From Methanosarcina barkeri str. Wiesmoor (lineage in GTDB: Archaea; Halobacteriota; Methanosarcinia; Methanosarcinales; Methanosarcinaceae), in contig NZ_CP009526.1 in the NCBI RefSeq assembly GCF_000969985.1, forward strand, positions 3,162,001 to 3,226,000: 64,000 nt of DNA, read 5' to 3'. Positions 1 through 64,000 of this stretch are shown here, piece by piece (within the stretch, counting starts at the first letter, position 1; every line of letters begins with the position of its first letter). The position numbers and the translations under genes were made by a program. The notes below the pieces were generated by a model. It saw nothing but the letters and a program-made list of their open reading frames with translations, was not told the DNA's origin and made no database searches.

Positions 1-98
1 TGCAAAAAAACAACCAAAAAGCCACAAGCATATAAAACAAAGGACAGCCAGAAATTGACTATCGTGTGAATTTGAAAAGGCAAACAAGACACCTAATA

Positions 99-377
99 TT
101 AAAAAACCAGCACTAGATAACTAAGCTCATGCTCATCAGGCACAGGTAAACCTAATATAAGAAGTATTCCACCAAAAATTAGAAAAACAATTGTAAAATG
201 AGCGAAGAAACGACTAGCGTGAAAAGTAAATGCCCGTAAACCATCCAACATCATTGTGTATTTAAAAATAAATGATTTTAATAAAATGAAACTTCCATAT
301 AGTATGATAGTTGCCGCTAAAAGTATTTTCAGTGCAGTATAATAAACTATCCAATTTTCTAAATGAGCTGATCCCAA
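99..377 (-). CDS. Small membrane protein of unknown function
   Basis: A 92-residue reading frame rich in hydrophobic residues with two or three likely membrane segments (about residues 12-35, 58-78 and possibly the C-terminus). It would start with TTG directly after an in-frame stop, and I see no ribosome binding site, so it may be the surviving tail of a longer gene. No family is recognised. It stands alone, with no operon partner within 250 bases. Confidence 0.35.
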   Translation of the reverse strand: MGSAHLENWIVYYTALKILLAATIILYGSFILLKSFIFKYTMMLDGLRAFTFHASRFFAHFTIVFLIFGGILLILGLPVPDEHELSYLVLVF

Positions 378-641
378 AACTCAAAATTGCTTCTCTGAAT
401 CCTGTATTTCGAATAATCAATCAAGTTTCTGATCATGAAAACAATCCTGAAAATTCTTGATGATTAAGGACTAAATGGCTTTTGGGATAGGCTCAATAAT
501 AATGTTCTGGAATCGAAATAGACTGGAACAAAGAAATAATTTGCTTAAAATTTTCAAAACTGAATATTTCTTCTAGAAATGCCATTTCAAAAACAAATCA
601 AACTTTTTATTAATAACGTTTCCGATTTTTTTCTTTTCGAT

Positions 642-1739
642 TTATACTTTCAAACGTTCCAACATCATTTCTGTGTCAGGTCTATGATCAAAAAGGTTAG
701 GATATTTCTCTTTAAGTAATGAGCGTAGAGTCTCATTTAATCTTGCGCCGTGAAGTGTTTTCACTTTAGAAAGCATATCAATATCTAAGTTTCTAGCTCC
801 ATAGAGATTAGCATCAGTAAAATCAGCACTTTCAAGTTTAGCCCCAAAACATTCGCTTCTTTCAAGATGAGCCTGTCTAAAATAAGCATGTTTTAGGCTA
901 GCCACTGTAAAAGTAGCATCTTCTAGATGAGCCCTCCTAAATTTTGCCCATTCAAGATGAGATGCTGCGAAATTGGCTCCTTCTAAATGAGCATCTATAA
1001 AAATAGCACCGTGCAGATAAGACCCTCTAAAACATGCTCCTTCAAGATGAAATCCCTTAAAATTAGCTCCCATAAGATAAACATCTTGCAAATTTAGTCG
1101 GTTTGATTCTCCGTTAGAAAAATACTTTTGGCGTCTTCCGATCACAGTAAGGATAGCTTGAATATCTAAAGGCAATTTTCTTTCATTTATCTTTTCGGAA
1201 TTTGCGTTTTCATTAGCTTGAAAATCAATAGATTCAGGTTCATATGTCAGGGATTTTCCTTTTATTTGAAGATTAACACCACTATTTTTTCTAATATAAG
1301 CTGTTAAAATTTCTAGTACTGGCGAGTAATATTCTTCAGACTCACTTGCAATTTTTTCGAGGGCATATATTCCTCCCAATCTTATTTCAAGCTCTGTTCT
1401 ACCTAATTGATCGACTGCCCGGGTAAAACGCTCAGTTATTTGCTCTTGTTTAGCTATCTCTAGACTCTTCTGGGTAGCTTTTAGATTATCCTCTGCAATG
1501 TTTATTCGCTTCCAGCTCAGATAAACTCCATATAAAATAGCAATGCCACCAAATGCCTGAGTAAGAGTTACACGATATTGATTTTCTAAAGTCGCCATTT
1601 CGGAGATAGTTATTCCGAAACTAAACTGATAGACTGCCAATATTGGAAGAAACCACCAGATCAGTCCAATGATGATAAAACCGATAATTAGAAGAGCTAC
1701 TTTAATAACGAGATGAATCACTTTATATTTCTTTTTCAT
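642..1739 (-). CDS. Membrane-anchored pentapeptide-repeat protein
   Basis: 365 residues. Two membrane segments lie near residues 10-35 and 58-78, followed by a linker with coiled-coil character (about 85-110). After an alpha-helical region, residues about 215-330 show consecutive five-residue repeats of the A(D/N)LxX type, such as GANFKG, GAIFID, GANFAA and DADFTD-like units, which fold into a right-handed quadrilateral beta helix. Proteins with two N-terminal membrane helices and a C-terminal pentapeptide domain are common in bacteria and Methanosarcina; their cellular role is not established. The gene is monocistronic. The A+T-rich 370 bases upstream presumably hold the promoter. I do not assign a function. 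Confidence 0.85.
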   Translation of the reverse strand: MKKKYKVIHLVIKVALLIIGFIIIGLIWWFLPILAVYQFSFGITISEMATLENQYRVTLTQAFGGIAILYGVYLSWKRINIAEDNLKATQKSLEIAKQEQITERFTRAVDQLGRTELEIRLGGIYALEKIASESEEYYSPVLEILTAYIRKNSGVNLQIKGKSLTYEPESIDFQANENANSEKINERKLPLDIQAILTVIGRRQKYFSNGESNRLNLQDVYLMGANFKGFHLEGACFRGSYLHGAIFIDAHLEGANFAASHLEWAKFRRAHLEDATFTVASLKHAYFRQAHLERSECFGAKLESADFTDANLYGARNLDIDMLSKVKTLHGARLNETLRSLLKEKYPNLFDHRPDTEMMLERLKV

Positions 1740-2108
1740 TTATCTCAATGTAGTTAAGATCATATGTTAGTTATAAATCACTCGAAATTTTTCGTTTGTC
1801 TTCGATGTTTCTACTCTCCTCTTTTCTGCTTCTCTCTATACTATGCTTTTCTAAACTCATCCATTTTAAATGCTATGTGAATATAGAATATTTTGTCGAT
1901 TAACCCCCATCAAATGCAGAAATAGTGTACGAAATATATAGGCACTTTTCTCAGTGACTATTAATGTTGGTTTTTATCCCATAATAACAGTACAAAAATT
2001 AAATTAGGTAAGCGTTCAGTTTAATCATCTTGAAGATAAGTCACTAACTCATCCCCGTATTCAGTGTAAATAACAAAATAGTTTTTCGCTGACGAAAAAA
2101 GATAAGTT
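1740..2108. other. Intergenic, no gene seen
   Basis: 369 bases between the pentapeptide-repeat gene, whose start faces this stretch, and the 3' end of freB. It is A+T-rich. No open reading frame with a plausible start, no RNA gene and no clear repeat were found. Confidence 0.5.
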
Positions 2109-2984
2109 TTAAGCGTAAGGATCCCTTAACGCCTTATTAACCCCAAAATTCCTGCGCTCCTCGAGCGTCTTCCTATTCTTGTCGATCTTCTCCTTTGCGA
2201 GCTTTTTGACAATTCCAAGACCGGGCTTGACCTCTTCTATGGGCTTTGTCTCGAACAATCCTTCAGCGACTGCTTTAGACCAGATCTCATTCCCTACCTT
2301 TGTGCGGATGAAGACTGTGGACCAGCCGCCTGGACTTCCGACCGAGCCGGTCGATATGTCAGCGAGGTTAGAAACGTAATCGAGGCAGACGTGGCAACCT
2401 GGCTGCTCGTACTTATGCGTCTCCTTGAGAGGCACGGTAGCGACATTTCCGCGCTCGGTGTGGACAAAGAATTTTCCCTTCCCAAACTCCATCTTCTTCA
2501 CGGAACTGAGACTCTGGTTTGCGTGGTCTTCAACAAGGGCCTGTATAGAATCATATGGGAAGTTCACCATGCAGAAGAGCCCTACTGCGAAGGCAACCTT
2601 GCCCGGGACATCCCTCATGTTGATGGGATAGAGCTGAGCCTTCCTGACCGCCTGCATCTGGCAGCAGACGCCCGTGATCCCTACCTTATCGAGGCCAAAA
2701 GACCGGGTTGCCTCCTTGAGCCAGGAAATCTGGGGGCTGATGTTGTACTTTGCCCTCTGTGCCTTGAGGATGTCCTCACGGCTCATCGCAACAAACGGTC
2801 TCGGCTTCCATGGCAAGTCACCCTTGCCTGCTACAATAGCCCCGTCGATGATCCCTTGCTCGAGTGCATAAACCATAAGGGCGGTGGCTATGCCGCCGTC
2901 CTGTGCTTTCTTGAGAATCTCCTTATCCGTGCTCCGTGCCGAAACGCATGTCACGTATTTGCCGAGATACGGATCTTCAATCAT
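2109..2984 (-). CDS. freB: F420-reducing hydrogenase beta subunit (FrhB/FreB type)
   Basis: 291-residue flavoprotein subunit that passes electrons from the hydrogenase iron-sulfur relay to coenzyme F420 through FAD and a [4Fe-4S] cluster. The family N-terminus IEDPYLGKYVTCVSARSTD is evident, with the FrhB/FdhB core (QDGGIATALMVYALE, RAKYNISPQ, GVCCQMQAVRKAQ) and the cysteine region EQPGCHVCLDYVSNLADIS. I chose the ATG at 2984 because it matches family starts and follows GGTGAGA; an upstream frame to 3014 is open but runs inside freG. It overlaps the end of freG by 8 bases, indicating translational coupling. It is the last gene of the operon. Confidence 0.93.
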   Translation of the reverse strand: MIEDPYLGKYVTCVSARSTDKEILKKAQDGGIATALMVYALEQGIIDGAIVAGKGDLPWKPRPFVAMSREDILKAQRAKYNISPQISWLKEATRSFGLDKVGITGVCCQMQAVRKAQLYPINMRDVPGKVAFAVGLFCMVNFPYDSIQALVEDHANQSLSSVKKMEFGKGKFFVHTERGNVATVPLKETHKYEQPGCHVCLDYVSNLADISTGSVGSPGGWSTVFIRTKVGNEIWSKAVAEGLFETKPIEEVKPGLGIVKKLAKEKIDKNRKTLEERRNFGVNKALRDPYA

Positions 2985-3801
2985 CCTTCTCACCTTCCTT
3001 AAGCGCTCCAGCAATTATCTCGTTGATGCTCTCGAATTCAGAAATCACATCAGGGTTGAAGAACGACCTTGGGCAGGCGCCATAGCAGGAGCCGCACTTG
3101 ATGCAGAGGTTAAGGTCACCCTGCGGCTTTCCGAACTCGTGCGTGATCGCCCGCACTGGACAGGATGCAGCACAGATGCCACAGCCTATGCAGAGGCCCT
3201 GGTTAATCACGTCGTCCATCAGGTCGCAGAAGCATCCGGTAGTGCCGCGCTTCGCAAGGTCCATGAGAGGCTTTAAGTACCTGCCCGCAAGATCCTTCTG
3301 TTCCTCGTTCCCTTCAAGGAGCAGGTACGCCATGATGGCGACGTTCCTTATAAGCTCCGGGCTCGGAGGGCATCCTGGGATGTAAACATCCACGTCAATG
3401 AGATCCCCGATCGGAAGGTAAGACTCGTGCTGGGGATGATTATGCTGTCCTCCACGGCAGAACCTGGTGATATTACCATAGCTCGCGCAGGAGCCGAGGG
3501 CCACCACGATCCTGGACTTCTTCCGCGTCTCCTTTATATCCTCCACAGATTCACGGTCCTGGATACAGACCGATCCCTCGACGAGTGCCACGTCCATCTC
3601 TGGAATATGCCGGACGTCAGCAAGAGTGAGGCAGTAGACAAGGTCGGCATAGTCGTCCAGGATCTTGAGAAATCCCTGGTAGTTATCGGCCACGGACACG
3701 AGACAGCCGGTACAGCCGCTCAAGTGTACATGCCCGAGCTTGATCTTATTTGCCACTGGTTTCGCCTCCTTTGTAGCTTCCACCTTCTTAAGCAGTTCCA
3801 T
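2977..3801 (-). CDS. freG: F420-reducing hydrogenase gamma (small) subunit, FrhG/FreG type
   Basis: 274-residue electron-transfer subunit of a [NiFe] hydrogenase of group 3a. The N-terminal domain has the small-subunit cysteines SGCTGC (C30, C33), ALGSCASYGN and IPGCPPSPE that bind the proximal cluster. The C-terminal domain has two ferredoxin-type motifs (CIGCGICAASCP and CIKCGSCYGACP) for two more [4Fe-4S] clusters. It lies between freA and freB, and its 3' end overlaps freB. The gap to freA is 327 bases, where frhD or freE would sit in other Methanosarcina operons. The ATG at 3801 follows an AAGGAAA stretch. Confidence 0.93.
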   Translation of the reverse strand: MELLKKVEATKEAKPVANKIKLGHVHLSGCTGCLVSVADNYQGFLKILDDYADLVYCLTLADVRHIPEMDVALVEGSVCIQDRESVEDIKETRKKSRIVVALGSCASYGNITRFCRGGQHNHPQHESYLPIGDLIDVDVYIPGCPPSPELIRNVAIMAYLLLEGNEEQKDLAGRYLKPLMDLAKRGTTGCFCDLMDDVINQGLCIGCGICAASCPVRAITHEFGKPQGDLNLCIKCGSCYGACPRSFFNPDVISEFESINEIIAGALKEGEKDD

Positions 3802-3818
3802 AGTTCAATCCGATTTCC

Positions 3819-3880
3819 TTCAGTATCGCGGATTTCAGTATCCAGAATTTCAGTATCTAGGATTTCAGTATCCAGGATAC
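3819..3880. repeat. 15-bp tandem repeat just upstream of freG
   Basis: About four imperfect copies of a 15-base unit with core GATTTCAGTATC on the plus strand. They end about 20 bases before the freG start codon. The repeat gives every frame a short repetitive peptide (LDTEI on the minus strand). It looks like slippage expansion within the freA-freG gap. Confidence 0.8.
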
Positions 3881-4068
3881 AGCGCCTGAAATGGCTCTCT
3901 GTACCTTGTCTGTAATCCGTATGACCATCTCGAGGTGAACATCTCGAGGGCAGAAATGTACTTCTTCTGATATGCAAGGACCCGGATCCAGATACCGTCT
4001 TTAATATACTGGATCGGCTCGGTCAGATCCCAGAGTGGACATTCCTGTAACTTCCCACGAAGAACTCG
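3865..4068 (-). pseudogene. Open frame at the freE position, without a normal start codon
   Basis: Between freA and freG one minus-strand frame is open for 67 codons after a TAA and ends in TGA inside the tandem repeat. Its conceptual product has a protein-like composition (segments QECPLWDLTEPIQYIKDG and YREPFQALYPGY), but there is no ATG, GTG or TTG before residue 44. M. barkeri fre operons carry a small gene freE at this place. I infer that this is either a decayed freE or a gene with an unusual start; similarity to freE was not tested. Confidence 0.35.
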
Positions 4069-4088
4069 TTAACGGTGAGCCCCCTGAG

Positions 4089-4116
4089 CTTGCGGGTTCC
4101 CCCAAAAATCCGCAAG
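4089..4116 (-). terminator. Hairpin immediately after freA
   Basis: Perfect 7-bp stem (CTTGCGG with CCGCAAG) around a 14-base loop, starting about 12 bases after the freA stop. No long T-run follows, so it may be a processing or 3'-protecting hairpin that changes the ratio of freA to freG/freB message rather than a full terminator. Confidence 0.45.
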
Positions 4117-4128
4117 TTTCCATTCCCT

Positions 4129-5499
4129 TCACCACTGCATGAGTTTTTGGGCGACTATTCTATCCTCTTCGTTCACTACTATCATATGGGTTGCACACGA
4201 GACGCACGGGTCATAAGCACGGATAACCATTTCGGCGATCTGCCAGGGTGCTCCAGTCAGAGCGCGGCTGCAGGTAGGGAAGTTCCAGGTGGTAGGTACA
4301 AGCATCTCGTACCGCAGCACCTTTCCATCCTTCACCCGTGCGAGATGGACATCGGTCCCGCGCGGGGCTTCGTTCGCGGCCCAGCCCATGGATCCGTTTC
4401 CCAGAGGGATGGTGTCAGCAAGGACCTTGCCAGAAGTATCCAGGTTTTCAAGGCAGTTGAGGATGGTGTAGTAGCAGTCGGTGTACTCCATCTGCCTGGC
4501 GATGTGCTGAGCAAAGGTACCTTTCTCGGTAAAGTGCTTGAAGGTAGCGAGCCTTGCCCTCGGGCCGACCTCAACTGGCTGGCCGTCGTAGGTCGGAACA
4601 GTATTGCAGGCTTCCATCCGAGGGTTGACTTTGGTGCCGACCTTCGTGGTGCCGCCAATCGGATAGCTCGAGTCTTCAAGATCAATGGTTTCCTCACTCA
4701 TGTACCAGTCCCATGGCCGGGTTTCTCTCCAACGAGTGAAATCCCACATAGGCTTTTCGTCCAGACTGGACGAGCCGTACATTGGAGCTGTGGCCATGAC
4801 CCCCTGGTTATGGTATCCGAGCGTCTTGGGAAGCGGGATCTGCTTGCCTGCGACCTCGACAAACTCCCGGTCCTGCATGTTCCTGATGACCTCAATCATG
4901 AATTCCATCTGTTCGTGGGCAAGGACAAGACCTTCTTTTGCCAGGTCAGCTATCTTCTGCTTTGCTCGTGAACTCACGTTGCGGTACATTCCGCCAACCC
5001 TCGGGTTTGAAGGGTGGATAGCCTCTCCGCCTGCAACAGCTCCAATGGTCTGTGCAATCTCGCGGATGCGGAAGATCCTCACCGCAACGCTCCTTAAAGG
5101 CTGCTCCTTAGAAAACGGGTTGATCTTCGTCTCCGTATCTGGAATGTAAAAGTCCGGGAGGATCAGGATGTTGTGTAGAGCATGGCTGTGGAGGCGGTTT
5201 GCTGCATGAAGAATGACCCTCAGAAGCTTTGCATCCTTGGGGATCTCGCAGCCGATCGAAGCCTCCATAGCCTCAATGCCCGCCAGGGTGTGGGCAATGG
5301 GACAGATACCGCAGACCCGAGAAGCAATCTTCGGGACCTGGTCCATCGTCTTACCTATAGCGAGCTTTTCAATACCCCTGACCGGGGTGGTGGAGAGCCA
5401 ATCTCCTCGCTCAACAATACCTTCATCATTCACCTTCAGGGTGAGCTTGGAGTGGCCTTCATGTCTCGTGGTTGGAGAGATCTCTACAACTTTTGTCAA
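4129..5499 (-). CDS. freA: F420-reducing hydrogenase alpha (large, NiFe) subunit, FrhA/FreA type
   Basis: 456-residue catalytic subunit holding the NiFe site. The proximal motif is RVCGICPIAH (C63, C66) and the distal motif is DPCVSCATH (C432, C435, H438). The sequence runs 18 residues past that histidine (ending KLMQW), a tail that a maturation endopeptidase must remove after nickel insertion. No FrhD-like protease gene is present in this operon, so the protease must come from elsewhere, as in the fre operon of M. barkeri. The start is TTG at 5499, preceded by GAGG at a 7-base spacing. It is the first gene of the operon and reads towards freG and freB. Confidence 0.93.
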   Translation of the reverse strand: MTKVVEISPTTRHEGHSKLTLKVNDEGIVERGDWLSTTPVRGIEKLAIGKTMDQVPKIASRVCGICPIAHTLAGIEAMEASIGCEIPKDAKLLRVILHAANRLHSHALHNILILPDFYIPDTETKINPFSKEQPLRSVAVRIFRIREIAQTIGAVAGGEAIHPSNPRVGGMYRNVSSRAKQKIADLAKEGLVLAHEQMEFMIEVIRNMQDREFVEVAGKQIPLPKTLGYHNQGVMATAPMYGSSSLDEKPMWDFTRWRETRPWDWYMSEETIDLEDSSYPIGGTTKVGTKVNPRMEACNTVPTYDGQPVEVGPRARLATFKHFTEKGTFAQHIARQMEYTDCYYTILNCLENLDTSGKVLADTIPLGNGSMGWAANEAPRGTDVHLARVKDGKVLRYEMLVPTTWNFPTCSRALTGAPWQIAEMVIRAYDPCVSCATHMIVVNEEDRIVAQKLMQW

Positions 5500-5859
5500 T
5501 GGTATGCCTCGTTTTCTATTTGGTGTTCTTCAGGCTGTACTATAGTTAGCACTTTCTATGTGACAATTCTAAGATAGTTCTCTATTCACCCTGTACATAA
5601 AGTACGTTAACCCCCTTTATTTTTCCCAGTGCGCAGCCATAGTTTTTGTTTAAAATTCAAAAGATTTTAATTGATATCAAATTCACAAAGCTTAGTACTC
5701 CTAAAACAATATTCATAACAGTCCTGAACTCCTGACTCATCGAACTTTTCATATGAGAAAGTCGAGGTTGAAGAAGTGATACATTTGGTACGTTAAGGAA
5801 TAAAGATTGGATCTTTTGGACATGGGCAAATCCCAGAAAGTCGATGAGCTATACCCCCC
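5500..5859. promoter_or_regulatory. Upstream region of the freA operon
   Basis: A+T-rich stretch that must contain the freA promoter. The minus strand has several TATA-like runs but none stands out. No gene was found. Confidence 0.3.
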
Positions 5860-6022
5860 GTGTCTAAATTTAGACTTATACAGCAGATTGACCTGAAGGA
5901 TTTCTTAGTGTTGTGCCTGCTAGTGTCATGACAATTTAATTACTGGGCATTAATACTTAGAAACACATCATCTATAATCTCTTTCTTAATTCTAAGGATG
6001 CAAAACTAAATTTTCTAGACAC
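5860..6022. repeat. MITE-like segment with imperfect terminal inverted repeats
   Basis: GTGTCTAAATTTAG at 5860-5873 is matched in inverse orientation by CTAAATTTTCTAGACAC at 6006-6022, enclosing about 130 bases with no reading frame. It sits just before a transposase relic. A non-autonomous element or the scar of one is plausible; no target duplication was established. Confidence 0.35.
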
Positions 6023-6292
6023 TAGTGTTTCGCTTTGAACTTAAATATAAATAATTATATTAATTATTTTATAATAACTTTGTGCCTCGCATAAGTGGTT
6101 GTCCCAAATTATTATTCACTCTAAAAGAGTTGAGTATCGGACCAAGTTAAGTCGCTCCAGAAATCAAGCCGCAAGCACTGTTGAATGATTCCAGGATAGT
6201 ATTTCTCATGCGTCATCGGTTAAGCATTAAATCCCATCTCCTGTATATGTTTTTATACTAATCTTATAATCCTTGTATCTATACCAATTTTT

Positions 6293-7364
6293 GTATCTAT
6301 ACCTCCTCGTTTCCCATCTACTCTTGAAGACTCTCTTCGGAAAATATTTACCGAAGAGTGGTTAAGGCAAACTTCCAAAGAAACTGGTCTTATAATCCGT
6401 GAACGTAAAATTGACCCTGTCATCATCTTTTGGGTTTTAACTCTGAGTTTTGGTGTCCGCTTGCAGCGTACACTTGCCAGTTTGAAACGAGAATATAAAA
6501 CTGAATCTCATAAAACCATAAGCAATAGCAGCTGCTGAAGTAAAAGTCGGAGTTATGGTAAGTGCAGTTGCTAACGGACCTAAAACCGTTGCTCTATACT
6601 CTGAAAAAACAGCTGAGATAAATACATTAAAAATAGGTCCCTGGATCAAAGACCGTATTCTCCTTGTTAATCTTGGTTTCTATAAAACTCAGATGTTTGC
6701 AAAGGTTGAGGAAAATGGAGGAGATTTCTTCTCAAGAATCAGGAAAAATATGGATATCATTGTTGTTTTAATAGACGAAGGGGTACCTAAAACAAAGTGC
6801 AAAGATTTCATAGGAAAACCTATTAGTGAGTGTATTAAGCAACTTTCTGGAAAATATATTGATACAGTTGTACAAATAGCATTCAAAAGAAGAGAGTATA
6901 AAGGCAAGCAAAAACAGGATGAGATGATTGTACGTTTTGTTGCAGTCTATAATGACGAGGATGAAAAGCACCACATTTATATTACAAACATTCAGAAAGA
7001 TCTTTTTAATGCAAAAGACATTGCAAACTTATATAGGGCAAGATGGGACAGAATTTCTGTTTAGGAATTGAAAAGCAAATATTCTCCGGACGTTCTTGAG
7101 ACAAAGAATGTACAGGTAATTGAAGCTCTAATCTGGACTGCAATATTGACATTAATCGTTAGCAGAAGAATGTATTTTCTTGTAAGAAACTCAACAACTT
7201 ATCCTGAAAAAATGGCTAGATATACGCAGTTACGTTGGAGTACAATATTTGCAGAGAATGCATCGGATTTGTTGACGGTAATTTTGTATAGATGTGGAGT
7301 GCAGAGGACTTTTGAAACTATAACGAGCGGACATGACTTCCCACAGATGTCTTCAAAAAAATAA
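6293..7364 (+). pseudogene. Degenerate transposase (IS4/IS1634-like)
   Basis: Translated fragments line up as one broken transposase. An N-terminal part begins near 6300 (LEDSLRKIFTEEWLRQTS, then PVIIFWVLTLSFGVRLQ) and stops near 6537. A middle part follows in another frame (6555-7064, with VALYSEKTAEINTLKIGPWI, LVNLGFYKT and ANLYRARWDRI). After an in-frame TAG a C-terminal part continues in the same frame (7065-7364, ELKSKYSPDVLETKNVQVIE). The YRARWDRI...ELKSKY arrangement matches the conserved YREXXK catalytic region of IS4-type DDE transposases. At least one frameshift and one stop make it non-functional. I could not define its terminal inverted repeats. Confidence 0.8.
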
Positions 7365-7854
7365 TATTTCTCTTGATGTCGTTTTTGGAAAATTATTTGA
7401 AAAATGTGCAGTTGCTATCTCAACCGAAACTTCTGGATGTGGATACTGAAAATTCAATGAAGGCAAAAAGTCGAAAATTACGAGATATTTCAAAAACACA
7501 TGTTTGAGCAACCAAGGAACTTTTCAGAAAAAACGATAGCAAGAAAAATTATGAAAATGGAGTTGGAATTTAATTAAACGTTTACCATTTTGAGTCGTCT
7601 GCTTCTGTATCGTGTATTGGACTGCCAAATGGTTTTGAGTCTGCAAAATAATTTCAGGATACAACAATTAAAACTTATTTGTAAAATCCAACTATTTTAC
7701 TGGCCTCTTGGGCAACAAGGATTATTTTAAAAAGACATAGATGGCCACATCAGGCTAAAATTTACTGGATTATGGATAAGTTTACTATAGTTTTGTCTAC
7801 CGAGCGATAAAGCAAGGAGGAAATTAAGGATAAACTGAGGATAGGCTAAGGATT
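7365..7854. other. Intergenic, probable insertion-sequence debris
   Basis: 490 bases with no convincing gene. The first 60 bases may encode the extreme C-terminus of the broken transposase. The rest is A+T-rich sequence with stops in all frames. Confidence 0.4.
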
Positions 7855-7986
7855 AAACTAAGGAGAAACTAAGGAGAAACTAAGGAGAAACTAAGGAGAA
7901 ACTAAGGAGAAACTAAGGAGAAACTAAGGAGAAACTAAGGAGAAACTAAGGAGAAACTAAGGAGAAACTAAGGAGAAACTAAGGAG
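7855..7986. repeat. Twelve perfect tandem copies of an 11-bp unit
   Basis: The unit AAACTAAGGAG is repeated 12 times without a single mismatch over 132 bases, with degenerate copies just upstream (7820-7854). Perfect identity implies recent expansion or active homogenisation. Because 11 is not a multiple of three, no frame is repetitive at one codon phase. Every unit contains AAGGAG, the archaeal Shine-Dalgarno core. Confidence 0.97.
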
Positions 7987-8105
7987 AAAGCTATGCGAGA
8001 GGCCACTTCAGCCACTTATGGAGGCTTTGTGTGAGTTTCAAGGAGACAAAAATAAAAAAATAACATTGGGAAGCTTCAACTTCCCTTACTTCTTATTACT
8101 CAGAC

Positions 8106-8396
8106 TTAGTTCAGTATCTGATTAATTTTGCTGTAAAAATCTATAATAACACTAGTTGCCTCATTGCTCATGTTTAGTTGGAAAGTTCGTATTTGCTTAC
8201 CCAGGGGTTTTTCCTGAACAATGCCTGAAAGAACCAGAGGTGTAATAACTCTTGATACACTGGAATGTGACAGACCAGTTTCTTCAGCTATCCCTGAAAG
8301 ATAGGTTGGTTCGTTCTGGTTTTTTATCAAGTTCTTAAGAACTGTCATCTGTGCGGTTTTTCCAAATATTTTTTCCATTGAATCCATTGATATCAT
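8106..8396 (-). CDS. Winged-helix transcriptional regulator
   Basis: 96 residues with a MarR/ArsR-like winged helix: a helix-turn-helix at about residues 32-55 (TYLSGIAEETGLSHSSVSRVITPL) followed by a wing (SGIVQEKPLGKQIRTFQL) and a C-terminal helix. There is no metal-binding cysteine pair. It is monocistronic and unlinked to an obvious target; the nearest genes are an ilvD relic and the thioredoxin-like lipoprotein. Many Methanosarcina genomes carry such small single-domain regulators. The ligand is unknown. Confidence 0.8.
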   Translation of the reverse strand: MISMDSMEKIFGKTAQMTVLKNLIKNQNEPTYLSGIAEETGLSHSSVSRVITPLVLSGIVQEKPLGKQIRTFQLNMSNEATSVIIDFYSKINQILN

Positions 8397-8623
8397 CTCA
8401 GAGGTGGCTATTCTCGATAAGTGATTTCCAGTTCCAATAACTGTTGACGGTTAATAAACTTATCTTCTAATTTAATAGGTTAGAGATCTGCACAAATACT
8501 CTTAATATTTGGATGCTCTACTCTATCAAGGATGTTTAATCTCTCTAATTAAGTTTCAAGCGCGTAGGTCGTATATATACTATAACATTTTATCCTCATT
8601 ACTAAATTTTATGGAGATTTTAC

Positions 8624-8948
8624 ATGAGAAGTGATATCACCAAAGAAGGACCTGAAAGGGCTCCCAATTGCTTACTTCTAAAAGCTACAGGAGTCACAGA
8701 TTCCGTGATGAGAAGGCCGTTTATCGCAGTTGTCAATTCCTGAAACGATATAATTTCTGGTCATATGCACCTGAAAAAACTTGCTGAGGCTGTAAAAGCC
8801 GGAATCCGGAATGCCGGCAGAGTTCCTTTTAGAGAAGAGCTTAAGCAGCGGAAAGCTGCCTTTGTGCCTCCAAAAACTGAGATCACAGGTTACCTTGCCA
8901 GGTAACCAGTGTTCAGTCCATTCCGCAAACACAGGCGGGATCGTTGAC
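8624..8948 (+). pseudogene. ilvD: Relic of ilvD (dihydroxy-acid dehydratase)
   Basis: The reading frame starts like archaeal IlvD ([37 protein letters not shown]). It then has TGA at 8741 where the family has tryptophan (NSWND), and continues to [10 protein letters not shown]. There the sequence jumps to what looks like the IlvD C-terminal segment ([10 protein letters not shown] in intact proteins; here [10 protein letters not shown]), so most of the roughly 550-residue gene is missing. A further frameshift separates the last homologous stretch (SVHSANTGGIVD). It is preceded by an intact ribosome binding site. The functional copy must be elsewhere. Confidence 0.85.
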
Positions 8949-9247
8949 TAAGTTGGCTGATTATGTTTTGAAGTATTACGTGTTTGGAGAGCTTTTTTCT
9001 CCATTAATTTTTTTAATTATTTTTTACTTCAAGTGCTTTTGGAGATATGATTTTAGTACTTTCCTTTAGCCATTCAATCCCTCAGTCTATGGCTTAAACT
9101 TTAGTTATTTGGAATACGCATACACAGACAGATAGGTGGGAACTCAAATCGTTTAAATAAATAATTGATTTAAATATAATATATATAACAGTGTGAACAC
9201 TATATCTGTATCACCGTTAGGTTCTTAAAAAATCAGTAATATAGTAG

Positions 9248-9769
9248 ATGACAAATATGAATAAGTTAGTTGTACTATTGATTCTCATTGCGGCTGTGAT
9301 CTTAACAGCTGGCTGTATTAATAGCAAGGCAAATGTCACGAATCCACAGGAAGCCCAGGAAAATTCTATGAATAATTCTCAGAACAGTACTGTTGTAGAG
9401 GTTACCCAACTGGATCAGATAAACACATCTCTCGAAAATGGACCTGTTCTTTTGAAACTCGGAGCTGAGTGGTGTGAGGAGTGTCAGGAGTTAAACCCTG
9501 TTTTGGCTCAGGTTGCAACAGACTATGCAGGTAGAGCCACAGTTATGACCATAGATATAGATAAAAGTAAGGAACTTGCTGATTACTTTGGAATATATGT
9601 AATCCCTGACTCTTCTGTAATTGTGGGCATTGAAAGCGGGAAATATGTTTATATGCAGGAGGATGGGAACGCTACTACTGAAAGATCGACGGCCAGGATT
9701 CTAAAAATAGAGGGTAAAGAAGTATACGAAAATGTTCTCGACCTAGCTCTTCAGAAAGAAAAAAATTAA
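9248..9769 (+). CDS. Thioredoxin-fold lipoprotein
   Basis: 173 residues. The signal peptide ends in a lipobox (LTAGC, cysteine near residue 23), so the mature protein is probably membrane-tethered on the outer face. A low-complexity linker is followed by a thioredoxin domain (about 55-165) with the active-site motif WCEEC and the typical strand PVLLKLGAEWCEECQELNPV. The WCxxC with acidic central residues differs from the WCGPC of thioredoxins. The start at 9248 or the ATG at 9257 would both keep the signal peptide. It stands 250 bases from the convergent radical SAM gene. The partner is unknown; an extracytoplasmic disulfide or metal-related role is inference. Confidence 0.85.
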   Translation: MTNMNKLVVLLILIAAVILTAGCINSKANVTNPQEAQENSMNNSQNSTVVEVTQLDQINTSLENGPVLLKLGAEWCEECQELNPVLAQVATDYAGRATVMTIDIDKSKELADYFGIYVIPDSSVIVGIESGKYVYMQEDGNATTERSTARILKIEGKEVYENVLDLALQKEKN

Positions 9770-10023
9770 ATCTAATTAAATTTTACAGCCAAACCATATT
9801 TTTCTTTTCTTTTTAAATACAGCGTAGAGGACAAAAACTAATTTCAGAAACGTTATCTATTGGTGCACTGGTGCATTGATTCCAAAGTATGTTAATAATG
9901 AATTTTTTTGAAAAACACTAAAAGCACGGAAAACACGGAAATAAGTAGTAAGGGCGTGTTTCTTCCGTTCTATAACTCAATATAACTCAATATTGTATTC
10001 ACTGTGGATTGCCTCCTCTACTA

Positions 10024-11925
10024 TCATTCTTTGAGCTTGATTTTACAGGTTGGCAGGATGTTAAATGGTTGAGTAATCTCATTGCCGAAATTTTTAGTAG
10101 AGTCCTGATTTGGCACCTCCATTTCGAAGTAATTATACAGTGTTTGCGTGTGTGGCCAAATACCAGAGGAAGGCCTGTGGAAAGACCTGTTAGGTCTTGC
10201 TTCTTTAAACCGCATACCATAAAACTGCAAATAAAAATCATCTGCTTCCTTTTTCAGGTCAACTTCAAGTTTTCCAGGATGCAACTTGTCTGTTATATAC
10301 ATTAGTCCCAATATCCAGCGAGGGCTTCCAAAATCCCAGGAAGGCGGAATTTCATAGACCCGATGCTGTGTCACAGCATCGGCATGTATTCCATATTTCT
10401 GGCACAGGGCATAAAACTCATCAAGAGGACGAGAAAGGAAACCCGAGACAAAAATAACCCCAGGGTTGTGCTCATTAATAAAGGAAGGGGAAACACTTAC
10501 ACCCAGTTTACCTTCCTTTTGAAGCTGCTTATTGATACTCACACCACCGGAAAATGTCACAAGGTTATTTTCCATTCTGCCGGCATTCAGGGCAAAGAAA
10601 GGAGATCCCATGCAATAATACACATAATAACTACTTTTTCCTGCTGAAAGATTCTGGACAATTTGCAAGCGCTTGTGAATGAAAGAAACAAGTTCTTCTC
10701 CTTTTTCCGGCATATTAGCTTTTTCAGCAATAAACTTGATGAACTCTAGATAAGAGTACGGCTGCCGTATCATATTATGTATTTGCATAAGAGTTTTGGG
10801 GTTTGAGACTTTACTCCAGACATCCATTAATTTGTCCTCACCCCAGATATCCATTAGTTTATAATCATCTAGTACTCCCAGGCATGTAAGTACTGCATGA
10901 ACCATACTGAAAGCCTGGCTTATACTGTAACTGTCCATTAAGCCTGCTTCACTGAAACCTTCAGTGGGAGCTTTACCCTGGACTGGAATGCTGCAACCGC
11001 AGCTACATTTGTGACTTAACCAGGGTTTTACAAGCCTGGAGCCAAAAGGCCTGTGAAATTCCCGTTCTATTAGGAGACGGCCACATTCAGGACAGTATGT
11101 GTTTAATAGTTCCGTGCCTGGAGAATTAAAGAGGTAGACAAAATCCAGATATCTGCGCAAGTCAGAACATATTTTTTCCGCTTCTCCTATTGATGGTTCC
11201 AGTTCTATCGGAGCATAGCCGAAGGGAAGGAATCTCATGACATGCAACGGAATAGTAGGAGATATATCAGACACTGCCTCTGCGACTTTTATAACATCCT
11301 CTTCATTTCCCCTTGAATAAGCGATTGAAGTTTCAACATGTACTCCCATATCAAAAAGCCTGGAAATGTTGCGAAAAACAGGAGCTGATGAAGTAACTCC
11401 ACAATTCCTATAACCTCTGTCAGAATAACCTTTAATTCCCACATTCACAAAGTCAACAAGCTGTCCAAACTCTTCTAAAGTCTCACTTGTGAAATAGCAA
11501 TTGGTTGAACAACCTACAAGTAAACTTTTTTCCTGTGCCTGTATTGCAAGATCCCTAAAAAGATAGTAATTAGCAACAGGATCATTTAGTGTCGAAACTA
11601 CGCCCAGACACTCCTGCTTTAAGGCTCGTTTCACGACCTCGGATGGACTGAGTGAGGCCTGTTGAGTGGAAGGTTCACTTGATGCTGGCATCCGTGCCGC
11701 ACAACCAGGACACTGAAAATTACACCCTTTACTGAAAATTTGCAGGAACTTGCCTGAAGGATAAAAATGATGTAAAGGGACTTCTTCTATTGAAATTGGA
11801 TATGCTCCCATATATCCCATACCAGGGTACTGGGTTATAGTATTGCCAGTGCTTACATAAGTGCCACATCTGCCCGTACTATGCTTATTGATTTCGCACC
11901 TGACTTCGCATATATTGCATTGCAT
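10024..11925 (-). CDS. Radical SAM protein (AmmeMemoRadiSam-like) fused to a binding-protein-like domain
   Basis: 633 residues. The N-terminal half has a cysteine block (C3, C6, C10, C20), the radical SAM motif CNFQCPGC (C68, C72, C75), a TIM-barrel-like region, and a zinc-ribbon region at about 275-310 (CPECG ... CSCGC), as in the AmmeMemoRadiSam radical SAM family. The C-terminal half (about 330-600) is unrelated to that family. It has a ligand-binding-protein look: IFVSGFLSRPLDEF, VYEIPPSWDFGSPRW and LGLMYITDKLHPGKLEV ending in FYLQFYG. This closely parallels the C-terminal helices of the PF01497-type proteins encoded at 28.8-34.8 kb (KTLHP...FYxxFY). There is no signal peptide, so the binding domain is cytosolic. 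The start ATG follows GGGAGG. It lies upstream of vnfH in opposite orientation. The reaction is unknown. Confidence 0.85.
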   Translation of the reverse strand: MQCNICEVRCEINKHSTGRCGTYVSTGNTITQYPGMGYMGAYPISIEEVPLHHFYPSGKFLQIFSKGCNFQCPGCAARMPASSEPSTQQASLSPSEVVKRALKQECLGVVSTLNDPVANYYLFRDLAIQAQEKSLLVGCSTNCYFTSETLEEFGQLVDFVNVGIKGYSDRGYRNCGVTSSAPVFRNISRLFDMGVHVETSIAYSRGNEEDVIKVAEAVSDISPTIPLHVMRFLPFGYAPIELEPSIGEAEKICSDLRRYLDFVYLFNSPGTELLNTYCPECGRLLIEREFHRPFGSRLVKPWLSHKCSCGCSIPVQGKAPTEGFSEAGLMDSYSISQAFSMVHAVLTCLGVLDDYKLMDIWGEDKLMDVWSKVSNPKTLMQIHNMIRQPYSYLEFIKFIAEKANMPEKGEELVSFIHKRLQIVQNLSAGKSSYYVYYCMGSPFFALNAGRMENNLVTFSGGVSINKQLQKEGKLGVSVSPSFINEHNPGVIFVSGFLSRPLDEFYALCQKYGIHADAVTQHRVYEIPPSWDFGSPRWILGLMYITDKLHPGKLEVDLKKEADDFYLQFYGMRFKEARPNRSFHRPSSGIWPHTQTLYNYFEMEVPNQDSTKNFGNEITQPFNILPTCKIKLKE

Positions 11926-13683
<1,758 letters not shown>

Positions 13684-13700
13684 TTTAGGAGAGATAAAAA

Positions 13701-14018
13701 ATGAAGATGGTCCGTGCCATATTACGTCCTGAATGGACTGAAGAAGTAACCGACGGACTCGCAGAAGCCGGTTATTACTCCCTTACAAAAATAAACGTCT
13801 TCGGAAGAGGGAAACAAAAAGGGATCACTGTTGGGGATGTGCACTACGATGAACTCGCAAAAACAATGATCATGATGGCTGTAGAAGATGAGGCTGTTGA
13901 CGAAGTGATAAAAATAATTTCCGGAAAAGCATACACCGGCAACATGGGGGACGGAAAAATCTTTGTAAATACGGTTGAAGCTGCATACACAATTAGCTCA
14001 GGTGAAAAGGGGTTATGA
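13701..14018 (+). CDS. nifI1: Nitrogenase regulatory PII-like protein NifI1
   Basis: 105 residues of the GlnB superfamily, starting MKMVRAILRPEW. The T-loop region (RGKQKGITVGDVHYDE) is of the NifI1 type and lacks the uridylylated tyrosine context of GlnB. With NifI2 it forms a complex that binds dinitrogenase and blocks its activity when ammonium is added; 2-oxoglutarate relieves this. Its location between the reductase and dinitrogenase genes is the hallmark of archaeal nitrogenase operons. RBS AGGAGA precedes the ATG. Confidence 0.95.
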   Translation: MKMVRAILRPEWTEEVTDGLAEAGYYSLTKINVFGRGKQKGITVGDVHYDELAKTMIMMAVEDEAVDEVIKIISGKAYTGNMGDGKIFVNTVEAAYTISSGEKGL

Positions 14019-14065
14019 GGAATAATCTAAAAACTAAAAAATTTTGAAAACCGGGATGTTTTCAT

Positions 14066-16190
<2,125 letters not shown>

Positions 16191-16194
16191 ATAA

Positions 16195-17595
<1,401 letters not shown>

Positions 17596-17611
17596 ATGAA
17601 AGGAGGCAAAA

Positions 17612-18298
17612 ATGGAGAACTATCTGGTAGTTGCAGCATTTGTCATAGCGGAATTGTTGGGAGCTTTAATTTATTTCAAAACAGAAGATTCTGTGAAAAG
17701 AATGTTGTTGACCTGTCTTGGATTTGGCTTTGCCATTGCAGTGGTTCTTCTGGATATTATCCCGGATGCTACTGAGGATCTTTCAGCAGGATACTGGTTG
17801 GTTGCAATTGGGTTCATTGCAATGTTTGCGGCAGGATTCTACACTAAAAGTGTTGGAAAGTATTCAGCCGTTTTGGGATTAGCGATTCACAACATTGCAG
17901 AAGGCGTGATCATAACCACGGAGTTTGGACCGATTTCTCCGATTTTAGCAGTCGGAGCAATTCTGCACAAACTGCCAGAAGGAATGGTCTCCTTTTCATT
18001 GCTAGATGAATTAGAAGACAAAACCAGGTTTGCAATTGCAGCTTTGATCGCATTGTTAATTCCAGTAGGTGCAATTGTACCTATCTCTGAAAGCATCACA
18101 AAACCGCTTATGGCGCTTAGTGCTGGTGTTATCCTTTATGTTGTAGGAAGCCTGTTGATCACTACCATTTCCAAATATTATGTAACTGAAATCGATACAG
18201 GAAAACTAAGTAAAAAGCACAACATAAATATAACTACGCTATCCTCTGTGGTGGTTTTCGGAGCAGTAATTGCCTGGATATCCTGTTTGATGGCGTAA
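17612..18298 (+). CDS. ZIP-family metal transporter inside the vnf operon
   Basis: 228 residues with seven or eight hydrophobic segments and the ZIP metal-site motifs HNIAEG (H93, N94, E97) and HKLPEG (H119, E123) on two consecutive helices. A short acidic and histidine-poor loop separates the halves. The gene has a strong RBS (AAAGGAGG), starts 16 bases after vnfK and is followed 90 bases later by vnfE, so it is almost certainly co-transcribed. ZIP proteins move divalent metals (Zn, Fe, Mn) into the cytosol. A vnf operon placement suggests supply of metal for nitrogenase, probably Fe(II) or perhaps a vanadium species; the substrate is inference. Confidence 0.9.
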   Translation: MENYLVVAAFVIAELLGALIYFKTEDSVKRMLLTCLGFGFAIAVVLLDIIPDATEDLSAGYWLVAIGFIAMFAAGFYTKSVGKYSAVLGLAIHNIAEGVIITTEFGPISPILAVGAILHKLPEGMVSFSLLDELEDKTRFAIAALIALLIPVGAIVPISESITKPLMALSAGVILYVVGSLLITTISKYYVTEIDTGKLSKKHNINITTLSSVVVFGAVIAWISCLMA

Positions 18299-18388
18299 AG
18301 TTGTAGCTAGCGCGATCAACAAATTTTTTAACAAATTTTTTATTTTTTGGTTGAAACCAATTTCACAAACTAGAAAATAGAGGGGAAT
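18299..18388 (+). other. T-rich gap between the ZIP gene and vnfE
   Basis: 90 bases with three long T-runs (about 18321-18352). On the plus strand this resembles an archaeal U-tract partial terminator, which could lower vnfE/vnfN transcription relative to the structural genes. RBS AGAGGGGA follows directly before vnfE. Confidence 0.4.
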
Positions 18389-19918
18389 ATGGCCGGCGTT
18401 GCTAACGAAAATGTAGTGTTTTTTGGGCATTTAAGCGAGCTTTATCAATTAGCAAAAGAAGGGAAAATTGAAACAAAACTACAGGGCAGCCATACCCGTC
18501 CCTGTAAATTCTGGACGGCAATGAAAATCCTGAGTGGCATTAAAAATACTGTCGTTATTGCTCATGGTCCCAGTGGCTGCGCATTTGGAGTAAAACAGGC
18601 TTACAAGCTCACAAATTGTAGAAACAGTGGTTCTCCATATGAGTCCATAATTACTACAAATATTGATGAGAAAGCCATTGTATACGGTGGCGAAAAGGAA
18701 CTGAAAGGCGCCATACTGGAGGTGGACAAAAAGTATAAGCCTGACGTTATTTTCGTAGCAACAAGCTGTGCCACCGGAATAATTGGAGATTATGTAGATG
18801 CCATAGTGAATAAAATCAAGCCCAAAATTAATGCCGAAATCGTGGCCATTCACTGCGAAGGCTTTGCTGGAGAGTACAGGAGTGGGTTTGACCTGGTTTT
18901 CAGGCAGATTGTTCAGCTTATGGACAAGCCTGACTCGGAGAGCAGATCAAGGCTTGCCAACTCCGTCAACATCGTAGGGGGCAAAATGGGTCCTGAGAGG
19001 ACGGAGATTGAAACTGATGTTAAAGAATTGAGGCGGTTAATAGAAAGCATGGGTGCAAATGTAAATGCCGTAATAGCAGGCAATTGTTCACTGGAAGAAG
19101 TAAAACAGGCCCCCAGTGTAGCGGTAAATTGTACCCTTTGCCTTGATCTGGGGTATGCAATAGGAAGAGAGATGCTTGACCAATTTAATACTCCGTTAAA
19201 CTCCACTATTCTTCCGTATGGTATAAGTGCAACTGAGAGGTGGCTGAGAGAAGCAGCAAAGCATTTACATTTGGAAAATGAAGCTGAAGAACTGATCAAA
19301 AGAGAATATGAAGCCATAAGCGTCGAATTTGAAGAGGCAAAAAAATACCTTGCAGGCAAGCTGGCAATTGTTGAAGGACATGATGCAATAAAGTCTCTGT
19401 CAATTGCTCATATGCTTGAACGCGATTTCGATATGAGGGCGGTAATATACAATTTTCATCCCTGGAGTACGCAGGCAAGAGAAACAAGTATTGATTACCT
19501 CTTAGAGACCGGGCTTGATCCGGAAATACTGATCACAAAAGGTACACTTGCCTTTGGAAAATATGAAGCAATGGTTCAGACCGAAAATGAGCTTATGGAA
19601 TATCTGGGAGATCTGAATCCCGAGACAACCGTGTATTTTGGATCATCAATGAGCTTTCCGAATATTCCAGTAGTTGATTTAAATGCCATATTGAACCGCC
19701 CCAGATTTGGATATAGGGGAGCCTTAAAGGTAGCTAAATGCATCTGCACTGCTCTTGAGTATTCTTTCAGACCGCGCAGCTGGGTAACGAAAAAAATGGT
19801 ATTCCCTGAAGATTCCGGGCTATGTTCAGCCCAGTCCCTTACACCGAAGCTGGCTCAGGATTTGCCGGATTGCACGGTTTATGCAGGAAGGGAGAGAGGC
19901 AAATGTATGATGAGTTAA
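18389..19918 (+). CDS. vnfE: Nitrogenase cofactor scaffold VnfE (NifE-like)
   Basis: 509 residues, a nitrogenase-alpha paralogue that with VnfN forms the scaffold on which the cofactor precursor is completed. Cluster cysteines are preserved at RPCKFWTAMK, GPSGCAFG and TSCATGIIGDY, and NCTLCLDLGYAIG covers the cofactor side. The C-terminus extends past the NifE core with a CMMS end and Cys residues (GLCSAQ, DCTVYAGRERGKC). It is followed by vnfN with a 16-base overlap. Confidence 0.92.
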   Translation: MAGVANENVVFFGHLSELYQLAKEGKIETKLQGSHTRPCKFWTAMKILSGIKNTVVIAHGPSGCAFGVKQAYKLTNCRNSGSPYESIITTNIDEKAIVYGGEKELKGAILEVDKKYKPDVIFVATSCATGIIGDYVDAIVNKIKPKINAEIVAIHCEGFAGEYRSGFDLVFRQIVQLMDKPDSESRSRLANSVNIVGGKMGPERTEIETDVKELRRLIESMGANVNAVIAGNCSLEEVKQAPSVAVNCTLCLDLGYAIGREMLDQFNTPLNSTILPYGISATERWLREAAKHLHLENEAEELIKREYEAISVEFEEAKKYLAGKLAIVEGHDAIKSLSIAHMLERDFDMRAVIYNFHPWSTQARETSIDYLLETGLDPEILITKGTLAFGKYEAMVQTENELMEYLGDLNPETTVYFGSSMSFPNIPVVDLNAILNRPRFGYRGALKVAKCICTALEYSFRPRSWVTKKMVFPEDSGLCSAQSLTPKLAQDLPDCTVYAGRERGKCMMS

Positions 19919-21243
19919 AATTCGATAACTGCAACCATAGCAAAGACCCTATGGTCGGATGCGCTCTTGAAGGTGCCACCGGAGTGCTGGCTGGCATAAA
20001 AGACATTAGCATTGTCATACATTCCCCGCAAGGCTGTTCTTCAACGGTTTCAGCAGCCTATGACGTCCATGAAATTGATTTCACGAAAAGAAAAGTTGCA
20101 TGCACCAGGCTTTTTGAAACTGATGTGGTTATGGGCGCGTCAAGCAAGCTGAAAAACTTAATCAAAGAAGCTGACTCAAAATTTAAAACTAAGGCGATAT
20201 TCGTAGTTGGTACATGTGCAGCTGATATCATTGGAGAGGATATCGAGGGTTTATGTCGAAACATCCAGCCGCAAATTAATGCGAAGCTTATTCCCTTGAT
20301 GGCAGGAGGGTTTCGAGGAAACCTCTATGATGGCATTGAACTAGGACTGAATGCATTATTTCCCTTTATAAAAAAACAAAATGAAAAAATTCCCTGTAGT
20401 GTGAACCTAATAGCGCCTCAGGCAAACCTGAACCCTACCTGGTGGGCAGATTTGGAATGGGTACGTGAAACCCTTGAAAAAATAGGAATTAAAGTTCAGG
20501 CTGTACTTCCTCACGATACATCTCTGGAAGAACTGGATAATGCTGGGCTAGCATCGGCAAATATACTTCTCAGTCACGATGCAGGGTATGAGTTTGGGTT
20601 AAAAATGAAGGAAGTACATGACATACCGCTTATACTATCGGATATTCCACTTCCAATAGGACTTAAAAATACTGCAAGATGGCTTCGTGCAGTGGGAAAT
20701 TATTTTGGCGTCGAAGAAAAGGTTGAGGCTATAATAAAAGACGGAGAAGATCTGGCCATTGACGTGCTGAGACGCAGGGGATTGATGATGATTCCCAGGT
20801 ACCGTAACTGCAGAGTAGCCGTTTCTGCGGATGCGACTATGGGAATAGGCCTGACCAGAATGTTATTTGAAGAGCTGGAGATGATTCCGGAACTGTTGCT
20901 TTTCAGGTCGCCTGTATCTGACTCCCAGTTGTTGCTGGAAAATGAGCTTACCGATATGGGAATTTCCCCGAAGGTTGTCTTTTCGGCGGATGGGTATCAG
21001 ATAAAACAATCTTTGATGGAAAGCTGTGTAGATGCTGTATTCGGCTCTTCGTGGGAGTATTATCTGGCTGAAGAACTGGGGATAAAGTTTGTGTTTGACG
21101 TTTTTAACCCTACAAACCGGCAGAATTACTTGAACAGGGCATATTTCGGATACGAAGGCATGCTGAACTTTTTGGAGAATGTTGCAAACGACTGGGAAAG
21201 AGCTCTGCGTTCAAAGCACATTGACTGGGAAGAGTATTCGTAA
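19903..21243 (+). CDS. vnfN: Nitrogenase cofactor scaffold VnfN (NifN-like)
   Basis: 446 residues, paralogue of the beta subunit and partner of VnfE. The pattern MVGCALEGATGVLAGIKD and SPQGCSSTV carries cluster cysteines, and VVGTCAADIIGEDIEG matches the third. I moved the start from an in-frame ATG at 19822 to the ATG at 19903. That removes 27 residues that merely read through vnfE and places GGGAGAGAGG at the right distance. Confidence 0.92.
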   Translation: MYDELKFDNCNHSKDPMVGCALEGATGVLAGIKDISIVIHSPQGCSSTVSAAYDVHEIDFTKRKVACTRLFETDVVMGASSKLKNLIKEADSKFKTKAIFVVGTCAADIIGEDIEGLCRNIQPQINAKLIPLMAGGFRGNLYDGIELGLNALFPFIKKQNEKIPCSVNLIAPQANLNPTWWADLEWVRETLEKIGIKVQAVLPHDTSLEELDNAGLASANILLSHDAGYEFGLKMKEVHDIPLILSDIPLPIGLKNTARWLRAVGNYFGVEEKVEAIIKDGEDLAIDVLRRRGLMMIPRYRNCRVAVSADATMGIGLTRMLFEELEMIPELLLFRSPVSDSQLLLENELTDMGISPKVVFSADGYQIKQSLMESCVDAVFGSSWEYYLAEELGIKFVFDVFNPTNRQNYLNRAYFGYEGMLNFLENVANDWERALRSKHIDWEEYS

Positions 21244-21270
21244 CTAGCTAAAAAATGGAGCTTGTAATAT

Positions 21271-21735
21271 ATGGACACTTGTAATATGGACACTGAACGT
21301 ACAACTTTAAATGAGGTAGAAAAACAGAGCTCTGAAAAATTCAAGGTGGCAGTTACTTCAAAGAGTGGAAAACTTGTTGACCAGCACTTTGGGCAAACAA
21401 CCGATTTTATGATTTTTGAGATTAATGGTGAAGATTATAAGTTTCTCGAGACTCGTTCGACAAAGAAGTACTGCAATGGAGGTCACGAGCTTAACAATCA
21501 ATCCCATGGAAAAAAAGAAGCAATAGAAACTATCTCTGATTGTGATGCTGTACTTTCTATGAAAATAGGCCTGGGTGCACAAAAAAAGCTTGGGGAATTC
21601 GGAATTGAGTGTATTGAATATTGTTACACCGTTGAGAGGGGATTGAAATATTTGCAAACCATGAGGAAGCAAAAACAAGTGAAAAAAATTAGCCCACATT
21701 CTACAGCATCATTTAAAATCAATAATTTTTCCTGA
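21271..21735 (+). CDS. vnfX: NifX/NafY-type cofactor-binding protein
   Basis: 154 residues with one dinitrogenase iron-molybdenum cofactor domain (PF02579-like; about 25-125): VAVTSKSGKLVDQHFGQTTDFMIFEI, then NGGHE and an AVLSMKIGLGAQKKLGEFGIE strand-helix. Such proteins bind NifB-co, the VK-cluster or the finished cofactor and carry it between NifB, NifEN and the apo-enzyme. It begins with a small internal repeat (MDTCNMDT), so either of two ATGs 15 bases apart could be used. It is the last recognisable vnf gene; the symbol reflects context. Confidence 0.85.
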   Translation: MDTCNMDTERTTLNEVEKQSSEKFKVAVTSKSGKLVDQHFGQTTDFMIFEINGEDYKFLETRSTKKYCNGGHELNNQSHGKKEAIETISDCDAVLSMKIGLGAQKKLGEFGIECIEYCYTVERGLKYLQTMRKQKQVKKISPHSTASFKINNFS

Positions 21736-21872
21736 TTCCAGACAGTAATAAGCTGCCATATATTAAGAAGTATCTTTTTGATGATAGCGGATGCTATGTC
21801 AAGAGTACCTTTGCAACGAATATTTGACTGGAAAATTATTGCTGTATTCTAAAAATAAAAAGAGGTACCTGG

Positions 21873-23054
21873 ATGAACAAAAAATCAATAGTTATTCTAT
21901 TTGTTGCAATCACGACAGTATTAGTTTTCACCGGCTGCACGGGAGAAAAAATCAGTCAGGTGGCACAGGATAATACTACAGGAGTATCCACTTCAAACGA
22001 TAAAAATGTGGAAAATGCGACACACGTATCCACTTCAAACGATAAAAATGTGGAAAATGCAACAAACGTATCCACTTCAAATGATAACAGTGGGGAAACT
22101 AGAATTGTTACTGATTCGGCAGGCAGACAAGTAACAGTTCCTTTAAAAGTGGAAAGAGTTGCAGATACCTGGATGGGACATAATGAAGTGCTGGCTATGC
22201 TTGGAGCTGATGACAGGCTTGTTGCAACTATGTTCAGCTCCAAAAAAAGACCATGGGCGTATAAAGTTTGCCCTGCCTATTATAACGCTGTAACACTCAG
22301 CCCAACATATGATGTGGAAGCTTTGCTTGCTACCAAGCCAGATGTTGTTTTCATGCCAAGCAGAGATAAAAATATCGAGAAAGTATCTGCTCTTGGGGTT
22401 CCTGTTGTAGAGGTAAGTTTTACAGATTTTGATTCTATGAAAAAATGTTTTTCAGACACTGCGAATGCTTTGGGAGACGAAGAGGCTTTAGAACGTTCAC
22501 AGATATATAATGCATATCTGGATAGCAAATTAGAGTCGGTAAGAAATATTTCATCCAGAATACCTTACGACGAAAGGCCAAAAGTTCTCCATCTCGTATC
22601 ACTGTCACCTTTGTGCGTAGATGGTGGCGGAAATATCATCAGTGATTGGATTGAAGCTGCAGGAGGTATCAATGCTGCTGAAGAAGTAAAAGGTGGTATT
22701 ATGCAGGAAGTTTCAATGGAACAAATCTTGAAGTGGAATCCTGATGTAATTATTCTTAGTGTGAACGCCAAATCTGAAGAAAAAGAGAAGATAATGAATA
22801 GCACGTCATGGAAGAAGGTTAAAGCAGTTCAAAATAACAAGGTGTTTGTAAATCCAGAAGGAGCGTTCATATGGAGTCGAGCTGGAGCAGAACAAGCTCT
22901 TCAGATTCAATGGGCTGCAAAAACCATTAATCCAGATATGTTTCAATCCATTGATATAAATAATGAAACAAAATGGTTTTACAAGACCTTTTTTGATTAT
23001 GAGCTTACAGATGAGGATGTTCAAAAAATTTTGAATGCACAGGCTCCAGATTAA
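21873..23054 (+). CDS. ABC-type metal/chelate substrate-binding lipoprotein
   Basis: 393 residues. Signal peptide with lipobox TGC near residue 22, then three near-perfect 14-residue repeats (core STSNDKNVENAT, residues about 40-75) forming a flexible tether. A class III periplasmic-binding fold follows (PF01497; about 80-390), recognised by RIVTDSAGRQVTVPLKVERV and LGADDRLVATM. Such proteins feed FecCD/BtuCD importers. It follows vnfX after 137 bases in the same direction and is closed by a strong hairpin, so it may be part of the vnf transcript. The ligand is unknown. Confidence 0.88.
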   Translation: MNKKSIVILFVAITTVLVFTGCTGEKISQVAQDNTTGVSTSNDKNVENATHVSTSNDKNVENATNVSTSNDNSGETRIVTDSAGRQVTVPLKVERVADTWMGHNEVLAMLGADDRLVATMFSSKKRPWAYKVCPAYYNAVTLSPTYDVEALLATKPDVVFMPSRDKNIEKVSALGVPVVEVSFTDFDSMKKCFSDTANALGDEEALERSQIYNAYLDSKLESVRNISSRIPYDERPKVLHLVSLSPLCVDGGGNIISDWIEAAGGINAAEEVKGGIMQEVSMEQILKWNPDVIILSVNAKSEEKEKIMNSTSWKKVKAVQNNKVFVNPEGAFIWSRAGAEQALQIQWAAKTINPDMFQSIDINNETKWFYKTFFDYELTDEDVQKILNAQAPD

Positions 23055-23106
23055 TAAGAAACTTTAGTGAAAACTGTGATCATCTAGAGGTATCAAGTTG
23101 TTTTGT

Positions 23107-23137
23107 AAGGCTGAGATACATTAAACAACTCAGCCTT
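23107..23137 (+). terminator. Hairpin terminator after the binding-lipoprotein gene
   Basis: Perfect 9-bp stem (AAGGCTGAG with CTCAGCCTT) around a 13-base loop, 53 bases after the stop codon, followed by a T-rich stretch. It marks the likely end of the vnf transcript. Confidence 0.65.
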
Positions 23138-23234
23138 TAGCTTTGTATTCAAGATCTCAGAATAAGTAAACAAGTGGACAGCTACTAAAATATTGAAACA
23201 TTACAGAAAATTACTTTTCAGGTGAGGTGTGACT

Positions 23235-23726
23235 GTGAGTCTTATTATAGGCCGAGTCTGGAAATTCGGAGACAACGTTAATACTGATGAAATAATCCCG
23301 GGTAAGTATTTGCGGAGCAAAGATGTACAGATCTTTGCAGCTCATGCAATGGAGGGAATTAACCCGGAATTCACAAAAAAGTTCAGGTTTGGAGATATCA
23401 TTGTTGCAGGCACTAACTTCGGCTGTGGGTCTTCAAGAGAGCAGGCTCCTCTTGCTTTGAAATATGCAGGAGTATCATGTGTTATAGCAAAGTCTTTTGC
23501 AAGGATCTTTTTCAGAAATGCAATCAATATCGGGCTACCTCTCATAGAAGTTGATATTGAGTGTCAGGAAGGAGATAAAGTTAAAGTTGATCTGGCCAAA
23601 GGTGAAGTTATAATCTCAGAGAAAGGCACGTTCAAGGGAAATAAACTGCCGGATTTCCTGCTTGAGATACTTAATGATGGTGGGCTTGTAGCTCATAGAA
23701 AAAAAGTAAATAAAGAGCAAAATTAA
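23235..23726 (+). CDS. Aconitase-family small subunit (homoaconitase/isopropylmalate isomerase type)
   Basis: 163 residues, the full length of archaeal LeuD/HacB small subunits, with the family signature [16 protein letters not shown] and the swivel-domain active-site stretch [18 protein letters not shown]. The loop YLRS resembles the arginine-bearing loop of methanogen homoaconitase rather than the loop of isopropylmalate isomerase, so (homo)aconitase is favoured. I choose GTG at 23235, 7 bases after GGTGAGG, over the GTG at 23229. No large subunit lies near it. It is convergent with nifV at a 10-base distance. In methanogens homoaconitase leads homocitrate towards coenzyme B. Confidence 0.82.
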
Positions 23727-23736
23727 AATATTGTAC

Positions 23737-24600
23737 CTAAAACAGATTAGACGCTAAAGACCCTACTAATGGCTTATATGGAAACAATGTCCTTTCACTG
23801 GCTTTTGAGACCATTTCAGCCAGAAACGGCAAAGCTTCAAGCTCAATCCCACAATCGTAGTTGTAAAAACGTTTTAATGAAAATGCTGTCTCTTCCATTG
23901 AGGCATTACCAGCACGTTCCCCTAGCCCTGTTACTGTTACACTTGCAAACTTTGCTCCCGCCTTATATGCTGCCAGGGTATTTGCTACGGCCAGGCCGAA
24001 ATCATTATGCGCATGAATTTCAACAGGAGGAGGACTATGATCTGCAATTTCTTTGATTTTGCGATATGTCGTAAAATGGTCCAGGCATCCTACGGTATCT
24101 GAATATCGGATTCTTATTGCACCGTAAGAGGCTGCAATACCTGCATATTGAAGCAAAAATTCTGGGTCTGCCCTTGACGCATCTTCAGCTCCTACAATAA
24201 TCGTTACCTTACAACTTTGAAGATATTCCATGCATTTTTTCAATTGATCCAGCACCCAGGTTCGGCTTTTTTGGAGTTTATGTTCAATATGCAGATCAGA
24301 TACCGGTAAAGACACATGAACAAATTTAAATCCGCAATCAATTGATGCCTTTAAATCCTCCAAATTTGCTCTATTCCATGCAATAAGGTTCGATTTTATC
24401 GGCAGGTTGAGCATTAGTTTCAGGTCTTCACATTCCTGTTTACCCATAGCAGGAATGCCAGCTTCAATCCATTTCACTTTTGCTTTATCTAAAGCTGAAA
24501 TTATATTCATTCTTTCTTCAACCGAAAACACAACACCTGCAGATTGTTCCCCATCACGCAATGTGGTGTCAATAATTTCAAAGCCTTCATTTCTAATCAC
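23737..24600 (-). CDS. nifV-alpha: Homocitrate synthase, catalytic half (NifV-alpha type)
   Basis: 287 residues from the GTG at 24600, which has GGAG 9 bases upstream; an ATG at 24633 lies inside the preceding gene. It is the catalytic TIM barrel of the isopropylmalate/homocitrate synthase family: [13 protein letters not shown] near the N-terminus and the metal-site [13 protein letters not shown]. It stops after the barrel ([11 protein letters not shown]), lacking the regulatory or dimerisation domain, which is supplied by the overlapping upstream gene. Split nifV genes are known from Clostridium pasteurianum and heliobacteria. It condenses acetyl-CoA with 2-oxoglutarate to homocitrate, the organic ligand of nitrogenase cofactor. 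Confidence 0.87.
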
Positions 24601-25750
24601 AGGAGATTTCTCCTTCAATAGATAAGTGTACATTAGATTCTTTTATCGATTCCATATGTAAATTATAAAGAGTTTTAAGCTGAGCATCTGTCACCGGTTT
24701 TTTTTGCAGAACCGCTGTATATCTTACTTTATCAAGCAGTGTAGCTGCTTCCTGCGGACTCAGGGACAGATCCAGTTGTCGAAATTTTTGTGTTAAGGAT
24801 GCTGTTCCTGAGTGTTTTCCGATCACTAAAAACCTGCTTAGACCAACCTCTTCAGGTTTGATCGCTTCATATAAATTTGGATTTTTGATAACACCGTCAA
24901 CATGGATACCGGATTCATGTGCGAATACATTTTTTCCTATAATGGCTTTTTCTCCGGGCAATATAATACCAGCCCTGCGTAAAATGTTCTCACAATCTGC
25001 TGCAATAGTATAACCATTCGGTACCTGTTCATTTTTCCACAAATGCCTTGCTGCCATTAAGACCTCTTCCATGGCTGCTACTCCTGGAATTCCAATACCG
25101 CTAACTGCCGTTGCGACATACTCAACGCCCGCCCTTAATGCTGAAAGCGTATTGGCAGTGGCCATCCCATAATTATTGCATCCCATGTACTCAACAGGAC
25201 ATTGAGTTATATTCGTGAAAAGATTAAGTTTATTATAAGTAGTGAAGGGGTCCATTTTCCCATTTACATCGCCCAGTATCAACCTTTTTATCCCGTACTC
25301 AGCAATGAAGGGGTCTAGTATATCTACTATATTTACTTCTTCTACTGGGAATTCCAGCGCATTATCAATACTTAGATAAATTTCCTGATCATTACTACAA
25401 ACTGTTTGCAATACAGATTGCAATGATTCAATTGATTTAAGTATATCAGGTATGGGGACAAGTGGATCAAGAGAAGTATTGATTACGATTTTAGAAAAAC
25501 CAAGTTCTTTCGCCTTGAATATCTCTTGCCTGGTACATCCGACTCTGCATCTTAAACTTTTCAAGAAGTCATCGGTATCGAATTTGAACATATTTTTCTC
25601 TAAATTATTTAGCGAGACATCTGCCACGTCCAGTGAATACTTCTTCAAAACGGACAGAGCAAACTTAAAATCGGCAGGACTATTAAAACCCAGGCGTAGT
25701 ATCTCATTTATTGTATAATCTACAATTGAAATTTTGATGTTTTCCTTCAG
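24593..25750 (-). CDS. nifV-omega: Homocitrate synthase, second subunit (NifV-omega type)
   Basis: 385 residues if translation starts at CTG 25750. That codon has GGGAGAGG 7 bases upstream and restores a family-like N-terminus (ISIVDYTINEI); the first usual codon, TTG at 25648, has no ribosome binding site and would remove 34 residues. The barrel is degenerate at the catalytic DTTLRDG site. The second half has the NifV/LeuA linker and lid (GNVFAHESGIHVDG, LVIGKHSGTASL). It overlaps nifV-alpha by 8 bases. It follows the ABC ATPase gene by 135 bases. The non-standard start needs protein evidence. Confidence 0.82.
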   Translation of the reverse strand: MKENIKISIVDYTINEILRLGFNSPADFKFALSVLKKYSLDVADVSLNNLEKNMFKFDTDDFLKSLRCRVGCTRQEIFKAKELGFSKIVINTSLDPLVPIPDILKSIESLQSVLQTVCSNDQEIYLSIDNALEFPVEEVNIVDILDPFIAEYGIKRLILGDVNGKMDPFTTYNKLNLFTNITQCPVEYMGCNNYGMATANTLSALRAGVEYVATAVSGIGIPGVAAMEEVLMAARHLWKNEQVPNGYTIAADCENILRRAGIILPGEKAIIGKNVFAHESGIHVDGVIKNPNLYEAIKPEEVGLSRFLVIGKHSGTASLTQKFRQLDLSLSPQEAATLLDKVRYTAVLQKKPVTDAQLKTLYNLHMESIKESNVHLSIEGEISCD

Positions 25751-25885
25751 TTAAATTCCTCTCCCGACACTATTTTAACTTGAATTCCATTTATTTGGTT
25801 TTATTTGGTTAAATGAATGAATAAAAAACTGTATTCATTCACAAGTAGATATTTAAAATTTAGAAATCTTTTCTTTCATAATTCA

Positions 25886-26896
25886 TTATCCCAAACACCA
25901 ATTGAGTTCGGTATCAATCCTCTCTCCATTTCTCAACATGTCACGCAGTTCAATAATTTTGCAATCAAGACGTTCCATATACCTCAAATTCTTTTTTTCC
26001 TGCTGACTCGTCTCAATTATATTAAACATTGCACCATTCCTGATCACTATCCGGCGATCGCCCATTAAAGCTAGTAGTGGATCGTGAGTAGATATGAGCA
26101 CTATTTTTTCTTTATTAACTAGAAGTTCCAGAGCTTTTCTCCTGTTAACTCCTGCATTCTCGATCTCATCAATCAAAACAACAGGCGATGTACTTAACAA
26201 AGCTGTATCAGCAATCATTAGTGAACGTGCTTGACCCCCACTGAGTTGAGTAATTGAAACATCGTCATTAAATTTTTCTCCGGTAAGTCCATTTGCAGTA
26301 CAAATTATTTTATTAACCGTTTCATCCTTCTTGGAAATCATACGGCATTCAGCATGCATAGTAATGAATTCCCTTACCGTGAGGTCTACAACAAAATTCA
26401 TGTTTTGGGACAACTGTGACACTATCTTTTGGTCCATTGAAAAGCGTTTCTTTGCTTCAGGTACAAGCCCGTTTATTAGAACCTGCCTTCCTGTCGGCGT
26501 ATCTTTTTGTGCCATACATTCGATGTCCGCCAGCAGCCGACTTTTTCCGGAACCAGTAGGACCAACAATACAAACTATTTCGCCAGGTTTCAAGGTAATG
26601 CTTGCATCCTCTGTATTCCCTAACTTGTCTTTTCCCCCAATTACCGTAAGGGAGCTTATTTGATGTTGATTTTCGGGAATAACATTTATTTGGATTATTG
26701 CTTCGATATGGTTTAATATCTGTTTTTGATCCATTCCTGAATCCCTCAGGAATTCATCTGTCAATCCTGCAAGCCATTCCTGCAAGGTTAAGGACTGAGG
26801 TAGTTCTTTTAATCCAATTGATGCAAAAAAATCTGCAACAAATGGATGAAAATTTAAAATGTCCTTAATCGATGAAGTTAACAGATGATCATCCAC
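25886..26896 (-). CDS. Soluble ABC ATPase with DUF1858-like N-terminal domain
   Basis: 336 residues, GTG start with GGGGG 7 bases upstream. Residues 1-65 (SIKDILNFHPFVADFFASIGLKEL) resemble the DUF1858 fold found next to redox and metal-cluster proteins. Residues 80-310 are an ABC ATPase: Walker A GPTGSGKS (112-119), signature LSGGQ (218-222), Walker B VVLIDEIENAG (239-249), H-loop H271. There is no membrane domain, and no permease gene accompanies the trio. It starts 2 bases after the GTPase gene. I infer that it drives a conformational or delivery step in the cytosol rather than import. The function is unknown. Confidence 0.85.
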   Translation of the reverse strand: MDDHLLTSSIKDILNFHPFVADFFASIGLKELPQSLTLQEWLAGLTDEFLRDSGMDQKQILNHIEAIIQINVIPENQHQISSLTVIGGKDKLGNTEDASITLKPGEIVCIVGPTGSGKSRLLADIECMAQKDTPTGRQVLINGLVPEAKKRFSMDQKIVSQLSQNMNFVVDLTVREFITMHAECRMISKKDETVNKIICTANGLTGEKFNDDVSITQLSGGQARSLMIADTALLSTSPVVLIDEIENAGVNRRKALELLVNKEKIVLISTHDPLLALMGDRRIVIRNGAMFNIIETSQQEKKNLRYMERLDCKIIELRDMLRNGERIDTELNWCLG

Positions 26897-26898
26897 AT

Positions 26899-27591
26899 TT
26901 ATACCCCCTTAAAAACCATTTTTTTTGCATTTCCACGTTGGTAATCTTTACTGATAACAGTTTCTCCTACACAATAAGGACATACAGCTGACGGCATGGA
27001 AAAACGTAATTTCCTACCTTCAAGCTTTTCTACTTCGGTTGCACTGCGCAAGTAATAGCTTAAATCAAAAGCTCCCTGGCCAGTAATTCCATTGACAAAC
27101 ATAATATGGGCTTTAGGATTTGCCAATCTTACATTGAAGGCAAAAACCTCCCTTTCTGCTTGCGATACAATATCACTCTTTGTAATGACGACAACGTCCG
27201 CTAATCTCAGCATTGGGCCGATTTTTTTTGGTGTATGAACCCCTGAAAGATTATCAATAACACATACTCCCAGTACTTCTTTAATATGTGGGGAGCATCT
27301 GTTGCATAAACCAGCACTCTCGGTAATAAGCATATCCAGGTTGTTTTCTTTTCCCCAGGTAAGGCATTCGTCAATATTACTCACAAAGAAATGGTCAGGG
27401 CATAAATTTCCAGAGAGTCCAACCATAACCGGCAATCCCATCTTTTCATAGGCAAGGTCATCTTTTGTAGAAAGTGCATCAAACTTGATAATGCCTATTT
27501 TTTTACCTTCTTTTTTTAGGTGTTCAACCGTTTTCAGTATGACTGAAGTCTTACCTACTGAAGGCGGCCCTGCCACTGTAATTAATCTCAT
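26899..27591 (-). CDS. HypB/UreG-like (G3E/SIMIBI) metallochaperone GTPase
   Basis: 230 residues from the ATG at 27591, preceded by GGAG 9 bases upstream. P-loop GPPSVGKTS (8-16), switch and Walker B region LITESAGLC (89-96), guanine-specificity motif TKSD (137-140). Cysteine pairs CNRC (96-99, joined to the ESAG motif) and CPYC (204-207) plus C64 look like metal ligands. HypB and UreG insert nickel into enzymes; CobW-type relatives handle Zn or Co. Here it sits between a solute-binding-like protein and an ABC ATPase next to nifV, so a nitrogenase-related metal, possibly vanadium, is an attractive guess. Confidence 0.87.
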   Translation of the reverse strand: MRLITVAGPPSVGKTSVILKTVEHLKKEGKKIGIIKFDALSTKDDLAYEKMGLPVMVGLSGNLCPDHFFVSNIDECLTWGKENNLDMLITESAGLCNRCSPHIKEVLGVCVIDNLSGVHTPKKIGPMLRLADVVVITKSDIVSQAEREVFAFNVRLANPKAHIMFVNGITGQGAFDLSYYLRSATEVEKLEGRKLRFSMPSAVCPYCVGETVISKDYQRGNAKKMVFKGV

Positions 27592-27605
27592 CTCACGTAT
27601 CTCCT

Positions 27606-28724
27606 TCAAATTTCAGTATCCTGCTTTTCTCGTAAGTATCGAGTCTTTGTAAAAGGAGTGCTCTGCCAGACTTCAAAAAATACCTTTGACGTTAGCCGGA
27701 TTAATTCCATGGTATCATTGGAACGCACATAATCCCACCCCAGCCATTTCAGTTTAGCATTATCCGGATATCTGTAGTTAACTTCGGGATTTAGAGAAGG
27801 ATAACAATTATCAACCAGATACTGTCCTAACCCTCTACCCGTAACGTATTTAATTAATACATCCAGTTTCTCCAGCTTTGATTTCTTGGCTAGAATATAA
27901 AACGGGAATGCCAGAGCACCATCTTCCGGCCATATTACAGAAGTATTTTCACGCCTTGGACAAATATCAGCCAGAAACCAGGGGATAATATATATGGCTG
28001 CGCCAAGCTCACTATTAGAACCTGCGATTCTCGACATATGAACATAATGCAGCATGTTTTTTGTATTGTATGCCAGATATTTTAAGCTCTGAATTCCATG
28101 CTCCTTATACAGATCTAAAAATAAGAAAGAATTAAACTCAGAATACGGGTTATTTTCATCTTTCCGCCAGCCGCCAATTATTATTTTGTTATGGTAAATC
28201 GGATCAAGAATATCAATCCAACGTCTGGGGATGGGCAGCCCATCCAGTTTCCTGTGATCTACAAGAAAAACAAAAGGAACTACTGCAAAAATAGTAAATT
28301 GTTTTTCAGGATCTTCTATACCACAGTCAGCGTATATTGGAGGTAACGGCTTAGGTTGACACGCCTGGAAATAACCTTTATCAATAAATTTTTCAAAAAA
28401 GTGCTTCTCAAATAGGTTATCAAATGATGGAGACAACACCATATTAGGAAAATCGTCAATGCTATCCACGTTGTGAATATTTTCAAAAGGGAAATAACCG
28501 CTTCCTCCACCCATAGGAAAATAGCAATTGAGTCGGATTCTTTTTTCAATCCTGTGTTTCTTTAATACAGCCTCCAAACCGTCCTTGAAAGTGTATTTTA
28601 AAGGAACCGGAATTCTCCCCATAAAATCAAATTCTCCAGGCGAAAGTTCACCGCTGCACAGTTCGGTTTCACACATATAGTCATCTCTTTCTATGGAGAA
28701 ATCTAAAGAACACCTATTTTCCAC
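27606..28724 (-). CDS. Solute-binding-protein-like protein without signal peptide
   Basis: 372 residues, GTG start behind GAGGGG. The central and C-terminal parts (IPRRWIDILDPIYHNKIIIGG, ENTSVIWPEDGALAFPFYILAKKS, LGQYLVDNCYPSLNPEV) match class II extracellular solute-binding proteins of the iron(III)/anion type. The N-terminus, however, is hydrophilic and Cys-containing (C5, C18, C23), with no signal peptide or anchor, so it should be cytosolic. It ends 14 bases before the GTPase gene. A binding protein, a GTPase and an ABC ATPase without permease suggest an intracellular metal-handling machine. The function is not known. Confidence 0.8.
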   Translation of the reverse strand: MENRCSLDFSIERDDYMCETELCSGELSPGEFDFMGRIPVPLKYTFKDGLEAVLKKHRIEKRIRLNCYFPMGGGSGYFPFENIHNVDSIDDFPNMVLSPSFDNLFEKHFFEKFIDKGYFQACQPKPLPPIYADCGIEDPEKQFTIFAVVPFVFLVDHRKLDGLPIPRRWIDILDPIYHNKIIIGGWRKDENNPYSEFNSFLFLDLYKEHGIQSLKYLAYNTKNMLHYVHMSRIAGSNSELGAAIYIIPWFLADICPRRENTSVIWPEDGALAFPFYILAKKSKLEKLDVLIKYVTGRGLGQYLVDNCYPSLNPEVNYRYPDNAKLKWLGWDYVRSNDTMELIRLTSKVFFEVWQSTPFTKTRYLREKQDTEI

Positions 28725-28819
28725 AATATTTCACCCCTCTTGCTGTCTTTTTTAGTTACCTTCACAGTTCCTTACCCATTTTAAACTGTAAATATTGACC
28801 CTTTTCTCTATTTTTCATG

Positions 28820-29908
28820 TTAAGTGTTGGCAGGCGGCAAATGCTGCAGTATCCTGTTTGCCTCGTCATCTGTCAGGTTGTAGTGGTAGAACCTCGAATA
28901 GTAATCTTTGACCTCATTGGTCATGTTCAAATCCTGGAACAAATCAGGATGCAATGTTTTAGCAAAATACTCCATAAGCAACACTCCTTCAGCACCATAA
29001 TCCCACCAGGCTACTCCCTGCGGGCAGAGATATACCTTGTTATTCTGTACAGCCTTCAAATTAATGAACTTGGAGTCATTAGCAAATATATCTGTACTGT
29101 TAACATGACCTACATAGATCACATCAGGATTCCATACAAGTAGCTGCTCCGGTGTAATTGTTTCAATCCCTTCTGTATCTCCAGAAATATATTTGCCGCC
29201 AGCCATCTCCACATAAAACTGCGGATAAGAGTTTTTACCCTGATTTGTCATTGCATCTATGGCATAGTATACTGTTGGGCGCTGACTATCTGTGAGGTTT
29301 GCAGTTCTCGATGTCACATAATTTGCCTTCCGATCGAAATATACACCCCATTCGTCAGCAGTCTTTTTTGCATCCGGGCCCATTACTTCACCATAAAGCG
29401 CTATTTCCTGCTTCACATATTTTACGAAAGAGTCTACATTCTCAGGATTTCCTGAGTTTTTCTGAGTGACCACAACAGGAATATTACTCGAATTTAATTT
29501 ATCCCTTGTAAAATCCAGGCAAAATACTACCTGTACTTTTTTGCTTATGAGATCTTCAACATTAGGATTTTGCTGATTTCCATTCATTGGAATATTTCTC
29601 AACTGCGGAGCTACCTTATAGGCCCATGGGAAATCGTTGGACACACGTATTGTCACTGCCATTTTGTCTGTTTGATTTAGCAAAATTAATTTTTCATATG
29701 ATTGACCAGCAAGAGCAGCGACATGAGTCACATTTGCTGGTATAGTTACAACTCGTCCCTCTTGATCTGTTATCTGAACGTATTTATCAGATCCTATCTC
29801 ACTACCTTGATCAGCCTTTGTGTTACTATGACCTACATGTGTAACGGCAGATACTATTGCAAGGATTGCAATAACCGTAACAATAGCCACTATACCTCTT
29901 TTATCCAT
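28820..29908 (-). CDS. ABC-type metal-chelate binding protein, copy B
   Basis: 362 residues. N-terminal hydrophobic anchor (residues 5-25, no lipobox cysteine), then a class III binding domain of the FecB/BtuF type (PF01497): YVQITDQEGRVVTIPANVTHVAAL, a central long helix, and the C-terminal LMEYFAKTLHPDLFQDLNMTNEV. It is a tandem duplicate of the gene at 30013-31095, with long identical stretches. It is the fourth gene downstream of the FecCD-type permease. The anchored location is the outer face of the membrane. The ligand could be iron, cobalamin, molybdate, tungstate or vanadium chelates; sequence does not decide. Confidence 0.9.
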   Translation of the reverse strand: MDKRGIVAIVTVIAILAIVSAVTHVGHSNTKADQGSEIGSDKYVQITDQEGRVVTIPANVTHVAALAGQSYEKLILLNQTDKMAVTIRVSNDFPWAYKVAPQLRNIPMNGNQQNPNVEDLISKKVQVVFCLDFTRDKLNSSNIPVVVTQKNSGNPENVDSFVKYVKQEIALYGEVMGPDAKKTADEWGVYFDRKANYVTSRTANLTDSQRPTVYYAIDAMTNQGKNSYPQFYVEMAGGKYISGDTEGIETITPEQLLVWNPDVIYVGHVNSTDIFANDSKFINLKAVQNNKVYLCPQGVAWWDYGAEGVLLMEYFAKTLHPDLFQDLNMTNEVKDYYSRFYHYNLTDDEANRILQHLPPANT

Positions 29909-30012
29909 TCAATCGCCCTAAACTCGTGTATAATTTGTATTGATCAGTTATTTTTCGAGAGATTAAAGTGAAATTTATCTTATCCTGCAATGCTATCGAT
30001 TTTTTCAAATGA

Positions 30013-31095
30013 TTAATAGCTGGCAGGTGGCAGATGCTGCAGTATCCTGTTTGTCTCGTCATCTGTCAGGTTGTAGTGGTAGAACCTCAAATAGTAATCT
30101 TTGACTTCATTGGTCATGTTCAAATCCTGGAACAGCTCAGGATGCAGTGTTTTAGCAAAATATTCCATAAGCAACACTCCCTCAGCGCCGTAATCCCAGT
30201 AGGCTACTCCTTGTGGGCAGAGGTATACTCTTTTATCTCGTACAGCTCTTATGTTACTCAATCGAGTATCGTTTGTAATTATATCCGTACTGTTAACTCG
30301 GCCTACGAAGATTACATCAGGGTTCCATGCCAGCAACTGCTCCATTGTGACACTTTGAAGCCCTTCCTTATCGGTGTTTTTTGCAACATATCTACCACCA
30401 GCCATTTCTACATAGAATTGAGTGTACGAATTTTTTCCCTGGGTTGTTATTGCGTCTGGACCTCTAGCATAGTATACTGTCGGACGCTGACTATCTGTAA
30501 GGTTTTTAGTTCTCAATGTCACATAATTCACTTTCTGATCGAAGTATGCACCCCATTCTTCGGCAGTCTCCTTCGCATCCGGGCCCATTACTTCACCATA
30601 AAGCGCTATTTCCTGTTTCACATATTTAGTGAACGAGTCTATGTTATCAGGATTTCCTGAGTTTTTCTGAGTGACCACGACAGCTATATCACTTGAATTC
30701 AGTTTATCCTTAGTACCATCATATGACAAACAAAATACTACCTGCACTTTTTTGCTAATAAGATCTTCAACATTAGGGTCATTTTCTATAGGTATATTTT
30801 TTAGCTGTGGAGCTATCTTAGATGACCAAGGCAAATTGGTCCACGCAGATATCGTGACTGCCATTTTGTCGGTTTGGTTCAACAATATCAATTTTTCGTA
30901 TGCCTGACCAGCAAGAGCAGCTACTCTGGTGACATTCGTCGGGATGGTTATGTTCCGGCCTTCTTGGTCTGTAATATTTCTGCTCGGATCAGAGTTTTTT
31001 ATTTCTTTGCTACTGTGATCTATATTTATTGCAGTAGATACTATTGCAATGACTGCAATAACCACACAAATAGCCACTACACTCCTTTTGTCCAT
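30013..31095 (-). CDS. ABC-type metal-chelate binding protein, copy A
   Basis: 360 residues, paralogue of the next gene downstream with the same anchor (MDKRSVVAICVVIAVIAIVS) and fold (NITDQEGRNITIPTNVTRVAAL, LLMEYFAKTLHPELFQDLN). It lies 83 bases after the ATPase gene of its transporter. The duplicated protein could widen ligand range or dose. The ribosome binding site (GAGGTGC) is part of a short tandem repeat. Confidence 0.9.
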   Translation of the reverse strand: MDKRSVVAICVVIAVIAIVSTAINIDHSSKEIKNSDPSRNITDQEGRNITIPTNVTRVAALAGQAYEKLILLNQTDKMAVTISAWTNLPWSSKIAPQLKNIPIENDPNVEDLISKKVQVVFCLSYDGTKDKLNSSDIAVVVTQKNSGNPDNIDSFTKYVKQEIALYGEVMGPDAKETAEEWGAYFDQKVNYVTLRTKNLTDSQRPTVYYARGPDAITTQGKNSYTQFYVEMAGGRYVAKNTDKEGLQSVTMEQLLAWNPDVIFVGRVNSTDIITNDTRLSNIRAVRDKRVYLCPQGVAYWDYGAEGVLLMEYFAKTLHPELFQDLNMTNEVKDYYLRFYHYNLTDDETNRILQHLPPASY

Positions 31096-31099
31096 CCAG

Positions 31100-31168
31100 G
31101 CACCTCAAATTTTTTTGCTATTGCACCTCAAATTTTTTTGCTATTGCACCTCAAATTTTCTCGCTGTT
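31100..31168. repeat. 23-bp tandem repeat spanning a ribosome binding site
   Basis: Two perfect copies and one degraded copy of a 23-base unit (starting GCACCTCAAATTTTTTTG on the plus strand) between the ATPase gene and the binding protein. On the transcribed minus strand each copy carries GAGGTGC, so the Shine-Dalgarno element of the downstream gene is present three times. Confidence 0.85.
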
Positions 31169-31178
31169 ATGCCTCAGA

Positions 31179-31988
31179 TCAGAAACAGCCTATATTCATA
31201 TGTGATTCTTGTATTTGCATAGGAATACATGCTCTTCTATGCTCATCTACGTCTATAATTTTAACATCAACTCCATAGGCCTGTTTCATATTATGTTCAG
31301 TGACAACAATTTCCGGTTTTCCTGTTTCCATAATTGTGCCCTGATTCATGATAGCTACCTTATTACAGGATAAGAAGGCGTGGTCTGGAAAATGTGAAGT
31401 CATTACAACCGATAGTCCAGTTTTAGACAATTCCTTTATGACTTTGAGCGTTCGTATCTGGTTTCCAAAATCCAGATGGGATGTTGGTTCGTCGAGGAGA
31501 AGGATCTCGGGCTGTTGAGCTATTGCTCTTGCCATTAAAACAAGCTGCCTTTCACCACCACTGATCTCAGTGTAGGTTTTATTCTTTAGATGCAAAATTC
31601 CAAGCCTTTCCAGAGCCTCTTCAGCAATTTTATAATCTTTCGTTCCGGGAACAGATGTTAAACTCAAATGTGGAGTTCTGCCCATCAGAACTATATCGAG
31701 AACTGAAAACGCAAAAATTGAACTATTTGATTGCGGGATATATCCGATGATTTTTGCAAGTTCGGTTTCTTTCATTGAATAAATACTCTTATTTTTCAGT
31801 AATATCTCGCCACCCTTCAGTTTAAGCAGGCTGTTCATACATTTGATTAAAGTCGATTTTCCGGTCCCGTTAGGCCCCAGTATACATAAGACGTCCCCCT
31901 TCTCAACTGAGAGGTTCACGTTTTTGAAGACGTTTTTCTTTCCGTTGTAAGAGAACTCTGCATTCCTAATATCCATAATATTGCTCAT
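31179..31988 (-). CDS. FecE/BtuD-type ABC importer ATPase
   Basis: 269 residues from the ATG at 31988, which overlaps the permease stop (ATGA) behind GAGGG. Walker A GPNGTGKS, signature ISGGERQ, Walker B LLLDEPTSHLD and switch histidine (MTSHFPDH) are all present. It energises uptake of the ligand delivered by the two binding proteins encoded downstream. The C-terminal tail contains two histidines and a cysteine (HRRACIP, HMNIGCF). Confidence 0.93.
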   Translation of the reverse strand: MSNIMDIRNAEFSYNGKKNVFKNVNLSVEKGDVLCILGPNGTGKSTLIKCMNSLLKLKGGEILLKNKSIYSMKETELAKIIGYIPQSNSSIFAFSVLDIVLMGRTPHLSLTSVPGTKDYKIAEEALERLGILHLKNKTYTEISGGERQLVLMARAIAQQPEILLLDEPTSHLDFGNQIRTLKVIKELSKTGLSVVMTSHFPDHAFLSCNKVAIMNQGTIMETGKPEIVVTEHNMKQAYGVDVKIIDVDEHRRACIPMQIQESHMNIGCF

Positions 31989-33028
31989 GACCATCCCTCG
32001 TAGCCTTTTTGGAGTAAGTATATGAAAACGGGTGCTCCTATTATGGCTGTTAGTATTCCCAGAGGAATTTCAATGGATGTGGCTGTTCTGCACACATCAT
32101 CAACCAGCAAAAGGAAAGTAGCCCCCAGTGAAATGCTTGCAGGCAAAAGCTTTCTGTGATCCGGACCCACAATCATCCTGGCTGCGTGAGGTATTACAAG
32201 ACCCACCCAGCCAATAATGCCACTTATGCTTACAGCGGAAGCTGTTAAGAACGTACAGCAAAAAATTACCAGCAGCCTCATTTTTTCTGTGTTTACGCCC
32301 AGTGAACGCGCTTCATCATCTCCCATTGAAAGAACGTTAATTCTCCATCCAATAAGCAGTAGTGCTGTAAATCCGATCAGAGCAGGCCCTACTATCATCA
32401 AAACGCTGTTACTGTTAACTGCAGAGAGGCTACCCATAAGCCAGTATACTATTTCTGGCAGTTTGCTGTCAGGATCTGCAAGGTACTTGATACATGAAAT
32501 GAGAGCAGAAAAGAGTGCTGCGATAGCTATCCCTCCCAGTACCATCACCAAAATAGTATTGCCCCTAAGCCTTTTGCTGAGATAGTAAGTAAGGATAACT
32601 GCAACGAGGCCGAATAAAAAGGCTGTAGCCTGAATCATTACTGCGGAAAAACTGAACAAAATAGCTATTGCAGCTCCAAAACCTGCACCTGATGAGACAC
32701 CCAGGATATCTGGAGAGACCAGTGGATTCTGGAAAGTCCCCTGAAAAGAAGCCCCTGAGATTGAGAGGGCAGCACCTACAATCATCGCAGATATTATACG
32801 TGGCAAACGTATATCCCAAACTACTGTATAAATGGTTGAATCCAAATTTGTGGTGATAGGCGCAAAAACCGATACAATAGCCAGTATGACCTCCATAGGA
32901 GATACTGGATATCTGCCAATCATAAAAGATCCAAAAAACAAAAGTATTGGGAGTACAATCAATGTGGTTGTTAAAGATATATTTCTAATGGTTTCCCTGT
33001 TTATTCGCCTGTTCATTATTCTTTCCAC
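31985..33028 (-). CDS. FecCD/BtuC-type ABC importer permease
   Basis: 347 residues with about ten membrane helices and the FecCD family motifs (LPRIISAMIVGAALSISGASFQGTFQNPLVSPDILGVSSGAGFGA, GIIGWVGLVIPHAARMIVGPDHR). It is the first gene of the minus-strand set permease-ATPase-binding protein-binding protein-trio-nifV; the following ATPase gene overlaps by four bases. The homodimer forms the translocation path for a metal chelate. Confidence 0.94.
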   Translation of the reverse strand: MERIMNRRINRETIRNISLTTTLIVLPILLFFGSFMIGRYPVSPMEVILAIVSVFAPITTNLDSTIYTVVWDIRLPRIISAMIVGAALSISGASFQGTFQNPLVSPDILGVSSGAGFGAAIAILFSFSAVMIQATAFLFGLVAVILTYYLSKRLRGNTILVMVLGGIAIAALFSALISCIKYLADPDSKLPEIVYWLMGSLSAVNSNSVLMIVGPALIGFTALLLIGWRINVLSMGDDEARSLGVNTEKMRLLVIFCCTFLTASAVSISGIIGWVGLVIPHAARMIVGPDHRKLLPASISLGATFLLLVDDVCRTATSIEIPLGILTAIIGAPVFIYLLQKGYEGWS

Positions 33029-33474
33029 ACCAAACGTTTACAAATTATCCGCAGTTTCTTTCGGAGTATCTTTTTCAAGCTCGCTCATGGAGTTCAACAC
33101 ATCACTACATTGAGGTTTCAGCTATTGTTTTCCTGTTTTACTGCGTTAATTTTGTATGTTGCACTTTAATTCCTCCTTTACTATTTAGTTCTCAATTTGA
33201 ATTTCTTTGAACGTTTTGTAGTCGATATGTTCATAGAGACATAACAAATTATATATGCCAAAATACCAGTAATCAATTTCCTATATATTAGTATAAATAA
33301 CTTACCATAAACTCGCTTTCTTACCATGCCTTCGAGCGAACAAAAAAGAGCTAATAGAAGCACTTCAGTTGAAAAAGTATGTTCTTTTTTAATCCGGCCG
33401 CCATCTCTTTTTTGCTTTTGATCCCTGCAGCCATTTCTTTTTTGTGATTTATTCATACCTTCCTTTTGAATAAT
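33029..33474. other. Control region upstream of the importer operon
   Basis: About 450 bases with no credible gene. A minus-strand frame at 33181-33483 is open but has low-complexity basic composition and no ribosome binding site. The region must hold the promoter of the permease operon. Confidence 0.4.
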
Positions 33475-33672
33475 ATATTTCAACTGAAAACTTGATAGGC
33501 CAATTTATGAAATAACTATATATATAAGATAATCGGTAATTGATTTCTGTGTTAATTAAATATAATATTTGTTATGTCCTGTAGAACATATAACATACTA
33601 ACTATAGTATGAAATTTAAAATTGGTGTCCAAAGAAGTAAATCGTAAGTTTTGGGATGGACTCATAAAATAT
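33475..33672 (+). promoter_or_regulatory. Duplicated promoter/leader, copy 1
   Basis: About 195 bases that recur at 35062-35257 with roughly four of five bases identical. Shared blocks include TTTCAACTGAAAACTTGA, TAACTATATATAT, TATGAAATTTAAAA and AAAGAAGTAAATCGTAAGTT. The last lies in a hairpin (GTCCAAA ... TTTGGGAT, 33627-33657), 30 bases before the start of the next gene. Conservation in front of two unrelated proteins points to a shared regulatory leader. Confidence 0.7.
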
Positions 33673-33687
33673 TGAAGGGCTATCAAG

Positions 33688-34824
33688 ATGAGAACAACAA
33701 AAAGTCCACTAAGTTTGTTAATCGTGCTGTGTCTGTTAATAACACTATCTATACTGCTTATAAGTGGATGCTCACAGAAAACAAGCGATGTTATGGAAAC
33801 AACATCAAATCCCAATGCTGAGATGGCTGCTGCAGCAAATACGGATCAGGAAACAACAATGTCGGATACTGTAGTGTCAGATACTCGGGTAATTACCGAT
33901 TTAGCAGGTAGAAAAATCACTTTGCCTGCTGATATTACCAGGATTTCAGTGTTACATCCGATACCGTGCCAAATGGTATGGAGGCTGGCGCCGGAAAAGC
34001 TTGTGAGTGCGGACAAGCAGTTTACTGAACGACTAGAATTTATGTCAACTGATGAAGAAAAGAGGCTGCTGGCTCTTCCGATTAATGGAGAATTCCACAG
34101 TGACATGAACATAGAAGATCTTTTGGCAGTCAGTCCACAAGTAGTAATAACGTTAACAAAGGATACGAAAATTGAATCAGAACAAAAAAAAGTTGGCATT
34201 CCATTCATTGCTGCGTCAAAAGATACGCTTGAAGAGATTGCAGATTCATGGAGATTAATCGGTAAAATTGTTGGAAATGAAAAAGAAGGAAACGAGCTTG
34301 GGGATTACTGGGATGAAACCATCAAAAAGGTTACCGATCAAACCTCGAAAATTAAAGAAAGTGATAAGCTCAAAGTATATTATGCGCAGCCAGATGTCAC
34401 CAAGACGGTTGGGTCCAGAACCATTATGGCGTCTATCATCAGTTTGGCGGGAGGCATAAGCTTCATGGAAGCAAATCCGCAAATGGAATCGGCCAATACA
34501 AGTGAAGAAATCCAGGTCTCGCTGGAACAAATCTATCAGTGGAATCCAGATGTTATTATTACTAAAACTGCGAAAGGTCGTGATGAAATTCTCTCGAAAG
34601 ACGCCTGGAAAGATATTGCTGCCGTAAAGAATAAGCGCGTTTACGCATCTACAAAATACGAGATGCTTGACCGGACACAATCGCTGATGGGACTTTTGTG
34701 GACCGCGAAAGTGCTTTATCCGGATAAAGTGAAAATTGACCTGGACAAAGAGGTAAAAACATTTTATTCAAAAGTATATCTTGATAATAACGTGACTAAT
34801 GATCAAATCAGTCAGACAAATTAA
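33688..34824 (+). CDS. ABC-type metal-chelate binding lipoprotein
   Basis: 378 residues. Signal peptide with lipobox LISGC (cysteine near residue 28), a threonine/serine-rich linker, and a PF01497-type domain (RVITDLAGRKITLPADITRISVLHP, QIYQWNPDVIITK). It differs clearly from the duplicated pair across the intergenic region. It has no permease of its own, so it may serve the divergent FecCD importer. It is expressed from the duplicated leader. Confidence 0.88.
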   Translation: MRTTKSPLSLLIVLCLLITLSILLISGCSQKTSDVMETTSNPNAEMAAAANTDQETTMSDTVVSDTRVITDLAGRKITLPADITRISVLHPIPCQMVWRLAPEKLVSADKQFTERLEFMSTDEEKRLLALPINGEFHSDMNIEDLLAVSPQVVITLTKDTKIESEQKKVGIPFIAASKDTLEEIADSWRLIGKIVGNEKEGNELGDYWDETIKKVTDQTSKIKESDKLKVYYAQPDVTKTVGSRTIMASIISLAGGISFMEANPQMESANTSEEIQVSLEQIYQWNPDVIITKTAKGRDEILSKDAWKDIAAVKNKRVYASTKYEMLDRTQSLMGLLWTAKVLYPDKVKIDLDKEVKTFYSKVYLDNNVTNDQISQTN

Positions 34825-34845
34825 TTTCATCCGAATATCCCTCTA

Positions 34846-34975
34846 GCTTGTAGGCTGGCCGACAATTATTGGTAGTAATAAAAATATGCTAAAAAAAGCA
34901 AATAAGGCCTTTAAATCAAAAAAGAAGGAATTCAATTATTACCAGAGATAATTGTCGGACAGCCTGCTTGCAGCG
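34846..34975. repeat. MITE-like inverted-repeat element
   Basis: Arms of about 33 bases in inverse orientation (core CCGACAATTAT at 34859-34869 and ATAATTGTCGG at 34948-34958, extended by GGCTG/CAGCC) enclose an A+T-rich centre. It directly follows the binding-lipoprotein gene, so the transcript could fold into a long hairpin that acts as terminator. A miniature transposable element is the other reading. Confidence 0.65.
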
Positions 34976-35061
34976 GGGTGCGCCAGTGCAACTTTGATTT
35001 TTGATTCTGCCTTTATCTCTTTTTTGCGACTGATTTTCATAATTTCCTTTTGAATAAGATA

Positions 35062-35257
35062 TTTCAACTGAAAACTTGAAAGATTAGTTCAATAAATAAC
35101 TATATATATTAGATAGTAGGTAATTAATTTCTGTATTAATAAGATATACTTTTTGTTATATCAGAGAGAACATCTCGCATATTAACTGTGGTATGAAATT
35201 TAAAAGTAGTATCCAAAGAAGTAAATCGTAAGTTTTGGGATAGACTCATCAAAGATG
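35062..35257 (+). promoter_or_regulatory. Duplicated promoter/leader, copy 2
   Basis: Second copy of the 33475-33672 sequence, ending 45 bases before the Cys-tail gene. The hairpin (ATCCAAA ... TTTGGGAT, 35211-35241) keeps its pairing: copy 1 has a G-U pair where copy 2 has A-U. The pattern supports a selected RNA structure, though two copies are little evidence. Confidence 0.65.
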
Positions 35258-35301
35258 TAAAGCTAAGAACTTGATTCGTTTTTAACCCAGGATGATAAAT
35301 A

Positions 35302-36264
35302 ATGTTAGCTGTTGAAACAAGTGGACTCAAAGGAATAACGAGCTTTACCACATATGATAGCGGCGAACTGAAGGACTGTAAGCTTGAAGAGTATAATTTA
35401 ATTCACACAAGGTACGGAGATCTTGTTCCACAATATGGTGATCTAGGATTTCGAAGAAAGCAGTTAGCAGTATTGTCTTTCTACAAAAGTGGGAAAGTTA
35501 AAAATATCTCATTAGAGCAGCAGACTGAAATAAGCACACCAATCGGAACATTCCCGGCAGAACTGGTCACTTTTTTTGAGGATGGATCAATCAATAGTTT
35601 GTTCCCTCTAAACGGCCAGATCAGTGGTTTCTGGTCAGAGGAAGAAGAAGGCGAACTTGCACAAAAATTCCATTTTTCATTCCCGTTTGGGGAGTTTTAT
35701 GCAAAAATAATAGGTTTGCGGTTTTATCCGGACGGAAGAGTCAGAAGCCTGATTTTGTGGCCGAATGAACGAATCATAATTGACACACCTGCAGGAAAAA
35801 TGCCAGTTCGAATAGGATTTAAGCTTTTTGAAGATGGGAGCATAGAATCTGTAGAACCTGCAGAACCGTTCCCGATTGAAACTCCTATTGGTACAATAAA
35901 TGCATATGATGCGGATGCACTTGGTATTGATGCGGATAAAAACTCCGTCTGTTTTGACGAAAAAGGTAGATTAATTTCTCTCACTACTTTCGACATCATT
36001 ACAGTCCAGAAAAAAACTGGTGAAAAAGAAATAATTTTCCCAACGTTAAGGCCGGGCCTGACAACTGAATTTGAAAAAGTGCCGATTAAATTGATCTTTG
36101 ACGATGATACAGTAAGCATTGGTGATACCAGAGCGACCGACTACAATGATGATGCCAAAACAGCCAACTACAAGATAACTGAATGTGCGTTCTTAATCAT
36201 GCGCGGTAACTATATGGAAACAAAATTATGCGACGACTGTTCCAGTTGCCAGGGTTGTATGTAA
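35302..36264 (+). CDS. Unknown beta-repeat protein with C-terminal four-cysteine tail
   Basis: 320 residues, no signal peptide, no membrane segment. At least four degenerate repeats of about 40 residues carry the pattern F(Y/F)xxGxVxxI/L (SFYKSGKVKNISLE, TFFEDGSINSLFPL, RFYPDGRVRSLILW, KLFEDGSIESVEPA) with TPIG/TPAG turns, reminiscent of MORN-like or YwqK-like beta-hairpin repeats. The extreme C-terminus is C-x2-C-x2-C-x2-C (C310, C313, C316, C319), well suited to bind a metal or Fe-S cluster. I recognise no named family. The shared leader with the neighbouring binding lipoprotein suggests metal-linked expression. Confidence 0.75.
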   Translation: MLAVETSGLKGITSFTTYDSGELKDCKLEEYNLIHTRYGDLVPQYGDLGFRRKQLAVLSFYKSGKVKNISLEQQTEISTPIGTFPAELVTFFEDGSINSLFPLNGQISGFWSEEEEGELAQKFHFSFPFGEFYAKIIGLRFYPDGRVRSLILWPNERIIIDTPAGKMPVRIGFKLFEDGSIESVEPAEPFPIETPIGTINAYDADALGIDADKNSVCFDEKGRLISLTTFDIITVQKKTGEKEIIFPTLRPGLTTEFEKVPIKLIFDDDTVSIGDTRATDYNDDAKTANYKITECAFLIMRGNYMETKLCDDCSSCQGCM

Positions 36265-36672
36265 ACCTGATGTTTATAGTTGAGCTTGTTTCAAAACTCC
36301 TTTAGTCCGTCTAGACCTATATTCGGAGTAGATAAACAGGCTCTTTAAAAAGTTAAAATAGTATACAAGGCAAATATTAAATGGGGTGAAATTCTGGAGT
36401 TCAATGAGTTGAACAGCCAGAAATACAACCAATAAAGCCTTGAATAGGATTTGCACCTTACAAGGCAAGGCAGCTTGTCCTCTGCAGATACGGAGTCCTG
36501 TGAGGAAGTAACTGCTACGGCGCCTACAAACCTGAAAATAACTTATATCTTACTCGCTGCTGCTGTATTTACTGCGTAAGCTCAATATGAATAGGAGACG
36601 AAAAAAGCGCAATAAACCCTTTTTAAATTGCAACCCTGACTATTCCTTAATCAATAGTTTTGATTACTTATG
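36265..36672. other. Intergenic, no gene seen
   Basis: About 400 bases of mixed sequence after the Cys-tail gene. A few short minus-strand frames lack ribosome binding sites. The segment has higher G+C patches than its surroundings (36470-36530), possibly debris of a mobile element. Confidence 0.4.
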
Positions 36673-36840
36673 AATCAGTAATTCTAACTATTCTTGAATC
36701 AGTAATTCTAACTATTTTTGAATCAGTAATTTTAACTGTTCTTGAATCAGTAATTCTAACTATTCTTGAATCAGTAATTCTAACTATTCTTGAATCAGAA
36801 ATTCTAACTATTCTTGAATCAGAAATTCTAACTATTCTTG
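36673..36840. repeat. 24-bp tandem repeat, seven copies
   Basis: Seven copies of a 24-base unit (AATCAGTAATTCTAACTA followed by TTCTTG) with one or two differences per copy. The unit is a multiple of three, so long repetitive frames (ILTILESV) appear on both strands; I treat these as artefacts. The repeat lies 130 bases upstream of asnB. Confidence 0.95.
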
Positions 36841-36972
36841 GATTTGCTATTTTTAATACTCTTAAATTCACAGTTTTTATCATTCTGGATTTGGTATCTT
36901 TTTAAAATGGAAAAATGATAAATAGAGATAGAGTGCGTGTATACACCGAATATAACGAAAAAAGGAGTAAAC

Positions 36973-38439
36973 ATGTGCGGAATAGCAGGAGCAGCAGGAA
37001 CTCCTGATACAAATGAAGAAGTAAAAAGAATGCTTGCAGCCCTGGGGCACAGAGGGCCCGATGCTTGCGGAACCTATCAGGCCAAAGGACTGAGTATAGG
37101 AAATACTCTGCTTAAAATCACAGGCGACATGCTCCAGCCTCTGGTTGGAAAAGGAGCTCTGGTACTCAATGGAGAAATTTTCAATTTCAGGGAACTTGCA
37201 GCCGAACAGGGTATAAAAACCAATTCAGACACTGAAGTACTTTTTGCTCTCATAGAAACAAAGATAAAGGAAGGAGAAACGCCTACAAATGCGATTTTTT
37301 CTGTACTTTCCAGAGTAAATGGAGATTACGCTCTGGCCTATGTCCTGGGTAACAAACTTGTACTCGCTAGAGACCCTGTAGGAGTCAAACCTCTGTTTTA
37401 TTCCCTGGAAAAGGAAGGAAAAAAACCTAAACTCGCTTTTGCCTCCGAAAAAAAAGCTTTTTCCAGCCAAAAGGACCAGATAAAATCTTTTCCGCCTGGC
37501 AGAGTTATGGCTTTCGATATCAGAAATGGAAGGCTTGAAGAAAAATCCCTTACAATTGATCCTCCGCAAGAAAGAATCTCAGAAGAACACGAAGCCTCTT
37601 CCCGCCTAAAGGCGGCTCTTGAAAAAGCTGTAGAGATAAGGCTTACAAAAACTTCAGGAATTGCGTTTTCAGGAGGAATTGACAGTACCTTTTTAGCTGC
37701 CCTTGCAAAAAACATTGATCCCTCAATTTCCCTTTATGCTGTCGGGCTTCCTGATTCCCATGACCTTGTCCAGGCTCAGCGTGCGGCTGAAGTTGCTGGC
37801 ATGAGTGATTCCCTCAAGACTCATACCCTTTCTCCCGAAGAAATTGAGGCTGCAATCCCGAACGTGATCTATTCGACGGAATCTACGGACCCTATGAAAA
37901 TTGCAATTGGGCTTCCACTCTATTTTGTAGCGAAAACTGCAAAAGAAGACGGAAAACGAGTCCTTCTCACAGGTCAGGGTGCAGACGAACTTTTTGGAGG
38001 TTATAACAGGCACAAGGCCCTCCTAGAGCATGGTCCTAAGGTACTTGACAGAGCGATCTACACAGACCTTAAAAACATTTCAACTATAAACCTTGAAAGG
38101 GACGACATGGTTACCATGGCCAACTCTGTAGAGCTCAGGGTGCCTTTTCTGGATAAGGAGGTAATAAAAACAGGGCTTGCAATCAGCCCTGAACTCAAAG
38201 TCCTTAAAAGAGATAGCCTGTATATAAGAAAATATATCCTGAGAAAAGCCGCAGACGGCCTGCTTCCATCGGAACTTCTCTGGAAAGAAAAGAAAGCAAT
38301 CCAGTATGGGACAGGAGTTCAAAAGGTACTTGACAGGCTTGCCCGCGAGGCAGGATTTTCAAAAAGGGAAGGAAACCATATCGAGAAATACCTAAAAAAG
38401 GTTGCTGAAAACCAGGGGTTCGATTTCATATTCAGGTAA
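36973..38439 (+). CDS. asnB: Asparagine synthetase, glutamine-hydrolysing
   Basis: 488 residues from the ATG at 36973 (RBS AAAGGAG 5 bases upstream), which makes the essential Cys2 nucleophile of the glutaminase domain N-terminal after Met removal (MCGIAGAAG). A class II glutaminase domain (1-190) is followed by the synthetase domain with the PP-loop SGGIDST and TGQGADELFGGY. It transfers glutamine nitrogen to aspartate with ATP cleavage. It is shorter than bacterial AsnB, as usual for archaeal forms. Monocistronic. Confidence 0.93.
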   Translation: MCGIAGAAGTPDTNEEVKRMLAALGHRGPDACGTYQAKGLSIGNTLLKITGDMLQPLVGKGALVLNGEIFNFRELAAEQGIKTNSDTEVLFALIETKIKEGETPTNAIFSVLSRVNGDYALAYVLGNKLVLARDPVGVKPLFYSLEKEGKKPKLAFASEKKAFSSQKDQIKSFPPGRVMAFDIRNGRLEEKSLTIDPPQERISEEHEASSRLKAALEKAVEIRLTKTSGIAFSGGIDSTFLAALAKNIDPSISLYAVGLPDSHDLVQAQRAAEVAGMSDSLKTHTLSPEEIEAAIPNVIYSTESTDPMKIAIGLPLYFVAKTAKEDGKRVLLTGQGADELFGGYNRHKALLEHGPKVLDRAIYTDLKNISTINLERDDMVTMANSVELRVPFLDKEVIKTGLAISPELKVLKRDSLYIRKYILRKAADGLLPSELLWKEKKAIQYGTGVQKVLDRLAREAGFSKREGNHIEKYLKKVAENQGFDFIFR

Positions 38440-38697
38440 AGGAGTTACCTACTGAATGAGGCCTACTGAATAAGGTAATTAATTCCGTGCCCGATATTTA
38501 CGGTCGTTATAATCTTTTGAAATACTTTTTAATTATTATTAAATATCTTTTTAATCATTATAAAACGAAAAGACTTTAAACAATACTCTCTAAGGAATGA
38601 TGGGATGAAGACAGGGATAGATGAACAAGTATAAATGAACAAGTATAAACGGCTTGATGACCATATCCCTGCTTAGAAAATCACTATAGTTAATCTG

Positions 38698-38761
38698 AAT
38701 TAACAATTATTTGAATTAACAATTATTTGAATTAACAATTATTTGAATTAACAATTATTTG
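38698..38761. repeat. 16-bp tandem repeat, four copies
   Basis: Four perfect copies of AATTAACAATTATTTG followed by two degraded copies, ending about 25 bases before the ribosome binding site of the cooC-like gene. It occupies the place where a promoter would be expected and contains TTAA/AATT runs. Confidence 0.93.
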
Positions 38762-38819
38762 AATTAATAATTAATTTGAATTAACAGTTGATCTAAATTA
38801 ATGTTCAGGGGGAATCCTC

Positions 38820-39608
38820 ATAAAAATAGCAATTACCGGAAAAGGCGGCGTTGGAAAAACAACTCTCTCAGGCACTCTGGCCAGACTGCTTGCAAGGGAT
38901 GGATACGAGGTACTGGCAATAGATGCAGACCCGGATATGAACCTGGCATCTTCGCTTGGGGTCGAAACTCCCCCTAAGCCCCTGACAGAATTCAAAGACC
39001 TAATTCAGGAAAGGGCAGGTGCCCCAGGTGGAGCTTTCGTCTACAACCCTAAAGTCGATGATATTGCGAGTAAATATGGAGTTATAGGGCCCGATGGAGT
39101 CAGAATGCTTGTTATGGGTACCGTAGACCGCGGGGGAAGTGGATGTATGTGTCCGGCCTCAGCTTTCCTGAGAGCTCTTCTCAGGCACCTTATGCTCAAG
39201 GAAAAGAGTGCAGTGATCCTTGATATGGAAGCAGGGATCGAACATCTCGGAAGGGGCACTACAAGAGGGATGGACCTCATGATCATTGTAGTTGAGCCTG
39301 GGGCAAGATCGCTTGAAACAGCTGAGAGAATAAAAAAACTGTCTTCCGAAATAGGGATAAAACACCTTGCTGCCGTAATTAATAAAGGAGGCTCAGGAAA
39401 AGTTAATGATAAACTTGAAGATATGGGCATCCAGGTACTTGGAGAAATTCCCTTTGACACCATGTTAATGCAGGCCGACCTGGAGAAACGGGCTCCTATT
39501 GAGGTAGGTGGCGAAGCTATTGACGCTATAGTAAAAATTAAGGAAAAACTGATGGAAGTCGTTGAAGAGATCGAGATAGAAGAGGAAGATAGCAAGAGCA
39601 AAAAATAA
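38820..39608 (+). CDS. cooC: CooC-type nickel-insertion ATPase (MinD/ParA superfamily)
   Basis: 262 residues. The P-loop GKGGVGKTT is at residues 8-16 of the frame IKIAITGKGGVGKTTL, whose first codon is ATA; no ATG, GTG or TTG exists between the upstream stop (38799) and the ATG at 38937, which lies beyond the P-loop. GGGGG at 38808-38812 is 7 bases before the ATA, so translation very likely begins there or the start was lost by mutation. A CxC metal motif occurs at GGSGCMCP. CooC proteins insert nickel into CO dehydrogenase. It is followed by the convergent TPR gene. Confidence 0.85.
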   Translation: MKIAITGKGGVGKTTLSGTLARLLARDGYEVLAIDADPDMNLASSLGVETPPKPLTEFKDLIQERAGAPGGAFVYNPKVDDIASKYGVIGPDGVRMLVMGTVDRGGSGCMCPASAFLRALLRHLMLKEKSAVILDMEAGIEHLGRGTTRGMDLMIIVVEPGARSLETAERIKKLSSEIGIKHLAAVINKGGSGKVNDKLEDMGIQVLGEIPFDTMLMQADLEKRAPIEVGGEAIDAIVKIKEKLMEVVEEIEIEEEDSKSKK

Positions 39609-39660
39609 AGGCCGATTTCCGGCCCTGCACTTTTCATATCAGATTTCTAAAATTCTTAAT

Positions 39661-40269
39661 TCAATTGAAGCCGCTGTCTGGAGAGTCAGCTAAAGTTCCT
39701 TTTTTATAAATAATTTCCAGGAGCCTCAATTTCTTTTCTCTGATAAGAACATCAGTTGGATCGATCTCAAGCGCTTTATCATAACACTTCATAGCTTCCC
39801 CATATCTTCCAAGGCTTTCCAGAGCTGAACCTTTCTGATATAACGAGAATACATCGTCAGGATTTACTTTCAAAACCTCATCATAAGACGCGATCGACTT
39901 TTCAAATTCATTCAAGTTGTTATAGGCAAAACCCATAAGGCACCTGATCCCCAGATTTTCAGGATCGATTTCAAGAGCTCTGTCATAGCATTCAAGAGCT
40001 TCCTTTGATTTCCCTATCCTGTCCAGGGCGAAACCTTTCTGGATCCAGGCATCGAGAAACAAAGGGTCCAGAGTTAAGGCTTTATCATACAGCCTGAGTT
40101 TGTCTTCGTAACTGCCAGTCTCGCCAGCTTTGGCAAGGAGCTGCCTGAGATCCTCTGGTTCTTCGGTTTTTTCTGCCGTTTGCGACTCCTTTTGCTTTGC
40201 TTTATCCATCTTTTCACTCACCTTTTCTTCTGTCATATCGGAATCCTCGCTTTTCCATTGAAAGCTCAT
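39661..40269 (-). CDS. Tetratricopeptide-repeat protein
   Basis: 202 residues from the ATG at 40269, 5 bases after GAGGT; an upstream GTG at 40296 is possible. A charged, lysine- and glutamate-rich N-terminus is followed by four TPR units (about 55-190), such as DAWIQKGFALDRIGKSKEALECYDRALEIDPEN. No signal peptide. TPRs mediate protein-protein contacts; the partner is unknown. Convergent to cooC at 52 bases. Confidence 0.88.
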   Translation of the reverse strand: MSFQWKSEDSDMTEEKVSEKMDKAKQKESQTAEKTEEPEDLRQLLAKAGETGSYEDKLRLYDKALTLDPLFLDAWIQKGFALDRIGKSKEALECYDRALEIDPENLGIRCLMGFAYNNLNEFEKSIASYDEVLKVNPDDVFSLYQKGSALESLGRYGEAMKCYDKALEIDPTDVLIREKKLRLLEIIYKKGTLADSPDSGFN

Positions 40270-40632
40270 TCCGGACCTCTTTCGGGTTTTTGCCACACCT
40301 GGTCGTTTTTACATTTCATGTATGGAACCAGAGCTAAAACTGGTATTTTGCATTTTTTGTTTTCAATGAGATATACTTTTTCTGATTCGAATTTTCCCTA
40401 ATATAAAACTGTTCTGTAACTGAAGGAATACAGTCGATTCCATTGGTTATCGGTTAAGAAATTTTTTTGCCTGAAAGCTATCGATTTTGCATTAGAAGCC
40501 GGCCTTAAATTTTGGCCTGTTTACAGAAATCGATGCTCTGCTTCACCTCACAATTTATAGAAATATTTGACAAATGTTGTGAAAATGGAGAGAACTTGTC
40601 ACGATTTCTCAATTAACCGAAGACGCATGATT
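40270..40632. other. Upstream region of the TPR gene
   Basis: 363 bases without a gene. It precedes the TPR gene on the minus strand and presumably contains its promoter. The long repeat begins at its far end. Confidence 0.4.
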
Positions 40633-40857
40633 TTTGATTATATCTTTGATTATACTTTTGATTATATCTTTGATTATACTTTTGATAATATCTTTGATTA
40701 TATTTTTGATAATATCTTTGATAATATTTTTGATAATATCTTTGATTATATTTTTGATAATATCTTTGATTATATTTTTGATAATATCTTTGATTATATT
40801 TTTGATAATATCTTTGATTATATTTTTGATAATATCTTTGATTATATTTTTGATTCC
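40633..40857. repeat. 12/24-bp tandem repeat, about 19 half-units
   Basis: Alternation of TTTGATTATATT-like and TTTGATAATATC-like 12-mers over 225 bases, forming a higher-order 24-base period. It creates long frames on both strands encoding FDYIFDNI or IIKDIIKN repeats, which I treat as artefacts; one plus-strand frame even runs into the antiporter. It lies at the 3' end of the antiporter gene. Confidence 0.95.
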
Positions 40858-40889
40858 TATATTCTCTGGGTTTACTTGAGAGAGTGTAT

Positions 40890-42095
40890 TTATCCCAGCC
40901 AGAGGATCAGAACCATGAAGCTCAGATAGAGAAGGATCAGGATAAGCCCTTCGAACTTTTTGACTCTCCAGCCCGTTCGTATAAATAAGATGAGCAGGAG
41001 GCTCATTATCAGCATAAAAGGCGCTATATAATAAATACTGAGGCCGGTTACCGTGATTGGGTGGACAAGTCCTGAGCATCCCAGTATCAAAAGTATATTT
41101 GCAATATTTGACCCTATGACATTTCCAAGAGCAATGCCAGCATAATCACTCCGGGCTGCCGAAATGGTTACCATGAGTTCAGGAACTGAAGTCCCAACCG
41201 CAACAAGGCTTATTCCTATAAGCGTCTCTGGAACTTCCAGCAGCAGAGCAAAGAAGACTGCCTGTTCGACAAAATACTTTGCCCCAATTATGATTGCAGC
41301 CCCGCTTGCTATAAGCTTGAAAAATTCTATTAAAAGGCTGGTTTCGTAAAGGTTTTCTTCTGTAACTTCGACATCAATATCTTCATATTCAGGATCCGTT
41401 TTCGATTTGGTTCCCAATTCGGTTATTGATTCATTTTTGGTTCGCATTTCAATTTCGGATTCGCTTTCGTTTTTCTTTTGAGTTCTTTTTCCGGTTATTT
41501 GGGTGCTTTTTTTCGTTTCTTCAAAGTTTTGATTTCTTTTTTCGCGTTCCTGAACCTGGAGTTTAATTCTTGATTTCAGATCGAAAAGATACTCAAATTT
41601 GAAAAAATAAATCATAAAATCTTTAAAATATATCTCTTCTTCATGTCTTTTCACTTTATCGAGCAGGAATAAAAGATAGGCAAGATAAAATAAAATAAAA
41701 ATTAAGGCTTCTAACCTCGAAATTTTAAAGTCGAGCATAAAAAAAAAGAGGAGAAAAGAGGCAAATAACATTATATAGCCATCCCTTCTCAGCATAACCT
41801 CTTCAGTCTTGATATTTGTCAGGAGAGCTGCCGTACTTGCAATCAGACCTATATTAGCAATATTTGACCCAAGTATATTGCCTATAACTATCCCACTTGC
41901 TTGCTGGAAAGATGCCGTCAGAGAGGATGCAAGCTCAGGCACTGACGTGCCCACGGACACAAGAGTCAATCCTATTACAAATTCGGATACTCCAAACCTT
42001 CTTGCAATCCGGGATGATGTTAATACGAAGAGGTCTGATCCTTTTACGAGCAGTAAGAGCCCGCCAAGAAATATAAGGATATTAATTACAGGCAC
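40890..42095 (-). CDS. Calcium/sodium:cation antiporter (CaCA family, YrbG-like)
   Basis: 401 residues, GTG start. Two homologous halves each carry an alpha repeat: GLTLVSVGTSVPELASSL with GNILGSNIANI near residues 40-85 and ISLVAVGTSVPELMVTI with GNVIGSNIANILLILG near 290-340. About ten membrane helices are predicted. A long charged cytosolic loop (about 165-255), rich in Glu, Lys and Thr, separates the halves and is larger than usual. Members exchange Ca2+ for Na+ or H+ across the cell membrane. Monocistronic. Confidence 0.92.
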   Translation of the reverse strand: MPVINILIFLGGLLLLVKGSDLFVLTSSRIARRFGVSEFVIGLTLVSVGTSVPELASSLTASFQQASGIVIGNILGSNIANIGLIASTAALLTNIKTEEVMLRRDGYIMLFASFLLFFFMLDFKISRLEALIFILFYLAYLLFLLDKVKRHEEEIYFKDFMIYFFKFEYLFDLKSRIKLQVQEREKRNQNFEETKKSTQITGKRTQKKNESESEIEMRTKNESITELGTKSKTDPEYEDIDVEVTEENLYETSLLIEFFKLIASGAAIIIGAKYFVEQAVFFALLLEVPETLIGISLVAVGTSVPELMVTISAARSDYAGIALGNVIGSNIANILLILGCSGLVHPITVTGLSIYYIAPFMLIMSLLLILFIRTGWRVKKFEGLILILLYLSFMVLILWLG

Positions 42096-42229
42096 ACTGA
42101 AGTGAGAGCCCGAGATTTATTTAAATCTATCTTTGAACATAAAATCGACCTGAAGTTATTACCCTGGATAAAGTTATTATCCTGAATGAAGTTATTAATC
42201 TGAAAAAATATTTTCAAACTGTGAAACAG

Positions 42230-42317
42230 AAAACATAGCAAAAAATAAGTAATATAGGAAAACATAGCAAAAAATAAGTAATGTAGGAAAACATAGCAAA
42301 AAATAAGTAATATAGGA
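42230..42317. repeat. 29-bp tandem repeat, three copies
   Basis: Three copies of a 29-base A-rich unit (AAAACATAGCAAAAAATAAG plus TAATATAGG), two of them identical. They lie between the antiporter start and the end of the first acetyltransferase gene. Confidence 0.9.
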
Positions 42318-42356
42318 AATACATCAAAACGAAAATAAGCAATACAAGGAAACGCT

Positions 42357-42926
42357 TTAAATAAGCCTTAATTCCATCTCATAACAGCTTTCTTTCTGGC
42401 CGCAGATATTTTTTACCTTTTTTATTTTCCGAAAGCCTATTTTTTTGTATAAATGTATCGCAGGAAGATTGTTTATATTCACATATAAGAGAACGGATGA
42501 TATTCCGTTTACCTTCATCTCTTCAGTACTGCTCCTTAATAACCTCTCAGCAAAACCCCTGCCTCTAAAATTTCTGTCAGTTGCAATTGAGGATATTACT
42601 GATTTTTTCTCAAACCCTTTGAGGGAAATTGCAGGTTTAAGGTAGTAGACGCAGTAACCCACGATTTCATCCTTACTCTTCATAACATAAAATATATTTC
42701 TTGAATTCTTCGAATATCTTATAAGTTTTTCCGAGCTTCCATTTTTAAATCCTTCGGTCTGGATTCTAAGAACTTCAGGAAGCATGTAGTCTTCTATAGA
42801 AACAATATCTCCTTTTTCTATTGACTTCCATTTTTTTACCAGTAGATTACCAGTAGTATCTTGCAGTAGTTTCTTAAGATTCATCAAGTACCCAACTGAT
42901 CGGGTGTGAATTTTGATAGTACCCAT
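42357..42926 (-). CDS. GNAT-family N-acetyltransferase, copy 1
   Basis: 189 residues from the ATG at 42926. The GNAT fold is clear: beta4 and the acetyl-CoA pyrophosphate loop (SSIATDRNFRGRGFAERLLRSS, R/Q-x-x-G-x-G/A-type), then NINNLPAIHLYKKIGFRKIK as the conserved C-terminal motif B, similar to RimI. The N-terminal 50 residues are extra. It is a close relative of the gene 440 bases upstream. The acceptor (protein N-terminus or small molecule) is unknown. Confidence 0.88.
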   Translation of the reverse strand: MGTIKIHTRSVGYLMNLKKLLQDTTGNLLVKKWKSIEKGDIVSIEDYMLPEVLRIQTEGFKNGSSEKLIRYSKNSRNIFYVMKSKDEIVGYCVYYLKPAISLKGFEKKSVISSIATDRNFRGRGFAERLLRSSTEEMKVNGISSVLLYVNINNLPAIHLYKKIGFRKIKKVKNICGQKESCYEMELRLI

Positions 42927-43011
42927 TAAAATCACTCTTGGGCAAGGCCGTTGGTGAAATTCTCTTTTTTAAAGTTTACGGTTTCAAACCATTAAAAACT
43001 TCCGACTTTTT

Positions 43012-43095
43012 GGTGACAGAAATTCCCCACAGCCAGGTTGGTGACAGAAATATCTCACAGACAGGTTGGTGACAGAAATTTCTCACAGACAAGTA
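43012..43095. repeat. 28-bp tandem repeat, three copies
   Basis: Three copies of a unit starting GGTGACAGAAAT and ending CAGACAGGTT, with a few mismatches. It lies upstream of the first acetyltransferase gene. No spacer-repeat pattern as in CRISPR. Confidence 0.9.
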
Positions 43096-43362
43096 ATTAT
43101 ACGCACCTTAGAAAATTCGATTTTTATTTAAATATATCTATTCTCAAAACTTATCAATTATTGCATCGAGGAAAAAAGGCCAGGTAAAATCCCAAATTAT
43201 TATTGTACAAAAGGAATGCTTGAATAAAATCAGCTTTTTTGTAAAAACCTTTGTTCATAAGGGCTTGTATCAAAAAGTTTGAGAAGAATATTTAGGAATT
43301 ATAGAGTTTAAGGAATTAAGTTTAAGGAATTAAGTTTAAGGAAGTATAGACAGTCCTGAGAA

Positions 43363-43932
43363 TTAAAGAATTCTTAATTCCATTTCATAACACGTCTCTT
43401 TCAAGCCACATATGTCTTTTATTTCTTTAATTTTCCTGAAGCCCATTTTTTCATACAACCTTATGGCAGGAAGGTTTTTCGCATTTACATATAAGAAAAT
43501 CGAAGATATTCCATTTAACCTCATTTCTTTAATGCTTTCTCTTAATAAATTCTCTCCATAATGTTTTCTTCTAAAATTCTTATCTATTGAAATTGAATAA
43601 ATTACGGATTTTTTCATAAAACCTTTTAGAGACAGAACAGGCTTCAAATAATATATGCAGTAACCCACAACCTGATCATAGCTTTTTGTCACATAAAAGA
43701 TCTTTTTCATTCTTTTCGAATATCGTCTAACACCATTCCGGCTTTTAGTTCCAAAACCTTCAGCCTGAATTCTGATAATTTCAGGAAGCATGGAATCTTC
43801 TACGGATACAACGTTTTTTTTCTCGATCTGTACCCATTTTCTTATAAATAGATTAGTTATTATATCCTTCATCAATCTCTCGAAACTCGTTACATATACG
43901 TTTAATGTAACCTGAATTTTTGTTAGGCCCAT
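43363..43932 (-). CDS. GNAT-family N-acetyltransferase, copy 2
   Basis: 189 residues, same length and layout as the downstream copy: ISIDKNFRRKHYGENLLRESIKEM in the cofactor loop and NAKNLPAIRLYEKMGFRKIKEIKDICGLKETCYEMELR at the C-terminus. In this copy the cofactor loop reads RRKHYG where copy 1 has RGRGFA, so one of the usual glycines is replaced; binding of acetyl-CoA may be weaker. Tandem duplication followed by divergence. Confidence 0.85.
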   Translation of the reverse strand: MGLTKIQVTLNVYVTSFERLMKDIITNLFIRKWVQIEKKNVVSVEDSMLPEIIRIQAEGFGTKSRNGVRRYSKRMKKIFYVTKSYDQVVGYCIYYLKPVLSLKGFMKKSVIYSISIDKNFRRKHYGENLLRESIKEMRLNGISSIFLYVNAKNLPAIRLYEKMGFRKIKEIKDICGLKETCYEMELRIL

Positions 43933-44167
43933 AAAAATCACTTTTAAGCGAGTATAATAATTTGCAAGTTTACCCCAATAATTCCTTAGATTCTGTATCC
44001 GATAAATTGAGTTTTCCGCTTCTTAACAAATAATACGAGTGGTTTCCGATTCCATGTCTCCAGGAATACTCACAGCTTTTGAAGTGGAATTTAATACCTG
44101 AATTTTAGAATAAGTAAATTTTAAACTATTTTCCAGGATCAGAAAGCTTTTAAGTTCCCTTTTATAT

Positions 44168-44593
44168 TCACTTTTCAATCTTCTCTTCTGGAACAGTTGT
44201 TAACCTGGAGTGCTTGACTCCCTTTAAACTCAGAATTTTTTCAGTCAGCTCTATTATTTTCTCCCCTTCTCCCTGCAGAATTATTACCTCAAAACACAAA
44301 TTTGGCTCAATATGGAAGTGCACTGAGGAATTTATCAGATCCAGGTATTCGTGCTGAATACTTGCCAGGGTGCTCGATACCCCTTTTTTTGAGCAATCAT
44401 ATACTATAGAAATCGTTGCAGCTCTTTTGCCCTTGATCTGCTGCATCCATTCATAATGCTGGTTATATGTCCTTATGGCATCCCTTATTCCTTCGGATCG
44501 AGAGGAATATCCTCTCTTCACAAGAGTTTTATCAAATTTGTCCAGAAGTTCCCCTGGTATGGAAACCCCTATTCTCATAAGCTTCCTTTCCAT
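44168..44593 (-). CDS. nikR: Nickel-responsive repressor NikR
   Basis: 141 residues from the ATG at 44593 behind GGGAGGGG. The ribbon-helix-helix domain (RIGVSIPGELLDKFDKTLVKRGYSSRSEGIRDAIR) is followed by an ACT-like metal domain with all four nickel ligands (H in QHEY, H-x-H in VHFHIEP, C in NLCFEV). It is a tetrameric DNA-binding regulator of nickel uptake, and here could relate to the nickel enzymes of the methanogen (hydrogenase, CODH, methyl-CoM reductase). Monocistronic. Confidence 0.93.
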   Translation of the reverse strand: MERKLMRIGVSIPGELLDKFDKTLVKRGYSSRSEGIRDAIRTYNQHYEWMQQIKGKRAATISIVYDCSKKGVSSTLASIQHEYLDLINSSVHFHIEPNLCFEVIILQGEGEKIIELTEKILSLKGVKHSRLTTVPEEKIEK

Positions 44594-45190
44594 ATACCCC
44601 TCCCGAAAACAAAAATTTTCTATTAAGTACTTATTCCACACATATAGTATAAAACTTAACAGGACACTTAGCGGAAAAAACTAATAGTAGACCCCAGATT
44701 CCCCACCGCGATTCCCAGAATTATACCCTAATATTTGATTGTAATCTCGTTGCATAAATAGTAATCGAAAGACATATGAAATATGAGAAAGTTATTAAAT
44801 TTAGAAATCCATAAAATTCTCAAAGTATTGAGATAGAAATTTCCTGCCGGAACCTCTGCTTTTGTCCGGGTAATTTACAGGAATGCCCTCTTTCTGCAAA
44901 AGCTGGTGATCACCATAAGTATGAAGTAAAATAATTTTACCTGCTTATTTTCAAGCCAGTTGTTTGCTAATAGTATATTTCAAGGTCGATTGATATTGAT
45001 TTCGATAAATTTTTTCTAAAACTAAAATTTTTTATAAGTATCCGTAAAATCGACAGTAACCTTGCGGATTCCCAAAAAGCTTATTAAAGGCAGAGTTCTA
45101 TAGCGTGAAACACATTTACGCTGAATTGGCTGACAATGAATAATTTTCTTGCTTATCAATTTAGTTTATTTAAAAAAAGAGTTGAAAATT
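44594..45190. other. Divergent intergenic region between nikR and the FKBP gene
   Basis: About 600 bases without a gene. It contains the promoters of both divergent genes. I could not identify a convincing NikR operator. Confidence 0.4.
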
Positions 45191-45955
45191 ATGGCAATCC
45201 AGAAAGGCGATTTCATAAAGTTGAACTACACAGGTAAGTTCGAAGACGGCAGGATTTTCGACACAACAGACGAAGAACTTGCAAAAAAGGAGGACATTTT
45301 TAATCCGCGCGGACTTTACGGCGGAGACGTTGTTATTGTCGGGGCAGGTCATACAATTGAGGGCCTTGATGAAGATCTCGAGGGAAAGGAAGTCGGTTAC
45401 AACGGAAGCATTGTAATCCCACCGGAAAAGGCTTTTGGCCTGAGCAATCCCAAACTTGTGGAAACGATTTCTATCACGAAACTGAAAGACCGAAATGTTC
45501 ATCCTGGTCTTCCTGTTGAAGTAGATGGCAGAAGAGGAGTTGTCAGCAGGGTTATAGGCCGCAGGGTCACTGTAGACTTTAATAGCCCCCTTGCAGGCAA
45601 GACCGTTACCTATGAGTATACTATTGAAAATGTTCTTGAGACTGAAGTTGAGAAAATTCAGGGCCTGCTTGCCCTCTATACCGGCCTCAGGGATATGGAA
45701 GTAGAGGCTATTGATGGCGTTGCAAAGATTTATACCCCCACAGGTCTGACTTTCAACCAGCGCTGGCTCATGGCAAAGGACAGGGTTGCATCCGAACTTT
45801 TTAAGTATGCTGGCCTTAAGGAAGTCCAGTTCATTGAAAAGCTTACAGCCGAATCCGAAACTCAGATACCAGCCGAGCCCGAAGCTGAAACTGAAGCTGA
45901 ACCTGAGTCTGAGTCTAAACCAGAAACCGAGGAATCCTCAGAGCCGGAAGTCTGA
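45191..45955 (+). CDS. FKBP-type peptidyl-prolyl isomerase, long archaeal form
   Basis: 254 residues from the ATG at 45191 (MAIQKGDFIKLNYTGKFEDG). The FKBP domain has the catalytic strand FDTT, an inserted IF chaperone flap and the return strand AFGLSNPKLVETISI, as in SlyD-like archaeal FKBPs. A second domain (about 155-215) and an acidic low-complexity tail of PE-rich repeats (PEAETEAEPESES) follow. It assists protein folding in the cytosol. Followed by a terminator hairpin. Confidence 0.92.
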   Translation: MAIQKGDFIKLNYTGKFEDGRIFDTTDEELAKKEDIFNPRGLYGGDVVIVGAGHTIEGLDEDLEGKEVGYNGSIVIPPEKAFGLSNPKLVETISITKLKDRNVHPGLPVEVDGRRGVVSRVIGRRVTVDFNSPLAGKTVTYEYTIENVLETEVEKIQGLLALYTGLRDMEVEAIDGVAKIYTPTGLTFNQRWLMAKDRVASELFKYAGLKEVQFIEKLTAESETQIPAEPEAETEAEPESESKPETEESSEPEV

Positions 45956-45980
45956 TTTCAGTTTTTTATTGCTCAGAGAG

Positions 45981-46002
45981 GCGAAGAGCTCTTTCTCTTC
46001 GC
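45981..46002 (+). terminator. Hairpin terminator of the FKBP gene
   Basis: Perfect 8-bp stem GCGAAGAG/CTCTTCGC around CTCTTT, 25 bases after the stop codon, followed by AAATTTTATA. Confidence 0.7.
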
Positions 46003-46108
46003 AAATTTTATATACCATAATTGGGTTTGTTGTATACGCTTTCCGGAATATCATGGTAACCTGTAACTTTCCCTTTGCGGGAAGCTGTAAGAATAATTAT
46101 TTCAACCT

Positions 46109-46193
46109 GCTGAGGTAGCCCAGCGGACTACGGCGCCGGTCTTGAAAACCGGTAGCGCTTTGCGCTACGGGAGTTCGAATCTCCCCCTCAGCG
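46109..46193 (+). tRNA. tRNA-Ser (anticodon TGA)
   Basis: 85 bases. Acceptor stem GCTGAGG pairs with CCTCAGC. The anticodon stem-loop is CCGGT-CTTGAAA-ACCGG, giving TGA. The long variable arm (TAGCGCTTTGCGCTACG) is class II, as expected for serine. The T-arm is GGGAG-TTCGAAT-CTCCC. CCA is not encoded. The 3' end is the integration site of the neighbouring element and remains intact. Confidence 0.96.
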
Positions 46194-46194
46194 C
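46180..46194 (+). repeat. Left attachment site (attL) in tRNA-Ser
   Basis: TCTCCCCCTCAGCGC, the end of the tRNA-Ser gene plus one base, is repeated exactly at 62747-62761. A weaker match (AGTTC) extends both copies upstream. Confidence 0.85.
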
Positions 46195-46327
46195 CTAACT
46201 TCTCAGCCATTTTTTAAAAATAAATCTGTTTTTTATTAATTAAGCATGAATATATTTTGGCTGTGAGTCGCCGCACTTTCTCATAGAAAGACAAGAGAGG
46301 TAATTTAATACATAACCAATTATTTGA

Positions 46328-47194
46328 TTAATTCTTTATTAATTCTTTAATTATCCTTTCCTTTTTCCTTACTTCTACGCTTTTTCTTTCTGTTAATTGC
46401 CCTTCAAGAAGGATGAAATCAATTCTTTGCACCTGTATTTTGTTTTCTAGGTCTTCGTATATCGTCTGTTCGAGGTTTCCGATATCAAGAACTACGAGCA
46501 TTGTGAAATTAAAGAATTTACTGTAATCTTCTACTTGTGCTCTTGCGTTCCTTAAGTGATTTTTGTTTGTTCCTAATTTGAGTTCGATTGCTACCTCGAA
46601 ACCTGGATCTGGAGCACTTATTACTATGTCTACTTTGTCACCATCACCACAAGGAACTTGTCTTTGGATTTCAAAATTTGGGAATTGATATTTTAAATAT
46701 TGGAATAAGTGTTTCTCGAATTCATCTTCGGAGTTTATGGCAAAATCCAGACTGAAAGCTTGTATTTTCTGTTTAATGTTTGAGTATAAGATTGAGACTT
46801 CCCCTTCCTGGTCTCCTTCCAGATTTTCATTAATGTTAGTTGCGGAAGAGGTGTCTTTTACCATTGTGAGCTTTTTTTCTTTTTCTTCCTGGAGGATGTC
46901 GCTTACATCTATGTTTCTCTTTTTTGCATAGTCCAGGATCTCTTCGTAGCTTAAGTTGCTTCTTATACATACTATGTGATCGGTAATTGTAGGCCTTTTA
47001 TTTTCTATTATATCGGAAAAACGTCCAGGTTTAATAGTTATGTTGTAGTTCTTGGCCATGTATTGAAGCTGTTTTAAAGAGAGTCTTTTAAGAACTCTTG
47101 TCTTTTTATTTCGAAGTTCTTTCTGGTCATCTAGATTTTTGGATACTTTCTGTATTCCATTGACTACAGAATGAAGTAAGTTCACTAACACCAC
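46328..47194 (-). CDS. PD-(D/E)XK nuclease-like protein
   Basis: 288 residues; start ambiguous among clustered GTG codons at 47194, 47191 and 47185 behind GGTGG. The N-terminal half has two short helical SAP/extension-like motifs (KRLSLKQLQYMAKNYNI and NLSYEEILDYAKKRNIDVSDIL). The C-terminal half has the restriction-endonuclease-like core: FEKHLFQYLKYQFPNFEIQ, KVDIVI and AIELKLG, fitting the E...D...ExK pattern. It sits between the tRNA and the integrase. It could be a defence cargo gene or act in element DNA processing. Confidence 0.75.
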   Translation of the reverse strand: MVLVNLLHSVVNGIQKVSKNLDDQKELRNKKTRVLKRLSLKQLQYMAKNYNITIKPGRFSDIIENKRPTITDHIVCIRSNLSYEEILDYAKKRNIDVSDILQEEKEKKLTMVKDTSSATNINENLEGDQEGEVSILYSNIKQKIQAFSLDFAINSEDEFEKHLFQYLKYQFPNFEIQRQVPCGDGDKVDIVISAPDPGFEVAIELKLGTNKNHLRNARAQVEDYSKFFNFTMLVVLDIGNLEQTIYEDLENKIQVQRIDFILLEGQLTERKSVEVRKKERIIKELIKN

Positions 47195-47250
47195 CGCTCT
47201 TTTAATTTTCTTTTTAAAAAAGTGTAAAGTTTAAGACTATATAAATTTTC

Positions 47251-48198
47251 TTAGTAGTGAATAAAAAGCTGTGGAACATATTTTAGATAGCTTTCTTTTA
47301 ATTCAGCTTGGGTTATGTGGTCATAGATGTCTATAGCTTCCTTCCTGGAATCTCCCCGGAGTTCCTGGATTATGGACCTTGGACAGCCGGAGCGACGCAT
47401 CCAGGTAGTGAAGAAATGCCGGAAGCAGTGAGGCGTGAATTTTTCGTTGAGTTTTCCCTGGGGATTGTGGAAGCCTAGACGCTCTGCGTGTTGTGTTGTA
47501 GCGTCGTATACTGTGTCCCGGTTGATCCGGTCACCTTTGACACCGAGAAAGAGAGCCTTAGAGTGGACCTTCGGTCTTTTATTCTGTCTCCATGTAATCC
47601 ATTCTTGGAGGACCTGAGAACATTCGTTATCAAAGAACACTATACGGTTAGATCTCTTTGCATGTGGCTTTAAGATTGCATAGTTTTTTGAGAGATAGAG
47701 GTCCTGGAGATCAAGGTCTATTAGCTCCTGCCTTCTTATTCCTGTCTTGGCAAAGAAAATGAACATTGCTTTAAAGCCGATCCATTCAGTCGAATCTATT
47801 AAGGCCCGCATCTGTTCCAGACTGATAAGCTGTCTTTCTTCATGACGTTGTTCTTTGTAGTACCTTAAGTATCGCTTCCTGAATTGAGGGACTATATTTT
47901 TTTGTACTCCTTCATATTCGAGGTAATCAAAAAAAGATGAGAGTGCAGCGAAGTAGTTTTCTACTGTAGAAGGAGCGAAGTTTTTTTCATCCCGAATGTG
48001 AACGAGAAAAGATTTCAGGACTTCTGGAGAGATTTCTATAGAGTGCCTGGATAGGAAGTATCTCAAGCAACTTTTGTAGGACTGTATAGTTCGTGGGGAG
48101 AAGTTCCGAACCTGGCAGTCTAGCAGGAAATTAGAAAGGAGGCTTGTTTCGGGGAGGTCCTGAACACCACAGTCTAAAAGTATGTTGTGTTGATACAT
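47251..48198 (-). CDS. int: Tyrosine recombinase (integrase)
   Basis: 315 residues. The N-terminal SAM-like core-binding domain (about 20-110, CQVRNFSPRTIQSYKSCLRYFL) precedes the catalytic domain with R155 (TGIRRQEL), H257 and R260 (HCFRHFF) and nucleophile Y292 (IYDHI). The usual LGH box reads RGDS. It catalyses integration and excision at tRNA-Ser. It lies close to attL and is likely the last gene of the long leftward set. Confidence 0.93.
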   Translation of the reverse strand: MYQHNILLDCGVQDLPETSLLSNFLLDCQVRNFSPRTIQSYKSCLRYFLSRHSIEISPEVLKSFLVHIRDEKNFAPSTVENYFAALSSFFDYLEYEGVQKNIVPQFRKRYLRYYKEQRHEERQLISLEQMRALIDSTEWIGFKAMFIFFAKTGIRRQELIDLDLQDLYLSKNYAILKPHAKRSNRIVFFDNECSQVLQEWITWRQNKRPKVHSKALFLGVKGDRINRDTVYDATTQHAERLGFHNPQGKLNEKFTPHCFRHFFTTWMRRSGCPRSIIQELRGDSRKEAIDIYDHITQAELKESYLKYVPQLFIHY

Positions 48199-48339
48199 GC
48201 TAAAAAGTTGTATAATGTTTTTATTAGTGTTTTAAGCCTGTACAGCTGAGTGTAAAAGTTGTACATTATTTATAAAAAATATAGTTTTTGCTCCTGAGGA
48301 TAGGGAAGCTGAAAAAAAGAGGAGTGAGGTAAGAATTGT

Positions 48340-48654
48340 TTAGATTGGAGTTAGTTTAGAAACTAGCTCGTACATTGTTTTTTCGTTGAGTTCTAGGGCG
48401 GTGGAGTTTATACCGTTTTCGAAAATGTGTTTTTCGATTGATGAACAGCTATCGAGTGTTTCAAGTGTTTCAGGTGTGAGGTAGTTTTTTTCTCTGAGAT
48501 ATTTTTCTACTGCTACGTTAATTGTATTGCTTAGATCAAGACCGTACATGTCGATTGTTTGTTTAAGGAAGTTTTCTAAGGATGGCCGGATTTGTACCCG
48601 GTCCTTTTTTCCCAAGCCCAGGTTACGAGCGACGACGATAGAACAGCGTTCCAT
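48340..48654 (-). CDS. Small protein, possible ribbon-helix-helix regulator
   Basis: 104 residues, ATG behind GGGGG. The segment DRVQIRPSLENFLKQTIDMYGLDLSNTINVAVEKYLREKN has the strand-helix-helix pattern of RHH/Arc-type DNA-binding proteins. The remaining C-terminus is helical. Position next to the integrase suggests control of integration or of the structural genes. Family assignment is tentative. Confidence 0.65.
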   Translation of the reverse strand: MERCSIVVARNLGLGKKDRVQIRPSLENFLKQTIDMYGLDLSNTINVAVEKYLREKNYLTPETLETLDSCSSIEKHIFENGINSTALELNEKTMYELVSKLTPI

Positions 48655-48717
48655 ACTGAACCCCCTTAAAAAATAGATTAGGGATAGTATAAAAAACGTA
48701 TGGTGTTAAAGTGTTGG

Positions 48718-49713
48718 TTATTGGGAGACTACGGCTTTTAGGGCGGTTACAAGGTCTTCGAGGCCTATGCTTGATTTCTGGGTTCTGGGTTTATGTTCGG
48801 GTTCCAGGTGGCCTATGTACCGGATGTAACCGAGATCTTCACCTTTTCCATACCAGGGGATTCTTATTTTGTCGGTGAAGGTTTTGGAAGGGAAGGAGAT
48901 TATTGCTTGTCCGGGTTCGAGCTTTTCAAAGAGGCGATTGAAGCGGTATAGTTTAGGCTGTTCGCTGCTGGGGTAGTTTGCGCCTCTGAGGGAGATTAGG
49001 AACTGGAAGGAGGACCTTATCCCTGGGCGAAGTTTGCGCCAGCCGTGGGAAGATGCGACGAGTCGGACGTTTTGACTTCTTAGCTGTTCGGCGTTGTGCT
49101 GGAGGATTGCGCCTGCTTGCTGGTCTCCTGAGAATCCTTGTCCTCGGCTGGGTGCTATGTTGTTGAGTTCGTCTAGAAAGATTGCTACTCTGGGGTTTTT
49201 GCCTTTTAGCTGTGAGTAGGTGTATCCTGCAGGTTTTAGGTCGTAGTTCATTGCTTTTAGGATTAGGGATTCAAAGAGCTTGGCTGTGGTGGGAGCTACT
49301 AGGGAAGGGTGAAGTATGAAACGCTGGAGACATAGGACGTTTATGTGGTCACGGTCTAGGAGGTTCCAGACTTCTTTGGGATCCTGGAAGTATATTTTTT
49401 CTATTTCGTAGTGTTGGACTTCTTCGCCGTTTTCGTCTTCGAAGAAGTTTATTTCTATATTACATGATTCAGGGATTAGGAGTCTAACAGGGGCCATTCT
49501 GGAGAGCTGCAGGATTTCTGAGCTTTTGCCTCTGTCAAACCAGACTAAGGTTTCCCACTGGCTGGCTGGAAGCTTGTTTCTTGCCTGCAGGAAGCCGTCT
49601 ACGAGCCAGAACATGAGGGTAGTTTTTCCTGATCCTGTATTTCCGTTTTCTAGGCCGTGTTGACCAGGGGAGAGGATGAATTCTTTGAAGAGTTTTTCTT
49701 CCCAGCTGTTCAA
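48718..49713 (-). CDS. FtsK/HerA-superfamily NTPase (virion NTPase-like)
   Basis: 331 residues, TTG start with GGAGG 8 bases upstream. Walker A GNTGSGKTT (24-32), Walker B RVAIFLDELN (175-184), and a later SSHGWRKL sensor-like stretch. The NTPase is short, lacking membrane helices, similar to the Zot/HerA-like NTPases conserved in pleolipoviruses and other archaeal viruses, where they are thought to act in genome packaging or release. It follows the small membrane protein gene. Confidence 0.82.
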   Translation of the reverse strand: MNSWEEKLFKEFILSPGQHGLENGNTGSGKTTLMFWLVDGFLQARNKLPASQWETLVWFDRGKSSEILQLSRMAPVRLLIPESCNIEINFFEDENGEEVQHYEIEKIYFQDPKEVWNLLDRDHINVLCLQRFILHPSLVAPTTAKLFESLILKAMNYDLKPAGYTYSQLKGKNPRVAIFLDELNNIAPSRGQGFSGDQQAGAILQHNAEQLRSQNVRLVASSHGWRKLRPGIRSSFQFLISLRGANYPSSEQPKLYRFNRLFEKLEPGQAIISFPSKTFTDKIRIPWYGKGEDLGYIRYIGHLEPEHKPRTQKSSIGLEDLVTALKAVVSQ

Positions 49714-49715
49714 GG

Positions 49716-49883
49716 TTAGACCTCCTTTTCTTCGTGTTCTTCGTTGGGTAGGAATGAGGAAAGGAAGGATAGTATCTGATTTTGAGAGTATTTTCCTGCC
49801 AGATAGCCGAGTGTAGCGGAGAAGATGCCTACCAGGAGACAGAGCTTTTGTATGTCGAATGGGTCTACAGTCCAGAGTATCAT
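49716..49883 (-). CDS. Small single-span membrane protein
   Basis: 55 residues (start MILWTVDPFD, one membrane helix at about 12-32, acidic C-terminus ending EEKEV). The ATG overlaps the upstream stop (TAATG) and a GGTGG lies 5 bases before it. Its own C-terminal codons carry the GGAGG that serves the NTPase gene. No family known. Confidence 0.75.
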   Translation of the reverse strand: MILWTVDPFDIQKLCLLVGIFSATLGYLAGKYSQNQILSFLSSFLPNEEHEEKEV

Positions 49884-50272
49884 TATTGCCACCTGCTGCC
49901 TTGTATTTCTTTGATCATTGATTCGGTTATGAGTTCATGTTTGTGTATTATGGTCATTAGCTGGAGTCTTGTTATGTCCAAGGCTTCTTCTATGGATTTT
50001 CTTCTTTCGTCTGCGATTTGGATGTATTCAGGGTCGTCTAAGATTGGTTCGTATGTTCCTCGGATTGTGCTTATGTCTCGGTGGATTTCTTCAAGGAAGT
50101 TTTTGTCTTCTTCTTTGAGGCCTTCTTTTTCTGAGACTGCAGCGGTGATTGTGTATATTAGTGCTACAAGGGAGATCTTAGCCCGGAGGCTTGCGTCTAT
50201 GGTATAGACCTGGGACCTGAGGGCTTCGGCAAGAAGGTAAGGTAGACCAAGGAATTTTTTATCGCTCTGCAT
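49883..50272 (-). CDS. Unknown helical protein
   Basis: 129 residues, mostly alpha-helical and charged (EKEGLKEEDKNFLEEIHRDIS), with a modest hydrophobic stretch at about 30-48. Overlaps the preceding gene by 14 bases and the following one by one base. I recognise no family. Likely a structural or accessory component of the element. Confidence 0.7.
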   Translation of the reverse strand: MQSDKKFLGLPYLLAEALRSQVYTIDASLRAKISLVALIYTITAAVSEKEGLKEEDKNFLEEIHRDISTIRGTYEPILDDPEYIQIADERRKSIEEALDITRLQLMTIIHKHELITESMIKEIQGSRWQ

Positions 50273-50675
50273 CCTGGCTGCCTCCTGACTGTTGAGAGTT
50301 ACGTTTTTTCAGGAAGGAGAAGAAGGACTTTTTAGGAGGCTGGTTAGGGTCTATTTGGGGGTAGAGTGTTGGGATTACAGGCCTGGGTATGATTGTGTTT
50401 ACTGCTTCCTGCCTGCCGAGCCGGTCTCTTGAGGCTGAGAGTGAAGCAGCTCTATTCATGAAGCAGATTACGCCGGGTATGGGTATGACGAATTTGTCTA
50501 CTGATTCATAGAGAGACATTGCGGTGATTTGTTGTTGGCTGAGGTCATACATTGCGTCTGTTGTGGGGTTGATTAGGGCCTGTACAGTGGATCTTTTGAG
50601 GGCAATGTCCGAGTTGTCGGAGACCTTCCCGCTGTTTTCTTTTTCTCTGAGTTTGTCTGCTATTTCGTTAGCCAT
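50259..50675 (-). CDS. Unknown protein
   Basis: 138 residues, starting MANEIADKLREKENSG. A weak central hydrophobic segment (KFVIPIPGVICFMN) is followed by a proline-rich stretch and a basic, lysine-rich C-terminus (KKSFFSFLKKRNSQ). It starts with the same MAN codons and upstream bases as the two preceding genes. No family recognised. Confidence 0.7.
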   Translation of the reverse strand: MANEIADKLREKENSGKVSDNSDIALKRSTVQALINPTTDAMYDLSQQQITAMSLYESVDKFVIPIPGVICFMNRAASLSASRDRLGRQEAVNTIIPRPVIPTLYPQIDPNQPPKKSFFSFLKKRNSQQSGGSQDAER

Positions 50676-50680
50676 GCTCT

Positions 50681-50812
50681 TTAATACCCCCTTATAAGTT
50701 TTCTCGGAAGTTTTGATATGTTTTCACGTTCAGCCCCAAATATTGAGAGTTGATCTAAATATTTCTCGTTTGGGTTCCTTTTTCGTGTCCAATACTTGAG
50801 TTCGTTAGCCAT
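50681..50812 (-). CDS. 43-residue basic protein
   Basis: Starts MANELKYWTRKRNPNEKY and ends LPRKLIRGY; strongly basic. A GGTCAGC precedes the ATG. The last codons (AAGGGGG) provide the ribosome binding site for the next gene. Real status is supported by the packing of its neighbours, not by homology. Confidence 0.6.
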   Translation of the reverse strand: MANELKYWTRKRNPNEKYLDQLSIFGAERENISKLPRKLIRGY

Positions 50813-50823
50813 GCTGACCTCCA

Positions 50824-51195
50824 TTATAGCATCTTAATATTGGGATTTAAGGCGTGAAAGCTTAGTTCTTTCTGCATCCTGAGTTTTTGAGTCTGGAAAA
50901 TCTCAAATGGAATCCTGTTCTTCGTTTTTAGTATCCAGGTTTTGTACACGAGAATATTTCGAGCATCAAAAGGTTTTGACTTCAAGGGACAGTCTTCAGG
51001 ACAGAAGGTTCCTGGATATTGAACTCCTGAATTCATAGGATGAGTACAAGCGTGGTAGTCTGTGCATATATTGCAATGACTTACCGGAATTGAAAAGGGG
51101 CAGTCTTCACAGCAAGTAACTATAAGCTCTTCTGCATATTTGCTGAAAAGATAACAATCAGATTGATACATTCGTTCTACACATGTGTTAGCCAT
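50824..51195 (-). CDS. Cysteine-rich small protein
   Basis: 123 residues with ten cysteines in the first 70, arranged as a CCEDCPF, CNICTDYHAC and CPEDCPLK series with histidines between, fit for one or two zinc sites or Fe-S. The C-terminal half is helical and basic. GGAGG precedes the ATG. Unknown function; zinc-binding viral or regulatory protein is inference. Confidence 0.75.
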   Translation of the reverse strand: MANTCVERMYQSDCYLFSKYAEELIVTCCEDCPFSIPVSHCNICTDYHACTHPMNSGVQYPGTFCPEDCPLKSKPFDARNILVYKTWILKTKNRIPFEIFQTQKLRMQKELSFHALNPNIKML

Positions 51196-51228
51196 GCTGG
51201 ACCTCCTTATTTGGAAAATAGTGCTATC

Positions 51229-51666
51229 TTAGAACATTAGACCAAAGACGAAACCGAAGAGAAGACCGAAAAATATAGCGGCTATGAGTTGTCTTGCTTC
51301 GGGTTTGATTTTGAAGGCTTCCTGGAGTATTGCTCCTTGTGTGATGTCGCACATTAGGGCAGGGTTTGTTTTTAGGGCCATCTTTACACGGCCTGTTGGA
51401 GTTTCTATTTCGGTTATGTAGGAACTTTCGTCTCGGGTTATGTCGAGGTCTACTACACAACCGCGTTCCTGGTCTACTGCGTAGAGGTCTAGTTTTTTGC
51501 GTTTTTCTTCAAGCTGTAGAGGTCGGGCTGAGACTGTGTATTTACTGTCTTCGAGTCTGTCATGAAGCATGTTGTCTTTAAGGACCATGCTTTTGAGCTC
51601 AAGGGTTGATGTGCCGGGTATGATTTTTAGGACTTTTACATTTGTTCCGCGTCTAAAGAAACTCAA
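51229..51666 (-). CDS. Tail-anchored protein
   Basis: 145 residues if TTG at 51666 is used, 8 bases after GGGGGG; no ATG or GTG occurs near it. The soluble part is mixed alpha/beta. A single C-terminal membrane span (QLIAAIFFGLLFGFVFGLMF) ends the protein, so most of it faces the cytosol. It lies directly after the secreted-membrane gene of the structural set. Confidence 0.75.
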   Translation of the reverse strand: MSFFRRGTNVKVLKIIPGTSTLELKSMVLKDNMLHDRLEDSKYTVSARPLQLEEKRKKLDLYAVDQERGCVVDLDITRDESSYITEIETPTGRVKMALKTNPALMCDITQGAILQEAFKIKPEARQLIAAIFFGLLFGFVFGLMF

Positions 51667-51680
51667 TATGTGAACCCCCC

Positions 51681-52625
51681 TTAGGTTAGTTTTAGGCTTT
51701 GTACTATTGAGGCAATAGTCCGGATGATTGAAGTTAAGAGGTCTATTGCTAGTCTGGCTTTGTCTATGACCCATCCAATGAATGCTGCGTGATCATTGAC
51801 CACGTTTTTGATTAGTTTGACAGGGCTTTTTGATTTTGTCCTGTGCAGGGAGTAGGTCATTATGAAAAATTCCATTGATAAGATGGTTACTTCGATGTAC
51901 TCCACAAAAAACAGATTGAAGTAAAAAAATACCTCGTCTATTATGTAACTGGCTATTAAGATTGCAGTTACCAGGTCGTCCCCTACGTATGGAATGAGAC
52001 CAACAAAGGAAAGGACCGCGTCCCATGTCCAAGAGAAGAATTCATCTATTGCTTCTGAGAACTGTAAGCCGAGGTCTAAGTTAGCTTGTTTTTCAAATTC
52101 TTCTTGTGTTGTCGCATAGAGTTTCAGGTCGAAAGGATCTGAACTGTTCCCTGATACGCTTGAGAATTGAAGTATTTCGGAGTTTGTGGCTGTTCCGAAG
52201 GATGCTGAGAGAGGAAGCAGGGTAGCGTATACGTCAAGATCAAAGACTGAGTCGACGTTCAAGAAGTAGTATTGAACATGTAGATCCCAATCAAAGGCCG
52301 CTGGTGCAAGGGATTCAAGACGCTTGGTTTCTACTGTTCCGTTAGGATATGTTAATGCCAGGTCAAAGTTCCACCAACCCCAGGATTTAGTTGAATTTGC
52401 TTGCAGTGTATAGGTTTTTCCGTAGGCGTCAAATTGAAAAGTATTGTTAGAGTTTGCTGGAAGGTCGTATATTTCCATTCCGGAGAGGGAATATCCTTCT
52501 GGCGCTTCGATGTTGAATGTTTTGATTCCTTCTCTTGTGATTTCTTCGACTGCAGAGGCAGGAGATACAGCCGCAGCTAAGAGGAGGAGAAGTAAAAAAA
52601 CTAAAAATATCGGCCTTCGGGCCAC
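51681..52625 (-). CDS. Secreted/membrane structural protein candidate
   Basis: 314 residues, GTG start behind GGAGG. A classic signal peptide (LVFLLLLLLAAAVSPASA) leads to an ectodomain of about 165 residues rich in beta strands. Several membrane segments and amphipathic helices follow (about 195-310, VGDDLVTAILIASYIIDEVFFYFNLFFVEY). It starts right after the large spike-like gene, with which it may form a surface complex. No family recognised. Confidence 0.8.
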   Translation of the reverse strand: MARRPIFLVFLLLLLLAAAVSPASAVEEITREGIKTFNIEAPEGYSLSGMEIYDLPANSNNTFQFDAYGKTYTLQANSTKSWGWWNFDLALTYPNGTVETKRLESLAPAAFDWDLHVQYYFLNVDSVFDLDVYATLLPLSASFGTATNSEILQFSSVSGNSSDPFDLKLYATTQEEFEKQANLDLGLQFSEAIDEFFSWTWDAVLSFVGLIPYVGDDLVTAILIASYIIDEVFFYFNLFFVEYIEVTILSMEFFIMTYSLHRTKSKSPVKLIKNVVNDHAAFIGWVIDKARLAIDLLTSIIRTIASIVQSLKLT

Positions 52626-52627
52626 GT

Positions 52628-54763
52628 TTAGAACCTCCAGCCGAGTAATGCGAGGATGAAGACGACGACTACAAGTTTTATGAGGCTTGGCGCTATGCCT
52701 TCAAGCCAGGTTAGGGATTCTTTGGCAGATTCTCTGTCTGGCCTGTCAGTGCTTGAAGAAGAACTGCTTGAGCTGCTTGGGCTGCTTGTGTCTTCTTCTC
52801 CCCCTCCGGTTCCTTCATCATAGTTTGTGTTTGCTACAAGCTTGACCTGGAGAAGAGTCATTCCGGAGACTGAGACATAACCACTGTATGTGTCATAATT
52901 TGTTTTTGAGGTTTGTACTGTGCAAGTTCCGTTTAATCCTGCCTTCTCTATTTTATAGTATCCTCTGCTGTTTGTTGTTGTTGAGTATGTTACAGAGTCT
53001 TTTGTAACTGTGACTAATGCGCCCTCTAGGGGTTTTGATGTAGCCCAACTTGTTACAATGCCGTAAAGGCCTGAGGTTTCCGAGTCCAGGATCGGAACTA
53101 TATAGAAGTTTCTTGTAGAAATTAGGTCCTGGATAGTCACATGCCCAGAATATGTATTATATCCGTCTGCGCTAATTTCTACCGCCCATTTGCCTGCTCG
53201 AGCTACGAGAGAATACGAGCCGATTTCGTCAGTCGTTGCGTCCTCTGTGTATATATGTACCGTTGCACCTGGAATGGCTGCCCCTGTATGAGCATCGTAT
53301 ACCCTGCCTGATACGACATAGTCACCTATCCTGACTGTGGCATAATCCTGGTCTAATATATAGCCGTCTGCATTTTTCAAGATTGCGAGGAGTTTGTCAC
53401 CTGTCGTGTAGTCTGCGAGGTTGATTGCTTTGGCCCCTGTGGAGCTTGATATGTCGAGAGTTGTTTCTTGCATTAATGTGTTTTGACTGTAGACTCTGAA
53501 GGTGATAGTTGAGCCTGCCGGAGCCTGCGAGATTAGAAGCTTCGCGGTGTCGTTCAGTTCGAATATATCCTGAGACCATTTGATGGTAGGGTTGTAGTCT
53601 GTGAGGATGTCATATGTGGCTATAGCTACATCTTGACCGTCAGGATTGACGAGGAGAACTTCTTTTCCAACTCCTGCAGGTGCGTCGTTCGGCAATACGA
53701 GCGTGCCCCATTGTTCTTCTGACGTGAGATCATATGAGAGCACGTCTATAGTTTCTTCGCCGTCCTCCCCTGCATAGGCATCCGTATAGACATGCCATGC
53801 AATTTTATAGCCGGATTCAGTATATGAAGGCGGAGTGAAGTCCGGTACGTATGTCCATACTTTGATCGTGTCCCCTGGGGAGTACACGGACTTATCCAGT
53901 TCGATTGATCCATCAGATAGGTCTCCTTCTTTTGTGAATTGTTTGCTTCCAAAGAAGGAGTTTCTACCATCGTGATGGTAGAAAAGGCGGATATAATATT
54001 CCCCTGTAGAAAGGTTCTCCATTGGAATCTCATATACTGTATGTACTGCGGAGGTAAGAGATTCTTGCCAGACATTGGACCCGCTTGAGTTGTACAGCCG
54101 TGCGAACCAATAGTTCCCGCCCGTAGCAGAAGGCACCCCCACCGTGAAAGATTGAGATGTTTCAAGGATAGATACTGTAGCATCGCACCCTATTATCGCG
54201 GCGCTGGAACTGGTAGTAATATCATCGAGATATCTCGCTCCGCGTGAAGTTGTCTGGGTGTATATTTCTATTTTTGAAATTCCTCCTTCAGGAGGCGTGA
54301 TGTAAGATGACGAGCCTTGCAACATACCATTTTGGTAGAGATCTACCCCCAATCCAGAGGGAGTTTCGATGAATTCGAAGCGCTTGAAGGCTGTCGAGTT
54401 CGTGTTCAGCCAGGAAGTGGACAATACTTCGTTGTCTCCGGCATCATACATTTTGAGTCGCAGAATCCCCATATAAGATTCGCTTGAAGGGAGGAGATAG
54501 GAAAAACCAAGATATCCTTCGTATGACGCTGAGATGGTGGTAATGATTGTTTCCGACTGCTCGTTTGGATATATTGCATATACATGGCTTGTATCCGGAA
54601 GGGCGATCACCCTTGGCGGAACTGTGAGCGGAGTCGGGGAGGATAGAACAGAAGCGTCGAGGGCATTTGGGTGGCCTTCAAAACTTATGTCCCATGCTGC
54701 AGCCGGTCCTACCGTAAGAAGTAGGAATGTTAGATAGAGTAGTATTTTGAAGATGGATCTCAC
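52628..54763 (-). CDS. Large spike-like surface protein with C-terminal anchor
   Basis: 711 residues, GTG start 8 bases after GGAGG. Signal peptide 1-23; a long beta-rich ectodomain; two carboxypeptidase-regulatory-like beta domains (about 483-560, VSGRVYDAHTGAAIPGATVHI, and 567-645, LYGIVTSWATSKPLEGALVTV); a Gly/Glu and Ser-rich stalk (SSPSSSSSSSSSTDRP); one membrane span at 688-709 and a two-residue tail. The plan (Sec-exported, stalked, C-terminally anchored) is that of pleolipovirus spikes, though cell-surface adhesins look similar. It is the largest structural-type gene of the element. Confidence 0.85.
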   Translation of the reverse strand: MRSIFKILLYLTFLLLTVGPAAAWDISFEGHPNALDASVLSSPTPLTVPPRVIALPDTSHVYAIYPNEQSETIITTISASYEGYLGFSYLLPSSESYMGILRLKMYDAGDNEVLSTSWLNTNSTAFKRFEFIETPSGLGVDLYQNGMLQGSSSYITPPEGGISKIEIYTQTTSRGARYLDDITTSSSAAIIGCDATVSILETSQSFTVGVPSATGGNYWFARLYNSSGSNVWQESLTSAVHTVYEIPMENLSTGEYYIRLFYHHDGRNSFFGSKQFTKEGDLSDGSIELDKSVYSPGDTIKVWTYVPDFTPPSYTESGYKIAWHVYTDAYAGEDGEETIDVLSYDLTSEEQWGTLVLPNDAPAGVGKEVLLVNPDGQDVAIATYDILTDYNPTIKWSQDIFELNDTAKLLISQAPAGSTITFRVYSQNTLMQETTLDISSSTGAKAINLADYTTGDKLLAILKNADGYILDQDYATVRIGDYVVSGRVYDAHTGAAIPGATVHIYTEDATTDEIGSYSLVARAGKWAVEISADGYNTYSGHVTIQDLISTRNFYIVPILDSETSGLYGIVTSWATSKPLEGALVTVTKDSVTYSTTTNSRGYYKIEKAGLNGTCTVQTSKTNYDTYSGYVSVSGMTLLQVKLVANTNYDEGTGGGEEDTSSPSSSSSSSSSTDRPDRESAKESLTWLEGIAPSLIKLVVVVFILALLGWRF

Positions 54764-54765
54764 GT

Positions 54766-55140
54766 TTAGCGCCTCCTTACTAGTAGGGCTGCAGGTAGCA
54801 GGATCACTATGCAGATTAGGAAGAAACTTAGGAGAGTTGGCGCAGTTCGTAGGCTGCCTTCTATGGCTGTGAATGGGTCATCGAGCCAGGACCATTTGGA
54901 TGGTTTGAGGACGGCCTGATAGGAGTAGGAGTCGTTGAGTTCGAGTATGGTGTCTGTTGTGTTGTAGGTTCCTAGGTGGGTGATTTGTCCGGTTGTGTCG
55001 ATTTGGTAGAGGTCGAATTCTTGAGAGTGGACGAGGTTTATGTCAGAGAAGGAGACGCTGACATTTGCGGCGGCTGCGCAGGGGCAGAGCATTGAACAGA
55101 GAAAAAAAAGAGAAAGGGAGTAAAGGAGAGTACGAGGCAT
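54766..55140 (-). CDS. Small type I membrane protein
   Basis: 124 residues from the ATG at 55140 (RBS GGAGGG, 9 bases). Signal peptide (LLYSLSLFFLCSMLCPCAAA), an ectodomain of about 65 residues (ISDINLVHSQEFDLYQID-type beta), and a C-terminal membrane helix ending in RRR. It overlaps nothing but is 2 bases from the spike gene. Function unknown. Confidence 0.8.
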   Translation of the reverse strand: MPRTLLYSLSLFFLCSMLCPCAAAANVSVSFSDINLVHSQEFDLYQIDTTGQITHLGTYNTTDTILELNDSYSYQAVLKPSKWSWLDDPFTAIEGSLRTAPTLLSFFLICIVILLPAALLVRRR

Positions 55141-55156
55141 TTGGGGATGCCCTCCT

Positions 55157-55486
55157 TTATCTGCCAAGGTGAGAAAAGGCGCCGTCGATGGCTGAGAGGA
55201 TTTTGTCCCAGAACTTCATTATGAAGACATATATGGATATGACCAAGAGTATGGGCATTATTGCGCTGACCATTGCTCCGAAGCTTGGGAGGATTCCACA
55301 GAAGCCGTCTATTACGTCTGTGATTTCAGTCCAGTTTACGTCAGCTGCTGAGGCTGGGTTCATCAGCATCATTATCATTGCAGTGAGAGCAATTATTTTG
55401 CTCTTGCTTTTGAAGAAGAATCCGTGCTTTTTCGGTTCGGATTCAGCTTTGTTGTTTTTTCGGAATATTTTTGCAAGGAAAGACAT
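55157..55486 (-). CDS. Small membrane protein, first gene of the structural set
   Basis: 109 residues. A basic N-terminus, a first hydrophobic helix (KIIALTAMIMMLMNPASA, possibly cleaved after ASA) and a second long helix (SAIMPILLVISIYVFIMKFW). In position (between rep and spike) and character it resembles the small membrane proteins of pleolipoviruses. The ATG lies about 25-30 bases downstream of a TATA box, so the message is probably leaderless. Confidence 0.78.
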   Translation of the reverse strand: MSFLAKIFRKNNKAESEPKKHGFFFKSKSKIIALTAMIMMLMNPASAADVNWTEITDVIDGFCGILPSFGAMVSAIMPILLVISIYVFIMKFWDKILSAIDGAFSHLGR

Positions 55487-55504
55487 ACATGAGAATAAAG
55501 TGTG

Positions 55505-55520
55505 AGAATTTATAAGTTTG
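55505..55520 (-). promoter_or_regulatory. Promoter of the structural gene set
   Basis: On the minus strand ACTTATAAATTC is a near-consensus archaeal TATA element, preceded by purine-rich bases. Its centre lies about 28 bases before the first ATG, so the start of transcription should fall at or next to the start codon. Confidence 0.6.
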
Positions 55521-56010
55521 AGTTTTGTTAGGCATTTTGCCTAATTTTTAGAGAAAAATGCAGTTAGTTACATACATACGCGGGATGTGTGGCCGGAGAA
55601 AAGGAAACGACAGCGGTAAAAATGAAAAGGCGTTTTTGAGGAAGGAAGGGGAGAGGTCCGGAGGGCTGCTGGATCCAGGCAGCTTCCTAGAGGGAACTTA
55701 AGGTCCTTTGCCTGCAAGGATACAGAGAAATTTTACTGCAGGGATCCAGAGAAATTAAACGAAGATGTAGTTGATTATACGGACACACAACAACAGGAGT
55801 ATATAGTGCCATTATGGAACGTTTATGGGGCTAAATAGAGAAAATCTAACCTTGCTACTGTGAAGTTCTTAGTTAATAATATTTTAAAACAGAATCTTTT
55901 AAATAGTTTTAATTTAAATTAAATTAATAATGTCACAATGTGAAAAAGAATACGTCGATAAAATAACGTTACTTATCTAAATTTCATAAATTATTAGAGG
56001 TATAATAAAA
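55521..56010. other. Non-coding gap within the element
   Basis: About 490 bases without a credible gene. There is a G+C-richer part (55590-55770) with CTGGATCCAG-like and GGATCCAGAG repeats (55668 and 55742), and an A+T-rich part (55870-55990) that should include the promoter of the plus-strand coiled-coil gene. Such a gap between divergent units is a candidate for a replication origin or regulatory region. Confidence 0.45.
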
Positions 56011-56427
56011 ATGTGCGGATGTACTCTTTTGTATGGAATAGAAGACATTGATAGATGTACCACAAAAATTAGTTCATTATCACAACTAAAACAAAAATCA
56101 GAAGGCGAGTTGAAAGATGCTGAAAACACTATGACAGAATTGAATAACTTAAAAATCAAAGCGATGAGCTTAGAAGATGAAAAGACAATCACTTCACTAG
56201 AAGAGCAGGTTACTATTTGTGAAGGCCTTATTACTGCTTGGAAACATAACTTAGATGACTTGCGAGTAGAAATTGATAAACTAAGTAAAGATAGAGATAA
56301 TGCAATTAATAGAACAGAAATTGATTCAAAGTTACCAGATTTGAAGCATAAGATTAAAGAGTTGTCAGATTCGCGTCTTGATTATCAGAATGAGTTCAAT
56401 GATATTGTAAATTCAAAGGGGAACTGA
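56011..56427 (+). CDS. Coiled-coil protein, the only plus-strand gene of the element
   Basis: 138 residues starting MCGCTLLYGIEDIDRC, then almost entirely heptad-patterned helix (about 20-130, many Leu, Lys, Glu). GAGGT lies about 10 bases before the ATG. Cysteines cluster at the N-terminus (C2, C4, C16). The orientation and A+T-rich composition set it apart from its neighbours. It could be a late-acquired cargo gene or a regulator. No family recognised. Confidence 0.75.
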   Translation: MCGCTLLYGIEDIDRCTTKISSLSQLKQKSEGELKDAENTMTELNNLKIKAMSLEDEKTITSLEEQVTICEGLITAWKHNLDDLRVEIDKLSKDRDNAINRTEIDSKLPDLKHKIKELSDSRLDYQNEFNDIVNSKGN

Positions 56428-56613
56428 GAGCCAATCCAAGAAGTTAAAATTTCCCTACTTTTTCATTTTGTTTAATCTTGTGTCTTTTCAGGAGTTTTGC
56501 CGCAGAGTTTGTGAAAAAAATTAGATAAATATTGAAAAATGCACAGGTGTATGACACTGGGCACTTTTCGGCACTGTGCCCAGCGTGATTTAGTAAAAAA
56601 AGTAGGAGGGTAT

Positions 56614-56850
56614 TTAAAAAGTGTCTTTGCCCTCTTCATAAAATACTCTACCGTTGCCGTCTCGGAATTCAAACCTCATATTGTCTTTATCACATGGAAC
56701 CATTTCCCCACCTATAGGACAGGTCGTAAGGTTATCACTTGTGAATGCATTGCTATATGCTTGCTGTGTGCCGAAGTAAATCGGCGAGTCAAACCAAATG
56801 CCATGTTCTTTACACTTTATTTGGCATTTAATAAATGTTCGTTTTGTCAT
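56614..56850 (-). CDS. Small zinc-binding protein
   Basis: 78 residues with cysteines and histidine in a zinc-finger-like order (KCQIKCKEHGI ... TCPIGGEMVPC) followed by a basic and acidic tail. It lies 111 bases after rep in the same direction. A TATA-like run (ATATATAA, near 56915) might drive it independently. Function unknown. Confidence 0.7.
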   Translation of the reverse strand: MTKRTFIKCQIKCKEHGIWFDSPIYFGTQQAYSNAFTSDNLTTCPIGGEMVPCDKDNMRFEFRDGNGRVFYEEGKDTF

Positions 56851-56961
56851 AAATTCTCCTAATTTATTTTAAATGTATATAATACAAAATTTTGTACCAT
56901 CTACATTTAAAATATATATAACTAAAGATATATAAACTTTTGTATGTTACGCTGTAACGTA

Positions 56962-59076
56962 TTAAGATCCACAGATAGCCTCGGCTGATCCTAATAGCGG
57001 GCTATCTGAATATATGGTGATGCGAGCGTCTCCGAGTTCGAAACCTGATTCGAGACCTATGACGCCGGCAAATTCGTACAGGCCTTTTGAGATGTAGGGC
57101 CTGGGGCGGTGCTCGTCGCTCAGGAGAGAGCTGGAATAGGTAAAAAAGCGGGAATTGAAGACCCAGTAGAGAAGGGCTGCTTCTGGGTTTTTTTCGGCAT
57201 ATTGGCCTTTGAGAAGATATTTTTTCAGGTATTCTAAGGGTTGTCTGCCTTTTGCATCTTCTGGAGCCTGGCCTGGAGCCCAGATATAACCTTGTGTGTC
57301 ATTCCAGCTTATTTTGTTGATTTTGGTTATTTTTCCCTGGCCGTATTCTTGCCAGATTTTACTTATTTCGTCGTTTCGTTTTAGCCAGCGGATACCGAAT
57401 ATTACTATGTGATAGTGCACGTTTCCATTGCGCTGGAACTCCCGGACGCAAAGGTAAGGAAGTTTCAGGTTGTTGTCGGATTTGACGTATTCGGTGGCAG
57501 CTTTCCGGAATTCTGAGGTTTTGATGTTTTGGGTTTTTTGAGTTCTCCGGATCCGTCGGAAGTATTCCGCGTCTGATTCGTTCCGGCCTTGTAGGCCTTC
57601 ATGCCTGCGAGCTGTGCGAGTTCGGACCTGGAAAGATTCGGTTGCTTCCAGGAAGGAAGTTAAGGATTTTTCGGCGTGCGGTGTGAGGATGTCGCTTGAA
57701 AATTCATAGCCGGCCATCTCTTTACCGCCTGGCATGTTGTTCAGGTTTTTTGAGATTTTGACCCGGAGGAATTCAGGGTTTCGTTTTACCAGGTCGTTGA
57801 TTCTCTGGTCTTTGGCTTCTTTTCGCAAGCGGGTTATCAATTTGTTGAAGTTTTCCTGGAATTTTTTTGTGTCTTCAAAGATGTTCCTGTGCCATTGTCC
57901 GCTTGTGAGAGTTAGCAGGATTGCTGATTTGTACTTCCTGGAGGCATCACCAAAGATGTTTTCAAAGCGCAGCCGGGCTTCTATTCTTTTTTCTTCGTTG
58001 TTGAAGCGGTTCGCGTTGGGCTTGAAGAGAGGGTCGCCAAAGATGTCTTTTTTCGGCATGAGTACAAGGCGTTCGTTTGTTGTTCGTTCCAGGTAGTCCT
58101 GGAAGTCTTCGACGCACTCGTCAAATAGTTCCTGGTTGTTAGGAATGAACTTACGCTTACCTTTTTCGTCTTTTATGTCTATGGTGTAGCCGAAGTTTTT
58201 GATGTTGGCTTTTATGAGTTTGTTCACGACTTTAAAGCGTTCAGGGCCGCATTTTCCGAGCTTGAAGGGTTCGAATTTTTTGTACATTGCCTGGTCAAAG
58301 AGTTCAAGCATGCGGTCATGAGAGTAAGGAAGGTCTGTGGGTTCTCCTTCTTCCGGGATCCCTTCAGCGCCGAAGGCGCCAAACGCCGGAGTATGTGTTT
58401 CTGTGTAGTTTTCCATCATTGAGTCTAGGGTCCAGCCTGCAGGAAGGGACTTTTTCGGTTCGTCGGGATCCTGAAAGTTAAGAGGAGAAAATTCCTCTAT
58501 GTCCTGGCCAGAGTCCAGGAACTCGGAGTCTTTCTGGAAAAGTTCTTCTTGGAGAATCCTGTCTTTCCGGTTCGGGACCAGAGCAAGATATTTTGCGCTG
58601 CCTGGCTTCCCGGAGGTCGGGAGGTCGGAAGGTTCCAGTTCCCCAGCTTCAAGGGCGTCGAGGACCAGTTGAGGATAGTTGAGCTTCCGAAAAATTTGTT
58701 TCTCGGCTTTCAAAGCAAGCTGTCTTTTCTGTTGACGGTTTTTTGGCTCCGAACCCGAGCAAATCCTTAGTTTGAGATTTGCCCCGGCAGTAATCAAGTC
58801 AAAGCCTTTTGGCGAAAGTCTCACCAGAATATCAGGATTCTGGACCCATTTTTTATAGAAAGTTCGTTTTCCCTGGCTTAACTTTGGGTCTGCTTCCTCG
58901 AGGACTTCAACCCATGGACGGCAGATAATAAAGAGTTCTTTCGCTCGCTTGGTCCTGAAAAAATCATATACCTCTCTATAAGAAGCATGGATGAGAGAGG
59001 CTAGCTGCTTCATAGTATAAGGTTCTCCGAAGGTAAGCCTGGCAATACCTTCAATCTGAGCATCTGACAAAGACAC
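56962..59076 (-). CDS. rep: HUH rolling-circle replication initiator (Rep)
   Basis: 704 residues from the GTG at 59076, 7 bases after GGGGG. An N-terminal helix-turn-helix-like part (about 10-60) and a long charged region precede the HUH nuclease domain. Motif 1 is LLTLT near 387-391, motif 2 is HYH at 554-556 (VHYHIVIFG), and motif 3 is YLKKY with Y616 and Y620. These are the three motifs of rolling-circle Reps as in archaeal plasmids (including pC2A of M. acetivorans) and pleolipoviruses. The two tyrosines four residues apart fit the superfamily I type. It nicks the origin and starts strand displacement. Confidence 0.88.
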   Translation of the reverse strand: MSLSDAQIEGIARLTFGEPYTMKQLASLIHASYREVYDFFRTKRAKELFIICRPWVEVLEEADPKLSQGKRTFYKKWVQNPDILVRLSPKGFDLITAGANLKLRICSGSEPKNRQQKRQLALKAEKQIFRKLNYPQLVLDALEAGELEPSDLPTSGKPGSAKYLALVPNRKDRILQEELFQKDSEFLDSGQDIEEFSPLNFQDPDEPKKSLPAGWTLDSMMENYTETHTPAFGAFGAEGIPEEGEPTDLPYSHDRMLELFDQAMYKKFEPFKLGKCGPERFKVVNKLIKANIKNFGYTIDIKDEKGKRKFIPNNQELFDECVEDFQDYLERTTNERLVLMPKKDIFGDPLFKPNANRFNNEEKRIEARLRFENIFGDASRKYKSAILLTLTSGQWHRNIFEDTKKFQENFNKLITRLRKEAKDQRINDLVKRNPEFLRVKISKNLNNMPGGKEMAGYEFSSDILTPHAEKSLTSFLEATESFQVRTRTARRHEGLQGRNESDAEYFRRIRRTQKTQNIKTSEFRKAATEYVKSDNNLKLPYLCVREFQRNGNVHYHIVIFGIRWLKRNDEISKIWQEYGQGKITKINKISWNDTQGYIWAPGQAPEDAKGRQPLEYLKKYLLKGQYAEKNPEAALLYWVFNSRFFTYSSSLLSDEHRPRPYISKGLYEFAGVIGLESGFELGDARITIYSDSPLLGSAEAICGS

Positions 59077-59132
59077 GCAAAAACCCCCAGGAGTACACGG
59101 CACTTTTACATTTTGAAAAATAGAAATCAGTT

Positions 59133-59159
59133 AAAAGGCCGTGCAGTTAGAGGCCTTTT
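59133..59159 (-). terminator. Hairpin between the mini-gene chain and rep
   Basis: Perfect 8-bp stem AAAAGGCC/GGCCTTTT around an 11-base loop, located about 60 bases before the rep start. The upstream 24-codon frame ends inside the loop. It could work as a terminator or as an attenuator whose folding depends on translation of that frame. Confidence 0.6.
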
Positions 59160-59221
59160 TCTGGGGTCTGGCAGTTCTGGTGCTCATTCGGAAAAAGAAA
59201 AGTATAGAGGGACTGACTCAC
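59147..59221 (-). CDS. 24-codon leader-like frame before rep
   Basis: GTG start overlapping the preceding stop (GTGA), with GGGGG 7 bases upstream; product MSQSLYTFLFPNEHQNCQTP plus four residues. The stop lies in the loop of the hairpin before rep. It may be a real short peptide or serve only as a translated leader. Confidence 0.45.
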   Translation of the reverse strand: MSQSLYTFLFPNEHQNCQTPEKGL

Positions 59222-59502
59222 GCTAACGCCCCCGAAAATATACCTCTATATCTTAACATCATAGCGATATTTGCAAGGTCTACAAGTTCGTCTATGGTGT
59301 TTTTTGATATTTTTGGGGACTGCTCACCATCAATAGAAGTAATGACTTCTTCAAACTCTTCTTTGAGTTTGTTGATTAGGAATTCAAGATCACAGTACAT
59401 CCAAGATTCGCCTTTTTCTGGATCGTGCTTTCTCATTGTCCTTTCCATTGCTGCAGCAAATCCTAAGATTTCAAGCCGAATATCAGAAGGAGGAAGGGTC
59501 AC
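59218..59502 (-). CDS. MazG-like nucleotide pyrophosphohydrolase
   Basis: 94 residues from the GTG at 59502 (GTGA overlap). It is an all-alpha protein with the MazG/dUTPase-like metal motif: KLKEEFEEV followed about 20 residues later by ELVDLANIAMML (ExxE...ExxD). FAAAMERTMRKHDPEKGESW is the common N-terminal helix of viral MazG-like proteins. It hydrolyses nucleoside triphosphates to monophosphates. Viral copies can alter host alarmone or nucleotide pools. Confidence 0.8.
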   Translation of the reverse strand: MTLPPSDIRLEILGFAAAMERTMRKHDPEKGESWMYCDLEFLINKLKEEFEEVITSIDGEQSPKISKNTIDELVDLANIAMMLRYRGIFSGALA

Positions 59503-59882
59503 GCTAACGCCCCCTTTATAGCTGTTTTCCAAGACAGATGTTTTTCACCATTCCAGGATCCAAGCTTAAGTTTTTTTGCAGGAACCCTTATGTAGATAAA
59601 AGGAGTTCCTGCTTTTTGCACGATCAAGATATAATCGCCTTGCTGTTCCACCAGGGCTTTATGTTGTTCAGCTCTGAAACAGAAACGACCGTTTCTAATT
59701 TTTGATTTTAATGAGGCATCTGTTGTTTTTTCCTGGCAGGATTTGACTTCAACTTTTACAGAGTCAATTGTGAAATCAATGAGCCCACAGTATTCAAAAT
59801 CTGCAGAAGGATTAAGAGTTTGTACTATGTGTTCCATGTTGCAGCCGTTGTTTGACGCTGCTGTACATGATTCGACGGACAT
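59499..59882 (-). CDS. Small PD-(D/E)XK nuclease-like protein
   Basis: 127 residues. The core GLIDFTIDSVKVEVKSCQEK has the D-(x)n-ExK arrangement of PD-(D/E)XK nucleases, and FCFRAEQHKALVEQQGDYILIVQ forms the following helix and strand as in Holliday-junction-resolvase-like folds. Cysteines near the N-terminus (C6, C14, C32) may bind metal. The ATG overlaps the upstream stop (TAATG). Possible role in resolving replication intermediates or in nicking; inference. Confidence 0.65.
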   Translation of the reverse strand: MSVESCTAASNNGCNMEHIVQTLNPSADFEYCGLIDFTIDSVKVEVKSCQEKTTDASLKSKIRNGRFCFRAEQHKALVEQQGDYILIVQKAGTPFIYIRVPAKKLKLGSWNGEKHLSWKTAIKGALA

Positions 59883-60274
59883 TAAGACCGCCTCCCATTG
59901 TGAAGGAATTTGTCACATTTTCCACAATAAGGTTCTTGCCCGAGTCCTATACACTGTCCGATCTTGTTTACTTCCGAAAAGTAATAGTATCGTTCCGCCC
60001 ACATAACAAGATCAGCCCAGCAATAGCGGTCTAGCTTATCCAGCTGATATATTATTTTGAAACGTAGGTATTGTTCTAGAGAGTCCAAGGCAGATAAGAC
60101 AGTGTAGATAATTGGATGTGCGGGAATCCACCTATTACATGGCCCGGTTACAAAGGGTTTCCAAGGATTTGGGCAGTGCTCAGAATAGATGTCTGAAAGG
60201 TGCTTACAGTTTCCGCATTTTGGGAAAATGTAAGGGTTTGTAGGATGAGAGGTAAGAATCTGCTTGAGGGACAT
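59882..60274 (-). CDS. Cysteine-rich protein of unknown function
   Basis: 130 residues from the ATG at 60274 (GGGGG 10 bases upstream; one-base overlap with the preceding gene). Two cysteine clusters (KCGNCKHLSDIYSEHC with a further C near residue 46, and YCGKCDKFLHNG at the end) flank a helical, aromatic-rich centre (CWADLVMWAERYYYF). Probably zinc-binding. No family recognised. Confidence 0.7.
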   Translation of the reverse strand: MSLKQILTSHPTNPYIFPKCGNCKHLSDIYSEHCPNPWKPFVTGPCNRWIPAHPIIYTVLSALDSLEQYLRFKIIYQLDKLDRYCWADLVMWAERYYYFSEVNKIGQCIGLGQEPYCGKCDKFLHNGRRS

Positions 60275-60411
60275 TAAAAAACAACCCCCTGGAAGATCAC
60301 CCATTTTAGAACATGACCGCATGAAGGGCAGGTTACTTTTTCCTCTTTTTCGGACACTGTGCGGGATGTTTCGCCGCCGAAGCCGCATTTTTTACAGTGA
60401 ATGAGGGACAC
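60274..60411 (-). CDS. 45-residue zinc-ribbon protein
   Basis: GTG start directly after the upstream stop (TAAGTG), with GGGGGG 9 bases upstream. The product MSLIHCKKCGFGGETSRTVS continues to CPSCGHVLKW: two CxxC knuckles, a complete mini zinc ribbon. Overlaps the next ATG by one base. Confidence 0.72.
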   Translation of the reverse strand: MSLIHCKKCGFGGETSRTVSEKEEKVTCPSCGHVLKWVIFQGVVF

Positions 60412-60852
60412 TTAGACCGCCCCCCTGCCTGTGGCAACTTGAACTAATTTTTGTATTCGTTTTCGTTTGTTGAAGCACTTCGCACAAACTGCATTAATGG
60501 AGCGTCCTTTGAAAGGTATAGGGTCACGATAGAGCCTGTCAGTTTCCCCGCAGATGTCACATTCCAGCAGTCCGGTATGATCATAGATTCCACGCAGGAG
60601 TGAGTCTTTGTCACGTAGGACAACCCCCTCCGGAAGATTGGAGATATCTGCGTCTGCAATGATGTTAGCGTGCAAGTCAGAGAGTTGTAGACCGTGACGA
60701 TAGACATGAGGGTCTACAAAGTACCCGTTTTGTTTCAGACTTAGGATGCGGGTGAATGCAAATTTTTTTGCGTCCTCTCTTGAGATTGCAATGACTGCAA
60801 AGCCGTATTGAGGTAGGTCGATGTGTACAAAATAGGCCTGGCGCTGGAACAT
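60412..60852 (-). CDS. Unknown protein with C-terminal zinc knuckles
   Basis: 146 residues from the ATG at 60852, which overlaps the preceding stop (ATGA). Mixed alpha/beta first half (YFVHIDLPQYGFAVIAISREDA); two CxxC pairs in the second half (LLECDICGETD and NAVCAKCFNKRKR) followed by a basic tail. Possibly nucleic-acid-binding. A longer frame to 60945 runs inside the upstream gene and is rejected. Confidence 0.72.
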   Translation of the reverse strand: MFQRQAYFVHIDLPQYGFAVIAISREDAKKFAFTRILSLKQNGYFVDPHVYRHGLQLSDLHANIIADADISNLPEGVVLRDKDSLLRGIYDHTGLLECDICGETDRLYRDPIPFKGRSINAVCAKCFNKRKRIQKLVQVATGRGAV

Positions 60853-61091
60853 CAGATCACCCCCAGGCAGAGAAGGACCCCACGAATGGAAAAGAGCCAA
60901 TAGATAAGAAAAAGGAAGGCTGTTGTTTTTGCTCCTGCTGTCCAAGAGGTAATAGCGAGCAAGGGGTTAGAAATGCAAAAAAAACCCTGGGCTGCAAGAT
61001 TGTTGCCTTCGGAAAGAAAGATTACTCCGGAGAGTCCGCAAACGGTTGTTAGGATCTCGACAGAAAAACGAGAGTGTGAGGCTGTGAGCAT
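60852..61091 (-). CDS. Small membrane protein
   Basis: 79 residues with two hydrophobic segments (about 10-28 and 55-76) linked by a short polar loop. ATGA overlaps at both ends. No family recognised. Confidence 0.65.
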   Translation of the reverse strand: MLTASHSRFSVEILTTVCGLSGVIFLSEGNNLAAQGFFCISNPLLAITSWTAGAKTTAFLFLIYWLFSIRGVLLCLGVI

Positions 61092-61348
61092 CAGAACGCG
61101 CCCCCTGCCAGTATAAAATTTTTTACATCTTTTTTATTTACTGCGACCCACCCAGGGAGATTATTAATTACGTAACAACCTCCGTTTGGCGCGATTTGGT
61201 TTTCTGGGTCATAAACATACGTAATGAATAGTACCCCACAAATATTTTGGAGAGAGCAAAAGCCTCTATAATATGAGCTGTAAAAAGAGACATCTGCTCC
61301 TTGATTGAGCATTGTGGATAAGATAGCAGCCAGAGTTTTTACTTTCAT
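61091..61348 (-). CDS. Unknown small protein
   Basis: 85 residues from the ATG at 61348 (ATGA overlap with a 37-residue gene, RBS GGAGGG). The middle is hydrophobic (ICGVLFITYVYD), and the end reads as alpha/beta. Three cysteines. Function unknown. Confidence 0.65.
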   Translation of the reverse strand: MKVKTLAAILSTMLNQGADVSFYSSYYRGFCSLQNICGVLFITYVYDPENQIAPNGGCYVINNLPGWVAVNKKDVKNFILAGGAF

Positions 61349-61458
61349 TGCTTTCCCTCCGCGAGTTGTGCAGCATAGCAAACTATCGCGCAGATTCCAG
61401 CCAGGAGGAGGAAACTGAAAGTTCCGAGTGCTGAAAAGACGACCCTTAAGATATTCAT
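61345..61458 (-). CDS. 37-residue single-span membrane peptide
   Basis: MNILRVVFSALGTFSFLLLA begins a peptide that is hydrophobic through residue 30 and ends AEGKQ. RBS GGGGGTGAG and ATGA overlaps on both sides. Confidence 0.6.
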   Translation of the reverse strand: MNILRVVFSALGTFSFLLLAGICAIVCYAAQLAEGKQ

Positions 61459-61580
61459 TGTCTCACCCCCTGAGAAACATATGCGTATGCGAAATCTCTG
61501 TAGATCCGGGCTTTTTCTGTGAGGCCTTTTTTGTGCATGTCTATGCTCTTGAGGAAGATTTCGCAGAAGTTAGGCTGCAT
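61455..61580 (-). CDS. 41-residue basic peptide
   Basis: Begins MQPNFCEIFLKSIDMHKKGL and is helical and basic. GGGAGG lies 9 bases upstream. It overlaps its neighbours on both sides (11 bases and 4 bases). Confidence 0.58.
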   Translation of the reverse strand: MQPNFCEIFLKSIDMHKKGLTEKARIYRDFAYAYVSQGVRQ

Positions 61581-61734
61581 TTTGCATCGCCTCCCGAGCC
61601 TGAGAGCTGACAAGGGGATTTTTAACAATAGTCCTGATTACGACCCCGCATTGAGGGCAGGATTGAAGAGTTTTTCCGGTTCTGTGCTCTTCGTGTGGTA
61701 GGCCGTGGAATTTACAGATAGGACAGGAGATCAC
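61570..61734 (-). CDS. 54-residue zinc-ribbon protein
   Basis: GTG start within a GTGA overlap behind GGGGGCGG. CPIC (4-7) and CPQC (26-29) form a zinc ribbon with histidines between; the helical tail ends AREAMQNAA. Confidence 0.68.
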   Translation of the reverse strand: MISCPICKFHGLPHEEHRTGKTLQSCPQCGVVIRTIVKNPLVSSQAREAMQNAA

Positions 61735-61904
61735 AGGACCGCCCCCTCAGGATAGAAGGTTTCCAGGTTTGGAGTCTGAAACAGGCTCCTGATGAGTTCT
61801 TTTTGAGTGTCGTGATTAATAGAAGTAATACGGTAGTCTTGAAGGTGAGATTTCAGCCGTGCTTTCCGGGTTTTGTGAACCGGAATTTTTACAGGTACGT
61901 TCAC
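61731..61904 (-). CDS. 57-residue basic protein
   Basis: GTG start in a GTGA overlap behind GGGGGTGGGG. The first third is highly basic (KIPVHKTRKARLKSH), the rest helical, ending PEGAVL. Could bind nucleic acid. No family recognised. Confidence 0.6.
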   Translation of the reverse strand: MNVPVKIPVHKTRKARLKSHLQDYRITSINHDTQKELIRSLFQTPNLETFYPEGAVL

Positions 61905-62002
61905 AGCCCCACCCCCTTAAGGAGACAGAAACAGCACCAAAGCATAAGGGCTGTAAGGTCAAGAAGACAGAAAATTGAGTATATGCGAGTGGAAGCAGAC
62001 AT
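61901..62002 (-). CDS. 33-residue membrane peptide
   Basis: Starts directly after the upstream stop (TAAATG) with GGAGG 8 bases before. MSASTRIYSIFCLLDLTALM leads into a cysteine-containing hydrophobic helix. It ends in a GTGA overlap. Confidence 0.55.
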   Translation of the reverse strand: MSASTRIYSIFCLLDLTALMLWCCFCLLKGVGL

Positions 62003-62197
62003 TTAGACCGCCTCCTGCGAGAGTTTGATGTTTTGATTACGGATGTTGGGAAGGTGCCTGATTTGTATTTCAGTGCCTGCGCAGCTTGAGCAGAGACGTT
62101 TGCCGTTTATGAGCGGTTTGGTCACAGGCACGAATGTCACACGACAATTTTCGCAGAGTTCGTATTTGTTAGAACAGTGGATTTTATCGCGTCTCAT
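62003..62197 (-). CDS. 64-residue zinc-binding protein
   Basis: ATGA overlap with the preceding gene. CENC (15-18) and CSSC (36-39) form a zinc ribbon, with basic flanks. Likely a small nucleic-acid-binding or regulatory protein. Confidence 0.68.
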   Translation of the reverse strand: MRRDKIHCSNKYELCENCRVTFVPVTKPLINGKRLCSSCAGTEIQIRHLPNIRNQNIKLSQEAV

Positions 62198-62472
62198 GCC
62201 TTCGCCCCCTTAGGCATGATGAAGGAAGGAAGTTTTCCGTTATTGCGAGCTCGTGTGGAGACTGACCTAGTGACTGGATCTTTGAAAGTTACGCTGCATC
62301 GTCTGCACATGTAAGTTTTGGAGCGAGATCTTTTGTAAATATTGGTAGATCCGCAGAAGGGACAACATGTTGCAGTTCTTTCTTTGAACTGGAGAAAGGT
62401 TTTAGCTTGGTTGTTTGCGTCACTGGTTGAAACTATTGAAGAGCTACCGCTCTTAGGTGTGGTGTTTCTCAT
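62194..62472 (-). CDS. 92-residue zinc-ribbon protein, first gene of the chain
   Basis: CPFC (37-40) and CRRC (56-59) form a zinc ribbon of the InsA/transposase type (TCCPFCGSTNIYKR, YMCRRCSVTFKDP). The serine-rich N-terminus and basic tail are disordered. As the first gene behind a palindromic site, it is a good candidate for the regulator of its own operon, by inference. Confidence 0.7.
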   Translation of the reverse strand: MRNTTPKSGSSSIVSTSDANNQAKTFLQFKERTATCCPFCGSTNIYKRSRSKTYMCRRCSVTFKDPVTRSVSTRARNNGKLPSFIMPKGAKA

Positions 62473-62535
62473 TGTGCATTTCCTATGATTAGTCCAAGAA
62501 CTCTGGTAAAATTCCTGTCTAAACAGTCAATAAGA

Positions 62536-62559
62536 AAATACCTAGATAAATAGGTATTT
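62536..62559. promoter_or_regulatory. Palindromic operator candidate upstream of the mini-gene chain
   Basis: Perfect 9-bp inverted repeat AAATACCTA/TAGGTATTT with a 6-base A+T-rich spacer, 64 bases before the first ATG. It lies where a promoter for the leftward chain is expected, so it fits a repressor or activator site. Confidence 0.6.
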
Positions 62560-62598
62560 ATCCTGAGAGGAGAGTATAAGAAGTATAGCTATTTTACT

Positions 62599-62670
62599 GA
62601 CCTGCTGGTAACAGGTCCCTAGCCCAAGAGAAGGAATACTTTTTTCAAAAGTGCGTTTCCGACCTTCTCT
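62599..62670. other. Cluster of inverted repeats near attR
   Basis: Two structures in a row: GACCTG/CAGGTC with a 7-base loop (62599-62617), and AGAGAAGG/CCTTCTCT (62627-62670) enclosing ACTTTT/AAAAGT. No reading frame. This might be a rolling-circle origin, a small RNA or excisionase sites. Confidence 0.5.
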
Positions 62671-62746
62671 AAAAGGTTAATGGGTTTTCGGTGAAATGGC
62701 TGATAAGTAAGGCGCAGGGAGGCGATTGAACTTCCTAAAGTTCAGT

Positions 62747-62761
62747 TCTCCCCCTCAGCGC
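62747..62761 (+). repeat. Right attachment site (attR)
   Basis: TCTCCCCCTCAGCGC, identical to the tRNA-Ser end at 46180-46194. It is preceded by GAACTT/AAGTTC, a 6-bp hairpin that may be an arm-type recombinase site. The rest of the tRNA is absent here. Confidence 0.85.
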
Positions 62762-63421
62762 TTCTCCTAAATTCTTTTTCAAAAATTGATTTTATCCTTA
62801 TATCTATATTATATATTCTGATTTTTGGCGGTTGCCGCGTCGGTTCCCAGTTCGATCTCAACTGCCTGGTTTTCAACATACAGCTCTTAACTAATTTTTA
62901 ATGTGCAATATGCAAAAGCAATGTGTTGTCCTCTACTTCCACGATGTGAGGTTTCTTCGTGCTACGTTCACGCCATACTCACTATAATGTTGTGAGCCGT
63001 AAGTTCATTCACAATAATAATTACAGAACAGAAAAAAACGACTCAGTATCAAAATCCAGTGATGAACATAAAATAAAAAATCACTAGATTTTATAATTGG
63101 TCCCAATCTTGAAATACAATTTTGGGATTGAAGTCTTTAGATGTCGAATATTGATGTTGATGAAAACTGGATTCTTCTTGCGGATTCAGATTTTCAATCA
63201 AGAAATACAAAAATTACTAGATTTTGGAACAGGGTCAAAAAACGGAAAAAAGATAATTTTGAAATAATCTTATTTTCCTAGCTGCTTGAGTTAACAAAAT
63301 GAGTGAAATTACCCTTGGTTCTCATATGGAACCTGGATAAATTAGCCTTCTTGACTCAGTTCAGTATCTTCATTATAATTCAGCCCTCTTGAGCGTAGCG
63401 AAAAGGGCACCGTCCTCCCGA
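62762..63421. other. Host intergenic region right of the element
   Basis: About 660 bases without a credible gene; A+T-rich with many stops in all frames. Confidence 0.4.
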
Positions 63422-63463
63422 GACGGGACTCGGGTGACGGAACTCGGGTGACGGGACTCGGGC
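63422..63463. repeat. 14-bp tandem repeat, three copies
   Basis: GACGGGACTCGGGT, GACGGAACTCGGGT and GACGGGACTCGGGC, a G+C-rich patch within A+T-rich DNA. It lies 66 bases from the acyltransferase stop codon. Confidence 0.9.
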
Positions 63464-63528
63464 ACTAGAGGTTTCAGTTCTGGATTTTAAAACTTCTATT
63501 TTTTCACAGGAATTTTTCTACCAGGCAC

Positions 63529-64000
63529 TCACTTGCTGAAGCTATTTAAAAAGCCTACAAAGGAGAATTCTTTGTAAGGCGCTTTCTTATGAAAAATATG
63601 CTTTTTCAAATTTAATTCAAGAATCTGTAGGTGATACGAGATGACGACCAAGATAGGTAGTGCTATGAAGATAAGGATAACATCATGCAGGATTGGACTA
63701 CTTATAAAGTGTGTCCCTGAGTTCCAGAGCGCCAGAAATGGCCTATGGAACAAATAGATACAATATGAAGCTGTAGCGACATATGTAAACACAGAGCTCA
63801 GGGAGCTTGAAAATTTATTATTGATAAATTTCATTGCAAATCTGTATTCCAGAACACAGAATATTATTACGAATAAGTTAAGAAGCACAGAATCAATAAT
63901 GAATTTTAAAGTAGTGTAACTCAGGCCCAATGAATTTGCCATACTTTCTAGCATCGATACCACCGTAGAAGACCCTATAGTGCCGCTACTTGCAGATTCA
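63529..64000 (-). CDS. Membrane acyltransferase, acyltransferase 3 family (C-terminal part)
   Basis: At least 156 codons remain open to the window edge, so the gene is truncated by the window and not by mutation. Four hydrophobic helices, with the typical late motif ASYCIYLFHRPFLAL, mark the OafA/YrhL-type O-acyltransferase family of surface polysaccharide modification. An in-frame GTG at 63963 should not be taken as the start. The true N-terminus lies beyond the window. Confidence 0.8.
   Translation of the reverse strand, partial: ESASSGTIGSSTVVSMLESMANSLGLSYTTLKFIIDSVLLNLFVIIFCVLEYRFAMKFINNKFSSSLSSVFTYVATASYCIYLFHRPFLALWNSGTHFISSPILHDVILIFIALPILVVISYHLQILELNLKKHIFHKKAPYKEFSFVGFLNSFSK

Follow-up and report, generated by a model that had tools for sequence, protein, structure and literature searches.

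On the minus strand of the 64,000-nucleotide stretch of Methanosarcina barkeri str. Wiesmoor DNA analyzed here (the window), one gene encodes a fusion protein in which a radical SAM domain distantly related to AmmeMemoRadiSam enzymes is joined to a domain that shares ancestry with class III (FecB/BtuF/MolA-type) binding proteins. A link of this fusion to molybdenum is well supported at the level of sequence by predicted ModE-type operators, ModE and Mop neighbors, and kinship with MolA. The fusion suggests an undescribed enzymatic step in the handling of imported molybdenum, tungsten, or vanadium, and the metal is in all likelihood one of these three. We tentatively favor a role in which radical chemistry processes an imported Mo/W(/V) complex in the cytosol, the half binding-protein domain serving as its holder and a methyltransferase as helper. 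The parts are known in kind (radical SAM enzymes, class III import, and ModE control); it is their combination, together with an enzyme carrying half of a binding protein, that appears to be new, and no description of the fusion was found in the openly licensed literature. The gene and its parts are as follows.

10024..11925, minus strand: fusion gene, radical SAM domain plus half class III binding-protein domain, 633 amino acids (open reading frame list, Pfam/NCBIfam, profile searches, models)
10966..11925, minus strand: radical SAM part, residues 1 to 320 (family matches, alignment, full-length model)
10150..10962, minus strand: C-terminal part, residues 322 to 592, a helical region replacing the N-lobe, then spine helix and C-lobe (models, profile alignments)
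10024..10149, minus strand: C-terminal extension, residues 593 to 633, predicted to be disordered (alignment and model)

The open reading frame is intact, with an ATG start, 633 codons, and no internal stops. Its product passes the Pfam Radical_SAM model (PF04055; 44.1 bits against a cut-off of 29.5) and has the CX3CX2C motif in a partial TIM barrel that characterizes the radical SAM superfamily. The original prediction gave the N-terminal half AmmeMemoRadiSam features, citing a CNFQCPGC stretch and a late zinc ribbon. Both are borne out, since CNFQCPGC (residues 68 to 75) is the CX3CX2C motif and C278/C281/C307/C309 form the ribbon, each invariant across 39 fusions. Likeness to the AmmeMemoRadiSam radical SAM enzyme extends to an N-terminal Cys motif (C3, C6, C10, and C20), the overall radical SAM domain, and a match to TIGR04337 over residues 1 to 307 (E of 3.7e-29), but strict membership in that family is rejected. 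The TIGR04337 match scores 101.7 bits, below the cut-off of 220; a maximum likelihood tree places the 39 fusions on one side of a 100/100 branch and 30 plain AmmeMemo enzymes opposite; and AMMECR1 and Memo are not alongside the fusion but ~0.6 and 1.1 Mb distant in the same genome. Furthermore, Y23, P43, G74, C139, C175, M230, and F266, among others, are invariant or nearly so in the fusions and not in the plain enzymes (C139 in 39/39 fusions and C175 in 38/39). The best structural neighbors of the radical SAM half are pyruvate formate-lyase activase and NifB.

The C-terminal half had been proposed as a cytosolic binding-protein-like domain sharing an LHP...FYxxFY pattern with binding proteins encoded nearby. 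By eye, this pattern is indeed common to both, reading KTLHPDLF...YYSRFYHY and KTLHPELF...YYLRFYHY in the neighbors at 28820-29908 and 30013-31095. A profile of the domain searched against whole genomes returned class III binding proteins at E values of about 1e-14 to 1e-28 and the sister operon's own binding protein at 6e-18, while the nearest PDB entries were 4pag (1.7e-17), 4ovk (1.1e-16), MolA 3psa (2e-8), and 4hn9. The comparison with FecB/BtuF-type folds agreed with the prediction, as an AlphaFold2 model of the domain (pLDDT 80, pTM 0.83) matched only class III binding proteins among its top 50 PDB matches (best E of 1.1e-9). What holds of the binding-protein likeness is homology to class III proteins in both sequence and fold; it covers only residues ~387 to 579, which make up the spine helix and C-lobe, and not the whole half. 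In a profile-profile alignment against 17 operon binding proteins (99.7% probability), query positions 57 to 250 pair with 156 to 354; the N-lobe, about 155 residues, is absent, and helices occupy its place in the models. A complete, two-lobed binding protein is ruled out by alignment and model. The fusion further differs from class III binding proteins in being joined to an enzyme and in having no signal peptide by eye (the protein begins MQCNICEVRC), which agrees with the domain's predicted character and points to a cytosolic location. On the C-lobe, the fusions also conserve other residues than the operon binding proteins do, so the fusion's ligand may differ from theirs; the conserved C-lobe face of the fusions includes R450, E452, N453, and D531 to W537. 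A full-length model built from the 39 fusions (pLDDT 84, pTM 0.84) suggests that the domains are held in a defined, fixed arrangement.

The canonical setting of the fusion is an operon encoding, in order, a class III binding protein, a class I methyltransferase, the fusion, a permease, and an ATPase. This order is seen at the second copy in this genome (C2:574681) and in other Methanosarcinaceae, and it recurs in whole or in part in archaea and bacteria. We compared the neighborhoods (about 10 kb) of 53 fusion loci with those of 67 control loci of plain AmmeMemo radical SAM genes. A binding-protein gene was found nearby at 37/53 fusion loci versus 0/67 control loci, a methyltransferase at 34/53 versus 0/67, and a permease at 29/53 versus 1/67, tying the fusion to metal-import genes as had been anticipated. 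The chelate or cofactor modification step put forward in the original prediction is plausible. The profile of the operon binding protein matches PDB 4pag from Sulfurospirillum deleyianum (4e-134) and MolA 3psa (4e-42). MolA serves low-affinity import of molybdate and tungstate, and compared with the class III-type MolABC system of Haemophilus influenzae (PMC4031551), the fusion operon adds a methyltransferase and the radical SAM fusion and has ModE-type operators in front. The window also carries the following import-related genes.

25886..28724, minus strand: ABC-type ATPase, CobW/HypB-like GTPase, and SBP_bac_6 protein (family matches; homologues in locus L146)
28820..33028, minus strand: class III import genes (binding proteins 28820-29908 and 30013-31095, ATPase 31179-31994, permease 31985-33028)

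The SBP_bac_6 protein has no obvious signal peptide, making the 25886-28724 genes a second possibly cytosolic binding-protein-like set. Elsewhere in the window, 47251-61000 holds a tyrosine recombinase-like gene, an FtsK/HerA-like ATPase, and large unassigned open reading frames, and looks by eye like an integrated mobile element.

Molybdenum genes adjoin the fusion at several loci. ModE and Mop genes (families confirmed) neighbor the fusion in a single bacterial group, Sulfurospirillum and relatives, where TonB/ExbB genes accompany them. A Desulfobacterota locus (L146) has modABC and an HTH-PBP_like protein, as well as homologues of the window's GTPase, ATPase, and SBP_bac_6 protein beside the fusion. 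An FmdE gene is found near the fusion at L145 and L151. Among archaea, locus L111 has modA-modB-modC-methyltransferase-fusion in one direction, and L112 has MoeA and Fwd genes beside the binding protein and fusion. Taken singly, ModA, MoeA, and FmdE are not significantly enriched near fusions (53 versus 67 control loci), and several fusion loci have no other molybdenum gene. HTH proteins with a PBP_like C-terminal domain are encoded near fusions at L146:11566-12678 (PF12727) and L151:8969-10096 and are candidate molybdate-type sensors. A Bac_globin gene lies inside the Sulfurospirillum ModE/fusion cluster (L018:8292-8861; also L139 to L141 and L143); in L018, L139, L140, and L141, a ModE-type site is located 49 bp upstream of this gene.

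The same neighborhoods bear on an alternative that we regard as unlikely, namely, that the methyltransferase and fusion synthesize a small Mo/W chelator (molybdophore) instead of degrading one, with the half domain holding the nascent chelator or its metal complex. It would suit a gene set whose steadiest members are only two SAM enzymes and an importer, and in Seleniivibrio (L016) there are efflux genes on both sides. However, no consistent exporter or further biosynthetic genes accompany the fusion, and its constant partners are importers, joined in bacteria by TonB-dependent receptor-like or TonB/ExbB genes. The processing of a complex that has already been imported is the reading we continue to favor.

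The case for molybdenum is strengthened by the predicted operators, whose layout, GTTATGT-N8-ACATAAC, is that of the E. coli modA operator. The latter (GTTATATTGTCGCCTACATAAC in the MG1655 record) has 0 mismatches to GTTATAT-N8-ACATAAC, so that its arms resemble those of the archaeal dyad at all but one position and the spacing is equal. Sites of this type in the window are listed here without strand.

12280..12301: ModE-type operator GTTATGTTTATTTATACATAAC, 355 bp upstream of the fusion start; conserved in M. spelaei with 1 mismatch
12590..12611: ModE-type operator GTTATGGTTGTTCAAACATAAC, 245 bp before vnfH
33224..33245: ModE-type operator with 1 mismatch, GATATGTTCATAGAGACATAAC, between the permease (minus strand) and a binding protein at 33688-34824 (plus strand)
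33571: weaker ModE-type site with 2 mismatches, in the same permease/binding-protein gap

The two in the fusion/vnfH gap are perfect dyads (GTTATG-N10-CATAAC, at 12280 and 12590); in the shuffled window, even the looser dyad GTTAT-N12-ATAAC averages 0.07 occurrences and never occurs twice. Genome-wide, the perfect dyad is found in five places: the two between fusion and vnfH, and one each before modAB, the anf operon, and the fmd operon. An operator thus precedes the fusion, as in a ModE regulon, and its dyad is shared with modAB, anf, fmd, and vnf. One-mismatch sites lie 33 bp before the canonical fusion operon, at the window's binding-protein/permease pair, and in front of a gene for a class III binding protein that adjoins fmd. 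At locus L185, operators (C2:4469896 and 4471756) precede the fmd operon and the adjoining class III binding-protein gene. Across Methanosarcinaceae, 20 sites with at most 1 mismatch were found in 20 fusion loci, whereas the 67 control loci gave 1 and Markov-simulated sequence gave 0; most of the fusion-operon sites are 33 to 34 bp before the first gene. No operator with at most 1 mismatch was found in 21 other archaeal fusion loci. Bacterial loci yielded 11 such sites in 7/17, several of them in fusion-cluster promoters. Sites number 2 to 10 in 11 of 13 genomes of the genus; the reversed pattern is absent from 12 of the 13 and occurs twice in one. A ModE-like protein encoded in this genome (C2:4493569) scores 66.6 bits against TIGR00637, below the cut-off of 98.5, and has a TOBE-like C-terminal region by eye. 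Sites for the nitrogen regulator NrpR (GGAA-N6-TTCC) were not found within the window. Repression by molybdenum probably acts through the predicted ModE-type operators.

Across the gap from the fusion lies a vanadium nitrogenase cluster.

12856..13683, plus strand: vnfH, divergent from the fusion (TIGR01287, TIGR01860, and TIGR02932 above cut-off across the vnf genes)
After vnfH: two PII-type (nifI-like) genes, vnfD (14458-15855), a vnfG-like gene (15810-16190), vnfK (16210-17595), and nifE/nifN-like genes (18389-21243)

Co-occurrence with nitrogenase had been expected of the fusion, and as a requirement it fails. Nitrogenase alpha is encoded in 48/295 archaeal genomes; it is present in 13 of the 33 fusion carriers and missing from the other 20, and the odds ratio for co-occurrence, 4.2, is confounded by shared ancestry. 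Since 20/33 carriers are without it, the role of the fusion is not tied to nitrogenase. A nitrogenase-specific role is rejected on this ground and because the canonical copy in the same genome sits in an import operon away from vnf and the vnf-side copy is derived. The common thread appears to be molybdenum regulation, as read from the ModE-type operators, and not vnf itself.

More doubtful than chelator synthesis is a role for the fusion in carrying or sensing a metal or oxyanion in the cytosol. The half domain would then hold Mo, W, or V, and the radical SAM domain would act on a partner protein or a cofactor precursor, for instance during maturation of nitrogenase or formylmethanofuran dehydrogenase. 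The closeness of the radical SAM half to pyruvate formate-lyase activase and NifB is in keeping with this, as are sites before anf, vnf, and fmd within one regulon. Against it, nitrogenase is missing from most archaeal carriers (20/33), and the partners of the fusion are an importer and a small-molecule-type methyltransferase, not one target enzyme. It is rather improbable that the ligand is some other complex (heme, corrinoid, or an Fe/Ni chelate) and that the molybdenum link is regulatory cross-talk only. Heme, cobalamin, and Fe and Ni chelates are also among the ligands of the class III fold, and Bac_globin genes occur in the Sulfurospirillum cluster, but the ModE-type operators, the modAB/fmd/anf/vnf regulon, the near relative MolA, and the ModE/Mop/FmdE/modABC neighbors all argue for molybdenum.

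Fusions are carried by methanogenic archaea and certain anaerobic bacteria. Full-length relatives from Seleniivibrio, Thiobaca, Sulfurospirillum, and a deltaproteobacterium are ~40% identical, and carriers of the sampled fusions belong to Halobacteriota, Desulfobacterota, Campylobacterota, Deferribacterota, and one purple sulfur bacterium. In samples that each include the genome on which they were centered, a clear fusion was present in 33/295 Halobacteriota genomes, 6/249 genomes of the phylum of Sulfurospirillum, 8/345 of the phylum of L019, and 1/369 of the class of Thiobaca. A divergent second subfamily (L109, L160, L113, and L118) has 31 to 36% identity to the window protein, and the L113 fusion adjoins its genome's nitrogenase cluster. 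Within the Methanosarcina fusions, the window copy and its M. spelaei counterpart, 88% identical and in the same divergent position, form a sub-branch of the tree described above. Judged from sequence, the window copy is a recent, derived paralogue. Among aligned fusions, the tail at residues 593 to 633 is confined to these two vnf-linked copies. A 9-residue internal duplication (KLMDIWGED/KLMDVW; window 10810-10860, about residues 355 to 371) is likewise found only in vnf-linked fusions and falls in a low-confidence loop of the model. The internal duplication, disordered tail, and want of a methyltransferase or importer directly beside it might imply that the copy next to vnf is neutral or in decay, with no role of its own; this is very improbable given its intact reading frame and an 88% identical M. 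spelaei counterpart in the same divergent place with conserved operators.

Processing of an imported complex could proceed as follows. When molybdenum is scarce, ModE-type repression would be lifted, and the class III importer (binding protein, permease, and ATPase) would take up a complex of Mo, W, or V. Once in the cytosol, this complex would be held by the half binding-protein domain against the radical SAM barrel, which would form the other wall of the cleft and substitute for the missing N-lobe. A 5'-deoxyadenosyl radical, aided by the operon's class I methyltransferase, would then modify or break the ligand, and the freed metal would become available to nitrogenase or pterin cofactors. 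During expression of V-nitrogenase, the vnf-side copy would carry out the same processing. The cleft geometry, with the barrel replacing the N-lobe, is purely hypothetical, as are the ligand and reaction of the fusion. Our working analogy is ChuW, a radical SAM enzyme of anaerobic heme degradation that is encoded in an import operon and frees the metal from an imported complex. ChuW is HemN-like, whereas the apparent metal of the fusion is Mo or W, and no HemN/ChuW family match was found among NCBIfam hits up to an E value of 1 for the window fusion.

In sulfidic water, thiomolybdate and thiotungstate are the soluble forms to be expected. Soluble thiomolybdates form readily from sulfide and molybdate under the conditions in which methanogens are grown (PMC10390477), which makes a thio-anion a possible ligand. 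It is a long shot that the genes provide an enzymatic route for thiomolybdate or thiotungstate, in which class III import would be followed by stripping or conversion of the sulfur ligands by the cytosolic methyltransferase and fusion before cofactor synthesis. Such a route would account for the many carriers that live in sulfidic or anoxic habitats and for the absence of chelator synthesis genes.

How anaerobes acquire molybdenum and tungsten when sulfide or chelators hold these metals is a question that bears on both nitrogen fixation and methanogenesis. The conserved operon, pairing a class III importer with a half-binding-protein radical SAM enzyme behind predicted ModE-type operators, offers a concrete gene set with which to study it. 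The fusion may also show a new design of enzyme cleft, in which a lobe of a binding protein serves as substrate holder for radical chemistry. Together, the operator and the genes that it precedes outline a candidate molybdenum regulon in Methanosarcina that includes vnf, anf, fmd, and mod.
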